From NCBI GenBank assembly GCA_902623215.1, contig CACNSS010000005.1:1-64000 (forward strand): a stretch of DNA of 64,000 nt, written 5' to 3'. The translations under genes were made by a program, and so were the position numbers. The first letter of the stretch is position 1, and each line of letters starts with the position of its first letter. Shown here piece after piece: positions 1 through 64,000 of this stretch. Source of the stretch: an uncultured Pelagibacteraceae bacterium. Its GTDB lineage: Bacteria > Pseudomonadota > Alphaproteobacteria > Pelagibacterales > Pelagibacteraceae. Below the pieces are notes generated by a model. That model made no database searches. It was not told where the DNA came from and saw only the letters and a list, made by a program, of their open reading frames with translations.

Positions 1-391
1 ATGGCGAGTAAGATACAACGCCTAAATTAGCAATCTTTAACTTGTCAAATTTATTTTCAATTCTTCCAACAAAAGTATCTTTGTAATCAAGACCAACACC
101 TTCTGTAAAACTGTCTCCTATGAATGCTATATCAAATTCTTTTGACTCAAAATCCATTTTGTCACAAAAAGTTCTAAATGAATTTTTATTTGAACAAAAA
201 AGATAAGTTTCACCGGGAGACCATTCTAAATTTCCTTTGAAACTTTTTTTTAAATCATGATCGTAAACATTGTGAATAGTTGTATGATCGATCTTTTTGG
301 GAGTAAATTTTAATAAATAAGCCCCAAATAATAAGTCTGTCAACAAAACAAATGTTAAACATATACCAATTACAGAAAGAATTTTTTTCAT
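1..391 (-). CDS. SGNH/GDSL-type hydrolase, N-terminal part (runs off window)
   Basis: The reading frame starts with ATG at 391 and runs off the left edge, giving about 130 residues. Residues 3-27 are a hydrophobic anchor or signal. Residues around 88-98 read IAFIGDSFTEG, the block I motif of SGNH/GDSL esterases, with Ser as the expected nucleophile. The remaining catalytic blocks lie outside the window, so the substrate cannot be named; membrane-anchored SGNH proteins in bacteria often act on O-acetyl groups of surface glycans. The start codon lies only four bases beyond the 3' CCA end of the tRNA-Met gene on the same strand, leaving no room for a separate ribosome binding site or promoter. 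The gene is therefore probably co-transcribed with the tRNA. Confidence 0.75.
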   Translation of the reverse strand, partial: MKKILSVIGICLTFVLLTDLLFGAYLLKFTPKKIDHTTIHNVYDHDLKKSFKGNLEWSPGETYLFCSNKNSFRTFCDKMDFESKEFDIAFIGDSFTEGVGLDYKDTFVGRIENKFDKLKIANLGVVSYSP

Positions 392-395
392 TTAA

Positions 396-472
396 TGGTA
401 GCGGGAAGTGGGATCGAACCACTGACCTCAGGCTTATGAGTCCTGCGCTCTAACCAACTGAGCTACCCCGCC
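396..472 (-). tRNA. tRNA-Met (anticodon CAT)
   Basis: A full cloverleaf reads on the minus strand: acceptor GGCGGGG pairs with TCCCGCT (G-U at both ends), the D arm is GCTCAGTTGGTTAGAGC, the anticodon loop is CTCATAA with CAT at 438-436, and the T loop is GTTCGAT. The CCA end is encoded at 398-396. The anticodon stem lacks the three G-C pairs of initiator tRNA, so this is read as elongator Met. A lysidine-modified tRNA-Ile2 also has a CAT gene anticodon and cannot be fully excluded by eye. Confidence 0.93.
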
Positions 473-530
473 GTTAAATTATTTTTGATATATACTACTT
501 TTATTTTTTCTTTCAAACACTAAAGAAATA

Positions 531-2660
531 TTAAAAGCTATTGCTTATTGAAATATTTGCATTGTAATTAGGTGCAACACTTAAAAAATCATAATTTGTA
601 CTAATTTTTAAATCTAAGTCATTCACTTCTTTAGTAAATTCTAGTCCAGCATTTTTAAAATCATTTATCTTAAATGCATATTTAATTTCATCAATTGGCA
701 CATATCCTACAGATAAATAAAGTTCATTACTATGACCTTTGCCTCTAGCGCCAAATCTTTCAAAATTTACCACTGTTGACCAGCCAGAAATCGAAGTTGT
801 ATCAATACCATAACCAACTCTGTAATTATGTTCTGATTTATTATTTGATGTGTAATTATATAATGTGCTTGGATTATTAATAAAATAAAAATCTGCATCA
901 GAAGATGAGCTTAGATCTCCAACGTATTCTAATCTTCCATGATGATTTATAATTGTGTCACCCTGTTCGTCTGTTGTATCAAAAAGAATTCCAATTGTTG
1001 CAATCGCAGTTTTAATTTCTTGATCTTTATAAATTAAAGAGTCTGCAAGACTATTACCTATTGTAGTTTGTTCCCTTAATATTTTAAGTTTAGTGTATCC
1101 AAGATCTAATTTAATTCCTGGATTTAAATTAAATTTCTCATCTATAATTCTTTTTCCAAAATTAATTGAGCCAAATATTTGTTGTCCTTCTCTGTCACCT
1201 CTTAACGTATTTCCATTAATTACTCTTTTATGGTCAATATCGAGATGACCGATGCCAATAATACCGTCCGTAAAAATTTGATTATCTCTAAGTTTTGTTT
1301 CATATAGAGCTAAGCTGTAAACATCAGTATTTACTTTTGTACCATTACCACCAATGTGAATGACATCTGTTCCATACTGAAAAACATAACCATACATTTT
1401 ATCTCTATCTTTTTTTTTAATTCTATCAGCACCTATTGAAACACCCAGATTATGAAAATCTCTAGAGGACGTATTTCTAGCATGTTTGTTTCCTAAAACA
1501 ATTCTTCCTTCACTCCATTCAAACCAATCATCACTATTGTAAGAACGATCCTTTTCTTTTTTTAAAGACTTAAGAGCACTAGCAAATTTCGCAACAGTTT
1601 GATTTGTAAAATCAATTTCTGCATTCAAATTAGAAAGGTTATCTTTATTTTTATGTCTTCTTAACCATTCCATTCTATGAAATATTGGAAGGGTGTTGCT
1701 TTGAATAATACGTTTAGCTGACTCTACATTAGCCTCCATAAGAGCTTTGACATCAGCATTAGTTGAAGCATCAAGACAAGTTATAGTTCCAGCACAAGCC
1801 ACGCTATATTCATATATAGTATTTACACCTGTCTGACTTTGTCTAGAGTCTGTATCTTGAGTAATATATAATTTTGTAAAATTGGCTGTAAAAATAAAAC
1901 CTGCCATAATTGAATTACCAGATGATGAAACTTGTGCACTAAATGAATATGACTGAGAAAATTCTAATGTGCTTACGTCCCAAGGAGTTGATAGAGTGTA
2001 TTTATGAATAGAGTCTGAATCATTGCCACCTATATAAAATATAGTTCCATCTGAATTAAATTGGATACTTCTTACGTTGTCTTCTTTAGCGCTTAAAGAA
2101 GGAGACTCAGTTGAGTCTTTTGTTGCACTTGTTACATCCCAAGGAACAGATAAAGTAAACTGTTGTATTACCTCTGTTTCAGCACCAGTTACGTACATTT
2201 TGGTTCCATCATATTTAAAAGCTAATGATCTAAGTTGATTCTCATTTGATACAGTAAAATTATTGTCATAAACCAATGAAGAGGTATCCCAAGCAGTAGT
2301 TAAATTGTATTGTTCAACTGTAAGAGATCCATTGTCTATAACATACATAACCTTTCCATCTGGCTTAAAATGTATTGCATGAGGTTTATCTATATTTGTT
2401 AATGTAGTAGAAGAGGTTAGAGTTGCCGTGCTAATATCAAATGGAGTGCTTAAAGAATATTGTATTACACTATCAACCAAAGATACGGTATTTTTTTCAC
2501 GATTGGTGACATACATAATTGTTCCATCGGGTTTAAAATTTATTTGTCTAAGACCTGTTGCGTCTGATGAAATATCTTTTGATTGTTTAAATGTTATAAA
2601 ACCAAATGAATTTGAGCTAAAAACAAAAAAGAAAAATATAAATAAGACGTATCTAATCAT
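531..2660 (-). CDS. Secreted beta-propeller protein with autotransporter-like C-terminal beta-barrel
   Basis: This 709-residue protein has an N-terminal signal peptide (about residues 1-20). Five imperfect repeats of about 45-50 residues follow (about 25-290); each has a FKPDGTxMYV-like strand followed by QYxLSTPWDVST, the pattern of YVTN/lactonase-type beta-propeller blades. A Lys-rich linker (about 300-400) leads to a roughly 310-residue C-terminal region of alternating amphipathic strands ending in Phe. That ending is typical of outer-membrane beta-barrels and of autotransporter domains. I infer a type V secreted, surface-exposed propeller; its ligand is unknown. At over 2 kb it is large for such a compact genome. 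It stands alone and is divergent from guaC, with a 93-bp gap that must hold both promoters. Confidence 0.7.
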   Translation of the reverse strand: MIRYVLFIFFFFVFSSNSFGFITFKQSKDISSDATGLRQINFKPDGTIMYVTNREKNTVSLVDSVIQYSLSTPFDISTATLTSSTTLTNIDKPHAIHFKPDGKVMYVIDNGSLTVEQYNLTTAWDTSSLVYDNNFTVSNENQLRSLAFKYDGTKMYVTGAETEVIQQFTLSVPWDVTSATKDSTESPSLSAKEDNVRSIQFNSDGTIFYIGGNDSDSIHKYTLSTPWDVSTLEFSQSYSFSAQVSSSGNSIMAGFIFTANFTKLYITQDTDSRQSQTGVNTIYEYSVACAGTITCLDASTNADVKALMEANVESAKRIIQSNTLPIFHRMEWLRRHKNKDNLSNLNAEIDFTNQTVAKFASALKSLKKEKDRSYNSDDWFEWSEGRIVLGNKHARNTSSRDFHNLGVSIGADRIKKKDRDKMYGYVFQYGTDVIHIGGNGTKVNTDVYSLALYETKLRDNQIFTDGIIGIGHLDIDHKRVINGNTLRGDREGQQIFGSINFGKRIIDEKFNLNPGIKLDLGYTKLKILREQTTIGNSLADSLIYKDQEIKTAIATIGILFDTTDEQGDTIINHHGRLEYVGDLSSSSDADFYFINNPSTLYNYTSNNKSEHNYRVGYGIDTTSISGWSTVVNFERFGARGKGHSNELYLSVGYVPIDEIKYAFKINDFKNAGLEFTKEVNDLDLKISTNYDFLSVAPNYNANISISNSF

Positions 2661-2753
2661 TTACCTTAAATAACTGTTAATTATCCACTAAAAGTATTTT
2701 TTTCAACTAATAATATAATTGATATTTCGAATATCAAAGTTATCTTTCACTTA

Positions 2754-3788
2754 ATGAGAATAGAAGAAGAGCTTAAATTAGACTACTCTGATGTCTTATT
2801 TAGACCTAAAAGAAGCACATTGAAAAGTCGTAAGGATGTAAATCTATTAAGAACTTATCGATTTAAATATAGTAAAAATGAATGGTCAGGAATCCCAATA
2901 ATAGCTGCCAATATGGACGGTGTTGGAGAACTTAGTGTAGCAGAAAAGTTAAACGAGCATGGCATGATAACATGTCTTACAAAACAACACGATGTTAAAA
3001 AAATTAAACAAAATAAAAATATTAAAAAAATTTATCAAAATATAGCTTTAAGTGTTGGTATTAAAAAAGAGGATTTTCAAACTTTAGATAAAGTATTAAA
3101 AGAATTTAGTTTTTTTAAATTTATATGTATAGATGTAGCTAATGGATACACAGAGCATTTTACTAATTTCATAAAATCTGTAAGAGATAAATATCCAACG
3201 AAAACTATTATTGCAGGAAACGTAGTTACTGCAGACATGACACAAGAGTTAGTTTTAAGTGGTGCTGATATTGTAAAAGTTGGTATCGGACCTGGAAGTG
3301 TATGTACTACAAGAATACAAACAGGAGTTGGTTATCCTCAATTAAGTGCGGTAATTGAATGTGCAGATGCAGCTCATGGTTTAGGTGCACATATTATTGC
3401 TGATGGAGGTTGTACTTGTCCTGGTGATGTTGCAAAAGGTTTTGGTGGAGGTGCTGATTTTGTTATGTTGGGTGGAATGTTAGCAGGACATGATGAAGGA
3501 GGTGGAAAAGTAATAAAAAAAAATGGCTCAAAATATATCGAATTTTATGGCTCTAGTTCTGAAGTTGCTAATAAAAAACATTACGGAGGTCTTTCTAATT
3601 ATAGGAGCAGCGAAGGCAGATCTGTGAAGATAAATTACCGAGGAAAAATTAATGATACTATTTTAAATATTCTTGGTGGTGTAAGAAGTAGCTGTACCTA
3701 TGTTGGTGCACCATCTTTAAAACAACTGAGTAAATGCACAACGTTTGTAAGAGTCAGTAATCAGTTTAATGAAACTTTTACGAAATAA
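2754..3788 (+). CDS. guaC: GMP reductase
   Basis: The enzyme catalyses NADPH-dependent deamination of GMP to IMP, linking guanine and adenine nucleotide pools. The protein has the IMPDH/GMPR TIM-barrel: N-terminal LDYSDVLFRPKRS, AANMDGVGE near residue 51, and the catalytic-Cys loop GIGPGSVCTTR with Cys184. This is followed by ADGGCTCPGDVAKGFGGGAD and MLGGMLAGHDE. There is no CBS-domain insertion, and the length of 344 residues matches E. coli GuaC. The tail YRGKINDTILNILGGVRSSCTYVGA is also typical. The start ATG at 2754 directly precedes the conserved N-terminus. The neighbours are unrelated, so it is probably a single-gene unit. Confidence 0.92.
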   Translation: MRIEEELKLDYSDVLFRPKRSTLKSRKDVNLLRTYRFKYSKNEWSGIPIIAANMDGVGELSVAEKLNEHGMITCLTKQHDVKKIKQNKNIKKIYQNIALSVGIKKEDFQTLDKVLKEFSFFKFICIDVANGYTEHFTNFIKSVRDKYPTKTIIAGNVVTADMTQELVLSGADIVKVGIGPGSVCTTRIQTGVGYPQLSAVIECADAAHGLGAHIIADGGCTCPGDVAKGFGGGADFVMLGGMLAGHDEGGGKVIKKNGSKYIEFYGSSSEVANKKHYGGLSNYRSSEGRSVKINYRGKINDTILNILGGVRSSCTYVGAPSLKQLSKCTTFVRVSNQFNETFTK

Positions 3789-3792
3789 ATTA

Positions 3793-4041
3793 TTAGAAAA
3801 TCAGAAGTCCAAATAATACTAAACCAGTAGAAGCTGCAGCAGAAAAATATAATTTTCTCATACTTTCATTCTTTTTTTCAGTCCTAACTCTATTTAGTAA
3901 AACATTTATATTCGTACTCTTATACTGTTTTTTTGGATGGTCTTTTACTAAATATTTTTCGGTTAATTTGTCAGTTACACTAAAACCAGAATTTTTCATT
4001 ATTCTATTAAACCATGGAAAACTTGTATTTGCAAATTTCAT
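3793..4041 (-). CDS. Small protein with C-terminal membrane anchor, unknown function
   Basis: An 82-residue protein I do not recognise. It has a basic, soluble N-terminal part of about 60 residues and one hydrophobic segment at the C-terminus (about 64-82), suggesting a tail-anchored inner-membrane protein facing the cytoplasm. Its ATG overlaps the stop codon of the upstream small gene by one base (TAATG), so the two are translationally coupled. It lies convergent to guaC, four bases from its stop codon. A real gene is supported by the overlap, the one-helix architecture shared with its partner, and the absence of a competing frame. Confidence 0.6.
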   Translation of the reverse strand: MKFANTSFPWFNRIMKNSGFSVTDKLTEKYLVKDHPKKQYKSTNINVLLNRVRTEKKNESMRKLYFSAAASTGLVLFGLLIF

Positions 4042-4253
4042 TATAATGAGAGGTTGATCCCTAAAATTCCTAACAATGTAAATAACAATACAAGAATGAT
4101 AATATTTTTTTTAAATTCTCTACTCTCAGTTTCTTGAAGTTTTGATTTTAAAATGTTGATATCAACTCTTCTTTTTAAAGGCTTTCCAGCTTCACTGAAA
4201 TCATTTGGGGTCTCGATTTCGGTATTTAAATCTGTAAAGCCTTTATTTTTCAT
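4041..4253 (-). CDS. Small protein with C-terminal membrane anchor, unknown function
   Basis: A 70-residue protein not assignable to a family. It has a charged N-terminus (about 1-48) followed by a single strongly hydrophobic helix (about 49-68, IIILVLLFTLLGILGI). It is the first gene of a two-gene unit with the following 82-residue protein, sharing one base with it (TAATG). Both proteins have the same layout of a polar domain plus tail anchor, so they may form a membrane pair. The unit is divergent from the tandem winged-helix gene at 4367, and the 113-bp gap between them carries a direct repeat that could regulate both. Confidence 0.6.
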   Translation of the reverse strand: MKNKGFTDLNTEIETPNDFSEAGKPLKRRVDINILKSKLQETESREFKKNIIILVLLFTLLGILGINLSL

Positions 4254-4301
4254 ACAATCTATAAATCATAGAGTGTAAATTTTTTCAATTTACAAAAAAG
4301 T

Positions 4302-4353
4302 CCAATATGGGTCTGTATTTAGTTGACATGTGTTCAATTTGGGTCATTAATAT
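4302..4353 (+). promoter_or_regulatory. Promoter with direct-repeat operator candidate
   Basis: Two copies of a 12-bp word, CCAATATGGGTC (4302-4313) and TCAATTTGGGTC (4334-4345), lie in the same orientation, 32 bp apart (about three helical turns). A perfect TTGACA (-35) sits at 4323-4328, and TAATAT at 4348-4353 is a plausible though widely spaced -10, so the second copy lies between -35 and -10. This geometry suggests repression of the divergent regulator gene, possibly by its own product. The binding protein is inferred, not shown. Confidence 0.45.
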
Positions 4354-4366
4354 CTAATTTTAATTT

Positions 4367-5344
4367 ATGGAAGTTAAACAAATAGATTTTTCAAAAACAC
4401 TCTCTGAGGATCAAGTTTATAATTGTATTCTACAAAATTATGAAGCCCTAGGTACGGATTGGATAACACATCAGTGGAATTGGATTAATGGAATCTACAA
4501 GTCTTTTCAAGATCATATAAAATTTTTGATAATAATTTCTCTAGTTGAAAAAACTTTAAATTTCTATCATCAAGTTAATATTACACAAAATTATGACCAA
4601 TATTATGCAAAAGATAATTTGAAAATAGATAAGTTTAGTATCTCAGAATTATGTGAAAAACTTAATTTACCTAAAGAAACTTTAAGACGTAAAGTTTTAG
4701 AACTAGAAAAATTAGGTGTTATCAAGAGAAAAAAAAAACAAGTTGAAATTGATGGATCTGCTTATGTATATGTTAAACCAAATAATCAAATACCACTAAC
4801 TTCTAAATATCTTGCTAGAGTAGGAGAGCTTTTAAATAAAGAAAAATTATATGAAAAAAAAATCGACAAGAATAGTTTAGAAAAATTAATAAAAAAAAAT
4901 TTTACATTATGTTGGAGATGGTATTATAGAATGCAAATTCCATGGATTGTTGGTTATCAAAAAATGTTTAATGACTTAACGACTGTTCATGTCATAGGGA
5001 CAATTATGATGCATCAAGCATTAAATACAAAAACATTTCCAAGAGACTTCTCTATAAATAGAGATAACAGACATTTTGTTGATGATACATTTACTAATCC
5101 TCTTCAGCTAACCAAACCAGGTTTAAGTGCTATGTCTATTTCAGAAATGACAAATATTCCAAGAGCAACAGTTATAAGAAAATGTAAATTTTTGATTAAA
5201 AAAGGAAATTTAAAAGTTAATGATAAAAAACAATATTTTCTAACAGGAAATAACAGGGACGAGATTCTAAATTACCAATTAGATTTTTTTAAGGAAAAAT
5301 CAAAATTTATAACAAGAATTTTAAATTTAATTGCAATTTCATAA
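4367..5344 (+). CDS. Putative transcription regulator with two winged-helix domains
   Basis: A 325-residue soluble protein. Residues 90-125 form a helix-turn-helix (SISELCEKLNLPKETLRRKV) followed by a basic wing, VIKRKKKQ. A second, similar unit sits at about 254-293 (MSISEMTNIPRATVIRKC, then KGNLKVNDKKQYFLT). Both have the SI-E--xxxLPxxTxRRK pattern of MarR/IclR-type winged helices, so the protein looks like an internal duplication joined by a helical, Trp-rich linker (about 180-220). I recognise no ligand-binding domain. It is divergent from a small membrane-protein pair across a repeat-containing promoter, which hints at autoregulation or control of that pair. Confidence 0.65.
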   Translation: MEVKQIDFSKTLSEDQVYNCILQNYEALGTDWITHQWNWINGIYKSFQDHIKFLIIISLVEKTLNFYHQVNITQNYDQYYAKDNLKIDKFSISELCEKLNLPKETLRRKVLELEKLGVIKRKKKQVEIDGSAYVYVKPNNQIPLTSKYLARVGELLNKEKLYEKKIDKNSLEKLIKKNFTLCWRWYYRMQIPWIVGYQKMFNDLTTVHVIGTIMMHQALNTKTFPRDFSINRDNRHFVDDTFTNPLQLTKPGLSAMSISEMTNIPRATVIRKCKFLIKKGNLKVNDKKQYFLTGNNRDEILNYQLDFFKEKSKFITRILNLIAIS

Positions 5345-5388
5345 ATCTTAAATAAGCTGTATTTGTAATACTATTTTACAGAGGGGTT

Positions 5389-6240
5389 ATGGAGATAGTT
5401 ACAAAAATAGCACCTATCATACTGGCATTAATAATGTTGGGTTTAGGTTTAGGTTTAAAAGTTGAAGATTTTACGAGAGTATTAAAAAATCCAAAAGATT
5501 TTTTTGTAGGTTTTATTTCTCAATTAATCATCCTTCCATTAATTGCTTATTTATTAATTGTTATTTTAAAAGTACCACCTGAAATAGCAATTGGAGTTAT
5601 GATTATCGCTGCTGCACCAGGTGGAGTTACATCTAATATATTAACAAAATTTGCCAATGGAGATGTCGCTTTATCTATTACTTTAACGGCTATAATCAGT
5701 TTAATTTCTATTATCACTGTTCCTCTTATAATTTTTACATCTGCTGATTTACTTGGAATTACAGATATTTCTCAAAACATTTCAATGACTGGTATAGCAC
5801 TAAAAATGTTTTTGGTTGTAACAATTCCGGTTATCTTGGGAATGATTATAAGAAAATTTGCTGAAAATTTTGTAAACTCAAAAATTCAAATATTTGAAAA
5901 ACTTAATATAGTATTATTTGTTATTTTTTTTATTGCTGCATTTTACGAAGAAAGAGAAAGTTTTTTAGATTTTTTAATACAAGCAGGCTTCATTACTTTT
6001 ATTCTGAATATAACAATGATGATTGTGGCCTATTACCTTGGTAAAACTTTTGCCTCAGGAATAAAGCAACAAAAATGTATTGCTTTAGAATGTGGATTAC
6101 AAAATGGTACTTTAGCAATATTTGTCTCCACACAAATATTCGGTACAGATATAGTCTACATAACTCCAACAGCTGCATATGCTTTGATTATGTACATCAC
6201 TGGCTTTATATTTGTGTTTCTTTTAAAAAATAAAGTTTAA
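5389..6240 (+). CDS. Bile acid:sodium symporter (BASS) family transporter
   Basis: A 283-residue inner-membrane protein with about nine hydrophobic segments. The features GLGLKVEDFTRVLKNP in the first loop, AAAPGGVTSNILTKFANGDVALSITLTA (about 80-108) and ECGLQNGTLAIFVST (about 233-247) are signatures of the SBF/BASS fold and contain its crossover and sodium-site regions. BASS members import organic anions (bile acids, pyruvate, pantothenate and others) with sodium; the substrate here is unknown. A GAGGGG element precedes the ATG. It is convergent with the dehydrogenase at 6237-8681, overlapping it by four bases at the 3' ends, and stands close to a sulfonate/amino acid catabolic cluster. Confidence 0.85.
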   Translation: MEIVTKIAPIILALIMLGLGLGLKVEDFTRVLKNPKDFFVGFISQLIILPLIAYLLIVILKVPPEIAIGVMIIAAAPGGVTSNILTKFANGDVALSITLTAIISLISIITVPLIIFTSADLLGITDISQNISMTGIALKMFLVVTIPVILGMIIRKFAENFVNSKIQIFEKLNIVLFVIFFIAAFYEERESFLDFLIQAGFITFILNITMMIVAYYLGKTFASGIKQQKCIALECGLQNGTLAIFVSTQIFGTDIVYITPTAAYALIMYITGFIFVFLLKNKV

Positions 6241-8681
6241 TTTGTCTTAAAATTTGTCTGTTTTAATGGTTTATTAATCAATTCAATTTCGTATTTCTTT
6301 TTCTCAACCTCGATAAATAATTTACTATCTTTCAATTTTTCATTGGAAAAATCGTTTTTGATGTAACCAAAAGTCAGATTTTTCTTAAAGTTAAAAGAGT
6401 AATTTCCTGAAGTTGATCTGCCTATTATTTTATCTTCTAAATAAATAGGCTCATCATGAAGTAATAATGGTTCTCCAGGTTTACTATTTTTTAAGGTAAA
6501 CATAGCAAATCTTGTTTTGATCTTCTCATTCTTAATTTTTTCAAGAGCTGACTTACCAATAAAATCTACATTTTTTTTATTACTGATTGTAAAAGATAAG
6601 CCTGCTTGATATTGATTTTCCTCAGGTGAAATATCGTGTCCCCAATGTAGAAAACCACTCTCCATTCGCATAATATCCATTGCGTGCATACCACAATTTG
6701 AAAGATTAAAATTTTTACCTTTTTCTATAATTAATTCATAAATATTTTTCGCATCTTTGGCTTCAACGTAAAGTTCATATCCTAACTCCCCAACATAAGA
6801 CAATCTCTGTATCCAAATTTTAATATTCTCGATTGAAATAAATTTTGCTGTTCCAAATTTGAAATTTTCATTATCAAAATTATCTTTACTTAATGAACTT
6901 AATAGATTTCTGCTTTTGGGTCCAAATAAACCAAAAACACAATAATCATCAGTTACATCTTTCAATTCAATATCTTTATTTAAATGTTTTTTGATGTGAT
7001 GTTTGTCTCTTTCTCTTGTTGCGGCAGAACTAATTATTCTAAAATGGTTTTCATCTATCGTTACTATTGTTAAATCAGTCTCAATACCTCCATCTGAGTT
7101 TAACATATGAGTATAGGTACATTTACCAACTTCTTTTTTAATATTTGCAGTACAAATTCTTTGTAATTCTTGATGGGCTTTATCAGATTTTATTTCGAAC
7201 TTTGAAAAAGGAGTTAGATCAAATAAACCAACATTTTTTATTGTATTACTTGTTTCATACTCAGCTGAGGGATACCAACTTTGATAGTTATAACTATATT
7301 CATACTCTGCCTTTTCACCATCTAGTGCAAACCACATGGGTCTTTCATATCCACCAGAGACACCAAAACAGGCTCCAAAACTTTTCAAATTATCATGATG
7401 TGGAAGTTTTTTTATATCTCGAGAAGTTTTGTGTTGTTTGAAGGGCCAATGCATTCCATACAAATCTCCCAATGACTCTGTAATCCTTTTTTTGATAAAA
7501 CCCAATTCTGAATGAAACTTTTGGAATCTTTTTATATCATAACTAAAAATATCTTCATTAATATGACCAGTCATCAACCACTCCGCTGTAACTTTACCAA
7601 CACCACCGCCACTGCCAATTCCAATACTATTTAACCCACAACATACAAAAAAATTTTTAATTTCAGGTACCTCTCCTAATAATGTGTTGGTGTCAGGAGT
7701 AAAAGATTCTGGTCCAGAAAAAAACTTTCTAATTCCTGCGGTTTCTAAAATTGGAAATCTTTTAATTGCTGAAGCTAAATAAGGTTCAAAATGTTCAAAA
7801 TTTTCTTGAAACTCACCAAAGGAAAAATCTTCTGGAACTTTATTAGTTTTACTCCAAGCAGGAATTGAATTACCCTCAAAAATTCCAACTAGTATTTTTC
7901 CTGCATCTTCTTTTATATAAGTTCGATTGTCAAAATCTCTAACAACTGGTAATGTTTTAGATAAATTTTTAATTGGTTCAGTAATAATGTAAAAATGTTC
8001 TGCTGGATACAAGGGAATACTAACACCAGCTTTTTCTCCTATTTGCCTTGACCACATACCTGAGGCTAAAACAATATATTCACATTCAATTTTTTGGCCT
8101 TTGACTTTAACTCCAGAAATTTTTCCATCTTTAGTTAAAATTTCCTCAACAGGTGACTTTTCAAAAATTTGTGCTCCTTCCATTCTTGCTGATTTAGCCA
8201 ACATATGGGTAACACCTGAAGGATCCGCAGCACCATCACCCGGCATTAAAATTCCTCCTATAACTTCATCTGTATTGATTATGGGATAATCTTTTTTGAT
8301 TTGATCTTTATCTAAAATTCTTACATCAACATCGTAAAGTTGTGCGGTCGTTGCTTGTCTTTGAAGTTCTTGCCATCTGCCTTTATGTTGAGCGATTGAA
8401 AGTGCTCCATTTAATCTTAACCCCGCAGAATGATCAACTTTTTTTTCAAGCTCTTTATATAAATCTAAAGTATATTTTCTAATTTTTGTGACTGCTGCAG
8501 TTGGACCCAACTGACTCACTAAACCTGCTGCATGCCAAGTTGTGCCTGACGTTAATTGATCTCTCTCTAAAAGGATTGTATCTTTCCAACCAAATTTAGC
8601 TAAATGATAAGCAACAGAGCAACCTACTACCCCACCTCCTATCACAACAACTTTTGTGCTACTTGGAATTTTTTTTTCCAT
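6237..8681 (-). CDS. FAD-dependent dimethylglycine/sarcosine dehydrogenase-like protein with folate (GcvT) domain
   Basis: An 814-residue protein with an N-terminal FAD fold (VVVIGGGVVGCSVAYHLA, residues 11-28). It also has GTTWHAAGL with His50, the residue that carries covalent FAD in mammalian dimethylglycine dehydrogenase. A DAO oxidoreductase domain runs to about 370, followed by the FAO_M linker and aminomethyltransferase GCV_T and C-terminal barrel domains (about 430-805). Family members oxidatively N-demethylate dimethylglycine or sarcosine and pass the formaldehyde unit to tetrahydrofolate. It is the last gene of a minus-strand operon behind an aminotransferase and alanine dehydrogenase (4-bp gap), so its substrate may differ from the paralogue at 43240-45672, which lies next to the ETF genes. 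Confidence 0.82.
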   Translation of the reverse strand: MEKKIPSSTKVVVIGGGVVGCSVAYHLAKFGWKDTILLERDQLTSGTTWHAAGLVSQLGPTAAVTKIRKYTLDLYKELEKKVDHSAGLRLNGALSIAQHKGRWQELQRQATTAQLYDVDVRILDKDQIKKDYPIINTDEVIGGILMPGDGAADPSGVTHMLAKSARMEGAQIFEKSPVEEILTKDGKISGVKVKGQKIECEYIVLASGMWSRQIGEKAGVSIPLYPAEHFYIITEPIKNLSKTLPVVRDFDNRTYIKEDAGKILVGIFEGNSIPAWSKTNKVPEDFSFGEFQENFEHFEPYLASAIKRFPILETAGIRKFFSGPESFTPDTNTLLGEVPEIKNFFVCCGLNSIGIGSGGGVGKVTAEWLMTGHINEDIFSYDIKRFQKFHSELGFIKKRITESLGDLYGMHWPFKQHKTSRDIKKLPHHDNLKSFGACFGVSGGYERPMWFALDGEKAEYEYSYNYQSWYPSAEYETSNTIKNVGLFDLTPFSKFEIKSDKAHQELQRICTANIKKEVGKCTYTHMLNSDGGIETDLTIVTIDENHFRIISSAATRERDKHHIKKHLNKDIELKDVTDDYCVFGLFGPKSRNLLSSLSKDNFDNENFKFGTAKFISIENIKIWIQRLSYVGELGYELYVEAKDAKNIYELIIEKGKNFNLSNCGMHAMDIMRMESGFLHWGHDISPEENQYQAGLSFTISNKKNVDFIGKSALEKIKNEKIKTRFAMFTLKNSKPGEPLLLHDEPIYLEDKIIGRSTSGNYSFNFKKNLTFGYIKNDFSNEKLKDSKLFIEVEKKKYEIELINKPLKQTNFKTN

Positions 8682-8685
8682 CTAA

Positions 8686-9804
8686 TTAGTTATTGATTGC
8701 TTCTCTTGGATTAACATATTCATGTCCAAAAACATCTGCAACCGCTTTATAAGTCACATGACCCTTATGAACATTTAATCCTGCTAGAAAGTTTTTATCT
8801 TCACCAAGAGCTTTTTGATAACCTTTGTTAGCCAATTTTACCAGATATGGAAGTGTTGCTTTGTTTAATGCAATGGTTGAGGTTCTTGGAACTCCACCTG
8901 GCATGTTCGCTACGCAATAATGAACGACATTATCAACTATAAAAGTTGGATCATTAAAAGTTGTTGGTTTACTAGTCTCTACACATCCACCTTGATCGAT
9001 TGCAACATCAACAATTACAGAGCCTCTTTTCATTAATTTAAGCATATCTTTGGTAACTAATTTCGGTGCCTCTGCTCCAGGTATTAAAACACCACCTACT
9101 ATTAAATCCGCCTCGGCAACTAACTTTTTTAAATCTATCTTATCACTTTGTTCTGGAATAATTTTATCTCCAAACATTTCAACTAATTGTTTTAATCTTA
9201 CTTCTGATTTATCGATAACGTGAACTTTTGCCTTCATACCGGTTGCTATAGTTGCAGCATTTTCACCAACAACCCCTCCACCTAAAATTAAAACATTTGC
9301 AGGCTCACCACCAGGAGCTCCTCCTAATAAAACTCCCCTACCTTTTTGATTTTTTTCTAAACAATGTGCTCCTGCTTGAACTGACATACGTCCAGCTACA
9401 GCACTCATGGGTGCTAATAAAGGGAGCCGTCCATTATCATCAGTGATGGTTTCATAAGCAATATTAATACTTTTTGATTTTACCAAACCCTCTGTTAATT
9501 CTTTTGCGGCAGCTAAATGTAAATATGTATAAACAATTTGATTTTCCCTAATCATTTCAACCTCAACTTTTTGAGGCTCTTTAACTTTTACAATTATCTC
9601 AGCATCATTAAAAATATCACTAGCTTTTTCTATAATTTTCGCGCCAGCTTTTTTGTACTGATCATTTTCAAAACCAGCTTCAAAACCACCATTATTTTCA
9701 ACTAAAACTTCATGGCCTTCTGAGACTAAAGTTTTTACACTATCGGGTGTCAGGCCAATTCTATTTTCTTGAGGTTTAATTTCTTTAGGAACGCCAATTC
9801 TCAT
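8686..9804 (-). CDS. ald: Alanine dehydrogenase
   Basis: NAD-dependent oxidative deamination of L-alanine to pyruvate and ammonia. At 372 residues it is a standard family length. It starts MRIGVPKEIKPQENRIGLTP, has the conserved Lys-bearing AYETI and GAHCLEK segments, the NAD-binding glycine cluster VLILGGGVVGENAATIA (about 170-187), and the tail VHYCVANMPGGVPRTST. The gene lies 9 bp downstream of the omega-amino-acid:pyruvate aminotransferase. That pairing regenerates pyruvate from the alanine made by the transaminase and releases the nitrogen as ammonia, as in known taurine and beta-alanine pathways. Confidence 0.92.
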   Translation of the reverse strand: MRIGVPKEIKPQENRIGLTPDSVKTLVSEGHEVLVENNGGFEAGFENDQYKKAGAKIIEKASDIFNDAEIIVKVKEPQKVEVEMIRENQIVYTYLHLAAAKELTEGLVKSKSINIAYETITDDNGRLPLLAPMSAVAGRMSVQAGAHCLEKNQKGRGVLLGGAPGGEPANVLILGGGVVGENAATIATGMKAKVHVIDKSEVRLKQLVEMFGDKIIPEQSDKIDLKKLVAEADLIVGGVLIPGAEAPKLVTKDMLKLMKRGSVIVDVAIDQGGCVETSKPTTFNDPTFIVDNVVHYCVANMPGGVPRTSTIALNKATLPYLVKLANKGYQKALGEDKNFLAGLNVHKGHVTYKAVADVFGHEYVNPREAINN

Positions 9805-9813
9805 TAACGGAAT

Positions 9814-11160
9814 TTAATTCTTTTTACTCTTTGCGTAATTAGTTATTCCTGTTCTTAATTTTTCTATAATTTCATCAATGTGTTTTTTTTCACATATAAA
9901 CATTGGTGCTATAATTAAACAATCACCAGTAGCTTTGAAATTTACACCTGCATCGTAACAATGTTTGAAGGTAGCTAAACCTGCTTTGCCAGGTCTACCA
10001 TCAGTTTTAATATCTATACCACCCATCATTCCATAACCTCTAATATTATCTACTACATCAATGTCTTTTAGAGAAAATAGACCTTCTTGAAAGTAAGGAG
10101 CAAGTTCTTTAGCTCTATTAAAAATATCTTCCTTTTCGAAAATATCTTGAACAGCTAAAGCCGCAGCTACTGAAACTGGGATTCCAGAATATGTATAACC
10201 ATGAAATAATTCTATTGCACCTTTTGGAGAATTATCCATCACCGCATCGTAAATTTCTTCTTTGCAAGCAACCACACCAAAAGGAACTATTCCATTCGTT
10301 GTTGCCTTTGCCATTGTCATTATGTCAGGTGTTACACCAAACTCTTGAGCTCCAAAAGCTGAACCAGTTCTTCCCCAGCCCGTGATAACCTCATCAAAAA
10401 TTAATAGTATTTTATGTTTGTCACAAAGTTCTCTTAGTCTTTGTAAGTATCCAACTGGTGGCACTAACGTTCCTGTTGAACCAGCAATAGGTTCAACGAT
10501 ACAAGCTGCGATGTTTTCAGAACCAAAATTAGTACAAATTCTCTCTAAGTCATTTGCAATATCAGCTCCCGTTTCTGGTTGACCTGAAATAAATTTATGT
10601 TCATCTAAATGTGTGTGTCTCATGTGAACAACACCTGGCATCAATACACTTGCATACGCTTTAACGTTATTGATCATACCACCTACTGAAGTTGCTCCAA
10701 TATTCATACCATGATAAGCACGTTCTCTACCTACAAATCTAAATCTTTGTCCCTCACCTCTTGCTTTGTGATATGCAATACTAATCTTTATTGCGGTTTC
10801 TACTGCAGTAGATCCACATATCGTATAAAAAATTTTATTTAAGTTTCCTGGTGTGTGTTTTGAAATTCTTGTTGCTAATTCAAATGAACCACCAAATCCT
10901 TGTTGAAACGGCTGACAATAATCAAGAGTGTTTAATTGATTTGTTATTGCTTCGATAATTTCTTTTCTTCCATGTCCCAATGGATTACAGAATAATCCTG
11001 AGCTTGCATCAATTTGTGTTTTGCCATGATGATTTTTTAAATAAACACCTTTTGCCTCAACAATCAATTTTGGATTTTCTTTAAAATCCTTATTAGATGT
11101 AAATGGCATCCAATGTTCATTGAGTGAATTAGGCACTGACGTTCTTTTTTCTGAGCTCAT
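9814..11160 (-). CDS. Omega-amino acid:pyruvate aminotransferase (class III; taurine or beta-alanine type)
   Basis: A PLP enzyme of 448 residues. Class III features are clear: LNEHWMPFTSN at the N-terminus, GSTAVETAIK (about 116-125), GRERAYHGMN, IVEPIAGSTG, IFDEVITGWGRTG, and the PLP lysine K285 in MTMAKATTNG, followed by FHGYTYSGIPV. The pattern is closest to beta-alanine/omega-amino acid:pyruvate transaminases, the group that also includes taurine:pyruvate aminotransferase (Tpa). It is the first gene of a minus-strand operon with alanine dehydrogenase and is divergent from a TauABC-like transporter, which favours taurine or a related C2 amine as donor. Sequence alone does not separate taurine from beta-alanine or hypotaurine. 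Confidence 0.85.
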   Translation of the reverse strand: MSSEKRTSVPNSLNEHWMPFTSNKDFKENPKLIVEAKGVYLKNHHGKTQIDASSGLFCNPLGHGRKEIIEAITNQLNTLDYCQPFQQGFGGSFELATRISKHTPGNLNKIFYTICGSTAVETAIKISIAYHKARGEGQRFRFVGRERAYHGMNIGATSVGGMINNVKAYASVLMPGVVHMRHTHLDEHKFISGQPETGADIANDLERICTNFGSENIAACIVEPIAGSTGTLVPPVGYLQRLRELCDKHKILLIFDEVITGWGRTGSAFGAQEFGVTPDIMTMAKATTNGIVPFGVVACKEEIYDAVMDNSPKGAIELFHGYTYSGIPVSVAAALAVQDIFEKEDIFNRAKELAPYFQEGLFSLKDIDVVDNIRGYGMMGGIDIKTDGRPGKAGLATFKHCYDAGVNFKATGDCLIIAPMFICEKKHIDEIIEKLRTGITNYAKSKKN

Positions 11161-11230
11161 AAATAAATTTAAAATGTTTAATAGTTAAATCCTTAGACTA
11201 ATTAATAGAAATTAACCACCAAAATAATGT

Positions 11231-11247
11231 CACAACTTAAAGTTGTG
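11231..11247. promoter_or_regulatory. Perfect 17-bp palindrome in divergent promoter region (operator candidate)
   Basis: The sequence CACAACTTAAAGTTGTG is an 8-1-8 perfect inverted repeat. It is centred in the 174-bp gap between the minus-strand aminotransferase operon (start 11160) and the plus-strand binding-protein gene (start 11335). The position and symmetry fit a dimeric repressor or activator coordinating the two operons. No regulator gene lies beside them; the protein is unknown. The tauA-like start is preceded by an AGAGG ribosome binding site. Confidence 0.5.
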
Positions 11248-11334
11248 TAACTATAATGATCATTTTTTTGTTTTACATATAGGTCAAATTAATCTTAAAA
11301 TTGGAACATATAAATAAACAAAGAAGAGGCATAA

Positions 11335-12276
11335 ATGAAAAAAATAATTAGTTTTATTCTTGGATGTTTTGTAGCTCTAAATCTTTCAATATCAGTTGCT
11401 AATTCAGCAGCTAATGAAGTTAGAGTCGCATACTTCTTAGAGTGGCCAAGTCCAAATCTAGAGGACATGATGAAGAAAAACTTCGCAAAAGCTCTAGGGG
11501 TTCCTGTAAAGTGGACTAACTTTACTAATGGTGGTGCTATGACTGACGCGATGTTAGCAGGAGATATAGATATTTCTTATTCTCAAGGTTTAGTTCCATT
11601 CATTAACGCAGTAAAATCTAAAGCACCTATCAAATTAGTTGATATTGCTATGGAATACGGAATGGGAGGAACAACTTGTGTTACATCTAATGCATCTGGA
11701 ATTACAAAAGCCAACGCAACTGAATTAGAAGGTAAAAAAGTTGCTGTTCCACTTGGTACAATGGCGGAATATGTTTTTGATGAAAGTATGAAAGTTGTTG
11801 GAGCAGATAGAAAAAAAATGGATATCATTCAAATGGACCCTGAAGAAGGTGCTGCTGCTTTAGTAAGCGGTGATGTTGTGATGTCATGTTTATTTGGTGG
11901 TAATTCTATTAAAGCTGCTACTGCAGTTGGATCTAGATTACTAACAGTTCAAGAAGCTAGAGATGCAGGTATCCTAGGGATTGATATTACTTCTGTAACT
12001 ACAAAGTTTATGAAGGAAAATCCAGGAATGTTGAGAACTTTCATCGAAGTAACTCATGAAGCCAATGCAAGATATAGAGCTGGAAAAAGCGATATGAATG
12101 CAATGTCAAAAGCTTCAGAAATGAAAATTCCTGACATGAAAGAAACTTTAAGTGGTTTCAAATTTCTAACTCCAGAGGAAACAAAAAGTTCTATGGAAAG
12201 TGGAAATCTTGATGCATTCCTAAAAGGAATGGGAACACCAAGAGGAAACGTAGATACGAGTTTCTTACCTTTGTAA
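11335..12276 (+). CDS. TauA-like periplasmic sulfonate/taurine binding protein
   Basis: A 313-residue secreted solute-binding protein. It has a signal peptide of about 27 residues ending near ANSAANEV, then VRVAYFLEWPSPNLEDMMKK. Further on are GGAMTDAMLAGDIDISYSQGL (about 68-88), ELEGKKVAVPLGTMAEYVFDE and AAALVSGDVVMSC, the NMT1/OpuAC-like layout of TauA/SsuA proteins. Family members deliver taurine, other sulfonates or nitrate-type anions to an ABC permease. It heads an operon with a TauB-like ATPase and TauC-like permease and is separated from them by a strong stem-loop, so it is probably made in excess. The exact ligand is not readable. Confidence 0.82.
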   Translation: MKKIISFILGCFVALNLSISVANSAANEVRVAYFLEWPSPNLEDMMKKNFAKALGVPVKWTNFTNGGAMTDAMLAGDIDISYSQGLVPFINAVKSKAPIKLVDIAMEYGMGGTTCVTSNASGITKANATELEGKKVAVPLGTMAEYVFDESMKVVGADRKKMDIIQMDPEEGAAALVSGDVVMSCLFGGNSIKAATAVGSRLLTVQEARDAGILGIDITSVTTKFMKENPGMLRTFIEVTHEANARYRAGKSDMNAMSKASEMKIPDMKETLSGFKFLTPEETKSSMESGNLDAFLKGMGTPRGNVDTSFLPL

Positions 12277-12297
12277 TTTTAAGGTAATTAAAATTTA

Positions 12298-12338
12298 AAT
12301 AGGCGCCAATTTTTTATTAAATTGGTGCCTATTTTTTT
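12298..12338 (+). terminator. Rho-independent terminator or attenuator between binding-protein and ATPase genes
   Basis: The arms AATAGGCGCCAATTT (12298-12312) and AAATTGGTGCCTATT (12319-12333) form a stem of about 15 pairs including one G-T, with a short T-rich loop, followed by a run of seven T at 12332-12338. This is a classic intrinsic terminator. It lies inside the transport operon, so partial readthrough would keep the binding protein above the ATPase and permease. Confidence 0.85.
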
Positions 12339-12366
12339 ACTATAAATTCTAATATAAAGTGAACAG

Positions 12367-13164
12367 ATGAGTGATCTAGTTTCTCAAAACCTTAATATGA
12401 TTTTTAAAACTCCGAAAGGAGAAACTGTTCACGCTTTAAAAGATTTAAATTTTACTCTTAAAAAAGGAGAGCTTTTAACAGTTCTTGGACCATCAGGTTG
12501 TGGAAAAACAACCTTATTAAATATTACCGCAGGATTTATTCGACCAACTTCCGGAAGTATTACTTTAAATAGTAAAGAGATTGATGGACCAGGTGTAGAG
12601 AGAGGTATGGTTTTTCAGCAAGGTGCATTGTTCGAATGGTTAACAGTTGCAGAAAATGTCAACTTTGGTTTAAGAATGAAAAAAAAAGATCCAATTGAAA
12701 CTCAAAAAAAAGTTGATGAATGGTTAGAAATAGTTGGCTTAAAAGGTTTTGGTAATACTCCAACCTATCAACTTTCTGGTGGTATGCAGCAAAGAGTTGC
12801 TCTTGCAAGATGTTTGATTAATGATCCTGACCTAATTTTAATGGATGAACCTTTAGGAGCTCTTGATGCGTTAACAAGAGAAAAAATGCAGTCTCTAGTT
12901 TTAAAAATTTGGAAAGAGACAGGGAAAACAATTATTTTAATCACCCACTCAGTCGAAGAAGCTCTTTTACTTGGTGAAAGATTATATGTTATGGCACCTC
13001 GACCAGGGCGAATACATAAAGAATACAATCTTCCATTTGCCTCAATGGGACTGAAAGAAGATCTAAGAGAGATTAAAAAGAACAAAGATTTTTCCTCGAA
13101 ACGTGAAGAAATATTAGAGATGATTTGGAATATGGAAGAAGAAATTATGGGGAAAGATAATTAA
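12367..13164 (+). CDS. TauB/SsuB-like ABC transporter ATP-binding protein
   Basis: The ATPase subunit of the sulfonate-type importer, 265 residues. Walker A GPSGCGKTT is at about 40-48, the Q-loop FQQGALFEW is near 78-86, the signature is LSGGMQQRVALARCL (about 135-149), Walker B is LILMDEPLGALD and the switch His is in ILITHSVEEA. The EWLT motif after the Q-loop and the tail APRPGRI are typical of nitrate/sulfonate/taurine ATPases. The stop codon directly abuts the permease ATG, and an intrinsic terminator-like hairpin precedes the gene. Confidence 0.9.
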   Translation: MSDLVSQNLNMIFKTPKGETVHALKDLNFTLKKGELLTVLGPSGCGKTTLLNITAGFIRPTSGSITLNSKEIDGPGVERGMVFQQGALFEWLTVAENVNFGLRMKKKDPIETQKKVDEWLEIVGLKGFGNTPTYQLSGGMQQRVALARCLINDPDLILMDEPLGALDALTREKMQSLVLKIWKETGKTIILITHSVEEALLLGERLYVMAPRPGRIHKEYNLPFASMGLKEDLREIKKNKDFSSKREEILEMIWNMEEEIMGKDN

Positions 13165-15090
13165 ATGTTAACTCAAATAGTCACCTTTTTAATTTTTTTT
13201 GCAGTCATTGGCTGTATTCTCTATGGAAGAAGATTAATCAAAACTGAAAAAGTTGATGCTGTTTTTGGAAATCCTGAAAGGGCAAGAGGTGGTACTCATT
13301 GGATTATAGTCGGAAGTAGCTTTCTATTATTGGTATGGCTTTACTATTCTTGGGATATTGCAAAAGGTTTTTACCCAAAATCAGCTAATGAACTTTGCCA
13401 AGTAGCAAAAGTTAACGATTCTTTATTAGGTTTAAAATATCAATTTCCAATAGAGCAACGAGAATTCAAAAGTACTGCTCAAATTAAGAAAGAAAATAAA
13501 AATCTTAAAGCAATTTTAAATGAAATCAAATTTTCTAAAGATCTTAACTCACAACAAAAAACAGAGCTCACTGAGTTTATCAACAAAACTATTCAGCTAA
13601 TTCCTTTATTGACCAATGAAGATTTAATTGAAAATGAGACGAAATTTAAAATAGATAATATTACAGGTAAAATTAACTTATTAACTGAAAATTTTAGAAA
13701 ACCTGATTATCCTTTTGAGACAGAACAAGAAGCTAATGAAAGACTTAAAGCGGTAAATGAACAAGGAGATTGGGGAATTATAAAAGTTCAATCTGGAACG
13801 GGTTCCATAGAAAATACTATAGAGGTACCTTTAGTTCCTGAAACTAAAAGAGGTTTAAAGTTTGATGCTGCCGCAAAAGAATTACAAATTATTAGTGATG
13901 AATTCTTTAAATTAAGAAATCATAATCCTCAATTTAAAGATAAAATAAAAGAGCTCAAAGATGAGATCAAAGCTTATCGAAAAAATTTAGATGATACTCA
14001 AGAGGTAGCTTCAACTTACGCTAAAGATATTGTTAAAATTGCACGACGAATAGAATTTGCAAGTATATATCCACCCAATGCGTTAAACGAAATGCAAAAT
14101 GCAATTATCAATTTTGATGTTGCCCAAAAAGAAGCTCAAGGGGGATTGAGATTTGTAGATATATTTTTATTTCCAGCTGGCACTATTGTTGCAAGTGGGC
14201 CAAGCTGTTCAGAACAAGGATCTGGTAGATGGCTACCAAAGCCGTCAGATACATTTGATAAGTTTATGCTTATGCTTAAACCGAGTGTAGGTTATAAAGA
14301 AATTCCTCTTCTATGGATAGAACTAGTTGATGTTAGTAAAATGATTGGTTTTATTTTACCAGATTGGATAGCTGATATTTTACCTGGTGAATACCCAGTT
14401 CACACACAAGATGGAATTGTTAAACAAAATTTTAAAGGCCAAGTTTTAAAATTAGTAACAGGAGACTTTAAGCTATTTAAAGTGCCCGTGCCTTATGGTC
14501 ATATTTGGGATTCATTTTTAAGAGTATTTTTAGGATTAGTGTTTGGAATATTAATTGGTGTGCCGCTTGGATTATTTATGGGATTAAATAGATTTGCTAA
14601 AGGTTTTTTTGATCCATTAATTGAGCTTTATAGACCTGTTCCCCCTCTAGCTTGGGCTCCTTTAATTATTTCAGTCTTAGGAATTGATAATACCGGGAAA
14701 GTTTTCTTATTATTTATGGTCTCATTATCAATCATGATTATTTCTGCAAGAGCTGGTGCCTCTGGTACTCAGTTATCAAAAATTCACGCAGCTCACTCAC
14801 TCGGTGCATCCAAAAAACAAATTTTAAGATATGTAATTTTCCCAAATTCTTTACCAGAAATACTTACTGGAATAAGAGTTGCTGTCGGTATGTGTTGGGG
14901 AACTTTAGTTGCAGCTGAGTTTTTAGCTGGAACAACCGGTATAGGATTTGTTGAAAACGTTGCTAAAAAATATTTCCAATATGAAGTTATTTGGATCACT
15001 ATATTTATAATGGGAATGCTTGGTTTATTATTTGATGTCACCTTGAGAAAAATAATAGACAAAACAATACCATGGCGTGGAAAAGGCTAA
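13165..15090 (+). CDS. TauC/SsuC-like ABC permease with long N-terminal periplasmic extension
   Basis: A 641-residue protein, more than twice the roughly 260-280 of usual TauC/SsuC. The C-terminal part (about 440-640) is a normal binding-protein-dependent permease with the EAA loop HAAHSLGASKKQILRYVIFP and about six helices. It is preceded by two helices (about 3-20 and 46-64) and a roughly 370-residue hydrophilic section. Residues 90-300 of that section are rich in Lys/Glu/Leu heptads, suggesting coiled coil, followed by a region with Cys-containing GPSCSEQGSG. By topology the insert should be periplasmic and could dock the binding protein or a periplasmic partner. It follows the ATPase without a gap, and the next gene overlaps its 3' end by 14 bp. 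Confidence 0.8.
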   Translation: MLTQIVTFLIFFAVIGCILYGRRLIKTEKVDAVFGNPERARGGTHWIIVGSSFLLLVWLYYSWDIAKGFYPKSANELCQVAKVNDSLLGLKYQFPIEQREFKSTAQIKKENKNLKAILNEIKFSKDLNSQQKTELTEFINKTIQLIPLLTNEDLIENETKFKIDNITGKINLLTENFRKPDYPFETEQEANERLKAVNEQGDWGIIKVQSGTGSIENTIEVPLVPETKRGLKFDAAAKELQIISDEFFKLRNHNPQFKDKIKELKDEIKAYRKNLDDTQEVASTYAKDIVKIARRIEFASIYPPNALNEMQNAIINFDVAQKEAQGGLRFVDIFLFPAGTIVASGPSCSEQGSGRWLPKPSDTFDKFMLMLKPSVGYKEIPLLWIELVDVSKMIGFILPDWIADILPGEYPVHTQDGIVKQNFKGQVLKLVTGDFKLFKVPVPYGHIWDSFLRVFLGLVFGILIGVPLGLFMGLNRFAKGFFDPLIELYRPVPPLAWAPLIISVLGIDNTGKVFLLFMVSLSIMIISARAGASGTQLSKIHAAHSLGASKKQILRYVIFPNSLPEILTGIRVAVGMCWGTLVAAEFLAGTTGIGFVENVAKKYFQYEVIWITIFIMGMLGLLFDVTLRKIIDKTIPWRGKG

Positions 15091-16096
15091 TTTGAAAACA
15101 GAAAATCTTAAAAAAGAAGTCATTAAAATTTTTAAAAATCACGGATTAAGTAATCCACATGCTGTTATTTCAGCTAATGCTTTGATTAATGCCGAGTTAG
15201 TCGGTGCTTATGGTCATGGTCTTTCTAGATTAAGAATGTATTGTGAAAGAATATCTAAAAAAGTTATTAATCCAAAACCTAGAATAAAAGTTAAAAAAAT
15301 ATCTCAATCGATAGCTAACATTGATGCTGATAATAGTATTGGCTTCGTTGCAGCTGATCTTGCGATTAGAAAAGCAATCGAATGTGCCAAAAAAACAGGT
15401 ATCGGTTTAGTGGCGGTAAAAAATAGTGGTCACTATGGATTGTCTGGTTATTACGCTGAGCAAGCAGTCAAAAAAAATTTAATCACTATGATTTATACTA
15501 ATGCTCCACCAGCAATCGCTCCTTATGGTGCAAAAAAAAGTTTGTTTGGAACTAATCCCATATGTTTTGGTTCTCCAACTGGAGCAAAGGTACCTTTTAT
15601 ATTAGATACAGCTATTGCAAAAATTAATAGAGGAAAAATTAGATTTGCAGCTAGAAATAATCAAAAAATACCAAAAGGTGTTGCATTAGATAAATTTGGT
15701 AAACCTACAACGGATGCAAAAAAGGCTCTTTACGGAGTTCAATTACCTATTGCAGGTTTTAGAGGTTCAGGTTTAGCGTGGATGGTAGATATTCTAAGTG
15801 GTGTTTTAACTGGTGGAAATCATGCAGGTAAGGTTAAGGATCCTTTTGATGATTTTTCAGGTCCACAAAATATTGGACATTTGTTTATCACATTTAAAAC
15901 AAACTTATTTGTCAAAAATTATACCTCAAGAATTAAGAATAATATTAAAACAATTAAAAGATTGCCTAAGATAAAAGGAGTAAAAGAAATAATGTATCCT
16001 GGTCAAAATAAAGATAAAAGGTTTAGAATGAACTTAAAAAAAGAAATTAAATTGTCAAAAATTATTCAAAAAGATTTAGTAGATTTAAAAAATTAA
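15077..16096 (+). CDS. Ldh2/ComC-family NAD(P)-dependent 2-hydroxyacid (sulfolactate/malate-type) dehydrogenase
   Basis: A 339-residue member of the malate/L-lactate/sulfolactate dehydrogenase family, a fold distinct from Rossmann LDH. It shows GAYGHGLSRLRMY (about 44-56), KNSGHYGLSGYYAEQA (about 120-135), YTNAPPAIAPYGAKKSLFGTNPICFG and GFRGSGLAWMVDILSGVLTGG. It starts with GTG, overlapping the permease gene by 14 bp; a TTG at 15092 is an alternative start. Family enzymes oxidise sulfolactate to sulfopyruvate (ComC/SlcD) or malate/lactate-type acids. Being inside a TauABC-like operon next to a HpsN-like gene favours a sulfonated hydroxyacid, but this is inference. Confidence 0.78.
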   Translation: MEKANLKTENLKKEVIKIFKNHGLSNPHAVISANALINAELVGAYGHGLSRLRMYCERISKKVINPKPRIKVKKISQSIANIDADNSIGFVAADLAIRKAIECAKKTGIGLVAVKNSGHYGLSGYYAEQAVKKNLITMIYTNAPPAIAPYGAKKSLFGTNPICFGSPTGAKVPFILDTAIAKINRGKIRFAARNNQKIPKGVALDKFGKPTTDAKKALYGVQLPIAGFRGSGLAWMVDILSGVLTGGNHAGKVKDPFDDFSGPQNIGHLFITFKTNLFVKNYTSRIKNNIKTIKRLPKIKGVKEIMYPGQNKDKRFRMNLKKEIKLSKIIQKDLVDLKN

Positions 16097-16097
16097 C

Positions 16098-17009
16098 ATG
16101 CTTTCCAATAAAGAAATCATTTGTCCTGATAACTTGCTCAATGTTGCTCATAAAAAGAAAGGTGTTAAAGCAGGGATTGTTAATGCTGGAAAACCTTTGC
16201 CTATGCAGTCGGTGCAAGATGCTGTTAAAGAAAATCTAATTGAGCCAATTTTTATTGGTGATGAAAAAGAAATTAATAAGTGCGCACAAGATTTAAAATG
16301 GGATATCTCAAATTATGAGATAATCCATGTGCCTGTTGAAAATAATACAGCAATGATTGCTGCAAAATTGGCAAGTGAACAAAAGATCAAAATTATTGTT
16401 AAAGGCCATATTCATACTGACGTTTTAATGAAAGAAGTCTTGAAAAGAGAATATAACTTGCTCGGAAAAACCAGATTGAGTCATATTTGGCATATGACTT
16501 TAGGAAAAGAAGATAAGCCTTTAATAATTACTGATGGAGCATTGAATGTTCTGCCTAATGTAAAAACAAAATTACATATTCTTAAAAATGTTATTAATTT
16601 TTCAAACAGAATTGGTATTGAAAAACCTAAAGTCGCAATATTATCTGCCACTGAAGAAGTTTTAGATAGTGTTCCAAGTTCTAAAGAAGCTGAAGAATTA
16701 ACCAATTTAGCTAAAAAGGAAAATTTAAATGCCGATGTTTTTGGTCCGCTTGCATTTGATAATAGTATCTCAAAAAAGTCTGCCGCTATCAAAGGAATAC
16801 AAAATAGTGTAGCTGGTATGGCTGATGTATTGCTAGTCCCAAGTGTTGAGACAGGAAATGGACTTGTAAAAATGCTAATATACTTTTGTGGAGCGTGCGC
16901 GGCAGGTGTAGTTGTTGGAGGTAAAGTTCCAGTAGTAATAACCAGTCGTTCTGACGATGCTCCCGCAAGATTAGCATCCATTGCTGCTGCCGTCGTTGCT
17001 TTAGATTAA
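16098..17009 (+). CDS. Phosphate acetyl/butyryltransferase family protein
   Basis: A 303-residue protein of the PTA_PTB fold (single domain, without the N-terminal part of long Pta proteins). Typical elements are KGHIHTDVLMKEVL (about 97-110), the nearby RLSHIWHM and DGALNVLPN, VAILSATEEV (about 180-189) and the C-terminal GNGLVKMLIYFCGACAAGVVVGGKVPVVITSRSDDA. It should convert acetyl phosphate and CoA to acetyl-CoA. In taurine and isethionate degraders a Pta of this kind works after Xsc, which makes acetyl phosphate from sulfoacetaldehyde. Its place in this operon supports a sulfonate pathway, though no xsc is in the window. It starts two bases after the previous stop. Confidence 0.78.
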   Translation: MLSNKEIICPDNLLNVAHKKKGVKAGIVNAGKPLPMQSVQDAVKENLIEPIFIGDEKEINKCAQDLKWDISNYEIIHVPVENNTAMIAAKLASEQKIKIIVKGHIHTDVLMKEVLKREYNLLGKTRLSHIWHMTLGKEDKPLIITDGALNVLPNVKTKLHILKNVINFSNRIGIEKPKVAILSATEEVLDSVPSSKEAEELTNLAKKENLNADVFGPLAFDNSISKKSAAIKGIQNSVAGMADVLLVPSVETGNGLVKMLIYFCGACAAGVVVGGKVPVVITSRSDDAPARLASIAAAVVALD

Positions 17010-17070
17010 TTGTTTGATTGCAATAAAATTGAAATTGTCTTAAATAATCCAACTATAGTAAACAAATAAT

Positions 17071-18357
17071 ATGGCTATTACGTATCTAAAAAAATCTCCA
17101 AAAACATCATCAACAGATGACAATAAGACAACAGGAATAGTTCAAAATTTATTAAAAGACATTGAAACAACAAAAGAACAAGGTTGTATTGATTTAACAA
17201 AAAAGTTTGACAAGTACGATGGGGAAATAATTGTTTCAAAAGAAAGAATTGAAGAAATTAAAAAAACTTTAGATCGAAAAACTAAAGATGATATCCAATT
17301 TTCTTTTGATCGAGTAAGAAAATTTGCTGAAGCTCAACTCAAAAATTATGGACAAGACTTTGAGGTTGAATTGTCCGATGGTTTGTATGCAGGTCAAAAA
17401 TTAGTCCCGGTTAATACTGCTGGTTGTTACATACCGGGTGGAAGATACGCTCATATCGCTTCTGCTGTTATGAGTGTTACTACAGCTAAAGTTGCCGGTG
17501 TTAAAAATATAATTGCATGTAGCCCTCCAAAAGAAAATGTTGGTGCTCACCCTGCTATTGTCTACACTGCTGATCTCTGTGGAGCAGATGTAATACTGAA
17601 CTTAGGTGGTGTTCCAGCGATTGCTGCGATGACTAATGGATTATTTAAAAACCCTCCAGCAGACATCATTGTTGGTCCGGGAAACCAGTTTGTAGCTGAA
17701 GCGAAAAGAATTTTATATGGCAAAGTGGGTATAGATTTATTTGCAGGTCCAACTGAAATTGGAATAATTGCTGATGCAAAAGCTGATCCAGAGATAGTTG
17801 CTGTTGACTTAGTAGGTCAAGCAGAACATGGTTATAATTCTCCATGTTGGTTATACACAACAAGTAAAGAGTTAGCTGAGAAAGTGTTAAAAAGAGTTCC
17901 AGAATTAATTTCAGAATTACCCGAAATTCCTAGAAAAAGTGCAGAAGCAGCTTGGAGAGATTATGGTGAGGTAATTCTTTGCGATACTGATGAAGAAATT
18001 GTTAAGATTAGTGATGAATACGCTCCAGAACATTTAGAAGTTCAAACAGAAAATTTAAAGTGGTTTTATGAACGATTAACAAATTATGGATCGTTATTTG
18101 TAGGTGAAGAAACTACAGTTGCCTATGGAGATAAATGTTCAGGTACAAATCATATTTTACCAACTAAAGGAGCTGGTAAATATACTGGTGGTTTATTTGT
18201 TGGTAAATTTATTAAAACTTTAAGTTTTCAAAGAATGACAAAAGAATCTACCGAATTAGTTGGTGCTGCTGCAGCAAGAATATCAAGATATGAGGGAATG
18301 GAAGCTCATGCCAGAACTGGTGATGTAAGATTAAAAAAATATGGATATTCTAATTAA
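17071..18357 (+). CDS. Histidinol dehydrogenase-family oxidoreductase, HpsN (sulfopropanediol dehydrogenase)-like
   Basis: A 428-residue zinc/NAD dehydrogenase of the HisD superfamily. The zinc-ligand regions are present: GQAEHG (Gln, His), AYGDK (Asp), EAHARTGD (His). The catalytic EYAPEHLEVQT and NAD segment GPGNQFVAEAKR are also present. The context ERLTNYGSLFVG-ETTVAYGDK and TGGLFVGKFIKTLSFQR differs from biosynthetic HisD and resembles HpsN-type paralogues, which oxidise dihydroxypropanesulfonate to sulfolactate. Adjacency to a TauABC transporter and an Ldh2/ComC-like gene fits that. A true HisD with relaxed context cannot be excluded; no his genes are adjacent. It is last in the plus-strand operon, and its 3' end overlaps the convergent LysE gene by 8 bp. 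Confidence 0.72.
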   Translation: MAITYLKKSPKTSSTDDNKTTGIVQNLLKDIETTKEQGCIDLTKKFDKYDGEIIVSKERIEEIKKTLDRKTKDDIQFSFDRVRKFAEAQLKNYGQDFEVELSDGLYAGQKLVPVNTAGCYIPGGRYAHIASAVMSVTTAKVAGVKNIIACSPPKENVGAHPAIVYTADLCGADVILNLGGVPAIAAMTNGLFKNPPADIIVGPGNQFVAEAKRILYGKVGIDLFAGPTEIGIIADAKADPEIVAVDLVGQAEHGYNSPCWLYTTSKELAEKVLKRVPELISELPEIPRKSAEAAWRDYGEVILCDTDEEIVKISDEYAPEHLEVQTENLKWFYERLTNYGSLFVGEETTVAYGDKCSGTNHILPTKGAGKYTGGLFVGKFIKTLSFQRMTKESTELVGAAAARISRYEGMEAHARTGDVRLKKYGYSN

Positions 18358-18958
18358 TAGTTTCCATTATAACAAAAATTGTAAGTAGACTCATAAAACT
18401 AATAATAAAAATATTTATTGTTTTCCACACTTTTAAACTTTGAGCATATTGCGATAAATATTTAGATAAATAACCAATAGTAAAAAAGAATAGCAAGGAT
18501 GCTATTGAAGCTCCAGTTCCAAATAATATTTTTTGATTTAAAATAAAGCTTTTAGAAAAATTTCCTAAAAAAAATACAGTATCAGAGTAAACATGTGGAT
18601 TTAAATAAGTAAAACCAAGTGTTTTTATGAAAACATTTAATTTTGAGATTTTAGGAATTGTATCATTAAAACTTACTATTGAATTTAAGGATTTTAGTTT
18701 TGAATATATAAAATGAATTAAAAAAATAATTAACAAAATATTAAAGATTAACTCTACTGTTGCAGTAAAGTATTGTGTAAAATAATGGAAAAGAAATATT
18801 CCTAAAAATATTAAAATAAAATCAGATATAGAACAAATAAAACAAACTAAAAAGATATGTTGTTTTTTTAGACCTTGTTCTATGACAAAAACATTTTGAG
18901 CACCAATAGCTAATATAAGACTTAACCCTGTAAAAAAACCTAATAAGGCAAATTCCAT
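18350..18958 (-). CDS. LysE/ArgO-family amino acid exporter
   Basis: A 202-residue inner-membrane protein with about six helices. It has the LysE signature GLSLILAIGAQNVFVIEQGLK at residues 9-29 and FTYLNPHVYSDTVFFLG (about 115-131), both characteristic of the ArgO/LysE branch that exports basic amino acids. The family role is relief of excess intracellular Arg/Lys; the substrate here is not certain. It stands alone, convergent with the HpsN-like gene by an 8-bp overlap. Confidence 0.85.
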   Translation of the reverse strand: MEFALLGFFTGLSLILAIGAQNVFVIEQGLKKQHIFLVCFICSISDFILIFLGIFLFHYFTQYFTATVELIFNILLIIFLIHFIYSKLKSLNSIVSFNDTIPKISKLNVFIKTLGFTYLNPHVYSDTVFFLGNFSKSFILNQKILFGTGASIASLLFFFTIGYLSKYLSQYAQSLKVWKTINIFIISFMSLLTIFVIMETIN

Positions 18959-19017
18959 AATATAGATATTTGAATGTTCTGAACTTACTTTAAATCTTTA
19001 GAAAATAAAAATGATTA

Positions 19018-19479
19018 TCAAGTTGCAGGGATAAATAGTAAACACAACCCATTATTACAAAATCTTTTACCGGTTGAGCTTGGGCCATCGTCAAAAACGT
19101 GTCCATGATGGACTCCACACTTTGCACAATGATACTCGATCCTTTTCATACCAAATGAATAATCTACTTTTGTTTTAAAAGCCCCTGGTAAAGCTTCACT
19201 AAATGACGGCCAACCAGTGCCGCTATCGAATTTAGCCTCTGAGGAAAATAATTTGTTTCCACAATTCGCACAATGATAAAAGCCTTTTCTTTTCTCTTGT
19301 AGAAGTTCGCTGGTAAATGGTCTTTCAGTGCCCTCATTAAACATAATTTCTTTTTGTTTACTGGTAAGGTTCTGATTTATTATTTTTTTTGTCTCTGAAA
19401 GTACCAACTTATATGGATACAGAATCAATGACGCAAAAGATAAACCAATAATTTTTAATAAATTTCTTCTGTAAGTCAT
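19018..19479 (-). CDS. msrB: Peptide-methionine (R)-S-oxide reductase, exported
   Basis: A 153-residue MsrB. The N-terminus is MTYRRNLLKIIGLSFASLIL, a basic start plus hydrophobic segment with a twin-arginine-like feel, indicating export to the periplasm. The domain shows two zinc CxxC pairs (CANC and CAKC), DSGTGWPSF, and GVHHGHVFDDGP. The catalytic Cys is in KRFCNNGLCLLFIP. It repairs methionine-R-sulfoxide in oxidised proteins; the N-terminal segment points to envelope proteins as targets. The VOC gene upstream is 28 bp away and may be co-transcribed. The second Cys in NNGLCL could act as resolving Cys, which is inference. Confidence 0.88.
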   Translation of the reverse strand: MTYRRNLLKIIGLSFASLILYPYKLVLSETKKIINQNLTSKQKEIMFNEGTERPFTSELLQEKRKGFYHCANCGNKLFSSEAKFDSGTGWPSFSEALPGAFKTKVDYSFGMKRIEYHCAKCGVHHGHVFDDGPSSTGKRFCNNGLCLLFIPAT

Positions 19480-19507
19480 TTCACACCTTGGTGTAATTTG
19501 ATTAAGA

Positions 19508-19918
19508 TTATTCAGGATTTGCTGTTAATGTTTTTATTTCCAAAATATTTTCGTTTGGATCTTTAACAAAAAATGTTTCTTGCTCGTACTTTGTGCCTTT
19601 AAATCTAAGATAAGGCTCATCATAGTATTTTGCCCCTTTATCTTTTAATCTTTGTTTCAAAGCATCAAAATCTTTTCTTGATAAATGAACACCGAAGTGA
19701 GGAACTGAGACATTACCCATATCAACATCGTGTCTTTCATTGCTAAGTTTGTGATCACTAGCATGAAGGGTTAATTCATTTCCCCAAAAATCTACATCAG
19801 CCCATTCTTTTTCAGAATTACTTAAGCTACATCCAAGAGTTTCACTATAAAATTTTTTAGCAGTTTCTAAATCACCACATGGTATAGCTAAATGAAAACA
19901 ATTAGTATTTTTGTACAT
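19508..19918 (-). CDS. VOC-superfamily (glyoxalase/dioxygenase-like) protein
   Basis: A 136-residue vicinal oxygen chelate protein. The paired beta-alpha-beta-beta-beta modules are visible: residues 8-60 (FHLAIPCGDLETAKKFYSET) and 70-130 (PHFGVHLSRKDFDALKQRL, then KDPNENILEIKTL). Possible metal ligands are His9, His74 and Glu at the ILEIK strand, consistent with an active metal site. Members include glyoxalase I and extradiol dioxygenases; the substrate cannot be predicted here. It is divergent from cysE and upstream of msrB on the same strand. Confidence 0.8.
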   Translation of the reverse strand: MYKNTNCFHLAIPCGDLETAKKFYSETLGCSLSNSEKEWADVDFWGNELTLHASDHKLSNERHDVDMGNVSVPHFGVHLSRKDFDALKQRLKDKGAKYYDEPYLRFKGTKYEQETFFVKDPNENILEIKTLTANPE

Positions 19919-19985
19919 AATAAATCCTTTAAATATCTTTTAAAATAACTATATAAACTAAATCTACTGACACGATAAATACAAC

Positions 19986-20555
19986 ATGAATGAATTTTTA
20001 CAATCTATAATCGACCGTGACCCTGCGGCAAAATCTAAATTAAGTTTAATATTAACTTATCCAGGAGTAAAAGCGATATTTTTTCACAGAATTGCAAATT
20101 TTTTTGCAATTGCAAAGTTTGATTTAGTAGCAAGAATTATTTCACAATTATCAAGATTTTTCACAGGAATTGAAATTCATCCAAAGGCAAAAATTGGAAA
20201 AAATTTATTTATTGATCATGGTATGGGTGTAGTCATTGGCGAAACATCTGAAATAAGCGATAACGTAACAATCTATCATAATGTTACTCTTGGAGGGACA
20301 TCTCCAAGCATTAATACAAATGAACAAAGGAATTCAAAAAGGCATCCTACCTTAGAAGAAAATGTAGTGGTAGGTTCAGGTGCTCAAATCCTAGGACCTG
20401 TTGTTATTGGAAAAAATTCTTTGATTGGTGCTAACGCAGTTGTAACCAAAGATGTTCCAGAAAAATCTATAATGGCTGGTAATCCTGCAAAAAAAATTGG
20501 GGATGCTACACGAGGATTTAAGCCTTACGCTGTTACTGATAATAAAGAAGATTAA
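19986..20555 (+). CDS. cysE: Serine O-acetyltransferase
   Basis: Converts L-serine and acetyl-CoA to O-acetylserine, the first step in cysteine synthesis. The 189-residue length matches the short EpsC/CysE type. A helical N-terminal domain is followed by left-handed beta-helix hexapeptides from about residue 60: [58 protein letters not shown]. The catalytic His is in IDHG, with a His also in YHNV. Its stop overlaps the ATG of cysK by one base (TAATG), so the two cysteine-synthesis enzymes are translationally coupled. Confidence 0.92.
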
Positions 20556-21556
20556 TGGTTCATATTAGAAATACATTTATTGATTCAATTGGTAATACTC
20601 CATTAATCAAACTTAAAGCTGCCTCTGAATTAACAGGATGTAACATTTATGGTAAAGCAGAATTTATGAATCCTGGCGGGTCTGTCAAAGATAGAGCTGC
20701 GCTCTCATTACTTAAAGACGCACAAGAAAAAAAATTAATTTCTAAAGGTGGTATTGTTGTTGAAGGTACTGCGGGTAATACCGGAATTGGATTAGGTTTG
20801 ATAGGGAATTCACTTGGTTATAAAACAATAATTGTAATGAATGATAATCAAACTCAAGAAAAAAAAGATACAATAAAAAATCTAGGGGCAGAATTAAGAT
20901 TAGTCCCTGCAAAGCCATATAAAGACGAAAATAATTTTGTTAAGATTGCTGGACGTCTAGCAGATGAGTTAAGACCAACTAATAATAATGGTGTTGTCTG
21001 GGCCAATCAATTCGATAATGTTGCTAATGCTAAAGGACATTATGAAGGAACAGGAAAGGAAATTTGGGAACAAACTGAAGGTAAAGTTGATGGTTTTGTT
21101 TGTTCATCTGGAACAGGTGGTACAATTTCTGGTGTAAGTAATGCTTTAAAAGAAAAGAATAAAAATGTTAAAATTTATCTTTCCGATCCTAAAGGATCAG
21201 CACTTTATAATTATATTAAGAACGGTGAATTAAAATCTGAAGGTGGATCAATTACTGAAGGGATTGGCTCAAGTAGAATAACAAAAAATTTTGAGAACGC
21301 AAAAATTGATGATGCATATTCCATTGACGATCACGAAGCATTGCCCATACTTTATGACCTAATTCAAAATGAAGGTCTAAGTTTAGGAACAAGTTGTGGA
21401 ATAAATATCGCTGGTGCAATTAGACTTGGAAAAGAACTTGGGCCAGGAAAAACAATCGTAACTATTCTTTGTGATAAATCAGATAAATACAACTCTAAGA
21501 TGTTTAATAAATCATTTTTAAAGGAAAAAAACTTACCTGTACCTAGCTGGTTATAA
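20555..21556 (+). CDS. cysK: Cysteine synthase A (O-acetylserine sulfhydrylase)
   Basis: A PLP enzyme of 333 residues that makes cysteine from O-acetylserine and sulfide. The PLP lysine lies in NPGGSVKDRAA (about 40-50). VEGTAGNTGIGLGL is the substrate loop and VCSSGTGGTISGVSNAL is the phosphate-binding glycine loop. The C-terminus carries LSLGTSCGINIAGA. It is coupled to cysE. Sulfite or sulfide from the nearby sulfonate cluster could feed it, which is only an inference from position. Confidence 0.92.
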   Translation: MVHIRNTFIDSIGNTPLIKLKAASELTGCNIYGKAEFMNPGGSVKDRAALSLLKDAQEKKLISKGGIVVEGTAGNTGIGLGLIGNSLGYKTIIVMNDNQTQEKKDTIKNLGAELRLVPAKPYKDENNFVKIAGRLADELRPTNNNGVVWANQFDNVANAKGHYEGTGKEIWEQTEGKVDGFVCSSGTGGTISGVSNALKEKNKNVKIYLSDPKGSALYNYIKNGELKSEGGSITEGIGSSRITKNFENAKIDDAYSIDDHEALPILYDLIQNEGLSLGTSCGINIAGAIRLGKELGPGKTIVTILCDKSDKYNSKMFNKSFLKEKNLPVPSWL

Positions 21557-21571
21557 TATCGCATATCTGGC

Positions 21572-21595
21572 ATGTAACAAAACAGTTACATTTTT
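21572..21595 (+). terminator. Short intrinsic terminator after cysEK
   Basis: ATGTAAC (21572-21578) pairs with GTTACAT (21585-21591) around an AAAACA loop, followed by T residues. The stem is weak but correctly placed 15 bp after the cysK stop, and it separates cysEK from the small-protein operon that begins at 21624. Confidence 0.55.
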
Positions 21596-21623
21596 AAATT
21601 AAAATAATTAACTTTGAGGTTCT

Positions 21624-21995
21624 ATGAAGAAAATAATTTTAATCTTGTCTTTTTTTGCTTTTACTTCTGCTTATGCAGATATGAGTAATGAAGATAAATC
21701 TAAAGCTTGGGATTGTGTTGGAATTTATATGGCCAACTATTTCCTGCCATCAGGTGAAAAATTTGAATACGGCATGAAAGAAAAATCTATTTCAACTGTA
21801 AAAGTTTTAAAAACATATGCTCTTGAAATAGGTATTCCAGAAAAAGATTGGGATGCTGGAGTAAACAAAGCTGTAGATAAACATTACGGTTCAAAATACG
21901 ACAAAGCTAAAACTGAAAAATGTCATACATTTGTTGAAGCTTTAGTTCCTAATGGAGCTGAAAGAGTTAAAAAAGTAGTTCAAACTTTGTATTAA
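21624..21995 (+). CDS. Small secreted protein, unknown function (first gene of small-protein operon)
   Basis: A 123-residue protein with a clear signal peptide (MKKIILILSFFAFTSAYA, cleavage near residue 18). The mature part is helical and charged and has two cysteines (in AWDCVGIY and EKCHTF) that could form a disulfide in the periplasm. I do not recognise a family. The start is preceded by GAGG. It opens a run of small same-strand genes spaced by only about 10-35 bp, and it shares its signal-peptide style with the 68-residue gene at 22317, so a periplasmic component of the same system is likely. Confidence 0.7.
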   Translation: MKKIILILSFFAFTSAYADMSNEDKSKAWDCVGIYMANYFLPSGEKFEYGMKEKSISTVKVLKTYALEIGIPEKDWDAGVNKAVDKHYGSKYDKAKTEKCHTFVEALVPNGAERVKKVVQTLY

Positions 21996-22016
21996 TTCAA
22001 AAAAAAGGAGAAAAAA

Positions 22017-22307
22017 ATGGAAAAAGAAATGTTAGTTCATCTTAAACTTAAAGAGGGTAAATTAGAAACTTTCATGGGTTGGATGCAATCAGATGAAGGA
22101 ATGGGTGTTAGAAAAAGTGTTGCCTATCCAGAAAAAACTGTTGGCGCTATGATACCAGATAAAAGTGGAATGTTATTTAAAGTGAATGTTCATAATGAAG
22201 CTGGAATGAAAGAATTTGTAACTGGGAATAATTCTACCGCGAAAGCTATTTACGCAGAATGTGTAGAGAGTGCTAAATTATATGAACTATCTGAAGTAAA
22301 TTTATAA
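22017..22307 (+). CDS. Small alpha/beta protein, possibly dimeric alpha-beta-barrel type
   Basis: A 96-residue cytoplasmic protein. The order is strand (EMLVHLKLKEG), helix (KLETFMGWMQ), strand, strand (SGMLFKVNVHN), helix (AGMKEFVTG) and a C-terminal helix/strand, which resembles the ferredoxin-like fold of ABM/DABB proteins; this is judged by pattern only. A very strong ribosome binding site (AAAAAAGGAGAAAAAA) precedes the ATG. It is the second gene in the small-protein operon. It shares the length and topology of the proteins at 22539, 22864 and 23690, so duplication followed by divergence is possible. Confidence 0.65.
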   Translation: MEKEMLVHLKLKEGKLETFMGWMQSDEGMGVRKSVAYPEKTVGAMIPDKSGMLFKVNVHNEAGMKEFVTGNNSTAKAIYAECVESAKLYELSEVNL

Positions 22308-22316
22308 GGAGTATAA

Positions 22317-22523
22317 ATGAAAAAAATAATATTAACACTTTGTTTGGTCTTATTTGTTAGCTCTGCATACGCAGGTTCATGTCCAATGTTGGCTAAAAAT
22401 ATTGATGAAAAAATTAAAAAAGCTCAAGAACTTAAAGATCAGGGTATGGATGCCCATAATAATGGTGACCATGCTAAATCTGAAAAATTTTTAAATGAAG
22501 CTCTTGCTCTTTTTAAAAGTTAA
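22317..22523 (+). CDS. Very small secreted protein with a helical mature part
   Basis: A 68-residue protein: signal peptide of about 19 residues ending SSAYAGS, then about 48 mature residues. The mature segment KIKKAQELKDQGMDAHNNGDHAKSEKFLNEALALF looks like one TPR-like helical hairpin. A single Cys follows the cleavage region (GSCPML). AAGGAG precedes the start by a good distance. Periplasmic location is supported by the signal; a role as a small chaperone or adaptor of the neighbouring proteins is a guess. It would be missed by annotators that discard proteins under 70 residues. Confidence 0.68.
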   Translation: MKKIILTLCLVLFVSSAYAGSCPMLAKNIDEKIKKAQELKDQGMDAHNNGDHAKSEKFLNEALALFKS

Positions 22524-22538
22524 ATAGAAAGGAAAAAA

Positions 22539-22829
22539 ATGAAAAACTATATAGTAACACACACTTTTAAGTCAAAAGAAGCAAAAGCTAAAATGATAGA
22601 AGTTACTGGTTCAATGTCTATGGAAGATATGACTAAAGCAATGACAAGTGATAGTGCAAAGTGCCAAATGAGCTGGAATACACCTGGAGATAATCTAACA
22701 ATGTATTGTTGGTGGAAAGGTACTGATCCAGATGCAATTAATAAACAGTTAGAGTCTATGAACGATTTCTTCGAACCTCATAAATTTGTTGAGTGTACAG
22801 ATGATGTTATAGATTTTAATGCTAAATAA
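22539..22829 (+). CDS. Small alpha/beta protein, unknown function
   Basis: A 96-residue protein with KNYIVTHTFKSKEAKAKMIEV at the start, a Met-rich helix (SMSMEDMTKAMTSD), then strands LTMYCWWKGTDPDAINKQLE and a C-terminal strand. The layout fits a compact ferredoxin-like fold that senses or binds a small molecule, similar to DUF3303/DABB-type proteins, although I cannot assign it firmly. AAAGGA precedes the ATG. It is in-line with the other small genes, 15 bp after the previous stop. Confidence 0.62.
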   Translation: MKNYIVTHTFKSKEAKAKMIEVTGSMSMEDMTKAMTSDSAKCQMSWNTPGDNLTMYCWWKGTDPDAINKQLESMNDFFEPHKFVECTDDVIDFNAK

Positions 22830-22863
22830 AAATGCCTAAATTTTTACCGAGTGAGGAAAAACA

Positions 22864-23172
22864 ATGAAGGTAATTTATACTAGAACGATGAGGGTAAAAG
22901 ATGATGGCCTAGTAAAAGCAATGGAAATAGGAAAAGGTTTAGCGGCAGTTAGAAAAAAACATTATCCTAACCATGATGTTTATTTTTCTTTTCAAATGGG
23001 TGGAGACCCAAGAACCATAAGGGAGACTTTAATTGGACCCATGTTTGAAGGTAATAATGACGCTGACGCTAACATGTCTGCAGATCCTGAATATATTAAA
23101 CTTTTAGAGCAATTAAAAGAAGTTGCAATAGAAGGTACTATTGAAGATGAGATTAGACCAATATTTAGTTAA
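22864..23172 (+). CDS. Small alpha/beta protein, unknown function
   Basis: A 102-residue protein beginning with a strand (MKVIYTRTMRVK), a helix with DGLVKAMEIGKGLAAVRKKHYP, a strand HDVYFSFQMGGDP, an acidic loop (GNNDADANMSADPEYIKLLEQLK) and a final EGTIEDEIRPIF. This again suggests a ferredoxin-like half-barrel like those of antibiotic-biosynthesis-monooxygenase relatives. There is no catalytic motif I can name. GTGAGGA lies upstream of the ATG. It stands between a soluble and a membrane gene of the same operon. Confidence 0.62.
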   Translation: MKVIYTRTMRVKDDGLVKAMEIGKGLAAVRKKHYPNHDVYFSFQMGGDPRTIRETLIGPMFEGNNDADANMSADPEYIKLLEQLKEVAIEGTIEDEIRPIFS

Positions 23173-23185
23173 AGGATTTTAATCA

Positions 23186-23602
23186 ATGTTAGAAAAATTT
23201 AATGGAATAATCTATTTAACTTTATTTATAATCCACTTTGCAGGTTTTGCTTACTATGGATTTAGGTGTGTGTTTCAAACGCAGTCTTTTTTAAATCAAT
23301 ATGGAATGCATGACACGGGCGCAGGTATTGTTAGATTTTTTGGTTCTATATTTTTTGGCTCGACTGCGATGGCTATTTACATAGGATTTATAAGACCAAA
23401 TGGTGTAGAAGCTACTTGGGGGTTTTTTAATCTTGTGTTTTTACAAAACCTATCAGCATTTATAGTTGGTTTTTATAGTACTAAGATAAATAAACTTGGA
23501 CATACCGACAAAACTTCTGATGAAGCAATTTACGCACCTTTATTTTTGACAATTTTAAGTGCTTTACTTTGTTACGGGTTAGCAGATAAAATCTACGTTT
23601 AA
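23186..23602 (+). CDS. Small four-helix membrane protein
   Basis: A 138-residue protein with about four hydrophobic segments (about 7-27, 46-65, 77-97 and 115-132). It has Phe/Tyr-rich helices (FAGFAYYGFRCVF) and polar loops with GMHDTGAGIVRFFGS. I do not recognise the family. It is the first membrane component of the small-protein operon, 13 bp after the previous gene, and could be the anchor or transporter partner of the soluble and secreted small proteins. No typical transporter motif is visible. Confidence 0.65.
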   Translation: MLEKFNGIIYLTLFIIHFAGFAYYGFRCVFQTQSFLNQYGMHDTGAGIVRFFGSIFFGSTAMAIYIGFIRPNGVEATWGFFNLVFLQNLSAFIVGFYSTKINKLGHTDKTSDEAIYAPLFLTILSALLCYGLADKIYV

Positions 23603-23618
23603 CATCAAAGGAGTGATA

Positions 23619-23690
23619 ATGATCGCAATGGAAGTCAGAAGTCAGCTATCGTTTGTAAGTTTAATAGAATGTGGTTTAAATGATCTTTAA
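23619..23690 (+). CDS. 23-codon short ORF coupled to the DUF1330 gene
   Basis: AAAGGAG at 23607-23613 is followed by ATG at 23619 and a 23-codon frame (MIAMEVRSQLSFVSL and on) that stops with TAA sharing one base with the ATG of the next gene (TAATG). The strong ribosome binding site and exact coupling are what support it. It may be a real microprotein, or a translated leader that delivers ribosomes to the DUF1330 gene, which otherwise has no own ribosome binding site. The composition is not distinctive, so the product itself is uncertain. Confidence 0.4.
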   Translation: MIAMEVRSQLSFVSLIECGLNDL

Positions 23691-23977
23691 TGCCAGGTTT
23701 TGTTATTTTTAATATAGAAATAAAAAAACCTGAAGAATATAAAGAATACGTTCAGAAGGTAACACCAATAGCTAAAAAATTTGGAGGTGAATATATTGTC
23801 AGAGGTGGTGAATCCAAAGTAATTGAAGGTGTTTGGACATATCCCAGAACAATTATTATTAAATTTCCAAGTTACGAAAAAGCTTTAGAGTGGTATAGTT
23901 CAGATGAGTATAAACCAATTAAAAAAATCCGTTTAGACAATTCAGTCAGTAATGGAATAATAATTAAAGGAGTTTAA
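23690..23977 (+). CDS. DUF1330 family protein
   Basis: A 95-residue protein with the DUF1330 pattern: VIFNIEIKKPEEYKEYVQKV, GGEYIVRGGESKVIEGVWTYPRTIIIKFPSYEKALEWYSSDEY and a C-terminal IIIKGV. The fold is a dimeric alpha-beta barrel. Its biochemical role is unknown in general. Its start shares a base with the preceding short ORF's stop. It is followed one base later by the NTF2-like gene, another small-molecule-binding fold. Confidence 0.85.
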   Translation: MPGFVIFNIEIKKPEEYKEYVQKVTPIAKKFGGEYIVRGGESKVIEGVWTYPRTIIIKFPSYEKALEWYSSDEYKPIKKIRLDNSVSNGIIIKGV

Positions 23978-23978
23978 A

Positions 23979-24299
23979 ATGTCGATATTAGAGAAATATA
24001 CGAATGCAATTAATAATAAAGATGAGTCAATTATGAATGAACTTTTGCATGATGACTTTAAATTCACAATGCATAAGTCAGGAAATACCATAGGTAAAAC
24101 TGATGTTATAAAATGGGCAATGAGTGGTGATATAAACCAAGATAAAGCAAGAGTAGTCTATGAAAATGATGAAGTTGGAGTTCACCATTCAATTGTTACA
24201 TTTAATGATGGGAATGTTGAAGCAGTAATGGCAGTTTATAAATACAAAGATGGAAAGATTATAAGTTTGGAGACTGGCGCTACTCCTATGTCAAAATAA
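23979..24299 (+). CDS. NTF2-like (SnoaL-type) protein
   Basis: A 106-residue protein with a cone-shaped NTF2-like layout: helices with YTNAINNKDESIMNELLHDDFKF, the GNTIGKTDVIKWAMSG segment, then long strands ending VEAVMAVYKYKDGKIISLETG. The last strand pattern, YKYKDGKIIxxE, is typical of SnoaL/NTF2-like proteins. Such domains bind or isomerise small hydrophobic molecules. AAAGGAG precedes the start codon. It is a member of the small-protein operon. Confidence 0.75.
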   Translation: MSILEKYTNAINNKDESIMNELLHDDFKFTMHKSGNTIGKTDVIKWAMSGDINQDKARVVYENDEVGVHHSIVTFNDGNVEAVMAVYKYKDGKIISLETGATPMSK

Positions 24300-24305
24300 A
24301 AGTAA

Positions 24306-24890
24306 ATGATTGACTTTTATTTCTCGATTGGAAGCACATATACTTATTTAGCAGTCACTAGAATACTTGATGTTGAAAAAAATCATCAAGTCAGTTTTAA
24401 TTGGAAACCTTTTAGCGTTCGGGTAATTATGAAAGAAATGAATAATATTCCATTTCCAAAGGATAAGCTTAATAAAGTAAATTACATGTGGAGAGATATT
24501 GAAAGACGGGCTGAGGGTTATGGTTTTTTTGCTAAAACTCCTGTGCCCTACCCACTATCTGAATTTGATTTAGCAAATCAAATTGCAATTCTTGGATTAG
24601 ATAAAAGTTGGGGTGTGGATTATGTGAGACTGACGTATAAGAAATGGTTTCAAGAGGGTAAAGAACCAGCGATAGAGCCAAGTATTTCTGAAGTATGTAA
24701 AGAATTAAAACTCAATAAGGATGAGATAATATCTGAAGCAAAAACAAAATTAATTGAAGATAAATACTTAGCCAACACAAATTCTGCAAGAGAAAATAAA
24801 ATCTTTGGTAGTCCCTCTTTTGTTGTTAAAAATGAAATATTTTGGGGTGATGATAGGATGGAAGATGCAATTAAATTTTTTAAAAAATGA
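24306..24890 (+). CDS. DsbA-like/GST-kappa family oxidoreductase (2-hydroxychromene-2-carboxylate isomerase type)
   Basis: A 194-residue protein. It begins IDFYFSIGSTYTYLAVTRI, the N-terminal strand and active loop of the GST-kappa/HCCA-isomerase group, where Ser replaces the DsbA Cys. Inserted helices follow, then KIFGSPSFVVKNEIFWGDDRMEDAIKFF with the cis-Pro typical of thioredoxin folds. Members use glutathione to isomerise or conjugate aromatic compounds. It is the largest enzyme in the small-protein operon and the best clue that the operon handles a reactive small molecule. Its 3' end overlaps the next gene by four bases (ATGA). Confidence 0.8.
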   Translation: MIDFYFSIGSTYTYLAVTRILDVEKNHQVSFNWKPFSVRVIMKEMNNIPFPKDKLNKVNYMWRDIERRAEGYGFFAKTPVPYPLSEFDLANQIAILGLDKSWGVDYVRLTYKKWFQEGKEPAIEPSISEVCKELKLNKDEIISEAKTKLIEDKYLANTNSARENKIFGSPSFVVKNEIFWGDDRMEDAIKFFKK

Positions 24891-25111
24891 TATTTTCAAA
24901 AAAATACTTTGATCTTATCTTTATCTTAATTATGGGCTTTGGCATGAGTTTGCTTATGACCCTTATTATTACTTATATTAATACTGGTATGGATAAAGAT
25001 TATATCTCCAGATTCCTAAAAGCTTGGATGATAAGTTTACCGATAGCAATCATAGCTGCTCTTATACTTGGCCCACCTATTAAAAAATTTGTAGATAAAA
25101 TAACTAAATAA
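24887..25111 (+). CDS. DUF2798 membrane protein
   Basis: A 74-residue protein with two helices. It carries the DUF2798 layout: GFGMSLLMTLIITYINTG in helix one and FLKAWMISLPIAIIAALILGPPIKKFVDKI in helix two. Its function is not known. The ATG overlaps the stop of the GST-kappa-like gene by four bases (ATGA), showing coupling. Such two-helix proteins may be scaffolds for larger membrane complexes. Confidence 0.82.
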   Translation: MIFSKKYFDLIFILIMGFGMSLLMTLIITYINTGMDKDYISRFLKAWMISLPIAIIAALILGPPIKKFVDKITK

Positions 25112-25125
25112 TTATATTTTAGAAT

Positions 25126-25461
25126 ATGAGTAATTTGTCAGGATATATATTTCTTCTATTGGCAATTATCTTAGGCATAACTTCGAATGGTTTTTTAAAA
25201 TCAACTAATGGATTTACGAATATTGGCCCAACAATTTTTTGTGTAATATCAATAGTTGCTTGTATTTTTTGTTTATCTAAAGCAATGAATATTATTCCAG
25301 TTGGTTTCACTTATGCAACTTATGGCGGATTAACTATTACTGCAGTTACATTATTTGGTGTATTTAAATATAATCAAATACCAAATCTTTATGGAATTAT
25401 AGGAATAATATTAATTATTATTGGTGTAATTTTACTCAATACACTTGGTAAGGCTACTTAG
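25126..25461 (+). CDS. Small multidrug resistance (SMR) fold protein lacking the conserved glutamate
   Basis: A 111-residue, four-helix protein. Ungapped alignment with EmrE over helix 1 is straightforward, from YIYL/YIFL to GFT/GFT. The essential EmrE Glu14 falls on Gly17 here, and the Trp63 region (AIWSGVG) reads ATYGGLT. The later helices (NIIPVGFTYA, LYGIIGIILIIIGVILLN) fit SMR. Loss of the proton/substrate-coupling acid makes classical drug/proton antiport unlikely. It may be a subunit of a heterodimer, a flippase-like protein or a scaffold. It lies 14 bp after DUF2798, and its 3' end overlaps the convergent hisN-like gene by 8 bp. Confidence 0.75.
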   Translation: MSNLSGYIFLLLAIILGITSNGFLKSTNGFTNIGPTIFCVISIVACIFCLSKAMNIIPVGFTYATYGGLTITAVTLFGVFKYNQIPNLYGIIGIILIIIGVILLNTLGKAT

Positions 25462-26260
25462 CCACGGGTTTTAATATTTTGACTATTCTTTTGTGAAGTT
25501 TTTTGTTTGGCGCACAAATAATGTTTCCTGCTTTTTTTGCATCCTCATTTTTCCATGTGGTAACTATTCCCTCGGCCGCTCTTATTATGGGAATTAGAGC
25601 ATGGATATCCCAAATTTTATTTCCACATTGAATTACAATATCTATTTTTCCCTCTGCAAAATGTGAATAACTTAGAGCATCAGCACACGGAAATTGCATT
25701 CGTTTTAATATTTGTGGTATTTTTTTTTGTTGGTTTAAAGATAAACTACCGTGAAATGCAGCCGACAATTTCATATTTTTGAAAGTTGATTTTTTATTCA
25801 CTTTTAGTCTTTTTTTATTTCCATTTTCACACACAAAAGCAGATTTATCTGTTTCGTTAAAATAATATTTTTTTAAAATTGGAAAATTAGCAAGACCTAA
25901 AATTGGTATTCCTTTGAAATTTAGTGAAATGAGGTTACTCCAAGTTGGGTTACCTATAACGAAAGACCTTGTGCCATCTATTGGGTCAATAACCCAGGAA
26001 AAATCACTTTTAGTTTTTTTATTTTTAACTTCTTCACCTATAATTTGATGAGTGGGAAATTTATTACTAATCTCTTTTCTTATAAATTTTTCAAAAGCTA
26101 TATCTGCGTTAGTAACAGGGTCATAACCTGTGCCCTTTAACTTATTTGAAACTTTAAATGGCTTGTTTAATTTTAAGAAATAAAATCTAGTAAGTTTATT
26201 TGCTAAATTGTTAAGAAATTTAGAGTATTTTTTATATTCTGAAGATTTTAATTTAATCAC
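25454..26260 (-). CDS. hisN: Inositol monophosphatase-family protein, HisN-like histidinol-phosphatase
   Basis: A 268-residue member of the FIG/IMPase superfamily. Metal and substrate motifs are DPVTNADIAFEKFIR (about 46-60), IIGEEV, WVIDPIDGTRSFVIGNPTWSNLISL (about 89-113) and the C-terminal IWDIHALIPIIRAAEGIVTTW. The extended WVIDPIDGTRSF is characteristic of the HisN branch (histidinol phosphate to histidinol), which replaces HisB-type phosphatase in alphaproteobacteria. The other his gene in the window is hisI at 38420. The true substrate could also be inositol phosphate or another sugar phosphate. Confidence 0.75.
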   Translation of the reverse strand: MIKLKSSEYKKYSKFLNNLANKLTRFYFLKLNKPFKVSNKLKGTGYDPVTNADIAFEKFIRKEISNKFPTHQIIGEEVKNKKTKSDFSWVIDPIDGTRSFVIGNPTWSNLISLNFKGIPILGLANFPILKKYYFNETDKSAFVCENGNKKRLKVNKKSTFKNMKLSAAFHGSLSLNQQKKIPQILKRMQFPCADALSYSHFAEGKIDIVIQCGNKIWDIHALIPIIRAAEGIVTTWKNEDAKKAGNIICAPNKKLHKRIVKILKPVAK

Positions 26261-26325
26261 AAGAGACTATTACAATTTAATTTGTATTGATTAAAGTAAA
26301 ATTTTAAATAATCATAAGAATCATT

Positions 26326-27426
26326 ATGAAAATTGAACTTTCAAATAATAAAGTTTTTTTTGAAAATCAAGGATCCAAAAAAGAAATACACCCATTCTGG
26401 TTGAGAGAAAGAGTGAACGGTGTAGATTTTGTTGATAAAGGTACCAAACAAAGATTATTTGATCCAACAACGCTCAATCAAAATATTGAAATAAATAAAG
26501 TTAATTTAACTGACAAATTTTTAGAGATTTCATTTAATGATGGAGTTGAAACAAAAATATCAATTCAAAGTATCTTTGAAGAATATTCTGATATTAATGA
26601 TATAAAATTTATTAAAAAAGCTAAATGGGACTCTTCTTTAAGAAATCCAAATAATTTTCAGTTCAGTGAAAATATATTTGAAGAAAAAATAATGTATGAA
26701 GCTTTAATAAGTTTCTATAAATATGGTTTCATTATTTTCAAAAAAGTGCCGACAGAAAACAATTTCTTAGTAAAATTTGCAAATTCTATAGGTAGTATAA
26801 GGAGAACAAATTTTGGTGAATTCTTTAATGTAAAATCAAAACCCAATCCTAATGATCTAGCTTATACATCTTTGCCTTTAGCACCTCATACTGATAATCC
26901 TTATAGAAATCCTGTTCCATGTATTCAAATATTACATTGCATTGAAAATGCAGTTGAGGGTGGACATTCTACTTTGGTAGATGGCTTTACAGTTACAGAG
27001 GAATTAAAAGAAAAATATCCTGAATATTATAAAATTTTAACTGAGGTGAAGGTAAAATACCAATTTATAGATAAGGATGTAATATTAGAGAATTGGGCTG
27101 AGATGATTGAATTAGATGAAAATAAGAATTTTAAACAAGTTAGATTTAGCCCAAGGTTAGATTTTGTTCCATTAATTGATAAAAACAAATTAGATGTTTA
27201 CTATAAGGCAAGAAATAAAATTTCTGAATTGTATAATTCGAGCAAATATAGAATTGAATTTAAACTTCTTCCAGGAGATCTATTAATGATGGATAATTAT
27301 CGACTTCTTCATGGAAGGACATCCTTTAATGCTAATGAGGGTAATAGATTTCTTCAAGGTTGTTATATAGATTATGATAGTACTGAAGGAAAAATTAAGC
27401 ATTTAAGAAGAAAATTTAATATATAA
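26326..27426 (+). CDS. 2-oxoglutarate/Fe(II) dioxygenase, gamma-butyrobetaine/trimethyllysine dioxygenase type
   Basis: A 366-residue enzyme. The N-terminal domain of about 90 residues (IHPFWLRERV) matches the small domain of gamma-butyrobetaine hydroxylases, and the catalytic TauD-like domain follows. The iron site is His188 and Asp190 in APHTDNPYRNP with a distal His near 329 (NYRLLHGRTSF). The Arg in the following segment (GNRFLQGCYIDYD) probably binds 2-oxoglutarate. Bacterial members hydroxylate gamma-butyrobetaine or related quaternary amines, fitting an organism that uses methylated amines, but the substrate is inferred. It starts 65 bp from the divergent hisN-like gene. Confidence 0.8.
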   Translation: MKIELSNNKVFFENQGSKKEIHPFWLRERVNGVDFVDKGTKQRLFDPTTLNQNIEINKVNLTDKFLEISFNDGVETKISIQSIFEEYSDINDIKFIKKAKWDSSLRNPNNFQFSENIFEEKIMYEALISFYKYGFIIFKKVPTENNFLVKFANSIGSIRRTNFGEFFNVKSKPNPNDLAYTSLPLAPHTDNPYRNPVPCIQILHCIENAVEGGHSTLVDGFTVTEELKEKYPEYYKILTEVKVKYQFIDKDVILENWAEMIELDENKNFKQVRFSPRLDFVPLIDKNKLDVYYKARNKISELYNSSKYRIEFKLLPGDLLMMDNYRLLHGRTSFNANEGNRFLQGCYIDYDSTEGKIKHLRRKFNI

Positions 27427-27427
27427 A

Positions 27428-27607
27428 TTATTTATTAAAACAATTATTCACTAATATTGCCATTAATATCCAAATGACAAAAGTTTCACCATGGGTGAAA
27501 GAATAATCCGCTCCAGCAAAACCAGCAACTATATTAATTGCATAAATAATTATGGTAGAGACCAATAAACTTAAGAATAATTTTACTATTCCATTAATAT
27601 ATTTCAC
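27428..27607 (-). CDS. Small two-helix membrane protein, GTG start
   Basis: A 59-codon minus-strand frame starts with GTG at 27607 (an in-frame stop lies four codons upstream, so no longer version exists) and stops at 27428, one base from the convergent dioxygenase stop. The product has two hydrophobic helices (about 6-30 and 43-56) joined by a loop AGADYSFTHGETF. The balanced composition, tight 3' junction and lack of other coding in the interval support it. The function is unknown. It occupies the left third of the 535-bp gap after the dioxygenase. Confidence 0.55.
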   Translation of the reverse strand: MKYINGIVKLFLSLLVSTIIIYAINIVAGFAGADYSFTHGETFVIWILMAILVNNCFNK

Positions 27608-27747
27608 ATTAAAACTTTAACTATTCTCAATATTTATGCAAATGAAAATTTTCTATTAATAAGTGAAATTATTTCAGATGCCGGAATATTATTAAATACC
27701 TAGGTTGTATTCAAGAAATATATTTTCAGAAAATTTAAATAAATTTA

Positions 27748-27776
27748 TTGATTACAACCTAATCAAAATTTAATCT
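27748..27776 (+). promoter_or_regulatory. Promoter for the structured RNA, overlapped by an inverted repeat
   Basis: TTGATT (27748-27753) and TAATCT (27771-27776) are spaced exactly 17 bp and place transcription start near 27783. A 9-bp perfect inverted repeat, TAGGTTGTA (27701-27709) and TACAACCTA (27753-27761), has its right arm inside this promoter. This suggests control by looping or by a bound regulator. Positions are by eye only. Confidence 0.4.
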
Positions 27777-27797
27777 TTAATTAAGGAGGTAGCTTTA

Positions 27798-27824
27798 ATG
27801 AATCAAACACCACCTGATACTTAG
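27798..27824 (+). CDS. 8-codon mini-ORF MNQTPPDT
   Basis: ATG at 27798 lies 8 bases after an ideal GGAGG, and the frame reads MNQTPPDT then TAG. The two consecutive prolines are a known ribosome-stalling context. It is supported only by the very good ribosome binding site and its place in a structured transcript; it may serve translation-dependent RNA folding rather than make a functional peptide. Confidence 0.3.
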   Translation: MNQTPPDT

Positions 27825-27901
27825 CTGGGTATTTTCATACTTCATAAAAACGTAAATAAAAAATATAAAGTCCATTCGGACTTAAATGCCAGAACGGCAA
27901 A

Positions 27902-27947
27902 TTAGGGGCTGCTCTTTTGGTTAATTGACTAAAGAGCAAACCCCTAA
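27902..27947 (+). terminator. Two-part stem-loop terminator
   Basis: TTAGGGG (27902-27908) pairs with CCCCTAA (27941-27947) and GCTCTTT (27911-27917) with AAAGAGC (27931-27937), with small internal bulges, followed by T-rich sequence. It ends the structured RNA and sits 15 bp from the stop of the convergent methyltransferase gene, so it probably serves both strands. Confidence 0.7.
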
Positions 27948-27961
27948 ATTATTTTCTTAAT

Positions 27962-28669
27962 TTATCTATTCAAAACTAGACAAATCAATTTATCTTGAAA
28001 AGATATTTGTTTTTTATACTTTTTTTTTATTTCATTTAAACCACTAGATATTAACTTATGGCTCATCCCCAACAACACCGATATATATTTACTCTTTACC
28101 ATTTCCATATATTTTTTCTTTGAAATTTTAACTTTGTAACTAAACCCTCTAACGAGTTTTCCTTTGAATGAATATGAAATTGATTTAATAATTTTCTTAT
28201 CTCTTATTAAGGCTTTTTTCAGTTTTTTTCTCATAATCGAAAATGTTGGAATTTCATTATTAATGGGGTCTAGAGTAAAAATAATAATTTTACCGTTTGG
28301 ATTTAGTAATGTCTTCGACAATTTAAGTATAGTCTTAATATCTTTAATTTTAAAAAGATGAATAGTTTGTTTTAATAAAATTAGATCAAATCTTTTTTTA
28401 TTCTTTTTTAAAAATTTAAGTGCATCAATTTTTTTAAAAATTATTCTTTTATCCCTATCTTTATGATTTTCTATATCTATACCTGTAGATTTTCTCTTTA
28501 AGCTTAACTTTGATGACAAGCTTCCTAGTATCTTACCCCTGCCACAACCAATATCTAAAATCTGACTGTGTTTACTTAATTTAACTTGTTTTAATAAAAA
28601 ATTATTAAAAGATTTAATATAAGACGGTGATGAAAGCCAAGTTTTGTTGTCCCAATTTTTTAATGACAC
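27962..28669 (-). CDS. Class I SAM-dependent methyltransferase
   Basis: A 235-residue protein. Motif I is ILDIGCGRGKILGSL (about 39-53), the acidic end of strand 2 lies in STGIDIENH, and motif IV-like FDLILLKQTIHLF is near 95-107. A LNPNGKIIIFTLDPI strand follows. The substrate is unknown. Its 5' end overlaps the DUF4396 gene by 10 bp, so it is the last gene in a unit with DUF4396 and a cupredoxin. The Lys-rich C-terminal half is typical of this genome and carries no extra domain I recognise. Confidence 0.78.
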   Translation of the reverse strand: MSLKNWDNKTWLSSPSYIKSFNNFLLKQVKLSKHSQILDIGCGRGKILGSLSSKLSLKRKSTGIDIENHKDRDKRIIFKKIDALKFLKKNKKRFDLILLKQTIHLFKIKDIKTILKLSKTLLNPNGKIIIFTLDPINNEIPTFSIMRKKLKKALIRDKKIIKSISYSFKGKLVRGFSYKVKISKKKYMEMVKSKYISVLLGMSHKLISSGLNEIKKKYKKQISFQDKLICLVLNR

Positions 28670-29106
28670 GCAATATTAAATTTTTTTAGTCTCCAATAAT
28701 TATAAGGCCAAGGTGTTAAGAACCCAACTAAGAGCATAATTGGAACTACCCACCAAGTAAGAATTGCACCACCTGTTAAAAAGTAATCAGTCAAATTCAT
28801 CATGATCTCCATACTTATCATTGATATAAAACTCATTCCCATTGCTGTTTTTAATGCTTTAGAAAAATCAAAACTTTGTCGAATTAAGATTATTGTCTCT
28901 AAAATAATACTTGTAATTAGTCCGTTTATGATAGCTAAAGTCATTATTCCTATAACTGGGAATGGAATCTTAGTTAGTTGGAAAAATAAAATAGTACCAA
29001 AATCACCAATTGCACAACCCAATAAACACCAACCAGTGTTTTTTGCACTTCTTTTCCATGTATGTTTACACGACCAATTAAAATTGGCATTGACTGCATT
29101 GTCCAT
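28660..29106 (-). CDS. DUF4396 membrane protein
   Basis: A 148-residue protein with four hydrophobic segments. The N-terminal SCKHTWKRSAKNTGWCLLGCAIGDFGTI and the Met-rich segment AMGMSFISMISMEIMMNLTDYFLT match DUF4396. The latter contains a Met/Asp cluster suited to metal binding. DUF4396 proteins often sit beside copper-handling genes. Here the neighbour (4 bp upstream) is a cupredoxin with a Met/His-rich loop, so a role in copper transport or trafficking is inferred. Confidence 0.72.
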   Translation of the reverse strand: MDNAVNANFNWSCKHTWKRSAKNTGWCLLGCAIGDFGTILFFQLTKIPFPVIGIMTLAIINGLITSIILETIILIRQSFDFSKALKTAMGMSFISMISMEIMMNLTDYFLTGGAILTWWVVPIMLLVGFLTPWPYNYWRLKKFNIACH

Positions 29107-29110
29107 TAAA

Positions 29111-29614
29111 TTAGTTTATATCAACTTTAGCAATCATTCCAACTTGATAATGACCTGGCACGTTGCATGCAATTTCAATATTTACGGCATTATCAAATTT
29201 CCAAATGATATCTTCCTTTTCTTTTGGTGCTAACAAAACACTGTTACTATGTGAATGACCCATAGCTTTATCCATTTTTGCCATTTTTTTCATTTTTTCT
29301 TTGTCAATTGAATCAGCTAAAAGTATTTCATTTTCAACCATTCTTTCCATTTCAGGCTGATGCTTCATGTGCATCATTTTATTTGCTATATTAAATTCGT
29401 GGACTAACTCGCCCACATTTTCAACTTCGAACTTTATTGTTTCACCTGCTTTAATTTGAAAAGAACTAGGTTCATAGTAATTATCATACATCTTTACTTT
29501 TATGATTCGATTAACATCGCTTTCTTTTCCTTTAGATCCAATTTTCATGTTTTTATCTGCAAAAGATGGGAAGGAGTATAGTACTAAAATAAATAATGTT
29601 ATAATCTGTTTCAT
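29111..29614 (-). CDS. Periplasmic cupredoxin-like copper protein with Met/His-rich insertion
   Basis: I choose the ATG at 29614 (frame open to 29638), because it gives MKQIITLFILVLYSFPSFADK, a clean signal peptide. The mature part (about 145 residues) is a plastocyanin/azurin-type domain: YYEPSSFQIKAGETIKFEVENVGELVHEFNI with a His ligand, and the C-terminal IACNVPGHYQVGM holding Cys, His and Met of a type 1 copper site. Between them lies an insertion of about 60 residues rich in Met, His and Glu (MMHMKHQPEMERM and KKMAKMDKAMGHSH). That insertion could bind extra copper. It heads the DUF4396/methyltransferase unit. Confidence 0.82.
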   Translation of the reverse strand: MKQIITLFILVLYSFPSFADKNMKIGSKGKESDVNRIIKVKMYDNYYEPSSFQIKAGETIKFEVENVGELVHEFNIANKMMHMKHQPEMERMVENEILLADSIDKEKMKKMAKMDKAMGHSHSNSVLLAPKEKEDIIWKFDNAVNIEIACNVPGHYQVGMIAKVDIN

Positions 29615-29684
29615 GGTTAAGTAAATAATGAATTTCACATTTTTAACAATGGGTCAAATTATACAAGTATGATAATGTATATTA

Positions 29685-30365
29685 ATGATTTTTAAACAAT
29701 TATTCGACAATAGATCATCAACATATACATATCTTATTTCTTCTGGGGAAGGAAGAGAAGCTTTAATAATTGACCCTGTAATAGAAAATGTAAATGAATA
29801 CATTAATTTATTAAAAAAACTTAATTTAAAACTTGTCAAAGTTATTGATACTCATATACATGCAGATCACGTAACTGGTGCCTCAAAATTAAAAGACATT
29901 ACAAAATGCTCTAGAATAATGGGCGATCATACTCCCGCTGATACGGTTGAAATCAGAGTTAAAGATGATGAGTATATTAATTTAGATAATATCAAATTAA
30001 GAGCTATGTATACACCTGGACATACTTCAGATAGCTATAGTTTTCTGATGGATAACTATCTATTTTCTGGTGACACTTTGCTGATAAATGGGACAGGTAG
30101 AACAGATTTTCAAAATGGAAATGCTATAGACTCTTATAATTCCATATTTAATAAACTCCTAAAATTACCGGACGAAACTCTTCTTTACCCAGCTCATGAC
30201 TATAAAGGTGAAAAATTTAGCACAATTGGAAAAGAAAGAAAAAATAACCCTAGATTACAAGTTAATAGCAAAGATCAGTATATCGAAATCATGAATAATT
30301 TAGGTCTAAAAAAACCAGATCAACTTGAGGCAAATGTTTCAAGAAATATTAAACTGGGTGCTTAA
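29685..30365 (+). CDS. Metallo-beta-lactamase fold protein, ETHE1-like persulfide dioxygenase type
   Basis: A 226-residue MBL-fold hydrolase. The metal motif DTHIHADHVTGA puts ligands at about His57, His59, Asp61 and His62, with further His at GHTSDS and PAHDYKG. The THIHADH-TGA sequence and GTGRTDFQNG belong to the ETHE1/BlhA-type group that oxidises glutathione persulfide to sulfite. SFLMDNYLFSGDTLLINGTGRTD is diagnostic. It would fit sulfur turnover, but it is a single gene facing a copper-related unit, so no pathway partner is adjacent. Confidence 0.8.
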   Translation: MIFKQLFDNRSSTYTYLISSGEGREALIIDPVIENVNEYINLLKKLNLKLVKVIDTHIHADHVTGASKLKDITKCSRIMGDHTPADTVEIRVKDDEYINLDNIKLRAMYTPGHTSDSYSFLMDNYLFSGDTLLINGTGRTDFQNGNAIDSYNSIFNKLLKLPDETLLYPAHDYKGEKFSTIGKERKNNPRLQVNSKDQYIEIMNNLGLKKPDQLEANVSRNIKLGA

Positions 30366-30366
30366 A

Positions 30367-30735
30367 TTAAATTGAGGATTTAAGAGCTTTGTAAATTGCT
30401 TCTTTTTTAATTTCTCCAATACTTCTATAAACTTCTTTATTATTTTTGAAAATTAGAAGAGTTGTTTGATATTGCACATTAAACATATCTGAAATTTCTC
30501 TATTTGTTACATCAAATGCAAAATATTCAATGTTATCAAAATCATTCTTTGCTTTTTCCAAAACTTTCATTTGACTTGCGCATGAGGGACAATATTTAAT
30601 CCAAGAGCTCACTACTACAACCTTGCCTTCAGATTGTGCTTTATTAAATAATTCTTTTTTAAAAGTTGTTTCTTTTTCAATAGCATTAACATTGAATGCC
30701 AATATAAGAAAACAGAAAGATAAAAATTTTTTCAT
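30367..30735 (-). CDS. Periplasmic thioredoxin-like protein (CxxC)
   Basis: A 122-residue protein with a signal peptide (about 1-18) and a thioredoxin fold: VVVVSSWIKYCPSCASQ with Cys49 and Cys52, then EYFAFDVTNREISDMF and the cis-Pro-like strand YQTTLLIFKNNKEVYRSIG. The CPSC active site resembles thiol-disulfide proteins of the TlpA/DsbD-C type rather than cytoplasmic thioredoxin. Partners are unknown. It is 6 bp downstream of azlD on the same strand and may be the last gene of that unit; its end is one base from the convergent MBL gene. Confidence 0.78.
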   Translation of the reverse strand: MKKFLSFCFLILAFNVNAIEKETTFKKELFNKAQSEGKVVVVSSWIKYCPSCASQMKVLEKAKNDFDNIEYFAFDVTNREISDMFNVQYQTTLLIFKNNKEVYRSIGEIKKEAIYKALKSSI

Positions 30736-30741
30736 AAATTT

Positions 30742-31056
30742 TTATACAACAAATATTAAAAACCAATAAGATGCTAATCCTGAAAATATTGTCGCAACTA
30801 TACTTCTAGAGAAAATACCGATAAACATTGCAATTATTGCAGCCAATATCTTTGGATTATCATCTATTTCGAATAACCCTCTTTCATTAATAAAAATAGC
30901 TGGAAAGATTATTGCAGGAAATATTGCAGATGGCACAAATGATAATATCTCTCTAATTCTATCATTGAACATTTCCTTTTTAATTAAAGCTATCATGGAA
31001 AACCTTGTTAAATAAGTAATCAATCCACAATATAAAATTAATGCCCAGTTGCTCAT
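30742..31056 (-). CDS. azlD: AzlD-family branched-chain amino acid transport protein
   Basis: A 104-residue membrane protein with about three to four helices. The start NWALILYCGLITYLTRFSMIAL and the segment ILSFVPSAIFPAIIFPAIF are typical of AzlD, the small subunit that pairs with AzlC for branched-chain amino acid export. Its ATG overlaps the AzlC stop by four bases (ATGA), so expression is coupled. Confidence 0.85.
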   Translation of the reverse strand: MSNWALILYCGLITYLTRFSMIALIKKEMFNDRIREILSFVPSAIFPAIIFPAIFINERGLFEIDDNPKILAAIIAMFIGIFSRSIVATIFSGLASYWFLIFVV

Positions 31057-31745
31057 GCTTTTTTATTTTTCCTTGTTAATATCATTGCAGTGAATAATCC
31101 TGCTAGAGCTGCAACAATAACGTAAGCTTTAAAAGGAATATAATTATATCCAAAAGTCGCTACCAAACCTGAAATAATTATTACAATCACATTTATAAAT
31201 TTTCTAAAGTCATTAACCAATAAAGCTAAAAAAGTTAAAGGAACTGCAAAACTTAATCCGAGTTTTTCTGGAATTGCTGCTCCAAGTATAATCCCTAAAA
31301 ATGTTGTCGATTGCCAAATTACCCAACAAGTAGCTCCTCCACCTACTAAGTGAAAGTATCTATTATGGTCCTTATTCTTTTTTAAATATTCATTTGAAAT
31401 TGCAAATGCCTGATCGATTAAAAAATAGGATATAATAATCTTCCAAATCAATTTCAAATCTGACAAATGTTCTGATATCACAGCTCCGTAAAGCAAATGT
31501 CTGGAGTTCACTGCACCAACCGAACTGATTATTACTAAAGAAGATGCACCACCAGAAAATAATTGCAATAAAACTATCTGAGAAGCGCCGCCAAAAATAA
31601 TTAAAGACATTGCCATTGTTTCAATTGGAGTAAATCCAACATCAATAGCGAGAACTCCAAAAATTAAACCAAAGGGAACAACCGGAATCATCAGTGGGCT
31701 TACATCAATAATTCCCTTTAAAAAAACTTTTAAGTTACTTTTCAT
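31053..31745 (-). CDS. azlC: AzlC-family branched-chain amino acid exporter subunit
   Basis: A 230-residue membrane protein with about seven to eight helices. AzlC signatures are PFGLIFGVLAIDVGFTPIETMAMSLIIFGGASQIVLLQL (about 24-63) and GAVNSRHLLYGAVISEHL (about 80-97). Together with AzlD it is expected to export branched-chain or related amino acids. It follows the iron transporter ATPase gene at a distance of 18 bp on the same strand, so it may be co-transcribed; a functional link to iron is not evident. Confidence 0.87.
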   Translation of the reverse strand: MKSNLKVFLKGIIDVSPLMIPVVPFGLIFGVLAIDVGFTPIETMAMSLIIFGGASQIVLLQLFSGGASSLVIISSVGAVNSRHLLYGAVISEHLSDLKLIWKIIISYFLIDQAFAISNEYLKKNKDHNRYFHLVGGGATCWVIWQSTTFLGIILGAAIPEKLGLSFAVPLTFLALLVNDFRKFINVIVIIISGLVATFGYNYIPFKAYVIVAALAGLFTAMILTRKNKKA

Positions 31746-31763
31746 TTTTCTAAAAGGTTTTTA

Positions 31764-32825
31764 TTAGAAGCAAACTATATGATCAATATGAATTGGTCTT
31801 TTAATCCCAAATTTTTCACTAACTTCATGTTGATGAATATGATGAGAGTGAACAAATACCGGAATTAATCTATTGCTGGGTGTCTTTAAAGTATAAATAA
31901 AGTTTGTTCCTCTAAATTTTCTATCAACAACTTCTAATTTTAAATTACTTTGATCATCATGATGCAAGTCTTCTGGTTGAACTAATAACTGAACATTTGA
32001 ACCAATTGGAAAAGGTTTAATAAAATTTCCTGTAATAGTTCCAAGATCTTTATTTTCTAAACTTTTGGGGCTTGTTACTTCTGCTGGAATCAAAACACCT
32101 CTATTTAAAAAATTCACCACTTCTATTGAATTTGGAAGGTGATACAGTTTGTAAGGGTCATCAAACTGTCTAAGTTCTTGATCAAAAATAATTCCACATT
32201 TTGAGCCTAAATAAAAAGCCTCGTAGGAATCATGAGTCACAATTATTGTTGAGATTTTTAAAGTTTTTAGAATTTTTTTTAACCTAATTTGAATTTCCTC
32301 TTTAAAACTTTGATCAACATTAGACAAAGGTTCATCAAGCAATAGTAGATCGGGTTGGGTGAGCAAAGTTCTTGCTAAAGATGTTCTCTGGGCCTCGCCA
32401 GCACTAATTTGGTGAGGGTACTGTTTTAATATATTAGAGAGATCTAATAAATCTAAAATTTCATTTAAATCAATTTGCTTTTCTTTTTTTCCTTTATTTT
32501 TTTCTAAACCCAATAAAATATTTTTTTCTACTGTATAATGTGGAAACAAACTATTCTCTTGGAAAGCTAAAGAAATATTTCTATCCTCAGGCTCAACATT
32601 CACATCGCTAGAGGATATTGTTTTACCTTTAAGCTCAATAGATCCATTTTTAATTTTTTGTAAACCGGCTATTGTTCTTAATATAGTTGTTTTGCCTATT
32701 CCCGAAGGACCAAGTAGACATATAACATCACCCTCATTTTCAATTGCAAAAGACATGTTTCTTACTTTTGTTTTACCTCCAGCAACAAAATCAACATTTT
32801 TTACCTCAAAGAAATTATTATTCAT
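31764..32825 (-). CDS. fbpC: Ferric iron ABC transporter ATP-binding protein
   Basis: A 353-residue ATPase of the FbpC/AfuC group. Walker A is GPSGIGKTT (about 38-46), the Q-loop is FQENSLFPHYTV, the signature is ISAGEAQRTSLARTLL and Walker B is LLLLDEPLSNVD, with switch His in IIVTHDSYEA. A C-terminal TOBE-like extension (about 245-353) contains a His-rich segment VHSHHIHQHEV. It energises ferric iron import. Its start overlaps the permease stop by 8 bp. The assignment rests on the operon with fbpA and fbpB and on the Fur boxes upstream. Confidence 0.87.
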   Translation of the reverse strand: MNNNFFEVKNVDFVAGGKTKVRNMSFAIENEGDVICLLGPSGIGKTTILRTIAGLQKIKNGSIELKGKTISSSDVNVEPEDRNISLAFQENSLFPHYTVEKNILLGLEKNKGKKEKQIDLNEILDLLDLSNILKQYPHQISAGEAQRTSLARTLLTQPDLLLLDEPLSNVDQSFKEEIQIRLKKILKTLKISTIIVTHDSYEAFYLGSKCGIIFDQELRQFDDPYKLYHLPNSIEVVNFLNRGVLIPAEVTSPKSLENKDLGTITGNFIKPFPIGSNVQLLVQPEDLHHDDQSNLKLEVVDRKFRGTNFIYTLKTPSNRLIPVFVHSHHIHQHEVSEKFGIKRPIHIDHIVCF

Positions 32826-34437
32826 TGTTTTCTCTTAAAATATATTTGGATGCAATTATAATAAAAAAAGATGCAATTAAAATTAAAAATAATGATGGCA
32901 CAGCTGCAGCTTCAAGTAAATCTTCTGAAGCAGAAATATAAGCAGTCGTCGCAAAAGTTTCAAAATTAAATGGTCTTAAAATCAATGTTATTGGTAATTC
33001 TCTTATAATTTCAAGTGAGACTAAAATAATAATGAATAACAAAGAATTTCTCAAAAAAGGAACGTGAATATTCATAAATGTTTTTCTTTTAGAGTAACCC
33101 AGTAAGTACGCACTTTCATCAACTGCGATATTAATTTTTTCATACCCTGACTTTATTCCATTGTATGCAAGTGAATAGAATCTAACAAAATAAACTAGCA
33201 CTAATCCAATTATTGATCCTATGAATATTTTTTTTATTGAAAAGAAACCAAGACTTTTAATTACATTTTCATCAAACCAAGCAATGAAAGTAATGTATGC
33301 AACTGCTAATATTACACCTGGGATTGCATAACCTGAAATAGATAGAGTAGACAAGACATTTAAAACTTTATTTTTAGTTACTCTATTTCCATAATTAGAA
33401 ATTAGTGCGAAAAATATCAAAACTAAACTAGATAAAGAAACCAAATATAAGGTATTTTTTAATAGATCTAAAATTTGAAGTTCAAATAAATTTTCAGGGA
33501 ATTTTAGTGTCCAATACATCATTTGACTTAAAGGGAATAAAAAACTTAAGAAGAATACAGAAAAACAAAATAAGAAAGCTAAAAAGGATTTTTTTCCTTC
33601 GAGTTTTATTTTCTGCTTTTGCTTAAATCCACCCCTCGAATTGAAGTGGTATTTTGCCTTTTTTCTCGAAAAATTTTCTATAATGAAGAGTGCAAAGATA
33701 AAAAGTAGCAAAAAAAATGATAATCTATTTGCAAAAGCTAAATCATCGAAGGCTATCCAAGAATTATATATTCCTGTTGTTAAGGTATTTATTGAAAAAA
33801 AATCAACTGCACCAAATTCTGCTAGAGTTTCCATTGCTACCAATGATAAGCCTGCAATGATAGCTGGTCGTGCTGATGGTAAAATAATTGAATATAATGT
33901 TTTTAATTTTGTAAATCCTAGGTTTTTACCTAATTCTATTATATTTTGTGATTGATACAAAAAAGATGCTCTGGCTAAAATATAAACATAAGCATATAAA
34001 GAAAAAGAAATAGATAAGATAACACCAAATAAACCATCAAATTTAGGTATATTTTGATTGTAATTACCATCACCAATCAAATTTTTTAAAATAGTATATG
34101 CAGTTCCATAATTTTCAAAAAAAGCTGTTAAAGAATAGGCGTAAATATACGGGGGGACTGCAAAAGATAATATTAAACCCCATTTAAAAAAATTACTTAG
34201 TGGAAATTCGTAAAAAGAAACTAAATAAGCTGACCCAGTACCAATTAAAAAAGTTAGTAATAAAACAGAAAATAATAAAAAAATTGAGTTAAATATATAT
34301 TCTACTAAAAAAGTGTCTTTTAAAACTTGATAATAATTTGAAGTATCCTCAAAAAAACTCGAAAAGACGGTAAGTATTGGGATTATTACAAAAAGTGAAA
34401 TTAAAAAAGAAGATATATGCCAAAAACTAATTCTCAT
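32818..34437 (-). CDS. fbpB: Ferric iron ABC transporter permease (fused double permease)
   Basis: A 539-residue membrane protein with about twelve helices and two copies of the binding-protein-dependent permease unit. The first EAA loop is LGKNLGFTKLKTLYSIILPSARP (about 168-190) and the second is AYLLGYSKRKTFMNIHVPFLRN (about 440-461). The double length is normal for FbpB/AfuB-type iron permeases. It probably forms the channel with FbpC. A stem-loop and a small Cys-rich gene separate it from fbpA. Confidence 0.88.
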   Translation of the reverse strand: MRISFWHISSFLISLFVIIPILTVFSSFFEDTSNYYQVLKDTFLVEYIFNSIFLLFSVLLLTFLIGTGSAYLVSFYEFPLSNFFKWGLILSFAVPPYIYAYSLTAFFENYGTAYTILKNLIGDGNYNQNIPKFDGLFGVILSISFSLYAYVYILARASFLYQSQNIIELGKNLGFTKLKTLYSIILPSARPAIIAGLSLVAMETLAEFGAVDFFSINTLTTGIYNSWIAFDDLAFANRLSFFLLLFIFALFIIENFSRKKAKYHFNSRGGFKQKQKIKLEGKKSFLAFLFCFSVFFLSFLFPLSQMMYWTLKFPENLFELQILDLLKNTLYLVSLSSLVLIFFALISNYGNRVTKNKVLNVLSTLSISGYAIPGVILAVAYITFIAWFDENVIKSLGFFSIKKIFIGSIIGLVLVYFVRFYSLAYNGIKSGYEKINIAVDESAYLLGYSKRKTFMNIHVPFLRNSLLFIIILVSLEIIRELPITLILRPFNFETFATTAYISASEDLLEAAAVPSLFLILIASFFIIIASKYILRENNE

Positions 34438-34472
34438 AATTTATAATCCGCCTTATAAACATGAAAGTATTT

Positions 34473-34522
34473 GTGCCCATACTAAGAGGAAGGAGACATC
34501 TTCTCAGTCAAAGTATGAGCAC
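34473..34522 (-). promoter_or_regulatory. Intercistronic stem-loop in the iron operon
   Basis: The arms GTGCCCATACT (34473-34483) and AGTATGAGCAC (34512-34522) form an 11-bp stem with one wobble in the minus-strand transcript. Inside is a smaller hairpin, GAGA (34493-34496) with TCTC (34502-34505). There is no T run, so it looks like an mRNA-stability or processing hairpin rather than a terminator. It lies between the upstream fbpA-plus-small-gene part and fbpBC. Confidence 0.55.
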
Positions 34523-34532
34523 TTCAGAAAAT

Positions 34533-34703
34533 TTAAAGATCAAATACTTTTAGGATATGCGGAACCTCCTTAGCACTTAATTCTGAAAGTTTTCTATTAT
34601 TTACTCTTTTATCGATTTTTTTACACTCTAAATTACATGGTGAACATGCCTTAGAAGATTTATTATAATCAATATCAGATATAAATTTCTTTCTTTCTTT
34701 CAT
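34533..34703 (-). CDS. Small Cys-rich protein within the iron operon
   Basis: The frame is open from 34715, but I choose the ATG at 34703 because GGAAG sits 6 bases before it and the start then follows the fbpA stop (34706-34708) by two bases. The product has 56 residues, is highly basic and has Cys20, Cys23 and Cys27 in ACSPCNLECKK, a C-x2-C-x3-C cluster suited to iron, zinc or an Fe-S ligand. I do not recognise the family. Its place directly behind the binding-protein gene, before fbpB, suggests a role in iron handling or regulation. Confidence 0.6.
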   Translation of the reverse strand: MKERKKFISDIDYNKSSKACSPCNLECKKIDKRVNNRKLSELSAKEVPHILKVFDL

Positions 34704-34705
34704 TG

Positions 34706-35737
34706 TTACTTCCAACCAGCAGCCGTCATTACTTCCACTGCAGTAGCTTGATTTTTTCCATAAGAAGCGAGATTAGTTTTCATATCTTGTTTGAAATCTA
34801 ACCCTAAGTTATTAACTACTAATGGACTTGGCGAAACACCATCAATCATCGGAAACTCAAAAGTATTATTTGTAAAATGCTCTTGAGACTCTGGAGTTAA
34901 TAAAAACTCTACGAGCTTAATAGCGTTGCCTTTGTTTGGAGCACCTTTTACTAGAGCTGCACAACTTACGTTCATGTGTGTTCCTCTGTCATTTTGATTA
35001 GGAAAGAACGCTTTAACTTTTTTTGCAGCCTCTTGTTGTTCTGCACCTTTTTTACCTGATAACATTAAAGCTAAGTAGTATGTGTTAGCTACAGCTATAT
35101 CAGCCTCACCAGCTGCTACTGCCATTATTTGTGCTCTATCATTACCTGTCGGTGTTCTTGCCATGTTGGCAACAACTCCTTCCGTCCATGCGGCTGTTGC
35201 AGCTTTTCCATTATTTTTAATCAATGAAGCAACAAGAGATTTATTATAAATGTTACTTGATTTTCTTATTACCAGCCTACCTTTCCACTTGGGATCAGCT
35301 AAACCCTCATAGGTCATTCCAGATAATTCTGCACCAGTAACTCTTTCAGGTGAGTAATAAATTATCCGAGCTCTTTTTGCGATTCCAACCCACTTGTTTG
35401 TTCTAAAACTTTTTGGAACGGCATCTTTAATAGCTTTAGATGTTAGGCCACCTTGAAGTGTACCTTTTGTATCCATGGCACCACATCTACCTGCATCTGC
35501 CGTAATGTAAAGATCAGCAGAAGAGTCTGCACCCTCGCTTATTATTCTTTTTTCTAAAGCACCCGATTTTCCGTTTATCAAATTGACTTTAATTCCGGTC
35601 TTATTTGTAAATTTTGAGTAAAGTTCAGAGTCTGCTTTATAGTGTCTTGCGTTAAAAACATTAACCTCGTCTGCAATTGCAAATGATGATGCAATTATCG
35701 CGAGGACTAACGTTAATGTTGATATTATATTCATCAT
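34706..35737 (-). CDS. fbpA: Ferric iron ABC transporter substrate-binding protein
   Basis: The frame is open from 35767, but ATG at 35737 gives the signal peptide (MMNIISTLTLVLAIIASSFA) and is preceded by CGGAGAA, so I prefer it (343 residues). The mature protein starts DEVNVFNARHYKADSELYSKFTNKTG, the usual N-terminus of FbpA/FutA/IdiA proteins. The C-terminal NTYYLALM has the tandem Tyr that coordinates ferric iron in this family, and an earlier Tyr in NARHY is also typical. It captures Fe(III) in the periplasm. Two Fur-box palindromes lie 38-92 bp upstream of the chosen start. Confidence 0.88.
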   Translation of the reverse strand: MMNIISTLTLVLAIIASSFAIADEVNVFNARHYKADSELYSKFTNKTGIKVNLINGKSGALEKRIISEGADSSADLYITADAGRCGAMDTKGTLQGGLTSKAIKDAVPKSFRTNKWVGIAKRARIIYYSPERVTGAELSGMTYEGLADPKWKGRLVIRKSSNIYNKSLVASLIKNNGKAATAAWTEGVVANMARTPTGNDRAQIMAVAAGEADIAVANTYYLALMLSGKKGAEQQEAAKKVKAFFPNQNDRGTHMNVSCAALVKGAPNKGNAIKLVEFLLTPESQEHFTNNTFEFPMIDGVSPSPLVVNNLGLDFKQDMKTNLASYGKNQATAVEVMTAAGWK

Positions 35738-35774
35738 ATATTCTCCGTTTTTTATGTTTTTCCGCATGATTCTT

Positions 35775-35814
35775 AATGAGAATGAGAACTATTCTCATTG
35801 ATAATGATTATCAA
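35775..35814 (-). promoter_or_regulatory. Tandem Fur-box array upstream of the iron operon
   Basis: TTGATAATGATTATCAA (35798-35814) is a perfect 8-1-8 palindrome matching the Fur box (GATAATGATAATCATTATC). Next to it AATGAGAACTATTCTCATT (35781-35799) is a second inverted repeat (8-3-8), and an extra half-site AATGAGAA begins at 35775. The overlapping palindromes suggest several bound Fur-type dimers repressing fbpA when iron is plentiful. Confidence 0.82.
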
Positions 35815-35835
35815 TCGCAATAGTGTCGCAGGCTT

Positions 35836-36726
35836 CTATGATTTCCAGTCGCCTATTTTGCTGAATAGAAAATTTCTAAAAGCTTGAACTCTTGCAGTAT
35901 TTTTTAGTGATTGGGGATATACGAAATGAGCTTCTGTTATTGGGCCCTCAGATTTAGGTAAAACTTTAATTACCTTATTCGAGTCACTTACTAAATATTC
36001 TGGTAAAGCGGCTAATCCAACACCCGTTTCAACAGCGAGTAATAAACCCATTACACTGTTGACCTTCATAATCGGTTTTCTTTTTTTACCTTCAGGCATA
36101 CCTAATTTTAATACCCAATCTGGATTATAAACTGGAGAAGGAGCTCCTCTTCCAAAAGAAATAAATTTATGTTTGTTTAAGTCATTTATCGACTTAGGCA
36201 TGCCGTTTTTCTCTAAATACCTATTAGAACCATAAATATAGTATTTCAAATCTACCAATTTTTTTTGAATATAGTTTAATTGTTTTGGTCTTCGCATAAA
36301 GATGCCAATATCGGCTTGTCTGGTGCTCAAATCTAGCTCTTTATCCTCAAAAATAAGCTCAATCTCTATATCAGGATTTAATCTCATGAATTCTTGAATT
36401 CTTGGTGTCAACCAATGAGTACCAAAACTTCTTACTGTCGTAATGGTTAATTTTCCAGTTGGCTTATTTTTTTGATCTCCTAAAGTGGTTTCTACCTCTT
36501 TTAATTTACTTATGACTTCATGAGCTGTTTTAAAAACATACTCACCATTTTCTGTAAGAGTAAGGCCTCTCGCATGTCTTTCGAATAATTGAACTTGTAG
36601 ATCTTGCTCTAGTGATTGAATTTGCCGACTAATAGCCGATTGACTCAAATTTAAATTGACTGTTGCATTTGTAAAGCTTCCAGCCTCAGCTACTGCATGA
36701 AAAATCTTTAATTTGTCCCAATCCAT
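35836..36726 (-). CDS. LysR-family transcription regulator
   Basis: A 296-residue LTTR. The N-terminal winged helix (DWDKLKIFHAVAEAGSFTNATVNLNLSQSAISRQIQSLE, residues 2-40) is textbook. An effector domain (about 90-290) follows with TIRSFGTHWL-like TTVRSFGTHWLTPRI. The 3' end is 22 bp before the Fur boxes. Its ATG overlaps the AcuI-like gene's stop by one base (TAATG), so it is co-transcribed downstream of that reductase and might regulate it in response to a substrate. LTTRs are usually divergent from their targets; this one is not. Confidence 0.9.
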   Translation of the reverse strand: MDWDKLKIFHAVAEAGSFTNATVNLNLSQSAISRQIQSLEQDLQVQLFERHARGLTLTENGEYVFKTAHEVISKLKEVETTLGDQKNKPTGKLTITTVRSFGTHWLTPRIQEFMRLNPDIEIELIFEDKELDLSTRQADIGIFMRRPKQLNYIQKKLVDLKYYIYGSNRYLEKNGMPKSINDLNKHKFISFGRGAPSPVYNPDWVLKLGMPEGKKRKPIMKVNSVMGLLLAVETGVGLAALPEYLVSDSNKVIKVLPKSEGPITEAHFVYPQSLKNTARVQAFRNFLFSKIGDWKS

Positions 36727-37727
36727 TATTTATTTAAATCTACTAAAACTCTTCCTGAAATTTCACCTTTCAATATCTTCGGATAAGTTTCTATTAATTC
36801 CTCCAAGTTTACCGTTTGAATAGAATTTTCTAATAAATCAAAATCAATTAATTTTGAAGCCTCTCCCCAAATAAATTCTCTTCTTCGTATATTACAATTA
36901 GCAGAGTCCATACCCCAAAGTTTTATTCCTCTTAACATAAATGGGATTACATTTGTATTAAGTTCATTCGTGCTTGCATTACCACATACTGCAATAATTC
37001 CATTAGAATTTGTTTGAACAATCGCATTGGCTAAAATTTTTCCACCAACTGTATCAACTACTCCATCCCATAAACCTTTATCAATTAATTTTGGATCTTT
37101 ATCAAATTCGGCCCTATTTATAACGTTTTTAGCGCCCAATGATTTCAAGTAGTCAGCTTTAGATTCTTTTCCAGATACGGCAGTAACCTCGTACCCCATT
37201 TTATTTAATATCATTACAGCAATACTGCCCACTCCTCCAGATGCTCCTGTTACCAAAACATTTTTTACTTTTTCGCCTAATAGAATTTCTTCTCTTGCCT
37301 TGATTGCAAATGCTGCCATTAGAGATGTAAAACCTGCAGTGCCCAATATCATTGCTTGCTTTGTCGTTAAACCAGTTGGTTTTTTAACCAAAAAATCTCC
37401 ATTAACTTTTGCAATTTGAGAATAACCACCATAAAAAATCTCCCCAACTCTAAAACCAGTCAAAATTACTTCGTCACCTGATTTAAATTTTGAGTTTTCA
37501 CTTTCTAAAACAGTGCCTGAAAAATCAATTCCAGGAATATGAGGAAATTCTTTAACTAATCTTCCTCCATTTTTAAGGATCATTCCATCTTTAAAATTTA
37601 AGTCTGAGTAATCTACTTTGATAGTTACATCGCCATGTTTTAAAAAACTTTTATCAATTAATTTTACATCCCTTGTGAACTTGTCACTTTCTTGATTTAA
37701 TATTAATGCTTTAAATTGGTCAGCCAC
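36726..37727 (-). CDS. acuI: MDR-family NADPH-dependent acrylyl-CoA reductase (AcuI/YhdH type)
   Basis: A 333-residue zinc-free medium-chain dehydrogenase/reductase. YhdH/AcuI features are YSDLNFKDGMIL (about 40-51), GIDFSGTVLES, ILGTAGFTSLMAA, and the NADP motif VLVTGASGGVGSIAV (about 157-171) followed by a Ser/Lys NADPH loop. AcuI reduces acryloyl-CoA to propionyl-CoA, detoxifying the acrylate formed from DMSP, a major SAR11 substrate. DMSP lyase genes are not in this window. It is coupled to a LysR gene downstream and 1 bp after folE. Confidence 0.8.
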   Translation of the reverse strand: MADQFKALILNQESDKFTRDVKLIDKSFLKHGDVTIKVDYSDLNFKDGMILKNGGRLVKEFPHIPGIDFSGTVLESENSKFKSGDEVILTGFRVGEIFYGGYSQIAKVNGDFLVKKPTGLTTKQAMILGTAGFTSLMAAFAIKAREEILLGEKVKNVLVTGASGGVGSIAVMILNKMGYEVTAVSGKESKADYLKSLGAKNVINRAEFDKDPKLIDKGLWDGVVDTVGGKILANAIVQTNSNGIIAVCGNASTNELNTNVIPFMLRGIKLWGMDSANCNIRRREFIWGEASKLIDFDLLENSIQTVNLEELIETYPKILKGEISGRVLVDLNK

Positions 37728-37728
37728 T

Positions 37729-38343
37729 TTAATCTTTTTGCGTGCTTATAAATCTTAAATACCTATTTTGATAACTTAGATCTTCTTTAAACTGACCTAA
37801 GTAATAATTCGTTACTGTTGAAGCTTGTTCTTTTTTAATTCCTCTCATTGTCATACACTGATGAGTTGAATCAATAGTTACAGCTACACCTTTTGCATCT
37901 AAAGATTTCATAAGTGTATTCGCAATCTGCATAGTTAATCTTTCTTGTGTTTGTAATCTTTTTGAAAAAACTTCTACCACTCTTGCTAATTTACTTAATC
38001 CTACCACTCTGTCTCTTGGAATGTAAGCTACATGGGCTTTTCCAATTATTGGTGCCATATGATGTTCGCAATGACTTTGAACCGATATATTTTTTTGAAC
38101 AACCATATCATCATAGCCCTCAACATCTCCAAAAGTTTTATCTAATACTAAGTTTGGATCTTCTCTATATCCTTTAAAATATTCCTTAAAAGCTTTAACT
38201 ACTCTTTTAGGTGTTTCCAGTAAGCCTTCTCTTTTAGGATCTTCACCTATCCATTTCAAAATTGTTTTAAAAGCTTCTTCAGCATCCTTATCGGATACAA
38301 TTTTAGTTTTTTGTTCTTCGTTATTATTTTTAACAAGTTTCAT
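37729..38343 (-). CDS. folE: GTP cyclohydrolase I
   Basis: A 204-residue enzyme that converts GTP to dihydroneopterin triphosphate, the first step of folate synthesis. Visible are GEDPKREGLLETPKRVVKAFKEYFKGY, the zinc site SHCEHHMAPI (about 92-101) and GKAHVAYIPRDRVVGLSKLARVVEVFSKRLQTQERLT (about 102-138), plus STHQCMTMRGI with a further Cys. It is divergent from hisI across a 76-bp gap. The folate demand of the many one-carbon enzymes here makes the gene unsurprising. Confidence 0.93.
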   Translation of the reverse strand: MKLVKNNNEEQKTKIVSDKDAEEAFKTILKWIGEDPKREGLLETPKRVVKAFKEYFKGYREDPNLVLDKTFGDVEGYDDMVVQKNISVQSHCEHHMAPIIGKAHVAYIPRDRVVGLSKLARVVEVFSKRLQTQERLTMQIANTLMKSLDAKGVAVTIDSTHQCMTMRGIKKEQASTVTNYYLGQFKEDLSYQNRYLRFISTQKD

Positions 38344-38385
38344 TGCGGTTTTTATACCTATAAATTTATATTTTTAAAATATTTA

Positions 38386-38401
38386 ATATATCTAGATATA
38401 T
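38386..38401. promoter_or_regulatory. 16-bp perfect palindrome between folE and hisI
   Basis: ATATATCTAGATATAT is a perfect 16-bp inverted repeat 19-34 bp upstream of the hisI start and 43-58 bp upstream of folE. It is AT-rich, so chance is possible. It may be an operator or simply promoter DNA shared by the divergent genes. Confidence 0.25.
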
Positions 38402-38419
38402 GCTACATAATTACCTTGT

Positions 38420-38887
38420 ATGTTCAAAAAAAGAGAAAATGTCCATGAAATTGAGGAAGGTGATCTTCTTTCTCCAAAATTTGACAATGATGGTTTAATT
38501 CCTGTAATTACAATGTGTGATAAGACCAAGGATATTCTTATGCATGGTTATATGAATGTCGAAGCTTTAAAAAAAACTATTGAAACTAAAGAAGCTCATT
38601 ATTTTAGTAGATCAAGAAAATCTATTTGGCACAAAGGTAAAACTAGTGGATTTGTTCAAAAAGTAAAAGAAATTCGAATTGATGATGATCAAGACTCTAT
38701 TTGGTTAACTGTTGATATTGGTGAGGGAGCAAGCTGTCATGTTGGATATAGATCTTGTTTTTATAGATCTATACCTCTAGGAATAATTCATAACGGCAGA
38801 GAAGTGAAAATGAAATTTTTAGAAAAAGAAAAAAAATTTGATCCAGAAGAAGTATACAAGGATCAACCCAACCCTACAAAGATTTAA
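38420..38887 (+). CDS. hisI: Phosphoribosyl-AMP cyclohydrolase
   Basis: Histidine biosynthesis step 3: opens the purine ring of phosphoribosyl-AMP. The single-function 155-residue length fits HisI without fused HisE. Motifs are MLMHGYMN-type DILMHGYMNVEALKKTIETKEAHYFSRSRKSIWHKG (about 45-80) and the zinc/metal site IRIDDDQDSIWLTVDIGEGASCHVGYRSCFYR, with Asp and Cys/His ligands. The neighbours are unrelated except for folE, which faces it across a shared promoter region. Confidence 0.9.
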   Translation: MFKKRENVHEIEEGDLLSPKFDNDGLIPVITMCDKTKDILMHGYMNVEALKKTIETKEAHYFSRSRKSIWHKGKTSGFVQKVKEIRIDDDQDSIWLTVDIGEGASCHVGYRSCFYRSIPLGIIHNGREVKMKFLEKEKKFDPEEVYKDQPNPTKI

Positions 38888-38890
38888 ACT

Positions 38891-39523
38891 ATGGAAAATA
38901 ATTATGGTTTAATTAAAGCTTTTGGCCCCTCCATATTTAAAGCTAAGATTCCAGAAGAACTGTTAAGTAAACTCAATAAATTTATTGATGATACAATTAA
39001 TGATGAAGAGCAATCAAAAAAACTAGATGTTGGTAAAGGTCTTGTAGGAGATGTAAAACAGGAATTTAAATTAGACAAAAAAACTGTACAAGAAAGTGGA
39101 TGGTTAAAATTTTTGGGTGATTCAGTTGCACAATGGATTTATAAAGATACCGGAAATAAAATTTCAGAATTTAGATTAATTGAGACGTGGGTAGTAAGAC
39201 AATTTGAAAATGAATATAACCCGATACATTGGCATTCAGGCCATATATCTGGTGCAGGGTTTTTAAAGTTACCTGAAACTTTTGGAAAGCCCTATCAAGA
39301 AAATAAACCGGACTACAGGGGTGGAAACTTAGAATTAATTCATGGTAACAGAATGTTTTTGTCTCAATGTAGATATCCTATAAAACCAAAAGTAGGGGAT
39401 TTTTATTTTTTCCCTCATTATTTGATGCATACGGTTTATCCTTTTAAAGGAACAAAAGAAGAGAGGCGTTCAATTTCATTTAATGGACTTATAGATAGTA
39501 AAATTTTTAATATATTTGGATAA
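38891..39523 (+). CDS. Putative 2-oxoglutarate/Fe(II)-dependent oxygenase
   Basis: A 210-residue protein of the 2OG-FeII_Oxy_5-type group. The double-stranded beta-helix carries HWHSGHISGAGFLKLP with His113, His115 and His118, and near the end FPHYLMHTVYPFKGTKEERRSISFN. The latter supplies the distal His and the Arg that binds 2-oxoglutarate. Related proteins occur in marine bacteria and phages; substrates are unknown. It begins 3 bp after hisI, so the two share a transcript, and it overlaps or directly precedes the DUF2237 gene. Confidence 0.7.
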   Translation: MENNYGLIKAFGPSIFKAKIPEELLSKLNKFIDDTINDEEQSKKLDVGKGLVGDVKQEFKLDKKTVQESGWLKFLGDSVAQWIYKDTGNKISEFRLIETWVVRQFENEYNPIHWHSGHISGAGFLKLPETFGKPYQENKPDYRGGNLELIHGNRMFLSQCRYPIKPKVGDFYFFPHYLMHTVYPFKGTKEERRSISFNGLIDSKIFNIFG

Positions 39524-39527
39524 ATCA

Positions 39528-39893
39528 ATGCAAAAAAATGTTTTGGGTGAAAATTTAGAAAGTTGTTCATTGGATCCACTTACTGGATGGTATAGAGATG
39601 GCTGTTGTAACACTGATGAAAATGATAGAGGTTTACACACCGTTTGTGCAAAAGTAACAACCGAATTTTTAGAGTGGTGTAAAGAAGCTGGTAACGATTT
39701 AATTACGCCACATCCGGAATACGGTTTTCCTGGTTTAAAGGATGGAGATGGATGGTGTGTATGTGCCACCTGGTATGCAAGAGCTGTCGAAGCTGGTAAA
39801 GGTTGTCCAATTTATTTAAAAAGCACACATGAAAATACTCTGAAAATTCTACCTATCGAAACATTAAAAAAATTTGCAATAGATTTGTCTTAA
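39528..39893 (+). CDS. DUF2237 family protein
   Basis: The frame opens with TTG at 39516, but ATG at 39528 gives MQKNVLGENLESCS, the normal family start, and I use it (121 residues). Family features are LDPLTGWYRDGCCNTDENDRGLHTVCAKVT and EYGFPGLKDGDGWCVCATWYARAVEAGKGCPIYLKSTHENTL. The Cys-rich clusters suggest metal or flavin binding but the function is unknown. It lies five bases after the 2OG oxygenase's stop and is convergent with the ETF-QO gene, directly abutting its stop. Confidence 0.82.
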   Translation: MQKNVLGENLESCSLDPLTGWYRDGCCNTDENDRGLHTVCAKVTTEFLEWCKEAGNDLITPHPEYGFPGLKDGDGWCVCATWYARAVEAGKGCPIYLKSTHENTLKILPIETLKKFAIDLS

Positions 39894-41513
39894 TTACATA
39901 TTCCCGTATTTAGGGCCGCCTCCGCCTTCAGGTGTTACCCAAGTGATATTTTGAGAGGGTTCTTTTATATCACAAGTTTTACAATGAATACAATTTTGAG
40001 AATTAATAACAAATCTGTTGGATCCATTCTCCTTTTGAACTTCATATACCCCTGCTGGACAATACCTTTGCGCGGGTTCATCGTACTCATTTAATGTATA
40101 GTTAATTGGTAATGATGGATCTTTAAGTTTTAAATGAACAGGTTGATTGTCTACATGGTTTGTTCCAGTTAGATAAACTGAACTCGTTTTATCAAAAGTA
40201 ATAACATTATCTGGCTTAGGATAATCAATTTTAGGCATTTTATTTGCTGGTTTTAATGTTTGATGGTCAGCATGTTTGTGTTTTAATGTAAATGGTAATT
40301 TACCTCGAAACAAAATTTGATCAATTCCAGTAAAAATAATTCCCAAAATTAAGCCCCAACTAAAACTAGGCTTAACATTTCTTGCTTCATAAAGTTCTTT
40401 GTATAACCAACTTTTTTTTAATTTTTCCTCAAAGATTGACAACTCTTTATTATCTCTAATATGATCATTAATTGTTTCTGCCGCAATTATCCCACTTTTC
40501 ATTGCAGTATGCGAACCTTTTATCTTAGGCATATTTAAAGTACCTGCATCACATCCAATCAATAATGCACCAGGCATAAACATTTTTGGCAAACTTTGAA
40601 AGCCTCCTTCTATTAAAGCTCTGGCGCCATAGGAAATTCTTTTGCCACCTTCAATAATTTTTTTTATTGCTGGATGAGTCTTGAATCTTTGAAATTCATC
40701 GAATGGTGACAAATGTGGATTTTGATAATCCAAACCGATTACATATCCTAAAAATATTTGTTTTTTTTCTGCGTGATAGATAAAACTTCCTCCATAGGTA
40801 CGATTATCTAACGGCCAGCCAGCAGTATGCATGACTAATCCTTCTTGGTGATTTTTTTCATCCACTTCCCATATCTCTTTAAATCCTATTCCATATTGTT
40901 GTGGATCTTTATCTTTATCAAGATCAAATCTTTTAATTAATTGTTTTCCTAAATGACCTCTGCAACCCTCTGCAAAAACAGTCACCTTTCCCAATAAATT
41001 GATACCTGGCTCAAAACTATCTTTTTTGTTTCCCTCTTTATCAATACCCATATCTTGAGTTGCTACACCTTTTACAGAACCATCATCATTAAATAAAATT
41101 TCACTTGCTGGAAATCCAGGGAAAATTTCAACACCAAGCGCTTCCGCTTGTTCTGCGAGCCATCTGCATAAGTTCGCAAGGCTTATAATATAATTCTTAT
41201 GATTTTTTTGAACAGCTGGTAATAACCATGTTGGCCAGCTTAATGATTTATTTTTTCCTAAAAATAAAAATTTTTCTTTTGTAACTTTAGTTTTAATAGG
41301 TGAATTCAATTCTTTCCAACCTGGAATTAATTCATCTAAAGCTCTTGTTTCAAATACATTTCCACTTAAAATATGGGCACCAATTTCTGATGCTTTTTCT
41401 AACAAGCAAATATTTAATTCTGAATTTAATTGTTTTAACTTTATAGCTGTAGCTAATCCTGATGGACCGCCACCTACAATTACAACGTCATATTCCATTG
41501 TCTCTCTGGACAT
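39894..41513 (-). CDS. Electron transfer flavoprotein-ubiquinone oxidoreductase
   Basis: A 539-residue membrane-associated FAD/[4Fe-4S] enzyme that takes electrons from reduced ETF to ubiquinone. FAD motif VVIVGGGPSGLATAIKL (about 10-26), the ubiquinone/FAD region GCDAGTLNMPKIKGSHTAMKSG (about 322-343) and the C-terminal cluster site NSQNCIHCKTCDIKEPSQNITW are all present. The Cys spacing gives one 4Fe-4S centre with an upstream Cys (AQRYCPAGVYE). It ends the operon dehydrogenase-etfB-etfA-ETF-QO, so electrons from methylamine oxidation can go straight to the respiratory chain. Confidence 0.93.
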   Translation of the reverse strand: MSRETMEYDVVIVGGGPSGLATAIKLKQLNSELNICLLEKASEIGAHILSGNVFETRALDELIPGWKELNSPIKTKVTKEKFLFLGKNKSLSWPTWLLPAVQKNHKNYIISLANLCRWLAEQAEALGVEIFPGFPASEILFNDDGSVKGVATQDMGIDKEGNKKDSFEPGINLLGKVTVFAEGCRGHLGKQLIKRFDLDKDKDPQQYGIGFKEIWEVDEKNHQEGLVMHTAGWPLDNRTYGGSFIYHAEKKQIFLGYVIGLDYQNPHLSPFDEFQRFKTHPAIKKIIEGGKRISYGARALIEGGFQSLPKMFMPGALLIGCDAGTLNMPKIKGSHTAMKSGIIAAETINDHIRDNKELSIFEEKLKKSWLYKELYEARNVKPSFSWGLILGIIFTGIDQILFRGKLPFTLKHKHADHQTLKPANKMPKIDYPKPDNVITFDKTSSVYLTGTNHVDNQPVHLKLKDPSLPINYTLNEYDEPAQRYCPAGVYEVQKENGSNRFVINSQNCIHCKTCDIKEPSQNITWVTPEGGGGPKYGNM

Positions 41514-41536
41514 AAGTTAATTTTTTACAGATTATA

Positions 41537-42490
41537 TTATTTTTGTATAGTGTTTAATTTGTTCAATTCCTCTAGGAATTGAGGGACTGCCTCAAAAAGA
41601 TCGGCTTCAAGACCATAGTCCGCAACACTAAAAATTGGTGCTTCTCCATCTTTATTTATTGCCACTATTACTTTACTTTCTTTCATTCCTGCTAAGTGCT
41701 GAATAGCACCTGAAATACCTACAGCGATATACAAATCAGGAACGACAACTTTACCTGTTTGACCAACTTGGTGATCATTACTTATATATCCAGCATCAAC
41801 TGCTGCTCTAGATGCTCCTATTGCTGCATTTAATTTATCAGCTAAAGAAGTAATAAGTTTAAAATTATCTCCACTCTGCATTCCTCTTCCACCTGATACA
41901 ACAACTCTAGCAGTGCCAAGTTCAGGTCTATCCGATTTTACCTCTTCTCTTTTTACAAACTTTGTTTTTGAAAATTCCTCACTGGCTTCTGCTTTTTCAA
42001 TTGATGCTGATCCACCAGTACTTTCACATGCATCAAAAGATGTGGGTCTTATAGTTACACATTTTTTTGTATCTTTACTTTTTACTGTCGCAAAAGCATT
42101 TCCAGCATAAATTGGGCGCAAAAAAGTATCGGGAGCAATAACTTTAGTTATATCACTGATTTGTGATGTGTCCAGAGCAGCAGCAATTCTTGGCATTAAA
42201 TTTTTACCAAAAGTGTTTGCTGAACTTATTATGTGTGAATAGTTATCGGCTAATTTTACAATTACTGGTGCAAAATTTTCAGCAACAAAATTCTCATAGT
42301 AAGCTGCTTCAACTTGGATAACTTTTTTAACAAATTCTAATTTTGATAATGCTTTAGCTGCTTCTTCACATTTATGTCCAATAATTACGGCATGAACATC
42401 ATTATCAATCTGTGATGCTGCGTTTGCTGCATTAAGTGTAAATGGCCTTAATTCTTTATTGTTATGTTCTGCAATTAATAAAACTGACAT
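41537..42490 (-). CDS. etfA: Electron transfer flavoprotein alpha subunit
   Basis: A 317-residue FAD-binding ETF subunit. The C-terminal signature VVSGGRGMQSGDNFKLITSLADKLNAAIGASRAAVDAGYI is complete. QVGQTGKVVVPDLYIAVGISGAIQHLAGMKESKVIVAINKD binds FAD, and the N-terminus is MSVLLIAEHNNKELRPFTLNAA. It starts immediately after the etfB stop. Together with EtfB it carries electrons from the upstream dehydrogenase to ETF-QO. Confidence 0.94.
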   Translation of the reverse strand: MSVLLIAEHNNKELRPFTLNAANAASQIDNDVHAVIIGHKCEEAAKALSKLEFVKKVIQVEAAYYENFVAENFAPVIVKLADNYSHIISSANTFGKNLMPRIAAALDTSQISDITKVIAPDTFLRPIYAGNAFATVKSKDTKKCVTIRPTSFDACESTGGSASIEKAEASEEFSKTKFVKREEVKSDRPELGTARVVVSGGRGMQSGDNFKLITSLADKLNAAIGASRAAVDAGYISNDHQVGQTGKVVVPDLYIAVGISGAIQHLAGMKESKVIVAINKDGEAPIFSVADYGLEADLFEAVPQFLEELNKLNTIQK

Positions 42491-43240
42491 TTAAATTACC
42501 TTAGCCTCATTTTTTAATTTCTGAACCAACTCAGATACACTTGATACCTTTATACCAGCTTTTCTTTTGGGTGGCTCTTCAACTTTAATTTGTTCGATTC
42601 TTGGGCTTATATCTACTCCTAAATCTGACGCATTTAATTGCTCAATAGGTTTTTTTTTGGCTTTCATTATATTTGGTAATGAAGCGTATCTTGGTTCATT
42701 TAACCTTAGATCACATGTTACTATTGCTGGAACATTTATTTCTATTGTTTCTAAACCCTCATCTATTTCTCTTGTTACCTCTAACTTACCATCTTTGATC
42801 TCAATTTTAGATGCAAATGTAGCTTGAGGCCAATTGAGAAGTGCGCTTAACATTTGACCTGTCTGATTACAATCATCATCGATTGCTTGTTTGCCCATAA
42901 AGACTAAATCTGGTTTTTCTTTTTCAACAATTTTTTGTAATAATTTTGAAACAGAGAGAGGTTCAACAACACCTTCTGTTTTAACAAGTATTCCTCTATC
43001 GGCTCCAACCGCCAATGCTTTACGAACTGTTTCTTGTGCTTTCTCTTCACCAATACTTACTGCTACTACCTCTGTAGCTTTACCAGTTTCTTTAATCTTT
43101 ACCGCCTCTTCGATTGCATTATCATCTGGTGGATTAGTCGACATTTTGACATTGTCAGTTACTACACCTGAGTTGTCTTCTTTTACTCTGATTTGAACGT
43201 TGTAATCAATAACTCTTTTTACTGCTACTAAAATTTTCAT
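42491..43240 (-). CDS. etfB: Electron transfer flavoprotein beta subunit
   Basis: A 249-residue protein beginning [20 protein letters not shown]. It contains ADRGILVKT and [31 protein letters not shown], then the recognition-loop region [29 protein letters not shown]. These match EtfB. Its ATG shares one base with the dehydrogenase stop (TAATG), giving tight coupling of dehydrogenase and electron carrier. Confidence 0.94.
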
Positions 43241-45672
43241 TAAGCTCTCAATAATTTATTCTCAGAATCATATGGACTCTCTTCAAGAATTGTAGCTTCA
43301 TACATCTTACCAAGAATATCAACTTTTAGTTTCTGCCCAACATTAGCTAGATCTGGTTTTACCATTGCTAAAGCTATCGATTTGTCAATTCTAAATCCGT
43401 ATTCACCCCCAGTTGCCCTTCCAACAACTTTGTCATCTTTGTAAATTGGATTATTTCCTAATACGTCAGAATCTGTTGTATTGTGAACTTCAAGAGTAAC
43501 CAATTTATTATCAAAACCTTTTTCTCTCCATTTGTTTAAAGCCTCTAGGCCAATAAAATTTCCTTTATTTGGATGAACAAATCTATCTAAACCAGACTCA
43601 TAAGGAGAATACTCAATAGATAATTCAGTTCCTACAAGCTTATAAGATTTTTCAATTCTTAGACTATTCATCGCTCTAATACCAAATGGTTTAATTCCCA
43701 AATCTTTACCTGCTTCCATTAGTTTATCGAAAATATGGTTTTGGTATTCAATTGGGTGATGTAATTCCCATCCTAATTCTCCAACAAAATTTACTCTCAT
43801 GGCATTAACTGGCGCATATCCAACATTAACATTTTTTGCAGTTAACCATTTAAAATTTTCATTTGAAAAATCATCTGTTGAAACTTTGCTCATTAATTCT
43901 CTAGCTTTAGGACCCGCAATAACCAGAACTCCTGTACTATTAGTTAGATCTTCAAATATTACAGAGCCATCTGTTGGCATCCATTTTTGTATCCAATCAT
44001 GATCTAATCTTAAGTTTGCTCCAGCAGAAACAAGATAATAGCTATTTTCTGCCTCTTTCATGATTGTAAATTCTGAATGAACACCACCCTTAGTATTAAG
44101 TGCATGGCATAAATTAATTCTTCCAATTTTTTTTGGAAGTTTATTAGCAACTAAGTAGTCAAGAAATTCCTCAGCTTTTGATCCTTTAATTCTACATTTT
44201 GCAAATGCAGTCATGTCTAAAAGTCCAACGTTTTTTTTCACATTCTCACATTCTTTTTTTATTGCATCAAACCATTTCGATCTTCTAAAAGACCAGTCGT
44301 CTTTTTGTTCCATTCCATCAGTTGCAAAAAAATTAGGACGCTCCCATCCAAATTTTTGTCCAAATACAGCTCCTAAGGCTTTCATTCTTTCATAACACGG
44401 TGCAGTTCTTAAAGGTCTTGCTGCTGGTCTTTCTTCATCAGGATAATGAACTATAAAAACATGGCTATAAGCCTCCTCATTTTTAGCTTTCAAATAAGAC
44501 TTAGTGGCATAATTTCCATATCTTCTTGGTTCTACACCTAGCATGTCTATAGTTGGCTCTCCATCTACAATCCATTCTGCTAATTGCCAACCAGCACCGC
44601 CTGCAGCGGTTATTCCAAAGCTGTGTCCTTCGTTAATCCAAAAATTTTTTAAACCCCAAGCAGGACCAACTATTGGATTACCATCTGGAGTATAACAGAT
44701 AGCTCCATTATAAACTTTTTTAACTCCTACTTCTCCAAAAGCAGGTACACGATGTATTGCTCCCTCTATATGTGGGGCAAGTCTATCTAAATCTTCCTGA
44801 AATAATTCATACTCTGAATTTTTTGAAGGTCCTTCCACATAACAAGCAGGAGCACCGTCTTCATATGGGCCAAGTATTAATCCACCAGCTTCTTCTCTCA
44901 TGTACCATCTACTGTCGCTATCTCTTAAAACACCCATCTCTGGTAGTCTTTCTTTTTTTCTTTTTTGAATTTCTGGATGTGGCTCAGTTACAATGTATTG
45001 ATGCTCAACAGGTATGACTGGAATATCTAATCCAACCATTTCTCCTGTTTGTCTTGCAAAATTACCTGAACAAGAAATCACGTGTTCACATTCAATTGAA
45101 CCTTTATCGGTTTCAACTATCCATCCATCTTTAGTTTGTTTCATTGATAAAACAGTTGTGTTTCGATAAATTTCAGCTCCTCTGTTTCTTGCTCCTGTCG
45201 CAAGGGCTTGGGTTAAATCTGCTGGCTGAATATATCCATCTTCAGGATGTTGTATTGCTCCAACTAAATCATCTGTATGACATAAAGGCCAAATTTCTTT
45301 TACCTGTTGAGGTGTTAGAAATTTTACATCAACTCCTATAGTTTTTGCTACTCCTGCATATTGATGATATTCATCCATTCTATCTTTTGTACTAGCTAAA
45401 CGAATGTTTGAAACTACACTAAAGCCAACATTTTTTCCTGTTTCCTTTTCTAATGTTTTATAAAGATTAACTGCATACTTATGAAGCTGACCCACCGAAT
45501 AACTCATATTAAAGAGTGGCAGTAATCCAGCTGCATGCCAAGTAGAACCAGATGTAAGTTCCTTTCTTTCAACTAAAACAACATCTGACCATCCTTTTTT
45601 TGCTAAATGGTATAGAGCGCTTACACCAACTACTCCCCCGCCTACTACAACTACTTTTGTTTTGGTTTTCAT
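43240..45672 (-). CDS. Dimethylglycine/sarcosine dehydrogenase-like FAD protein with folate domain
   Basis: An 810-residue protein: FAD fold [18 protein letters not shown] (about 7-24), the covalent-FAD-type GSTWHAAGL with His46, DAO domain to about 370, and GCV_T plus C-terminal barrel (about 420-805; [20 protein letters not shown]). It should demethylate dimethylglycine or sarcosine, with electrons passed to the ETF genes that follow. SAR11 degrades glycine betaine and dimethylglycine, so this is a strong context fit. It is clearly paralogous to the protein at 6237-8681 but in a different operon. BHMT is not in this window, so the exact substrate (dimethylglycine or sarcosine) is not decided. 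Confidence 0.85.
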
Positions 45673-45727
45673 AATTTGATTCCTACTAAATTTTCATTCA
45701 TTACGAAACAAAATTGTATCAAGAGCA

Positions 45728-46201
45728 TTATATTGAGCTACCCAATGACACAGGGGTTGAAACCATAGTTGTCAACCAGCAGTTTTTTAAAGGTCCATCC
45801 TTGGTATATTTTTCTACTTGCCAATTAAATTTATGATAAATTTTTTCTTTATCCAATATTATGACCTCAAATTGAGCCCAGCTAGCCCCATTTCTTACTT
45901 GAGTAATTGTGTGGCTTAAGTGATCTAGCATCATTTGATAATTATCACTTTTAATCATCCTTTTAAATTTATCTAGAGGCCCGGTGACCTCTTTGTTGCT
46001 AGGATGAGCAAAATTCCAGGTCTGTTCTATCCCGCTATCCTTAAAATCATTGTTATTTTTTTGTAAACCAAGTAATTGTATTTTCACAACTTCGGAAGGA
46101 CTAATTTTGCTATTTGGTTTAATTAATTCTGCGTTAGAAATAGAAATGGAGATAAAAAAAATTGTTATAAATTTTAATAATAAAGATTTTTTATTTAGCA
46201 T
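45728..46201 (-). CDS. DUF4864 secreted protein
   Basis: A 157-residue protein with an N-terminal signal peptide (about 1-24). The core ISPSEVVKIQLLGLQKNN and TWNFAHPSNKEVTGPLDKFKRMIKSDNYQMMLDHLSHTI match DUF4864, a presumably NTF2-like periplasmic domain with a C-terminal strand pair (FNWQVEKY and NCWLTTMVSTPV). Its function is unknown. It lies 16 bp after the CoA-binding protein gene on the same strand, so it probably belongs to the enoyl-CoA hydratase unit. Confidence 0.78.
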   Translation of the reverse strand: MLNKKSLLLKFITIFFISISISNAELIKPNSKISPSEVVKIQLLGLQKNNNDFKDSGIEQTWNFAHPSNKEVTGPLDKFKRMIKSDNYQMMLDHLSHTITQVRNGASWAQFEVIILDKEKIYHKFNWQVEKYTKDGPLKNCWLTTMVSTPVSLGSSI

Positions 46202-46217
46202 AATTTAAAATTTTTAA

Positions 46218-46619
46218 TTAATTTAGATACTTTTCAACTTCAATCTTAGTACATTTATCTTCAATATAAATTATGTTATTTGCCTCAGCAATTTTCTTGG
46301 CTTCAGAATTTTTTATATTTAATTGAAGCCATAAAACTTTTGCATTGATCTTTATGGCATCATTAACAATTTCAATTGCCTCATCTGATGGTCTAAATAC
46401 GTCAACTATATCCACTGGCCCATCAATTTCTGAAACTTTTCCATAAACTCTCTCACCTAATATTACCTGACCTATAATAGTTGGATTTACGGGATAAACT
46501 TTATATCCATAATTCTGCAGATATTTCATTACTATTGTTGAAGTTTTATTTAGATCTTTGCTGGCTCCAACTAAAGCAATATTTTTATAATTTGATAGAA
46601 TGTCCTTGATATTGACCAT
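46218..46619 (-). CDS. CoA-binding domain protein (YccU/CoA_binding_2)
   Basis: The frame is open further upstream into the previous gene, but ATG at 46619 gives MVNIKDIL and starts one base past the enoyl-CoA hydratase stop (46621-46623), so I choose it (133 residues). The Rossmann-like domain has IALVGASKDLNKTSTIVMKYLQNYGYKVYPVNP and VDIVDVFRPSDEAIEIVNDAIKINAKVLWLQLN. Such small CoA-binding proteins resemble the N-terminal part of acyl-CoA synthetases; the target is unknown, though a link to the neighbouring crotonase is plausible. Confidence 0.82.
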   Translation of the reverse strand: MVNIKDILSNYKNIALVGASKDLNKTSTIVMKYLQNYGYKVYPVNPTIIGQVILGERVYGKVSEIDGPVDIVDVFRPSDEAIEIVNDAIKINAKVLWLQLNIKNSEAKKIAEANNIIYIEDKCTKIEVEKYLN

Positions 46620-46620
46620 A

Positions 46621-47391
46621 TTATTTATTTTTCCAAACAGGTCTTCTTTTTTCAAGAAATGCTGAAATACCCTCTTTTGCATCCATTGCCATCATATTTT
46701 TTGTCATCATTCTACTAGTATATGAATAAGCTTTTCTTAATGGCATTTCTAATTGCTTATAAAACGTTTGTTTACCTATTTTAATTGTAAGATTTGATTT
46801 AGACGCAATTTTTTCCGCAATCTTAAAAACTTCCTTATCAAGTTTAGATATTGGAAAAAAATCATTTATTAATCCTATTTCCTTTGCGTATTTTGCTGAA
46901 ATTGGATCGCCAGTTAATAACATTTTCATCATTGGTTTTCTTTTTATTTTTCTACTTACTGCAACCATAGGAGTGCTACAAAACAAACCAATGTTTACCC
47001 CTGGTGTTGAGAACAATGCATCTCTAGAACTAAAAGCTAAATCACAACTTGCAACTAACTGACATCCAGCAGCGTATGCGGCCCCATGAACTTTAGCAAT
47101 AACTGGCTTTCTACCCTCCACAATAAGTAACATAAGTTTTGAGCATAAATTAAATAGCTTTTGGTAATTCTTTTTTTTTTTTAAACTTTTTACTTCTTTT
47201 AAATTATGTCCTGCACTAAAACCTTTGCCTGCTCCCTCAATTATTATCACTTTAGTATTATTATCTTTATCTAACTTTTTCATCGCTTTAATTAAATCTG
47301 TTAAATTCTTGAATGATAGTGAATTATAAGTTTTAGGCTCATCAATTATTATTCTTGAAATATCTTTTTGGTTGATAATCTTAACACTCAT
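46621..47391 (-). CDS. Enoyl-CoA hydratase/isomerase family protein
   Basis: A 256-residue crotonase. Visible are VIIIEGAGKGFSAGHNLKEV (oxyanion hole strand, about 49-68) and VIAKVHGAAYAAGCQLVASCDLAFSSRDALFSTPGVNIGLFCSTPM (about 98-142). The equivalent of Glu144/164 in enoyl-CoA hydratases is not conserved in the visible pattern, so the reaction could differ from simple hydration. The C-terminus has MDAKEGISAFLEKRRPVWK. It is the first of three genes with a CoA-binding protein and DUF4864. The upstream nucleotidyltransferase ends 6 bp before its start. Confidence 0.85.
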   Translation of the reverse strand: MSVKIINQKDISRIIIDEPKTYNSLSFKNLTDLIKAMKKLDKDNNTKVIIIEGAGKGFSAGHNLKEVKSLKKKKNYQKLFNLCSKLMLLIVEGRKPVIAKVHGAAYAAGCQLVASCDLAFSSRDALFSTPGVNIGLFCSTPMVAVSRKIKRKPMMKMLLTGDPISAKYAKEIGLINDFFPISKLDKEVFKIAEKIASKSNLTIKIGKQTFYKQLEMPLRKAYSYTSRMMTKNMMAMDAKEGISAFLEKRRPVWKNK

Positions 47392-47397
47392 ATAGTT

Positions 47398-47772
47398 TTA
47401 TTTAAGTTTACCTTCTTTTCTCATTTGTGCTCGAATTTTTGTTGCAGAGATTTCCTGGATTTCTTTTGATAATTCGATTTCTTCAATTTTATAACCTACG
47501 CCTCTTCCATAACAAATATTAGTTATATTTGGAACTAGCATCACCTTGAAACGTCCCTCAAATTCTGGATTGAGTCTATCTTCAATACTTTTCTTGACTG
47601 TCTCAAAATCAAAGGGGTTATCGTTCACTCCTTGAACGTCTCTTATTTGAATACAAACTTGACCAGTTTTTTTTATTATTTCCTTGAATAAATTATAGTG
47701 ACCATCATGAAATGGTTGCCATCTTCCTAGCATTTGAGCAGTTGGTTTTTTATTATCCCATTGATAAGACAT
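47398..47772 (-). CDS. Small nucleotidyltransferase (cytidylyltransferase-like)
   Basis: A 124-residue Rossmann-like nucleotidyltransferase with the HIGH-type motif GRWQPFHDGHYNLFKEI (about 16-32) and the closing loop ISATKIRAQMRKEGK, equivalent to ISSTxIR. The family joins adenylyl or cytidylyl groups to phosphorylated substrates. It is shorter than PPAT or NadD and its substrate is unknown. It lies between a methyltransferase and a crotonase, same strand, with a small gap on either side. Confidence 0.75.
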   Translation of the reverse strand: MSYQWDNKKPTAQMLGRWQPFHDGHYNLFKEIIKKTGQVCIQIRDVQGVNDNPFDFETVKKSIEDRLNPEFEGRFKVMLVPNITNICYGRGVGYKIEEIELSKEIQEISATKIRAQMRKEGKLK

Positions 47773-47808
47773 TATTTTAACTTCTCATATATTTTAATAT
47801 AATTTTCA

Positions 47809-48438
47809 TTATTTTACTTTATACAAACCCAACCAAGCATTAACATCTTTGCTAGCGATGTAATCTGATTTAAAAAACTCTATTTCACTCCAAAGGTTAT
47901 TTCTATTTAATTCCTGTATTTTTTTTTCAAATCCATAATCTTTATATATACCTTCATTAATAGTAAAACAAATCAGCCCACCTTTTTTTGTTATTCTTAT
48001 GAATTCATCCAATGCATTTGGCCTTACGTGGCCAAAAGTAAAAGTGCCTACACAAAAAGTTGCATCATAAGTATCATATTCTAAATTAATCGGCTCATTT
48101 AAGTCTATCTTAAGAAGTTTTTTATATAAATTAGAGGGAATAGTGCTCAATAATTTTTGTGATAAATCTGCACCATGAAAGTTTTTGAAACCGAATTTTT
48201 TTAATTCTAAACCTACTAAACCGGTTCCACACCCGGCATCAAAAATTAAGGCATCTTTATTTTTCTCATATTTTAGGAAAGTATTAACAGTTTCTTTTGG
48301 TCCAGTATAATTCCAATCAACCATATCTTTATTATATTTGTCATTTTCACCCCACTCATCATAGTAATTCATTACCTCTTTTGTGGTTTTTAATTTATAA
48401 ATTGGTACTTTGTTTCCTACGTCTTTTTGTGCCATCAA
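47809..48438 (-). CDS. SAM-dependent methyltransferase
   Basis: A 209-residue class I methyltransferase. Motif I is LIFDAGCGTGLVGLELKKFG (about 64-83), motif II includes FHGADLSQKLL, and YDATFCVGTFTFGHVRPNALDEFIRITKKGGLICFTIN (about 120-160) is the usual C-terminal part of the core. The N-terminal YYDEWGENDKYNKDMVDWNYTGP is a helical substrate cap. The substrate is unknown. It is divergent from the MetF-like gene, so the pair could be linked to methyl-group metabolism. Confidence 0.8.
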   Translation of the reverse strand: MMAQKDVGNKVPIYKLKTTKEVMNYYDEWGENDKYNKDMVDWNYTGPKETVNTFLKYEKNKDALIFDAGCGTGLVGLELKKFGFKNFHGADLSQKLLSTIPSNLYKKLLKIDLNEPINLEYDTYDATFCVGTFTFGHVRPNALDEFIRITKKGGLICFTINEGIYKDYGFEKKIQELNRNNLWSEIEFFKSDYIASKDVNAWLGLYKVK

Positions 48439-48499
48439 ATAATTATATTATAGGATGAATTTCTTTGACAGTATTTTCAAAAGATATAATTATCTAAAT

Positions 48500-49228
48500 A
48501 TGAAATTTTCTCTTGAAATAAGTCCAAAAACTGATCTAAACACTGTTCCAAAAGTTAGTGATGTTTATATCACAATGTTGCCTGGTGGTGACTACAAAGA
48601 AACAGCTCAACAAGCAGTTGATTTAGTTAAAAAAGGCTTTAATCCAGTTCCTCATTTCCCTGCTCGATCAATGCAAAATGAAAAGCAGCTAAAAGATTAC
48701 GTTTCTAGATGTAAAGATGGGGGTGTAAAACAAGTGCTAGTGATCGGAGGTGGTAGAGAGCCGATGGGAAAATTCGATAGCTCCTTTCAACTTTTAGAGA
48801 CTGGTTATTTTGAAAAGATGACAATAGGAATTGCTGGACACCCGGAGGGGAGTCCTGATATATCCGACTCAGATTTAAAAAAAGCTATGATAGATAAAAA
48901 ACCATACGCTGATTATATAGTAACACAATGGTTGCTAGATCCTCAGCCTATTATAGATTTTATCTCACAACAAAGTGTACCAGTCCATGTGGGGATTACT
49001 GGGCCTCTAAAGATATCAAGCCTAATAAAATTTGCAAATATTGTTGGGGCAAAAAATTCCTTAAATTTTCTTAAATCTAATTTCAGCAAGGCATTAGATT
49101 TATTAAGACCTAAAGACCCAAATGATTTAATTGGGAAAATTAAATCTCATACTGAATTTTTCCACATTTATACATTCGGCGGCTTGACGGAAACTAACAA
49201 GTGGTTGAAGGAGAACAATTATGTCTAA
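48500..49228 (+). CDS. Methylenetetrahydrofolate reductase-like protein
   Basis: A TIM-barrel MetF-family protein (242 residues from ATG at 48500; the frame is open from 48455 but the family N-terminus KFSLEISPKTDLNT begins at the downstream ATG). It shows VLVIGGGREPMGKFDSS and MTIGIAGHPEGSPDISDSDLKKAMIDKK, typical of the MetF barrel, then YADYIVTQWLLDPQPIIDFI and PVHVGITGPLKISSLIKFAN. It is shorter than the usual 290 residues. It overlaps the demethylase gene by 8 bp, so it very likely handles the methyl-folate made by that enzyme. The flavin-site completeness is not confirmed. Confidence 0.78.
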   Translation: MKFSLEISPKTDLNTVPKVSDVYITMLPGGDYKETAQQAVDLVKKGFNPVPHFPARSMQNEKQLKDYVSRCKDGGVKQVLVIGGGREPMGKFDSSFQLLETGYFEKMTIGIAGHPEGSPDISDSDLKKAMIDKKPYADYIVTQWLLDPQPIIDFISQQSVPVHVGITGPLKISSLIKFANIVGAKNSLNFLKSNFSKALDLLRPKDPNDLIGKIKSHTEFFHIYTFGGLTETNKWLKENNYV

Positions 49229-50579
49229 AGAATTTGATTATACAAAATTAAAACATGCAACATCAGTAGATCAATCTGATCGAGAAGTCCCTTATAACTT
49301 AAGGCAAAGTGGTCCTACAAAAGTTGAAATGTTAATTTCAACAAGAGTTAGAAAATCACCTTATTGGCATTTATCTATGCAAGCAGGATGTTGGAGAGCA
49401 ACAGTATACAATCGAATTTATCATCCAAGAGGATATGTAAAACCTGAAGATGGTGGAGCGATGGTTGAATATGATGCAATAGTAAACCATGTAACAATGT
49501 GGAACGTTGCTGTAGAGAGACAAATAAGAGTTAAAGGTCCAGACGCAGAAAAATTTGTAGATTATGTAATAACCAGAGATGCAACGAAAATTTCTCCAAT
49601 GAGAGCAAGATATGTAATTTTGTGTAATGTATACGGTGGAGTTTTAAATGATCCGATTCTTTTAAGAATTTCAGAAGATGAGTTCTGGTTTTCTCTATCT
49701 GACTCAGATATTGGAATGTATTTACAGGGTGTAAACTCTGATGGAAGATTTAATTGTAAAATTGAAGAAACTGACCATTGCCCAGTTCAAATACAAGGTC
49801 CTAAATCTAAAGCTTTAATGAGGGATCTTTGTGGTGATCAATTTGATTTGGATAATATGCCTTTTTACGGATTGGCTGAGGCAAAAATCGGAGGAAGAAG
49901 TTGTGTAATTTCACAATCTGGTTTCTCAGGTGAAGCTGGATATGAGATTTATTTAAGAAATGCAACATTGTACGCGGATGATATGTGGAATGCTGTTTTA
50001 AATGCTGGTAAGAAACATAATTTGATGGTAATAGCTCCAGCTCACCATAGAAGAATCCAAGCAGGTATACTTTCTTGGGGACAAGATATGGATCAACAAC
50101 ATAATCCTTTTCAGTGTAATCTTGGTTATCAAGTTTCTTTATCTGGTAAAGGAGAATGGAATAAAAAGACTGACTATGTAGGTAAAGAAGTTTTAGAAAA
50201 AATGAAGTCAGAAATAAAAGCAGGAAAGAAACCTTACAAACTGCAATTAGTTGGCTTAGAACTGGGTGGAAAGCCAATCGAAGATTATGCACCTGATTTT
50301 TGGTTAATCTCAAATGTAGATGGTGGTGATCCTGTTGGATTTATTACCTCTCCTTGGTGGCATCCTGAAAAGAAGACTAATATTGCAATGGGCTACGTTC
50401 CTTTTGACGGGACTCTGAATGCTAATGGTTTTCCGAAGGGAAAAGTTGGAACCAAATTTAAAGTTCATCTTCCAGAGAAATATTCAAATAGTCCAGGGAA
50501 ACCTGTAGATGCGGTAATAGTTGATATTCCGTTTAAAGAATCTTTTAATGCAAATACTAGAGAGGTATTTTCAGGTTAA
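49221..50579 (+). CDS. GcvT/LigM-like folate-dependent O- or S-demethylase
   Basis: A 452-residue aminomethyltransferase-fold protein. The three-domain GcvT layout is visible: VERQIRVKGPDAEKFVDYVITRD, the folate region QIQGPKSKALMRDLCG, GFSGEAGYEIYLRN, and a C-terminal barrel ending DIPFKESFNANTREVFSG. It lacks the FAD module of DMGDH and is longer than GcvT (about 370). The tail and length are closer to LigM/DmdA-type demethylases, which move a methyl group from an ether or sulfonium to tetrahydrofolate. MetF directly upstream, overlapping by 8 bp, supports that. The methylated substrate is unknown; I do not call it dmdA. Confidence 0.78.
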   Translation: MSKEFDYTKLKHATSVDQSDREVPYNLRQSGPTKVEMLISTRVRKSPYWHLSMQAGCWRATVYNRIYHPRGYVKPEDGGAMVEYDAIVNHVTMWNVAVERQIRVKGPDAEKFVDYVITRDATKISPMRARYVILCNVYGGVLNDPILLRISEDEFWFSLSDSDIGMYLQGVNSDGRFNCKIEETDHCPVQIQGPKSKALMRDLCGDQFDLDNMPFYGLAEAKIGGRSCVISQSGFSGEAGYEIYLRNATLYADDMWNAVLNAGKKHNLMVIAPAHHRRIQAGILSWGQDMDQQHNPFQCNLGYQVSLSGKGEWNKKTDYVGKEVLEKMKSEIKAGKKPYKLQLVGLELGGKPIEDYAPDFWLISNVDGGDPVGFITSPWWHPEKKTNIAMGYVPFDGTLNANGFPKGKVGTKFKVHLPEKYSNSPGKPVDAVIVDIPFKESFNANTREVFSG

Positions 50580-50616
50580 TAGTTTCTTAAAAGAGATATT
50601 CTGCTTTTAAAATTAA

Positions 50617-50721
50617 ATGTCTAAAATTTTTTTAATTGCAATTTGCATTATCATTATTATTGCTTTAATAATCTTTCCATTAATTGTGTCATACAAAGAG
50701 CAAAAAAATAAAAAAGATTAA
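50617..50721 (+). CDS. 34-residue single-helix membrane protein
   Basis: ATG at 50617 opens a 34-codon frame with one hydrophobic helix (FLIAICIIIIIALIIFPLIV) and a Lys-rich C-terminus (YKEQKNKKD). Its stop TAA directly abuts the ATG of the YIP1 gene, so it looks translationally coupled. No clear ribosome binding site is visible. The exact abutment is what favours a real microprotein; AT-rich DNA produces such frames by chance fairly often. Confidence 0.4.
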   Translation: MSKIFLIAICIIIIIALIIFPLIVSYKEQKNKKD

Positions 50722-51264
50722 ATGTTTGGAGAGTTTTTAAATATTATTTTTAAGTCAATTAAACTAGATAAGTCTCTTTACACTGATAGTAGAAATTTTG
50801 GCGAAGCCTCAATTTATTTTGCTGGATTAATAATGATTTTAGATGGGGTAGCGGGAGCTGTAGCTGCAAATACAGTCATCAAAACAGCTATCGGGATGTC
50901 AGGGTTAACGGCAATTTTAACTTGGTTTATTTGGGCAATTTTAATTTATGTTTTAGGAGTTAAGATATTCCCTGATAAGCAAACCAAGGTTTCATTCAAA
51001 AAAGTTTTAACTGCTGTTGGTTTTGCTCATGCTCCAGGTTTGCTGAGGTTCTTCGCGGTCACACCTGAGTTAATGATACCAATAATTTTTATAACTCAAT
51101 TTTGGATTTTTGCAGCGTTAATAATTTCGATAAGACAAATTTTAAATTTTAAGTCTAACTTAAAATCTTTTGGAATTGTTTTCTTATCATTCTTAATTAT
51201 AGTTTTTATGTCAATTTCTTTTGTAATGAGCAGAATGAATGCTTTACCTGTAAACAGTATTTAA
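50722..51264 (+). CDS. YIP1-family membrane protein
   Basis: A 180-residue protein with about five helices. The N-terminal DSRNFGEASIYFAGLIMILDG and central TWFIWAILIYVLGVKIFPDKQTKVSFKKVLTAVGFAHAPGLLRFFAV match the bacterial YIP1 domain, in which GFAHAP is diagnostic. The role of bacterial Yip1 proteins is unclear. Its 3' end overlaps the convergent zinc-ribbon gene by four bases. It may be in one unit with the demethylase genes, 142 bp upstream, with the 34-residue ORF in between. Confidence 0.8.
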   Translation: MFGEFLNIIFKSIKLDKSLYTDSRNFGEASIYFAGLIMILDGVAGAVAANTVIKTAIGMSGLTAILTWFIWAILIYVLGVKIFPDKQTKVSFKKVLTAVGFAHAPGLLRFFAVTPELMIPIIFITQFWIFAALIISIRQILNFKSNLKSFGIVFLSFLIIVFMSISFVMSRMNALPVNSI

Positions 51265-51416
51265 ATTGGGAATATTGTTTTTGAGACCCTGCACGATTTG
51301 CAAATTTTAAATCCTGTCAAAATTAAATTTTGAGTAACACTCTCATCTTCCTTTTTGCACTCATCGCATACAGCGTCTAATTCTTTTAAATTATCAAAAT
51401 CTTTATCTTCGCTCAT
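51261..51416 (-). CDS. 51-residue protein with two CxxC pairs (zinc-ribbon-like)
   Basis: ATG at 51416 on the minus strand opens a 51-codon frame. The product has an acidic N-terminus and two CxxC pairs, CDEC near residue 17 and CKSC near 39, spaced 18 residues apart, which is a zinc-ribbon arrangement. It ends four bases inside the convergent YIP1 stop. The Cys pattern and the lack of another gene in the 254-bp gap make it likely real. The function is unknown; small ribbons often act as RNA/DNA-binding or regulatory adaptors. Confidence 0.6.
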   Translation of the reverse strand: MSEDKDFDNLKELDAVCDECKKEDESVTQNLILTGFKICKSCRVSKTIFPI

Positions 51417-51518
51417 TTTGTCTAAACATTATTAATAATAATAACACTTTTTTTTAGTTTTATTTATTATATTGATATTTTTATTTAATTTTGAAATAAA
51501 GTTGTATTCAAACTTTCA

Positions 51519-52010
51519 ATGAAAAAAAATAAAAATCAAAAAGTTGCGTTAGTAATGGGTAGTCAATCGGACTACAGAACAATGAAATTAGCTGCAAAAG
51601 TACTTAAAATTCTTGGTGTTAAATTTGAAACTAAAATAATTTCAGCTCATAGAACACCCAAAAGAATGTATGAATTTTCAAGTAAAGCAAAAAAAAATAA
51701 TTTTGCTGTTATAATCGCAGGCGCTGGAGGATCTGCTCACCTACCTGGAATGATTGCAGCTTTAACTTCAATTCCAGTTTTGGGTGTTCCAATTGAGAGT
51801 AAAAAACTTAAAGGCTTAGATAGTCTTTTATCAATCGCTCAAATGCCTAAGGGTATCCCTGTAGGAACGCTAGCTATAGGAAATGATGGGGCTATAAACG
51901 CAGCATTACTTGCTGCATCTATAGTTGCAAATAATAATTCTATTGTAGGTAATAGATTAGAAAAATGGCGTACATCACAAACAAAATCTGTAAAAAAAAG
52001 ACCTAAGTAG
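51519..52010 (+). CDS. purE: N5-carboxyaminoimidazole ribonucleotide mutase
   Basis: A 163-residue PurE. The N-terminal [34 protein letters not shown] with its catalytic His, and [28 protein letters not shown] are diagnostic. It converts N5-CAIR to CAIR in purine synthesis. It lies 5 bp before purK, which makes its substrate. The gene upstream of it is the zinc-ribbon ORF on the other strand. Confidence 0.95.
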
Positions 52011-52015
52011 TATTA

Positions 52016-53065
52016 ATGTCAGAAATAAAGTTAGGTATTATCGGTGGTGGTCAGCTTGGAAGTATGCTTTCAGATGCTGCAAAAAAATTAAATATTAAAA
52101 CAGTTATCTACTGTGATGATTTAGATGCACCAGCAAAAAATTTTTGCGATGAGTTCATTTTCGGTAAGTATGATGAAAAAGAAAAAATCAATGAGTTTAT
52201 TGAAAAGATAGATATTGCTACATATGAATTTGAAAATATTCCATTTGAAACATTGAATGAAATTAATAAAAAAAAATCTGTATTACCAAAACCATCTATT
52301 AATAGACTAATACAGCACAGATTAGCTGAGAAAGATTTTGTGAATAAGCTCAATATCAGAACCACTCAATATGCTGCTATTGACAAAAAATCAGATTTAG
52401 ACGCCCTAAAAGATCTTCTTCCAGGAATATTGAAGACAACAACTATGGGTTACGATGGTAAAGGCCAATACCCCATTCAAGAAATTAAAGAAGTGGATAC
52501 ATTAAATATAGATTTTTCCAAAGGTTACATACTAGAAAAATTAGTAAAACTTAAAAAAGAAATTTCAGTAATTATTACAAGATTCGGAAATAATGATTAT
52601 GAAATTTATGAACCAATAGAAAATATTCATGAAGATCAAATACTCAAATACTCCAGTATACCCGCTGATATAAGTGAAAATATTTTTAAACAATCAAAGA
52701 ATTGGGCTATGGATATTGCTGAAGAATTAAAGTTTATAGGAACTCTTTGTGTAGAATTTTTTATAGATAGAAATGAAAATTTATTTGTTAACGAAATTGC
52801 TCCTAGAGTACATAATTCTGGTCATCTCACTATCAACGCTTATAATGTTAGCCAATTTGAAAATCATGTAAGAGCAGTTTGTTCTCTAAAAAAAGTCTCA
52901 TTAAAAAAACTATATAATGCAAAGATGATTAATTTAATAGGAAGTCAGATTGAGCAATATAGAAAAAGTGATAGTTTAGGTGAAAACGAATTTTTTTTTG
53001 ATTACCTAAAAAAAGAGATTAAAGCTAAAAGGAAGATGGGACACATCACTACTTTGATAAAATGA
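52016..53065 (+). CDS. purK: N5-carboxyaminoimidazole ribonucleotide synthase
   Basis: A 349-residue ATP-grasp enzyme that carboxylates AIR. LGIIGGGQLGSMLSDAAKKL (about 5-24), TTTMGYDGKGQYPI (ATP-binding loop), EKLVKLKKEISVI and FFIDRNENLFVNEIAPRVHNSGHLTI (about 243-268) are PurK signatures. It is operonic with purE, and the last four bases overlap the next gene (ATGA). Confidence 0.94.
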   Translation: MSEIKLGIIGGGQLGSMLSDAAKKLNIKTVIYCDDLDAPAKNFCDEFIFGKYDEKEKINEFIEKIDIATYEFENIPFETLNEINKKKSVLPKPSINRLIQHRLAEKDFVNKLNIRTTQYAAIDKKSDLDALKDLLPGILKTTTMGYDGKGQYPIQEIKEVDTLNIDFSKGYILEKLVKLKKEISVIITRFGNNDYEIYEPIENIHEDQILKYSSIPADISENIFKQSKNWAMDIAEELKFIGTLCVEFFIDRNENLFVNEIAPRVHNSGHLTINAYNVSQFENHVRAVCSLKKVSLKKLYNAKMINLIGSQIEQYRKSDSLGENEFFFDYLKKEIKAKRKMGHITTLIK

Positions 53066-53529
53066 TAGAGTCAATAGAAGGAAATTTTGATCATCCAGAG
53101 GTAAATGAACTTCTTACAAAACATTTTAAAGAACTTAGAACGGCATCGCCTGAAGGAAGTGCCCATGTTCTGGATATCCCTGGTTTAAAGGTTTCGTCAA
53201 TAAAATTTTGGAGTCTATGGGAAAATAACAACTTAATGGGATGTGGTGCGCTTAAATTTTTAAGTAAAGACCATGGTGAATTTAAGTCAATAAGAGTTCA
53301 TGATAATTTTAGAAATAAAGGAAACGGAAGTAAGATTATAAAACATTTAATCAATGAAGCAAAAAATCTAAATATTCTTAGAATTAGTATTGAAACAGGT
53401 TCTGGAGAATTTTTTGAGCCTGCAAGAAAGTTATTTAAAAGTTGTAACTTTCAGCCTTGTGCGCCTTTTGCGCATTATAAAGAGGACGTAAATTCTCTTT
53501 ATTTTACAAAACTAATTAGCAACGATTAA
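53062..53529 (+). CDS. GNAT-family N-acetyltransferase
   Basis: A 155-residue GNAT. The acetyl-CoA loop is IRVHDNFRNKGNGSKIIKHLINEAK (about 88-112), equivalent to the R/Q-x-x-G-x-G/A motif. LRISIETGSGEFFEPARKLFKSCNFQP is the usual C-terminal part. The acceptor is unknown. It overlaps purK by four bases (ATGA), so it is co-translated with purine genes, though no functional link is implied. Confidence 0.85.
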   Translation: MIESIEGNFDHPEVNELLTKHFKELRTASPEGSAHVLDIPGLKVSSIKFWSLWENNNLMGCGALKFLSKDHGEFKSIRVHDNFRNKGNGSKIIKHLINEAKNLNILRISIETGSGEFFEPARKLFKSCNFQPCAPFAHYKEDVNSLYFTKLISND

Positions 53530-53594
53530 TATTTAAAACTACCAAGTAGATCAATTTAGTTGACAAAAGACCTAAAATTCTAAAGAAAGGCACA

Positions 53595-53614
53595 ATTACT
53601 TAATTATAAGTAAT
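53595..53614 (+). promoter_or_regulatory. Perfect 8-bp hairpin in the cold-shock gene leader
   Basis: ATTACTTA-ATTA-TAAGTAAT is an 8-4-8 perfect inverted repeat 27-46 bp before the cold-shock start, in the expected 5' leader. A TTGACA (53573-53578) lies just upstream. The hairpin could be a temperature-responsive leader element or an operator. The AT content makes it thermally labile. Confidence 0.4.
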
Positions 53615-53640
53615 AAATTAACATAACAATAAGTAAAAAT

Positions 53641-53847
53641 ATGAGTCTACAAGGTAAAGTAAAATGGTTCAATCCAACCAAAGGTTATGGTTTTATTGAA
53701 CGAGAAGACAAAGAAAAAGATGTATTTGTTCACGTTTCAGCAGTAAGAGATGCTGGCATGAACGGTTTAGATGAGGGTCAAGCTTTGACTTTCGATGTTG
53801 AAGATGGTCCTAAAGGTCCTTCAGCAGTTAACTTAAAAACTGCATAA
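53641..53847 (+). CDS. Cold-shock domain protein
   Basis: A 68-residue CspA-type RNA chaperone. The start [31 protein letters not shown] contains both RNP motifs (KGYGFI and DVFVHVS), which bind single-stranded nucleic acid. [25 protein letters not shown] completes the OB fold. It is a single-gene unit with a hairpin-containing leader and an inverted repeat after the stop. Confidence 0.95.
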
Positions 53848-53859
53848 TTTTCAAAAATT

Positions 53860-53912
53860 TTATTGGCTGTATTAATCAAATAACCCAAGTATTTCATTTT
53901 TATGGCCAATAA
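53860..53912 (+). repeat. Inverted repeat downstream of the cold-shock gene
   Basis: TTATTGGC (53860-53867) and GCCAATAA (53905-53912) are perfect complements with 37 bases between. It is too widely looped for a standard terminator, and no T run follows. It could be a 3' UTR structure or a regulatory site for the racemase gene starting at 53940. Confidence 0.35.
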
Positions 53913-53939
53913 ACTATTATCAAAGAGAAGCTATAAGTT

Positions 53940-54686
53940 ATGATTGGTATTCTTGGTGGAATGGGAACACAAGCTGGTCTTGATTTCTGTAATAAACTTG
54001 CGGTGTTAAATAGAGGAAAAATTGATCAAGATTATCCTTTATTTTTACTTTACAATAAATCCAACATACCTGGTCGACCTGAGTCGATTGGAATTCACAC
54101 TAGTAGATTAACAAATAGATTTTCAAATTCAAAAAATAAAAAAAAATATAGATTAGTCTTAGACAGTTTGCTCAAAGGATGCAGATTACTTAAAAAAGAT
54201 AAATGTAAGTTTATTGTCATTCCATGTAATACAGCACATTATTGGTATGATGATTTAAAAAAAAAAATAAAATTACCAATAATAAACATGCCAAAAGAAG
54301 TCTATATTCATACAAAAAGGACGTGTAAAAAAAACTCACCTATAGGCTTACTAGCTACAGAAGGAACTATAATGACAGGTGTATACAATAAATTTTTCCA
54401 TACAAATTACAAATTGATACACCCAAATAGATTAATTCAAAAAAATTCTGTAAACCAAGCAATTAAACTCGTTAAAATGGGAAACGTAAAGGCAGCAGCT
54501 AAGAAAATTAAACCAGCTATAAACTTCTTGATTAAAAAGAAGTGTAAAAAAATTATTCTTGGTTGTACAGAATTACCCATAGCAATATTTGCCTTTAAAT
54601 CATTTGATAAAATCAAAAAATCAAAAATTTTTTTAGATCCAAATTTAATTTTAGCAAATGCTGCAATGAAAAAATATCGAAAATAA
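53940..54686 (+). CDS. Aspartate/glutamate racemase-family protein
   Basis: A 248-residue member of the Asp/Glu/hydantoin racemase superfamily. GILGGMGTQAGLDFCNKL (about 3-20) is the start signature. One catalytic Cys is in VIPCNTAHYWYDD (about 96-108) and the second in KIILGCTELPIA (about 200-211), so both acid/base cysteines are present. It probably interconverts D- and L-aspartate or another amino acid for cell wall or D-amino acid metabolism; the specific substrate is unknown. Confidence 0.83.
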   Translation: MIGILGGMGTQAGLDFCNKLAVLNRGKIDQDYPLFLLYNKSNIPGRPESIGIHTSRLTNRFSNSKNKKKYRLVLDSLLKGCRLLKKDKCKFIVIPCNTAHYWYDDLKKKIKLPIINMPKEVYIHTKRTCKKNSPIGLLATEGTIMTGVYNKFFHTNYKLIHPNRLIQKNSVNQAIKLVKMGNVKAAAKKIKPAINFLIKKKCKKIILGCTELPIAIFAFKSFDKIKKSKIFLDPNLILANAAMKKYRK

Positions 54687-54689
54687 TCA

Positions 54690-55127
54690 ATGCAATCTAA
54701 AGACAAGCCGTATGTTTTATATGTTGCAGAGGTAATCTATTTAGAAATTCTAGAAATTAAAAAAAAGAACTCAAATTTTTCAAATAAAGAAGCTATTAAT
54801 GCTTTTATTGGTAACAGGACTTATAAAAATATTAGTAGCGGAAAATTTCATGATGATTGGCTAAAAGAATTAAAAAAAAATAATTTTATCGATTTAAAAA
54901 CAAATAAAAAAATTCCTGAGGAAACAATAAGACTATTAAAAATTCAAAAAGATGTGATGGTAAAACAACTTATCCAGTTTCCAGATCTTTATGATACTAA
55001 AAATAATTTACCACTTGAGATATCCCAAAGAGCATTTGATCATATTTGGAGAATGTGTGAAAGTTATGAGTTATGGTGCAAAGAGACTAAACAAAATGAA
55101 TTTATTCAATTAAATATTACTGATTAG
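54690..55127 (+). CDS. Hypothetical protein
   Basis: A 145-residue, helix-rich soluble protein with no recognised domain. It has acidic and basic patches, a central FHDDWLKELKKNNFIDL and a C-terminal HIWRMCESYELWCKETKQ. It begins 3 bp after the racemase stop, so it is probably co-expressed with it. The coding potential looks sound: the frame is long relative to AT-rich expectation and its residue use matches neighbouring proteins. The function is unknown. Confidence 0.65.
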   Translation: MQSKDKPYVLYVAEVIYLEILEIKKKNSNFSNKEAINAFIGNRTYKNISSGKFHDDWLKELKKNNFIDLKTNKKIPEETIRLLKIQKDVMVKQLIQFPDLYDTKNNLPLEISQRAFDHIWRMCESYELWCKETKQNEFIQLNITD

Positions 55128-55165
55128 TAAACTGTATAAATGATAATTAACCTATCAAGCTAAAA

Positions 55166-56014
55166 GTGATTAGAATATATCCTCTTATTTTTATTCTGCT
55201 ATGGTCTTCAGCATTTATAACCACTAAGCCAATTGTAGATAATAGCGATCCTTTTGCAGCATTGGCCTTTAGGTTTTTTTTTGTAGCTCTTGGTTTCTGT
55301 TTATTCTCTTTTTATTTAAATCAATCATTAATTACAAATAAGAGAAAAATAGCCGAATCTGTTTTAAGTGGTGTACTTTTTCATGGATTTTATTTAGGTG
55401 GAGTTTTTTATTCAATCTCAATTGGAATGCCAGTAGGAATAGCAGCTTTAATAGTCACTCTTCAACCGGTTTTAACTAATATCTTAAGTGGACCCATCCT
55501 TGATGAGAAAATAACTACCCAACAATGGATTGGAGTTTTGCTTGGTTTCACGGGTGCCTCTTTAGTTTTGGGTTTAGATATAGGTTCTGGTATTCCTTTA
55601 TTGGGACTTATCGCAACAATCATAGCTTTATTATCAATTACAATATCTACAATCTGGCAGAAAAAGATAAGTAAAAACTTACCTTTATCAGTAAGTAATT
55701 TTTACCAAGCATTTGGGGGATGTTTGTTTCATGTGCTAATAGTAATTTTCTTTGCTGAACCATATATAAATTTTAACAAGGTTTTTATCATTGCAATGAG
55801 CCATCAAGTATTACTTGTCTCTTTTGGTGCTTTTACAATCTTAATGCTTTTAATTAAAAAAAATTCAGCAAGCAAAACTGTCTCGATATTTTTTTTAATT
55901 CCATCTACCTCAGCTTTAATGGCTTGGTTTTTTTTAAATGAAAAACTAACTTATTTGGATATTGTTGGTTTTATTGTAACATCTGTTGGAGTTTATATTG
56001 CTACAAGAGACTGA
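55166..56014 (+). CDS. EamA/DMT-family transporter
   Basis: A 282-residue protein with ten hydrophobic helices and two EamA repeats. The first starts at LLWSSAFITTKPIVDNSDPFAALAFRF and contains GMPVGIAALIVTLQPVLTNILSG; the second ends FFLIPSTSALMAWFFLNEKLTYLDIVGFIVTSVGVYIA, with the typical EKxTxLxxxG motif. It starts with GTG. The substrate is unknown (members export metabolites or amino acids). It stands between a hypothetical protein and fhs. Confidence 0.85.
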   Translation: MIRIYPLIFILLWSSAFITTKPIVDNSDPFAALAFRFFFVALGFCLFSFYLNQSLITNKRKIAESVLSGVLFHGFYLGGVFYSISIGMPVGIAALIVTLQPVLTNILSGPILDEKITTQQWIGVLLGFTGASLVLGLDIGSGIPLLGLIATIIALLSITISTIWQKKISKNLPLSVSNFYQAFGGCLFHVLIVIFFAEPYINFNKVFIIAMSHQVLLVSFGAFTILMLLIKKNSASKTVSIFFLIPSTSALMAWFFLNEKLTYLDIVGFIVTSVGVYIATRD

Positions 56015-56073
56015 AACCACTATATTTTATATGAACTAAAAACATGTATTAAACAAATATTTTATTTGAATAA

Positions 56074-57759
56074 ATGGCTAAAGTAAAATCAGATATAGAA
56101 ATAGCAAGAAAAGCTAAGATGAAACCGATAGGAAAAATTTTAGCAAAAATTAAAGTTCCAGATAAGAGCAGTGCTTTCAGTCCAATGGGTAGACATATCG
56201 CAAAAATTAATTTTGAATTTTTAGATAAACTAAAGAAAAAAAAGGATGGTAAATTAATTTTAGTCACTGCAATAACGCCAACACCAGCAGGTGAGGGAAA
56301 AACAACAACTTCAGTTGGTTTAAGTGATGGCTTAAATAAAATTGGTAAAAAATGTATCGTTTGTCTTAGGGAACCTAGTTTAGGTCCATCATTTGGAATG
56401 AAAGGTGGTGCTGCTGGAGGTGGTTACGCCCAAGTTGTTCCTATGGAGCAAATAAATTTACATTTTACAGGTGATTTTCATGCCATTACTTCAGCACATA
56501 ATTTGCTTTCAGCAATGATAGATAACCATATTTATTGGGGTAACAAATTAAATATAGATGAAAACAAAATAGTTTGGAAACGTGTAATGGATATGAATGA
56601 CCGCGCTCTTAGATTTATTGATATTAATACTAGTGGGGTTGCTAAAGATTTCAAAAGAGTTGATGGTTTCGACATAACAGTTGCATCAGAAGTGATGGCT
56701 ATTTTTTGTCTTTCTAATGATTTAAAAGATTTAGAAAAAAGAATTGGTAATATTACTTTTGCATATAACAAAAATGGAAAGCCACTTTATGCTAGAGATA
56801 TAAATGCTCATGGACCCATGACTGTTTTACTTAAGGAAGCAATTAGACCTAATGTAACTCAAACTTTAGAAAATAATCCAGCAATCATTCATGGTGGTCC
56901 TTTTGCAAATATTGCTCATGGGTGCAATTCAGTGATTGCAACAAAAACTGCTTTAAAACTATCTGATTATGTAGTTACTGAAGCAGGATTTGGTGCAGAT
57001 CTTGGTGCAGAAAAGTTTTTAAATATTAAATGCAGGAAAGCAGGATTAACCCCAAGCTGTGTAGTAATTGTTGCAACAATAAGAGCATTAAAAATGCATG
57101 GAGGAGTTGAAAAAGAAGACTTAAAAAAAGAGGATATATCGGCGTTAGAAAGAGGATTGGTTAACTTAGAAAGACATATTACAAACATAAAAAAATTTGG
57201 TTTAGAACCGATAGTAGCCATAAATCATTTTGCGCTAGACACAGAAAAGGAAGTTAAAACTGTTTTAAATTTTTGTAAAAAAAAGAAAGTTGAAGTCAGT
57301 GAATGTAAGCATTGGGCTAAGGGTGGAAATGGGACCAAAGATCTTGCCAAAAAAGTTGTTAAAGTCTGCAAAAATAACAAAAATAAATTTAATTTTTTAT
57401 ATAATAACAATCTTAAACTCTGGGATAAGATAGAGTTAATTGCTAAACAAATCTATAAAGCTGATAAAATAACAGCTGATGACAAAGTTAAAGAGCAATT
57501 AAAAGTTTTTGAGGATAATGGTCATGGAAATTTACCGGTTTGTATTGCAAAAACTCAATTTAGTTTTTCAACAGACTCCAAACTCAAAGGTGCCCCCTCA
57601 AATCATGAAATACCAATAAGAGAAGTAAGATTATCTTCAGGAGCAGAATTTGTGGTAGTCATTTGTGGGTCAATAATGACGATGCCAGGATTACCAAAAA
57701 AGCCAGCCGCCGATACTATTAAATTAAATCAAAAAGGCCAAATTGAGGGTTTATTTTAA
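56074..57759 (+). CDS. fhs: Formate-tetrahydrofolate ligase
   Basis: ATP-dependent activation of formate to 10-formyl-THF. At 561 residues it is the full family length. P-loop [12 protein letters not shown] (about 69-80), [30 protein letters not shown] (about 108-138) and [21 protein letters not shown] (about 306-326) are diagnostic. In SAR11 it links formaldehyde/formate oxidation to the THF pool fed by the demethylases. It overlaps the convergent amidotransferase by four bases. Confidence 0.94.
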
Positions 57760-58538
57760 TTTAATTCTTTAAGCCAATTTTTAAGTTCTAACATTTTTTT
57801 TTCTTTAACTGTGACCTGAATTTCTTTTTTAATAAAAGATATGTGATTTTCAAGATCATTTTCATTTTTGAATACTTTTCTGTATTCAATTAATCTTTTT
57901 CTTCTAAAATTAATCAAACTTATCATTTTTTCATAAGTTATTTCAGGATGATATTGCAAGCCCCAAACTCTAGTTTTATTTATTTGAAAATACAAACTTT
58001 GGACTTTATTAATTTTATTAGATGCAAGACAAATACCGTTTTCAGGTATTTTCACAACTTCGTCATAATTAAAAGCAGGAGAATTAAATTTTTTTTCTTT
58101 ATCTTTGTATAACGGATGCTTTAAACCGTATTCATTTATTTCAATTTCTTTTGCGATACCTACATGAGATGTACTGGCTTTTTTTACCTGGCCTCCTGCA
58201 GCAGTTACAGCCACCTGCATGCCCCAGCAGATTCCTAAAATATTTTTAACTTTATTTTGACAATTTTTCATGAATTCAATTTGCCTTCTAATCTCTGGAG
58301 TATCGTTATAAATGTTAAGGCTGCTCCCTCCCCATATTAATCCATCATATGATTTAAGCTTTTCGTTGAAAACTTGAATATTTTTATCTGATGAGGGATT
58401 TATAACTTCTACGATTAGTTCTTTATTGAGATAATCTAGGCTTTCCTTTAAACTTTCGGTATGAGTTTTAATACCTGCCTCTGTAAAACTGCCGTTTTCT
58501 TCAGCTGTATTACCCTCAACTATTAAAATTTTTATCAT
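57756..58538 (-). CDS. GMP synthase-like class I glutamine amidotransferase
   Basis: A 260-residue amidotransferase. The triad region [19 protein letters not shown] holds the nucleophile Cys; QYHPEITYE has the catalytic His and Glu. The start [15 protein letters not shown] and [25 protein letters not shown] resemble the GATase domain of GuaA or of YLR126C-type stand-alone amidotransferases. It lacks the synthetase half. The acceptor is unknown. It is convergent with fhs, divergent from the ABC operon. Confidence 0.8.
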
Positions 58539-58657
58539 TTAATTTATCTTGTTTATTAGACTTTTATAAATTTCTTAAACACAATTCCCATTTAAAATTT
58601 TTTTAACAATCTCCAGTTGTAATTGTTTATTTTAGTGTGACGTTTTTGCTTTACTTC

Positions 58658-58674
58658 TTAATAATGATTATTAA
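58658..58674. promoter_or_regulatory. 17-bp palindrome resembling the Fur box, before the branched-chain ABC operon
   Basis: TTAATAATGATTATTAA is a perfect 8-1-8 palindrome lying 77-93 bp before the binding-protein start (58751). It differs from the core Fur box of the iron operon (TTGATAATGATTATCAA) at two symmetric positions. It may bind a Fur-family protein or another regulator, and could serve either the amidotransferase or the ABC operon. The surrounding 212-bp gap shows no gene. Confidence 0.4.
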
Positions 58675-58750
58675 TTGCAGAAACTCAAGCTATGTGATTA
58701 GATTATATCTTGATAGAATGTTTAACATAACTAAACATAAGGGAGGAATA

Positions 58751-60091
58751 ATGTTAGCAAAAATAATTAAAAGGCTAACTTCTACTCTAACAGTAGTTAT
58801 CGCTTTATTTTCTTCACTTACTTTACCTCAAAGTGTATCTGCTGCTGAGACGCAATATTTTCCAGTAGCAAGTAGCCGTGTTGGACCTTACTCAGCAATG
58901 GGTACTGGTTACTACGGGGCTCAAATTGATTACATGAACTATGTAAACATGACAGGTGGAGTAAACGGAGTAATGCTTACATGGCAAGAGTGTGAGACGG
59001 AATATAACGCTGTAAAAACGGTAGAATGTTACCAAAGACTTTTAGAAAAAGATGGTCAAAGAATAGTAGTGTTTGATACTTTAGGAACACCAGGAGCATA
59101 CGCTGTAATTAACCGCATGGCTAAAGACAATGTTGTTTTAGCTCAATATGGTTATGGAAGAACTGACGGTGCTGATGGAAGAGTGTGGCCTTGGGTATTT
59201 AATGCTGCAAGTCACTATTGGTCACAAATAGCGGTTAAACTGAAGTTTATGGCTCAAGTAGAGGGCGGTATAGATAAGATGAAAGGTAAAAAAATCGTTC
59301 ACTTACACATCGACTCTGCTTACGGAAGAGAACCGCTTCCAGCAATGAGAAAAATAACTTCTGATTGGGGAATGAAATTAATTGAAATCTCAATTCCACC
59401 TCCAGGATTAGAGCAACAATCTCAATGGCTGCAAATCAGAAAAGAAAAACCTGATTGGGTTACTTTCTGGGGAGCGGGTTCTGGAATGAATTCAACAGCA
59501 ATGACTAACGCTGCTAGAATTAATTTCCCAAGAGATAGAATGATGTATGTAACATTCGGTGCTGCCGAAGAGGATATGTATCCAGCAGGTGATGCAGCTA
59601 AGGGAACTTATGCTGTTGCAAATGCTTTACCAGGAGAATATCCATTAGTTAAAGACATTAAAGATAAAGTATATGGTGCCGGAAAAGGTAACTTAGCTGA
59701 TCCAAATAGGATTGGTTCCGTTTACTGGAATAGAGGACTAGGTGCTGCCGTTATGTGGATTGAGGCGTTAAGAATTGCTCAAAAAATGCATAACAAAGTT
59801 GGTAAAGCAGTAACTGGTGCTGAGTTTAGAGATGGTTATGAAAATTTAAACATGACTGAAGCTAGACTTACTGAACTTGGAGTTGGAGGAATGTTAGCTC
59901 CATTTGCTATTTCATGCGCAAACCATGAAGGTGCCGGTAAATTTGCTGTAATGCAGTGGGATGGAACTAAATTCAATCAGGTAACTGGTTGGGAAGCTCC
60001 AGGTGATCCTGCATTTATTAGAGGTCTTGTAGAGGCATCTGCAGCGAAATTTGCTAAAGAAAACAACATTACACCGAAAAAATGTGGATAA
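58751..60091 (+). CDS. Branched-chain amino acid-type ABC transporter substrate-binding protein
   Basis: The frame is open from 58637, but ATG at 58751 follows GGGAGG by five bases and gives a clean signal peptide (about 1-33), so I choose it (446 residues). The mature protein has the Peripla_BP_6 layout: SSRVGPYSAMGTGYYGAQIDYMNYVN, FDTLGTPGAYAVINRMAKDNVVLAQYG and KIVHLHIDSAYGREPLPAMRKI, with two lobes. It is longer than LivK (about 370). The ligand, probably an amino acid or related osmolyte, is not determined. A strong stem-loop follows. Confidence 0.83.
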   Translation: MLAKIIKRLTSTLTVVIALFSSLTLPQSVSAAETQYFPVASSRVGPYSAMGTGYYGAQIDYMNYVNMTGGVNGVMLTWQECETEYNAVKTVECYQRLLEKDGQRIVVFDTLGTPGAYAVINRMAKDNVVLAQYGYGRTDGADGRVWPWVFNAASHYWSQIAVKLKFMAQVEGGIDKMKGKKIVHLHIDSAYGREPLPAMRKITSDWGMKLIEISIPPPGLEQQSQWLQIRKEKPDWVTFWGAGSGMNSTAMTNAARINFPRDRMMYVTFGAAEEDMYPAGDAAKGTYAVANALPGEYPLVKDIKDKVYGAGKGNLADPNRIGSVYWNRGLGAAVMWIEALRIAQKMHNKVGKAVTGAEFRDGYENLNMTEARLTELGVGGMLAPFAISCANHEGAGKFAVMQWDGTKFNQVTGWEAPGDPAFIRGLVEASAAKFAKENNITPKKCG

Positions 60092-60119
60092 TTAATTTAG
60101 AAATAAATTAATATCTACT

Positions 60120-60162
60120 AAAGGGGGAGTTTAGATAATCAAATTATTCTAACTCCCCCTTT
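60120..60162 (+). terminator. Strong stem-loop between binding-protein and ATPase genes
   Basis: AAAGGGGGAGTT (60120-60131) pairs perfectly with AACTCCCCCTTT (60151-60162), with further partial pairing inside. No long T run follows, so readthrough into the ATPase genes is likely, with the hairpin raising stability or partial termination of the binding-protein message. Confidence 0.65.
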
Positions 60163-60200
60163 AAATAAAATTTAATATAAATATAATTGAAAAAAATTTA

Positions 60201-61016
60201 ATGAGCACTTCAACCAACATACTTAATATTAAAAATATCGAAGTCACATATGATAATGTTATTTTAGCTCTACATGATGTTTCATTAAAAGTGCCAAAGG
60301 GAAAAGTGGTAGCACTACTTGGCGCAAATGGAGCGGGTAAGAGTACAACATTAAAAGCGGTTTCAACTATGCTAGCCTCAGAAAGAGGTAAAGTAACGAA
60401 AGGTACAATAGAATATGATGGCACCTCAATTGAAAAACAAAATCCTTCACAAATGGTTGGGCTTGGCATGGTTCAAGTATTAGAGGGCAGAAGGTGTTTT
60501 GGCCATCTAACTGTAGAAGAAAATATTATTGCTGGGGCATACTCAAGAAAATTATCAAAAGGTGATATCAATCAAGAATTAGAAAAAATATATACTTATT
60601 TCATAAGATTAAAGGAAAGAAGAAAAAGCCAAGCCGCATTTACATCAGGTGGAGAGCAACAAATGATAGCAGTTGCAAGAGCTATGATGGCAAAACCTAA
60701 AATGCTACTCTTAGATGAACCTACAATGGGTTTAGCACCCCAATTAGTGGCAGAGATTTTTAACATTGTTAAAGAGCTAAATCAAAAAGAAGGTGTAAGC
60801 ATTTTACTAGCTGAACAGAATACCAATGTTGCACTAAAAAATTCAGATTATGGTTATATTATTGAAACAGGCAGAGTTATGCTAGATGGTACAGCCCAAA
60901 GTTTATTGAGTAATGATCAAGTGAAAGAATTATATTTAGGTATTTCAAAGAAAGGTAGAAAAAATTTTAGAGATGTACTTAAAGAAGAAAGTTTAACGAA
61001 GAAAAAAATTAATTAA
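60201..61016 (+). CDS. livF: Branched-chain amino acid-type ABC ATPase (LivF)
   Basis: A 271-residue ATPase. Walker A is GANGAGKSTT (about 45-54), and the signature FTSGGEQQMIAVARAMM and Walker B MLLLDEPTMGLAP (about 173-185) are LivF-typical. It is longer at the C-terminus than usual (Lys/Arg-rich tail). It lies 109 bp after the binding protein, behind the stem-loop. Its partner livG begins two bases after its stop. Confidence 0.9.
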   Translation: MSTSTNILNIKNIEVTYDNVILALHDVSLKVPKGKVVALLGANGAGKSTTLKAVSTMLASERGKVTKGTIEYDGTSIEKQNPSQMVGLGMVQVLEGRRCFGHLTVEENIIAGAYSRKLSKGDINQELEKIYTYFIRLKERRKSQAAFTSGGEQQMIAVARAMMAKPKMLLLDEPTMGLAPQLVAEIFNIVKELNQKEGVSILLAEQNTNVALKNSDYGYIIETGRVMLDGTAQSLLSNDQVKELYLGISKKGRKNFRDVLKEESLTKKKIN

Positions 61017-61018
61017 AG

Positions 61019-61813
61019 ATGACAATTGAGAGAAAATTTAAAATAGGTAAACCAATATTAGAGGTAAAAAATATCTCCCTTTCTTTTGGTGGTGTTAAAG
61101 CAATAACTGATACCTCGTTCGACGTACTTGAGCATGAGGTTAGGGCTATAATTGGACCTAATGGTGCTGGAAAAAGCTCAATGCTAAATTGTATAAATGG
61201 AATTTATAAGCCACAACAAGGAACTGTTTCTTTTAAAGGAAAAGAAATTCCAAATATTACACCCAATCTCATGGCACAAATGGGCCTTTCTAGAACATTT
61301 CAAAACTTAGCTCTATTTAAAAGAATGTCAGTTTTAGATAATATTTTAGTAGGCCGAAAGCTTCACACGAAAACAAATTTTCTTGAGGTTGCTTTTCAAC
61401 TACCTAAAGTTAAAAAAGAGGAAAAGATTAATAGAGAAAGATCTGAAGAAATAATTAGTTTTTTAGAAATAGAGGATATTAAAGATACACCGGTTGGAAA
61501 ACTTCCTTACGGATTACAAAAGAAAGTAGAATTAGGTCGTGCTCTTGCAACTGACTCATCTGTAATTTTACTAGATGAGCCTATGGCTGGAATGAATGTT
61601 GAAGAAAAAAGGGACATGTGTAGATTCATTTTAAAAGTAAATGATGAACTTGGCACAACTATGGTTCTTATTGAGCATGACATGGGAGTAGTTATGGATA
61701 TATCTGACAGAGTTGTAGTGCTTGATTATGGTAAAGTTATTGGCGATGGTACGCCTGACGAAGTAAGATCAAATCAAAAAGTAATAGATGCTTATTTAGG
61801 AGTAGAACACTAG
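61019..61813 (+). CDS. livG: Branched-chain amino acid-type ABC ATPase (LivG)
   Basis: A 264-residue ATPase: LSFGGVKAITDTSFDVLEHEVRAIIGPNGAGKSSMLN (Walker A GPNGAGKSS, about 47-55). The signature is LPYGLQKKVELGRALA and Walker B is VILLDEPMAGMN, with the switch His in VLIEHDMGVVMDISDRVVVLDYGKVI, which is LivG/HisP-like. The canonical signature Ser-Gly is replaced by PYG, common in LivG. It is 10 bp before the first permease. Confidence 0.9.
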   Translation: MTIERKFKIGKPILEVKNISLSFGGVKAITDTSFDVLEHEVRAIIGPNGAGKSSMLNCINGIYKPQQGTVSFKGKEIPNITPNLMAQMGLSRTFQNLALFKRMSVLDNILVGRKLHTKTNFLEVAFQLPKVKKEEKINRERSEEIISFLEIEDIKDTPVGKLPYGLQKKVELGRALATDSSVILLDEPMAGMNVEEKRDMCRFILKVNDELGTTMVLIEHDMGVVMDISDRVVVLDYGKVIGDGTPDEVRSNQKVIDAYLGVEH

Positions 61814-61822
61814 GATAAAAAT

Positions 61823-62731
61823 ATGGTTGAAGAATTATTATTTTTTATGGAAGTTTTAGTTGGCGGTTTGCTTGCTGGAACTATGTACTCATTGGTAGCT
61901 TTAGGATTTGTTCTAATTTTCAAAGCTTCAGCGACGTTTAACTTCTCACAAGGAGCTATGGTTTTCTTCTCAGTTCTTGCTTTTGTTGGATTTATGCAAG
62001 ACTTCAATATACCTTTCGTACTTGCATTTATTTTGGCTGCCCTTTTAATGGTAGTGGTTGGCTTGTGCACTGAAAGATTTGTTTTAAGACCTTTAATGAA
62101 CGCTAGCGAAGACACAGTGCTAATGGCCACAATCGGTCTAGGATATGTTTTAGAGGGCTTGGCTCAGGCAGCATGGGGAGTAGAAGTAAGAAGATTAGAT
62201 TTAGGTATAGGAGATTTTCCAGTGCCGTGGATTGCTGATAACTTAAAATTATTTATTAGTGCTCTTGATATTACTGCAGGACTTGTTGCAGCTATAATGA
62301 TTATTGGTTTATTCCTTCTATTCAAATATACAAAAATTGGTCTAGGTTTAAGAGCTGTTGCAGATGATGCAGGTGCGGCAAGTTCAATAGGAATTCCTTT
62401 AAAACATATCATGTTATTAGTTTGGTCTGCTGCTGGAGTTGTGGCATTAGTTGCAGGATGTATGTGGGGTGCAAGAGCTGGCGTTCAATTTGCCCTTGTT
62501 GATCTAGCTCTAAAAGCTTTACCGGTGTTAATTATAGGTGGTTTCTCGTCTATCCCAGGAGCAATTATTGGTGGCTTAATTATTGGTGCAGTAGAGAAAG
62601 TATTAGAAGTATACATTGGTCCTTTTTTTGGTGGCGCGATTGAAGGTTGGGCTCCTTACGTGTTGGCAATATTCTTTTTATTATATAGACCCGAGGGTTT
62701 ATTTGGAGAAAAAATTATAAGGAGAGTTTAA
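61823..62731 (+). CDS. livH: Branched-chain amino acid-type ABC permease (LivH)
   Basis: A 302-residue membrane protein with about eight helices. VGGLLAGTMYSLVALGFVLIFKASATFNFSQGAMVFFS (about 13-50) and GLGLRAVADDAGAASSIGIPLKHIMLLVWSAAGVVALVAGCMWG (about 173-216) are LivH signatures, including the EAA-like loop. PGAIIGGLIIGAVEKVLEVYIG near the C-terminus is also typical. It forms half of the translocation channel. Confidence 0.9.
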   Translation: MVEELLFFMEVLVGGLLAGTMYSLVALGFVLIFKASATFNFSQGAMVFFSVLAFVGFMQDFNIPFVLAFILAALLMVVVGLCTERFVLRPLMNASEDTVLMATIGLGYVLEGLAQAAWGVEVRRLDLGIGDFPVPWIADNLKLFISALDITAGLVAAIMIIGLFLLFKYTKIGLGLRAVADDAGAASSIGIPLKHIMLLVWSAAGVVALVAGCMWGARAGVQFALVDLALKALPVLIIGGFSSIPGAIIGGLIIGAVEKVLEVYIGPFFGGAIEGWAPYVLAIFFLLYRPEGLFGEKIIRRV

Positions 62732-62734
62732 TTT

Positions 62735-63799
62735 ATGAAACCAGTATTTATGACTTATACAAAAAAAGACCTAATTAACTTAGCTGTTTGTATGGTTCTA
62801 AGTGTATTAGTAATACCTACATTTATTACAACAGAATATTGGTACACCTCCATATTAATTCCATGGCTTTGCTTAGCTTTAGCTACAATTGGACAGCAAA
62901 TTGTTATGGGTTATACAGGACAATTAGCTTTAGGTGCTGCTGGCTTCATGGCTGCAGGTGCTTTTGCTATGTTTAACCTTATTTTACGAGTACCTGATCT
63001 AGGTTTCGTAGGTTCATTAATAGTGTCAGGTTTGATTGCTGCTGCTTTTGGAATTTTGTTTGGTCTACCGAGTTTAAAAGTAAGAGGAATTTATTTAATG
63101 GTAGCAACATTGGCCTCACAGTTCTTTATTATATGGATGATAGATAAATTTGGTTGGTTTAAAAACTACGACTCTTCAGGAATTATAACCGCACAAGACA
63201 TAGTTATCTTAGGAAAACCATTTACAACTCCATTAGCTATGTATTTTGTATGTTTGGCTGTTACCACGGTTTTGACTTTACTAGCGATGAACATGGCTAG
63301 AGGTAGTACGGGTAGGAATTGGATGGCAGTTAGAGATATGGATATTGCTGCGGAGTCGATGGGAGTTTCATTATTAAGAACAAAAGTTCAAGCCTTTGCA
63401 ATAAGTGCGTTTTATTGTGGAGTTGCAGGTGCACTCTTTGCATTTTGTTATTTAAAATCTTTAGAACCAGTTGCTTTTGATATTAAATTATCTTTTAAAA
63501 TATTATTTATGTGTATATTGGGTGGACTTGGTACAATAAATGGTGCTTTTATAGGAGCAGCATTTATTTTACTTTTCCCAGTTCTTCTTAATGCTATTGG
63601 TAACAATGTATTTCATGGTGCCATTGATGCTACAATTATATCCTCAATTGAACAGGTAATATTTGGTGGGTTGATGATTATTTTCATGATCTATGAACCT
63701 TTGGGAATGGCAAAATTATGGGAAAATATAAAACAGAAATGGAAGACAAAAATCCCATCATCTACAAATTTAAAGTCTTCTCTTGGTAAAAAAACCTAG
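62735..63799 (+). CDS. livM: Branched-chain amino acid-type ABC permease (LivM)
   Basis: A 354-residue permease with about ten helices. IGQQIVMGYTGQLALGAAGFMAAGAFAMF (about 48-76), GLPSLKVRGIYLMVATLA (about 110-127) and GRNWMAVRDMDIAAESMGVSLLRTKVQAFAISAFYCGVAGAL (the EAA-like loop, about 192-233) are LivM signatures. It pairs with LivH. Basic C-terminal tail follows the last helix. Likely last main gene of the operon. Confidence 0.9.
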   Translation: MKPVFMTYTKKDLINLAVCMVLSVLVIPTFITTEYWYTSILIPWLCLALATIGQQIVMGYTGQLALGAAGFMAAGAFAMFNLILRVPDLGFVGSLIVSGLIAAAFGILFGLPSLKVRGIYLMVATLASQFFIIWMIDKFGWFKNYDSSGIITAQDIVILGKPFTTPLAMYFVCLAVTTVLTLLAMNMARGSTGRNWMAVRDMDIAAESMGVSLLRTKVQAFAISAFYCGVAGALFAFCYLKSLEPVAFDIKLSFKILFMCILGGLGTINGAFIGAAFILLFPVLLNAIGNNVFHGAIDATIISSIEQVIFGGLMIIFMIYEPLGMAKLWENIKQKWKTKIPSSTNLKSSLGKKT

Positions 63800-63802
63800 G
63801 AA

Positions 63803-63886
63803 GTGGATAAAAAAAAATTAATTTTCGCATTGATAGTAGGAATTATCATCGGATTGCTCGTAGAAAATAACTTTCTAATAGGCTAA
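63803..63886 (+). CDS. 27-residue single-helix ORF after livM
   Basis: GTG at 63803, three bases after the livM stop, opens 27 codons: a Lys-rich start then one hydrophobic helix (LIFALIVGIIIGLLV) and a short polar end. An AGGA precedes but is almost touching the GTG. Its 3' end overlaps the convergent partial ORF. It is possible as a small transporter-associated protein, but it could be chance. Confidence 0.35.
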   Translation: MDKKKLIFALIVGIIIGLLVENNFLIG

Positions 63887-64000
63887 ATTTTTCTATTATA
63901 TAGTATCGTCTTTAGCAAATGAGCCATCAGCGGTATATTTTTTTTATTAATTTTTTTAAAAATATAAGGAGCAATCTCTCTTGCTAATTGCTCACCTTCC
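63883..64000 (-). CDS. C-terminal fragment of a protein entering from beyond the window
   Basis: An open frame reads on the minus strand from the window edge to TAG at 63885-63883, giving 38 residues (EGEQLAREIAPYIF..., Lys-rich C-terminus, basic end). It has no stop within the window and a composition like neighbouring proteins. The family cannot be judged from this tail. Confidence 0.5.
   Translation of the reverse strand, partial: EGEQLAREIAPYIFKKINKKNIPLMAHLLKTILYNRKI

Follow-up and report, generated by a model that had tools for sequence, protein, structure and literature searches.

The eleven small genes between cysK and a hisN-like gene of this Pelagibacteraceae genome are best explained, with confidence that is about evenly balanced, as a single transcription unit with its own promoter, whose small-molecule-handling proteins are individually exchangeable and act largely independently of one another. 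In the sea, SAR11 bacteria rank with the most abundant groups of cells, and they have one of the smallest free-living genomes; even so, at most of the corresponding loci 2-6 kb are taken up by tiny genes, with a different set in nearly every strain.

Extent and packing of the array

The array consists of 11 forward-strand ORFs of 68-194 codons at positions 21624-25461 of the window (the whole 64,000-nt stretch that was analyzed). To its left, outside the array, lies the conserved pair cysE (19986-20555) and cysK (20555-21556), both on the forward strand, which also stands left of the array in most loci fetched from SAR11 genus g1. The right flank, likewise outside the array, is the convergent hisN-like gene (25454-26260, reverse strand), a member of the inositol-phosphatase family (PF00459, E 6e-44); the hisN label rests on this Pfam Inositol_P match, with identity as a histidinol phosphatase being putative. 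Successive gaps from o1 to o11, as the genes are named here, are 21, 9, 15, 34, 13, 87, 1, 6, -4 and 14 nt. The initial annotation had described about a dozen tiny genes, most of them separated by gaps under about 35 bp or overlaps, which was correct for strand, gene size and nine of the ten gaps, but the count is 11 and one gap reaches 87 nt. Most genes had also been credited with ribosome binding sites, and by eye clear purine runs precede 7/11 starts (o1-o6 and o8).

No same-strand run of genes of up to 200 aa in the window is longer than these 11, and a run of 11 was reached in 0 of 100,000 permutations of the order of the window's genes (permutation maximum 9). Because the median gap between the window's remaining same-strand genes is 6 nt and the median spacer in P. 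ubique is 3 nt (PMC5069961), tight packing alone says little. The packing is ordinary for this genome; the small gene size and the company of families are unusual.

Families and predicted folds

The first gene, o1 (21624-21995, 123 aa), encodes a protein with a signal-peptide-like N terminus and two Cys residues that are invariant in the alignment, and it is lineage-restricted, with one weak match beyond genus g1 among 289 class genomes. A signal-peptide-like N terminus is also found in o3 (22317-22523, 68 aa), together with an SCPM motif and a weak TPR-like match (TPR_2, E 0.011, below cut-off). The AlphaFold2 model of o2 (22017-22307, 96 aa; pLDDT 95.4) had Foldseek PDB matches to ABM, NIPSNAP, LsrG and olivetolic acid cyclase, and that of o5 (22864-23172, 102 aa; pLDDT 87.8) matched the NIPSNAP entries 2ap6 and 1vqy at TM 0.76-0.77. 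Both predicted monomers have the beta-alpha-beta-beta-alpha-beta fold of dimeric alpha+beta barrels and in this resemble the ABM, NIPSNAP and LsrG proteins, the dimer state being putative; unlike members of the ABM and NIPSNAP families, neither o2 nor o5 belongs to a Pfam family above cut-off. Among the fold neighbors of the array models is PA0709, which the title of its PDB entry describes as glyoxal-modified. Relatives of o2 are present in 66 of the 197 family genomes (this one and 65 others) and in 8/14 genera, and o5 relatives in 1/288 other class genomes. For o4 (22539-22829, 96 aa), matches to PF14026 that are below cut-off (E 0.072, and E 0.0011 for its relative in locus L262) hint at an SCO4226-like ferredoxin-like fold; no solved relative of o4 was found.

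The membrane protein o6 (23186-23602, 138 aa) has four helices by eye and is DUF1361-like below cut-off. Between o6 and o7 lies a forward-strand mini-ORF of 23 codons (23619-23690) with its own RBS-like run, possibly a remnant or a micro-gene. In 11 loci this stretch is conserved from end to end at 84-100%, and elsewhere only its end matches. Profile matches assign o7 (23690-23977, 95 aa) to DUF1330 (PF07045, E 1.1e-30), o8 (23979-24299, 106 aa) to the SnoaL-like/NTF2 fold (SnoaL_2, PF12680, E 5.6e-7), o9 (24306-24890, 194 aa) to DSBA (PF01323, E 1.8e-23) and o10 (24887-25111, 74 aa) to DUF2798 (PF11391, E 3.7e-21). The solved relatives of o7, 2fiu and 3lo3, are both of unknown function. The nearest solved relative of o9 is 2-hydroxychromene-2-carboxylate (HCCA) isomerase (2imd, E 5.9e-13), to which it aligns over residues 2-185 and with which it shares an early Ser and a W-G-x-D-R-hydrophobic end; o9 is thus a member of the HCCA isomerase sequence family, with isomerase activity putative. 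The early Ser of the isomerase presumably has a glutathione-binding role. A difference from the HCCA isomerase setting is that no aromatic pathway genes were noticed in the stretches read, a reading that involved no dedicated search. The last gene, o11 (25126-25461, 111 aa), encodes an SMR-fold protein.

The initial family calls DUF1330, NTF2-like, DUF2798 and SMR are confirmed, and the suggestion that the folds are of a kind that binds or transforms small molecules is borne out for many members by these matches and by the o2 and o5 models. Profile comparison with hhalign did not show homology among the alpha+beta families; the sole match above 30% outside signal peptides, o2-o7 at 60%, covers 33 columns out of register. 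PHROGs yielded two weak matches, for o1 (E 0.0077) and o4 (E 0.0054).

The SMR-fold proteins resemble SMR transporters (Gdx, Qac, MdtIJ, ArnEF) in sequence family, in their length of about 110 aa, in the switch tyrosine and in the two adjacent copies found in many loci. In SMR exporters the central glutamate (EmrE E14) is conserved and essential (PMC9574504). Residue alignment to EmrE places Gly at this position in 107/107 array copies (84 distinct), o11 among them, and Tyr at the switch position (Y60) in 107/107; in all 107 the second Gly of the TM3 G-x-G (G67) is replaced by T, C or A and W63 by Y or F. The array copies thus differ from the Gdx, Qac and polyamine types in lacking the central glutamate, the second Gly of G-x-G and Trp63.

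Gene order and content across SAR11

A pool of 23 small-protein families was compared in SAR11 genus g1, with the hisN-like gene as the right border of 76 closed loci; the pool contains dimeric alpha+beta barrels, SnoaL/NTF2 proteins, cupins, the HCCA-isomerase relative, secreted mini-proteins and SMR-fold proteins. Gene order beyond the strain, chosen beforehand as the point on which the initial annotation could fail, is conserved: among the 1740 pair co-occurrences counted in 54 distinct pool arrangements, 1663 (95.6%) follow the majority order, versus a mean of 59.6% and a maximum of 62.5% in 500 shuffles, with a similar outcome when non-pool ORFs were included in the arrangement key. Pool genes lie on the cysK strand in 132/140, 138/145 and 422/424 cases (three samples), and the median junction is 12 nt over 992 junctions. 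Same strand, short gaps and conserved order, taken as operon criteria, are all found in the array.

The content varies. Distinct pool arrangements numbered 19/19 in an unselected g1 sample and 18/18 and 21/39 in two further samples. Among the 19 closed loci of the unselected sample, o11 is present in 17, o8 and o10 in 13 each, o6 (counted in either orientation) and o1 in 12 each, o2 and o7 in 11 each, o4 in 7, o5 in 6 and o9 in 4, and no array gene is obligatory in g1. In the complete g1 genome G090 (locus L243) the cysK-hisN interval is reduced to two SMR genes and an unassigned gene of 69 aa; we take G090 to be the model strain HTCC1062, and this reduced interval may be the reason that the array has possibly gone unremarked. 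In the genome G099, probably HTCC7211, a reversed o6 is followed by o5, c83, c29, o1, o4, c64, o8, o9 and o10. Larger unrelated genes also stand in the interval of some loci (up to 10.5 kb).

The array genes are under purifying selection, with median dN/dS of 0.05-0.21 for ten families (all but o3) and 0.04-0.12 for five flanking genes. Identity patterns of some genes, o5 and o6 among them, are decoupled from the flanks: when pairwise identities are compared by rank correlation, hisN-BBOX gives 0.88, o5-cysK 0.06 and o6-cysK 0.18, and the neighbors o5-o6 and o6-o7 give 0.29 and 0.16, values of which some may be depressed by merged paralogues. This does not apply to all array genes, since coupled patterns were also seen for o1-o2 and o1-o8 (0.70), o1-hisN (0.68) and o9-cysK (0.85; 30 loci). 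In locus L041, o2 is 46% and o4 96% identical to the window's copies; cysK identity between loci is 74-100%.

Leader element

Just behind cysK lies a leader element (21560-21605, forward strand; CGCATATCTG-GCA-TGTAACAAAACAGTTACA-TTTTT, then TAAAAT) formed by a conserved 36-nt dyad, with the -10-like hexamer TAAAAT (21600-21605, forward strand) on its 3' side. Such a hexamer, with at most one mismatch, is found 9 nt downstream of the dyad in 11/21 unique instances. The element is present in 77/99 cysK loci (some from one genome), where it precedes six different first genes, and in 0/10 loci in which o6 is reversed behind cysK. No recognizable element was found for arrays with reversed o6, in loci L249, L253 and L254, or in the g6, g9 and L229 groups, and none behind cysK in L243. 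Two genomes carry it away from cysK: in L160 it lies 40 nt before o2, and in L252, whose array is set apart from cysK by larger genes, it lies between c55 and o4. Within 480,136 nt fetched after the matrix had been constructed, 9 hits above 14 bits were obtained, each before the first gene of an array (untyped in L250). This placement suggests that the element serves as the promoter/operator of the array.

The element also forms a weak hairpin that includes a T run (-6.0 kcal/mol over 35 nt at z -2.59, and z -0.46 for the leader as a whole), so a role as terminator or attenuator is possible. Service as the terminator of cysK is not favored, as L243 and L249, in which the array is nearly gone, lack the element behind cysK, and as L160 and L252 have it at a distance from cysK, ahead of the first array gene. 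A consensus scan found no terminators (shuffles mean 2.3), and a search of 18000-28000 for riboswitches in Rfam gave no match at E 1. The full 31-nt pattern matched at most once per genome, in 10/37 genomes, so a wider regulon is not indicated. The bare 18-nt dyad with two mismatches was unusable as a regulon probe (61 matches in 11 genomes vs. 48 for the reversed control). An HTH protein, c89, which is a possible regulator, is encoded near cysE in five loci, none with the element; none was seen near cysE in the window.

Pool families away from cysK

Among 80 SAG loci selected for o2, the position is behind cysK in 50, by an enoyl-CoA hydratase gene in 16, by a TRAP-hisD-ADH group in 11 and undecided in 3. 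The families o2, o4, o5, o1, o6, o8, o9 and o10 stand together at a site other than cysK in L160 (g1), and array families recur together at another site in genus g7. From another family of the class, L229 joins o2, the cupin c64, o5 and o8, and in L262, from an alphaproteobacterium with a GC content of 49%, c64 and o4 form a run with another cupin. Relatives of o6 outside the family stand without pool neighbors in L230-L234. A tmRNA lies within about 1.3 kb of o2 in L165, L171 and L229; the window has only one tRNA/tmRNA, at 396-472, and none near the array.

Proposed model and alternatives

The 11 genes would be transcribed as a unit from a promoter/operator of their own, directly downstream of cysK, and would not be the tail of a cysEK operon. 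The window's array would be one snapshot of a slot array in which about two dozen families occupy preferred positions behind the promoter, and the subset held by each genome would have changed gene by gene, most likely via homologous recombination between arrays and loss. The products would constitute a panel whose members handle small molecules largely independently of one another. The panel would comprise dimeric alpha+beta barrels, proteins with SnoaL/NTF2 or cupin pockets, an HCCA-isomerase-like thioredoxin-fold protein, periplasmic mini-proteins, membrane proteins and an SMR-fold protein. Each member might isomerize, oxidize, sequester or pass on a different seawater metabolite that is reactive or poorly degradable.

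The initial annotation had instead seen an operon-like set with a joint function, the detoxification or modification of one reactive compound. Its unit-like part is supported, given the co-directional genes, kept order, joint recurrence and an element in most loci, but the one-compound part is not. Genes acting in sequence on one reactive metabolite would suit the grouping of small-molecule folds in a single ordered run and the joining of four pool families in L229 and two in L262; such a pathway is nevertheless very unlikely and was set aside as the main reading, since none of its members is constant (o9, o5 and o4 are found in 4/19, 6/19 and 7/19 loci, all 19 arrangements differ, and G090 keeps just its three genes), and a fixed multi-step pathway would hardly tolerate these absences. 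It is quite unlikely that the array is a stress panel responding to one signal via the dyad, with proteins that buffer, for example, reactive carbonyl or oxidative stress and do not perform differing reactions. The conserved dyad with its -10-like hexamer, a glyoxalase-family gene and an msrB-like gene (by eye) near by, and PA0709 among the fold neighbors are in keeping with this, but full-length element matches never exceed one per genome, no regulator was identified and gene content varies.

Rather unlikely, too, is the accumulation of unrelated small genes without joint function in a permissive cysK-hisN stretch. SAR11 rearrangements concentrate at operon boundaries (PMC2217521), the content differs in nearly every genome and larger unrelated genes enter the interval; moreover, DUF1330, SnoaL, SMR and DUF2798 are known from other bacteria (Pfam), so their co-location could partly reflect a tolerant site. 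Against this stand the one order, the one strand and the purifying selection, the joining of the same families at other sites and in other genera, and the presence of a single element ahead of different first genes, including at sites away from cysK. An anti-phage or toxin-antitoxin type locus would share variable content with islands that hold defense genes, but is most improbable: PADLOC gave no match at 0.01 for o1-o10, no relative of o2 or o5 was found in viral contigs or phage records, and the folds are metabolic. Variable islands often carry defense genes.

Beyond the exchangeable transcription unit favored here, it is possible, though doubtful, that the array represents a dedicated, exchangeable and promoter-bearing enzyme panel common to SAR11 and some co-occurring streamlined alphaproteobacteria, with ordered slots, one-domain proteins traded gene by gene between cells, strain-specific handling of metabolites or toxins, and a glutamate-less, uncoupled SMR pair as membrane partner. 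If true, this would be a new way for a minimal genome to maintain its chemical diversity, distinct from both integrons and classical islands. If the array does act as a panel, it would provide a concrete locus for measuring strain-level chemical specialization in single-cell genomes and metagenomes, as well as a few orphan proteins of defined fold for assay.

Comparison with known systems

No published description of this gene set was recognized in the literature searched, in agreement with the initial statement that no known pathway has it. With integron cassette arrays, the array shares small exchangeable genes in rows behind one (here putative) promoter; it differs in its conserved order and in having no repeated recombination site at the junctions, since no repeat family of the attC type was found at the junctions of the window's array, and no tandem repeats. 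An attC site is longer than 12 nt, so the median junction is too short to hold one. The missing junction repeats speak against an integron.

The variable content between conserved flanks in close relatives is a likeness to HVR1-4 and the flexible genomic islands of SAR11, for which exchange by homologous recombination has been proposed (PMC2217521; PMC12421898). The regions HVR1-4 comprise SAR11_0042-0054, 523-568, 1162-1173 and 1214-1221 (PMC2217521; PMC12421898); the HVR table passages covered here name no cysK or SMR genes for HVR1, 3 and 4 and give HVR2 by category only. On reading the array loci, without a dedicated search, no integrase gene was noticed. Compared with these islands, the array keeps its order while its content varies gene by gene, consists of tiny genes and has a leader element in front of it.

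Results and Discussion

The eleven + strand array genes o1 to o11 (21624-25461) lie between cysE-cysK (19986-21556) on the left and a convergent hisN-like gene on the right, in a genome (G000, contig C5; genus g1, family f1) that is 77.85% complete. For the window's gene set, a same-strand run of eleven genes of at most 200 aa was matched in 0 of 100,000 gene-order permutations; the dense run of small genes described in the initial annotation is thus real and not a product of chance. Short gaps are normal here, the median same-strand gap elsewhere in the window being 6 nt. The 87-nt gap between o6 and o7 contains an ORF of 23 codons (23619-23690) that has a strong RBS-like run, and the 87-nt stretch upstream of o7 is retained at full length in 11 loci; remnant of a lost slot and micro-protein are candidate readings of this ORF.

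Fetched stretches around cysK in g1 genomes were compared, with gene content scored per stretch and arrangements counted solely on a pool of 23 families of our own definition. The interval between cysK and hisN was closed in 19 of 32 stretches in sample 1 (the sole sample giving fair frequencies), in 18 of 28 other g1 stretches in sample 2 (picked partly for o2 presence, partly for o2 absence), and in 39 of 80 SAG loci in sample 3 (chosen for their o2, being the best 80 out of 557 confirmed); two of the compared loci, L072 and L163, are identical DNA. Both flanks recur across g1 loci; the interval between them differs, its length ranging from 1.8 to 10.5 kb in samples 1 and 2. Distinct pool arrangements numbered 19 of 19, 18 of 18, and 21 of 39 loci, and distinct gene sets 18, 18, and 19, in samples 1, 2, and 3, respectively. 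With every arrangement in sample 1 distinct, the earlier suggestion that the run detoxifies or modifies one reactive compound is left without support.

Gene order is kept: across 54 arrangements, the majority order held in 1663 of 1740 ordered pair co-occurrences, against a mean of 59.6% and a maximum of 62.5% in 500 control shuffles. The approximate consensus is o1, c29, o3, c45, o2, c32, o4, o5, c64, o7/o6, o8, c35/c38, o9, o10, o11, with exceptions in more than 1/5 of cases for o6/o7, o5/o7, c29/o1, c29/o5, c32/o1, c32/o7, c15/o8, and o9/o10. At L243, in a complete genome (G090), the + strand run from cysK to the hisN-like gene consists of one 69-aa gene without family assignment and two SMR genes, and the leader element discussed below is missing.

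Array families also occur away from cysK. The o2 profile matches in 66 of 197 family genomes and 8 of 14 genera, once per matching genome except in G078. Among the best 80 of 557 o2 SAG loci, 50 are sited at cysK, 16 at an enoyl-CoA hydratase gene, and 11 at a TRAP-hisD-ADH group, with three undecided. In genus g7, o1, o7, o2, (o4), and o6 are grouped with ABM-like and GYD-like proteins (both below the Pfam cut-off), adjoining either of the latter two sites. One g1 genome (G081, L160) carries an eight-gene array at a site other than cysK, and in genus g6 o2 is found in other settings, either alone or accompanied by o6 or by o8. In L165 (g16), L171 (g5), and L229, o2 has a tmRNA gene (alpha_tmRNA, RF01849), a classic insertion neighbourhood, no more than about 1.3 kb away. 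Beyond family f1, a 289-genome class set gave one other genome with o5 (G287, where L229 groups o2, the cupin c64, o5, and o8 close to the tmRNA), five with o6, all lacking pool neighbours, one with o4 (G293, L262), and a single weak and partial match to o1. L262 holds a one-strand run of a DUF6854 protein, cupin c64, a small protein without family, Cupin_7, and o4, about 0.36 kb upstream of o4 being assigned by the gene caller to a reverse ORF. The groupings in L229, L262, and other genera therefore indicate that the families keep company beyond the genus, although not always.

Two neighbourhoods of the window's array were also observed. An msrB-like gene (by eye) and a glyoxalase-family gene (19018-19918), possibly linked to reactive-compound stress, immediately precede cysE and are encoded on the other strand. 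Further upstream (6237-18357), a cluster encodes a large FAD/aminomethyltransferase-type protein and an alanine dehydrogenase-like protein (both by eye), together with class-III aminotransferase, NMT1-type ABC transporter, Ldh_2, PTA-like, and HisD-like genes; we take it to resemble in kind organosulfonate (taurine/DHPS) catabolism. Within genus g7, a TRAP-HisD-ADH group also borders some of the arrays.

Among the encoded proteins, good-confidence predictions make o2 and o5 dimeric alpha+beta-barrel monomers, near ABM, NIPSNAP, and LsrG structures; o7 is DUF1330, o8 SnoaL-like, and o9 an HCCA-isomerase relative, and o4 is perhaps, on a weak likeness, ferredoxin-like. Additions to the pool that score above cut-off at other loci are a second SnoaL family, a Cupin_2 protein, and a DUF3764 protein; additional proteins resembling cupins, DUF3764, GYD, or ABM score below it. 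Signal-peptide-like N-terminal stretches were seen in o1, o3, c29, and c81 (by eye, the N termini being shared in profile comparison). None of the 107 copies of the SMR proteins has the central glutamate; the switch tyrosine is retained. In a review (PMC9574504), this glutamate is described as essential, and conserved, in three of the four SMR types; in lipid types the position is often Asn. Judged by sequence, o11 is therefore SMR-fold and not a proton-coupled exporter.

Pairwise identities, blurred by within-family paralogues and duplicate copies (last copy retained), correlate between flanks (hisN-BBOX 0.88, glyoxalase-cysE 0.70) and for o1-o2 (0.70), o1-o8 (0.70), and o1-hisN (0.68); o9 tracks the flanks (0.85 with cysK, 30 loci), and o5 and o6 are almost independent of them and weakly tied to each other (0.29). 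Decoupling from the flanks is thus not general among array genes. Neighbouring array genes in L041 are 46% and 96% identical to their window counterparts. Junctions are short (median 12 nt, 992 junctions), and no junction repeats were found in the window array. Median dN/dS is 0.05-0.21 for array families (pairs not independent; o3 left out), showing that the genes are maintained. Homologous exchange anchored in neighbouring genes, combined with loss, would be the simplest account of content change.

Directly behind the cysK stop lies the consensus CRCATAnCwGnnnTGTAAyAAAACnnTTACATTTTT; in 11 of 21 unique instances a TATAAT-like hexamer with no more than one mismatch follows 9 nt downstream. 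Of 99 cysK loci, some of which share a genome, 77 carry this leader element, which precedes any of six first genes (o1, o4, c32, c29, c81, o2). When 1.73 Mb, mostly the matrix's own training set, were scanned with a weight matrix, 73 matches exceeded 14 bits; 72 of these lie behind cysK, and the remaining one is 40 nt upstream of o2 in L160. In 480 kb fetched later (including L255, from a genome already sampled), eight of nine matches were behind cysK; the ninth, in L252, lies upstream of o4 where larger genes separate cysK from the array, which strengthens the link of element to array and leaves the odds of the overall reading as they were. L243 and L249, both nearly without an array, carry no such element. 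Arrays without a recognisable element include those with o6 reversed behind cysK (0 of 10 loci), L253, L254, L229, and L168, and g7 arrays carry a related, shorter GCATACCTGTAATnAAA stretch upstream of o1 (by eye). We read the element as a putative promoter/operator of the array; an attenuator is possible too, given its hairpin potential.

The reversed-o6 loci carry another leader (by eye). Reversed o6 and the cysK stop share about 4 nt in L044, L045, L048, L161, L176, and L178, several of which show TGCATA and TGTAACA pieces in the alternative leader (by eye). The 156-aa winged-helix-like protein c89 (HTH_Crp_2, E 0.0017, below cut-off) is encoded upstream of the glyoxalase gene in L243, L161, L177, and L178, close to cysE in some of the loci that lack the usual element; it may regulate the alternative leader.

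Conclusions

The cysK locus holds an array that keeps its order and shuffles its content, with its own leader element, across a large lineage. A panel of independent small-molecule handlers is the best reading, to which we give about an even chance because the chemical role is predicted from folds. Order held while content shuffles, together with a dedicated leader element, makes this array of interest beyond an orphan operon.
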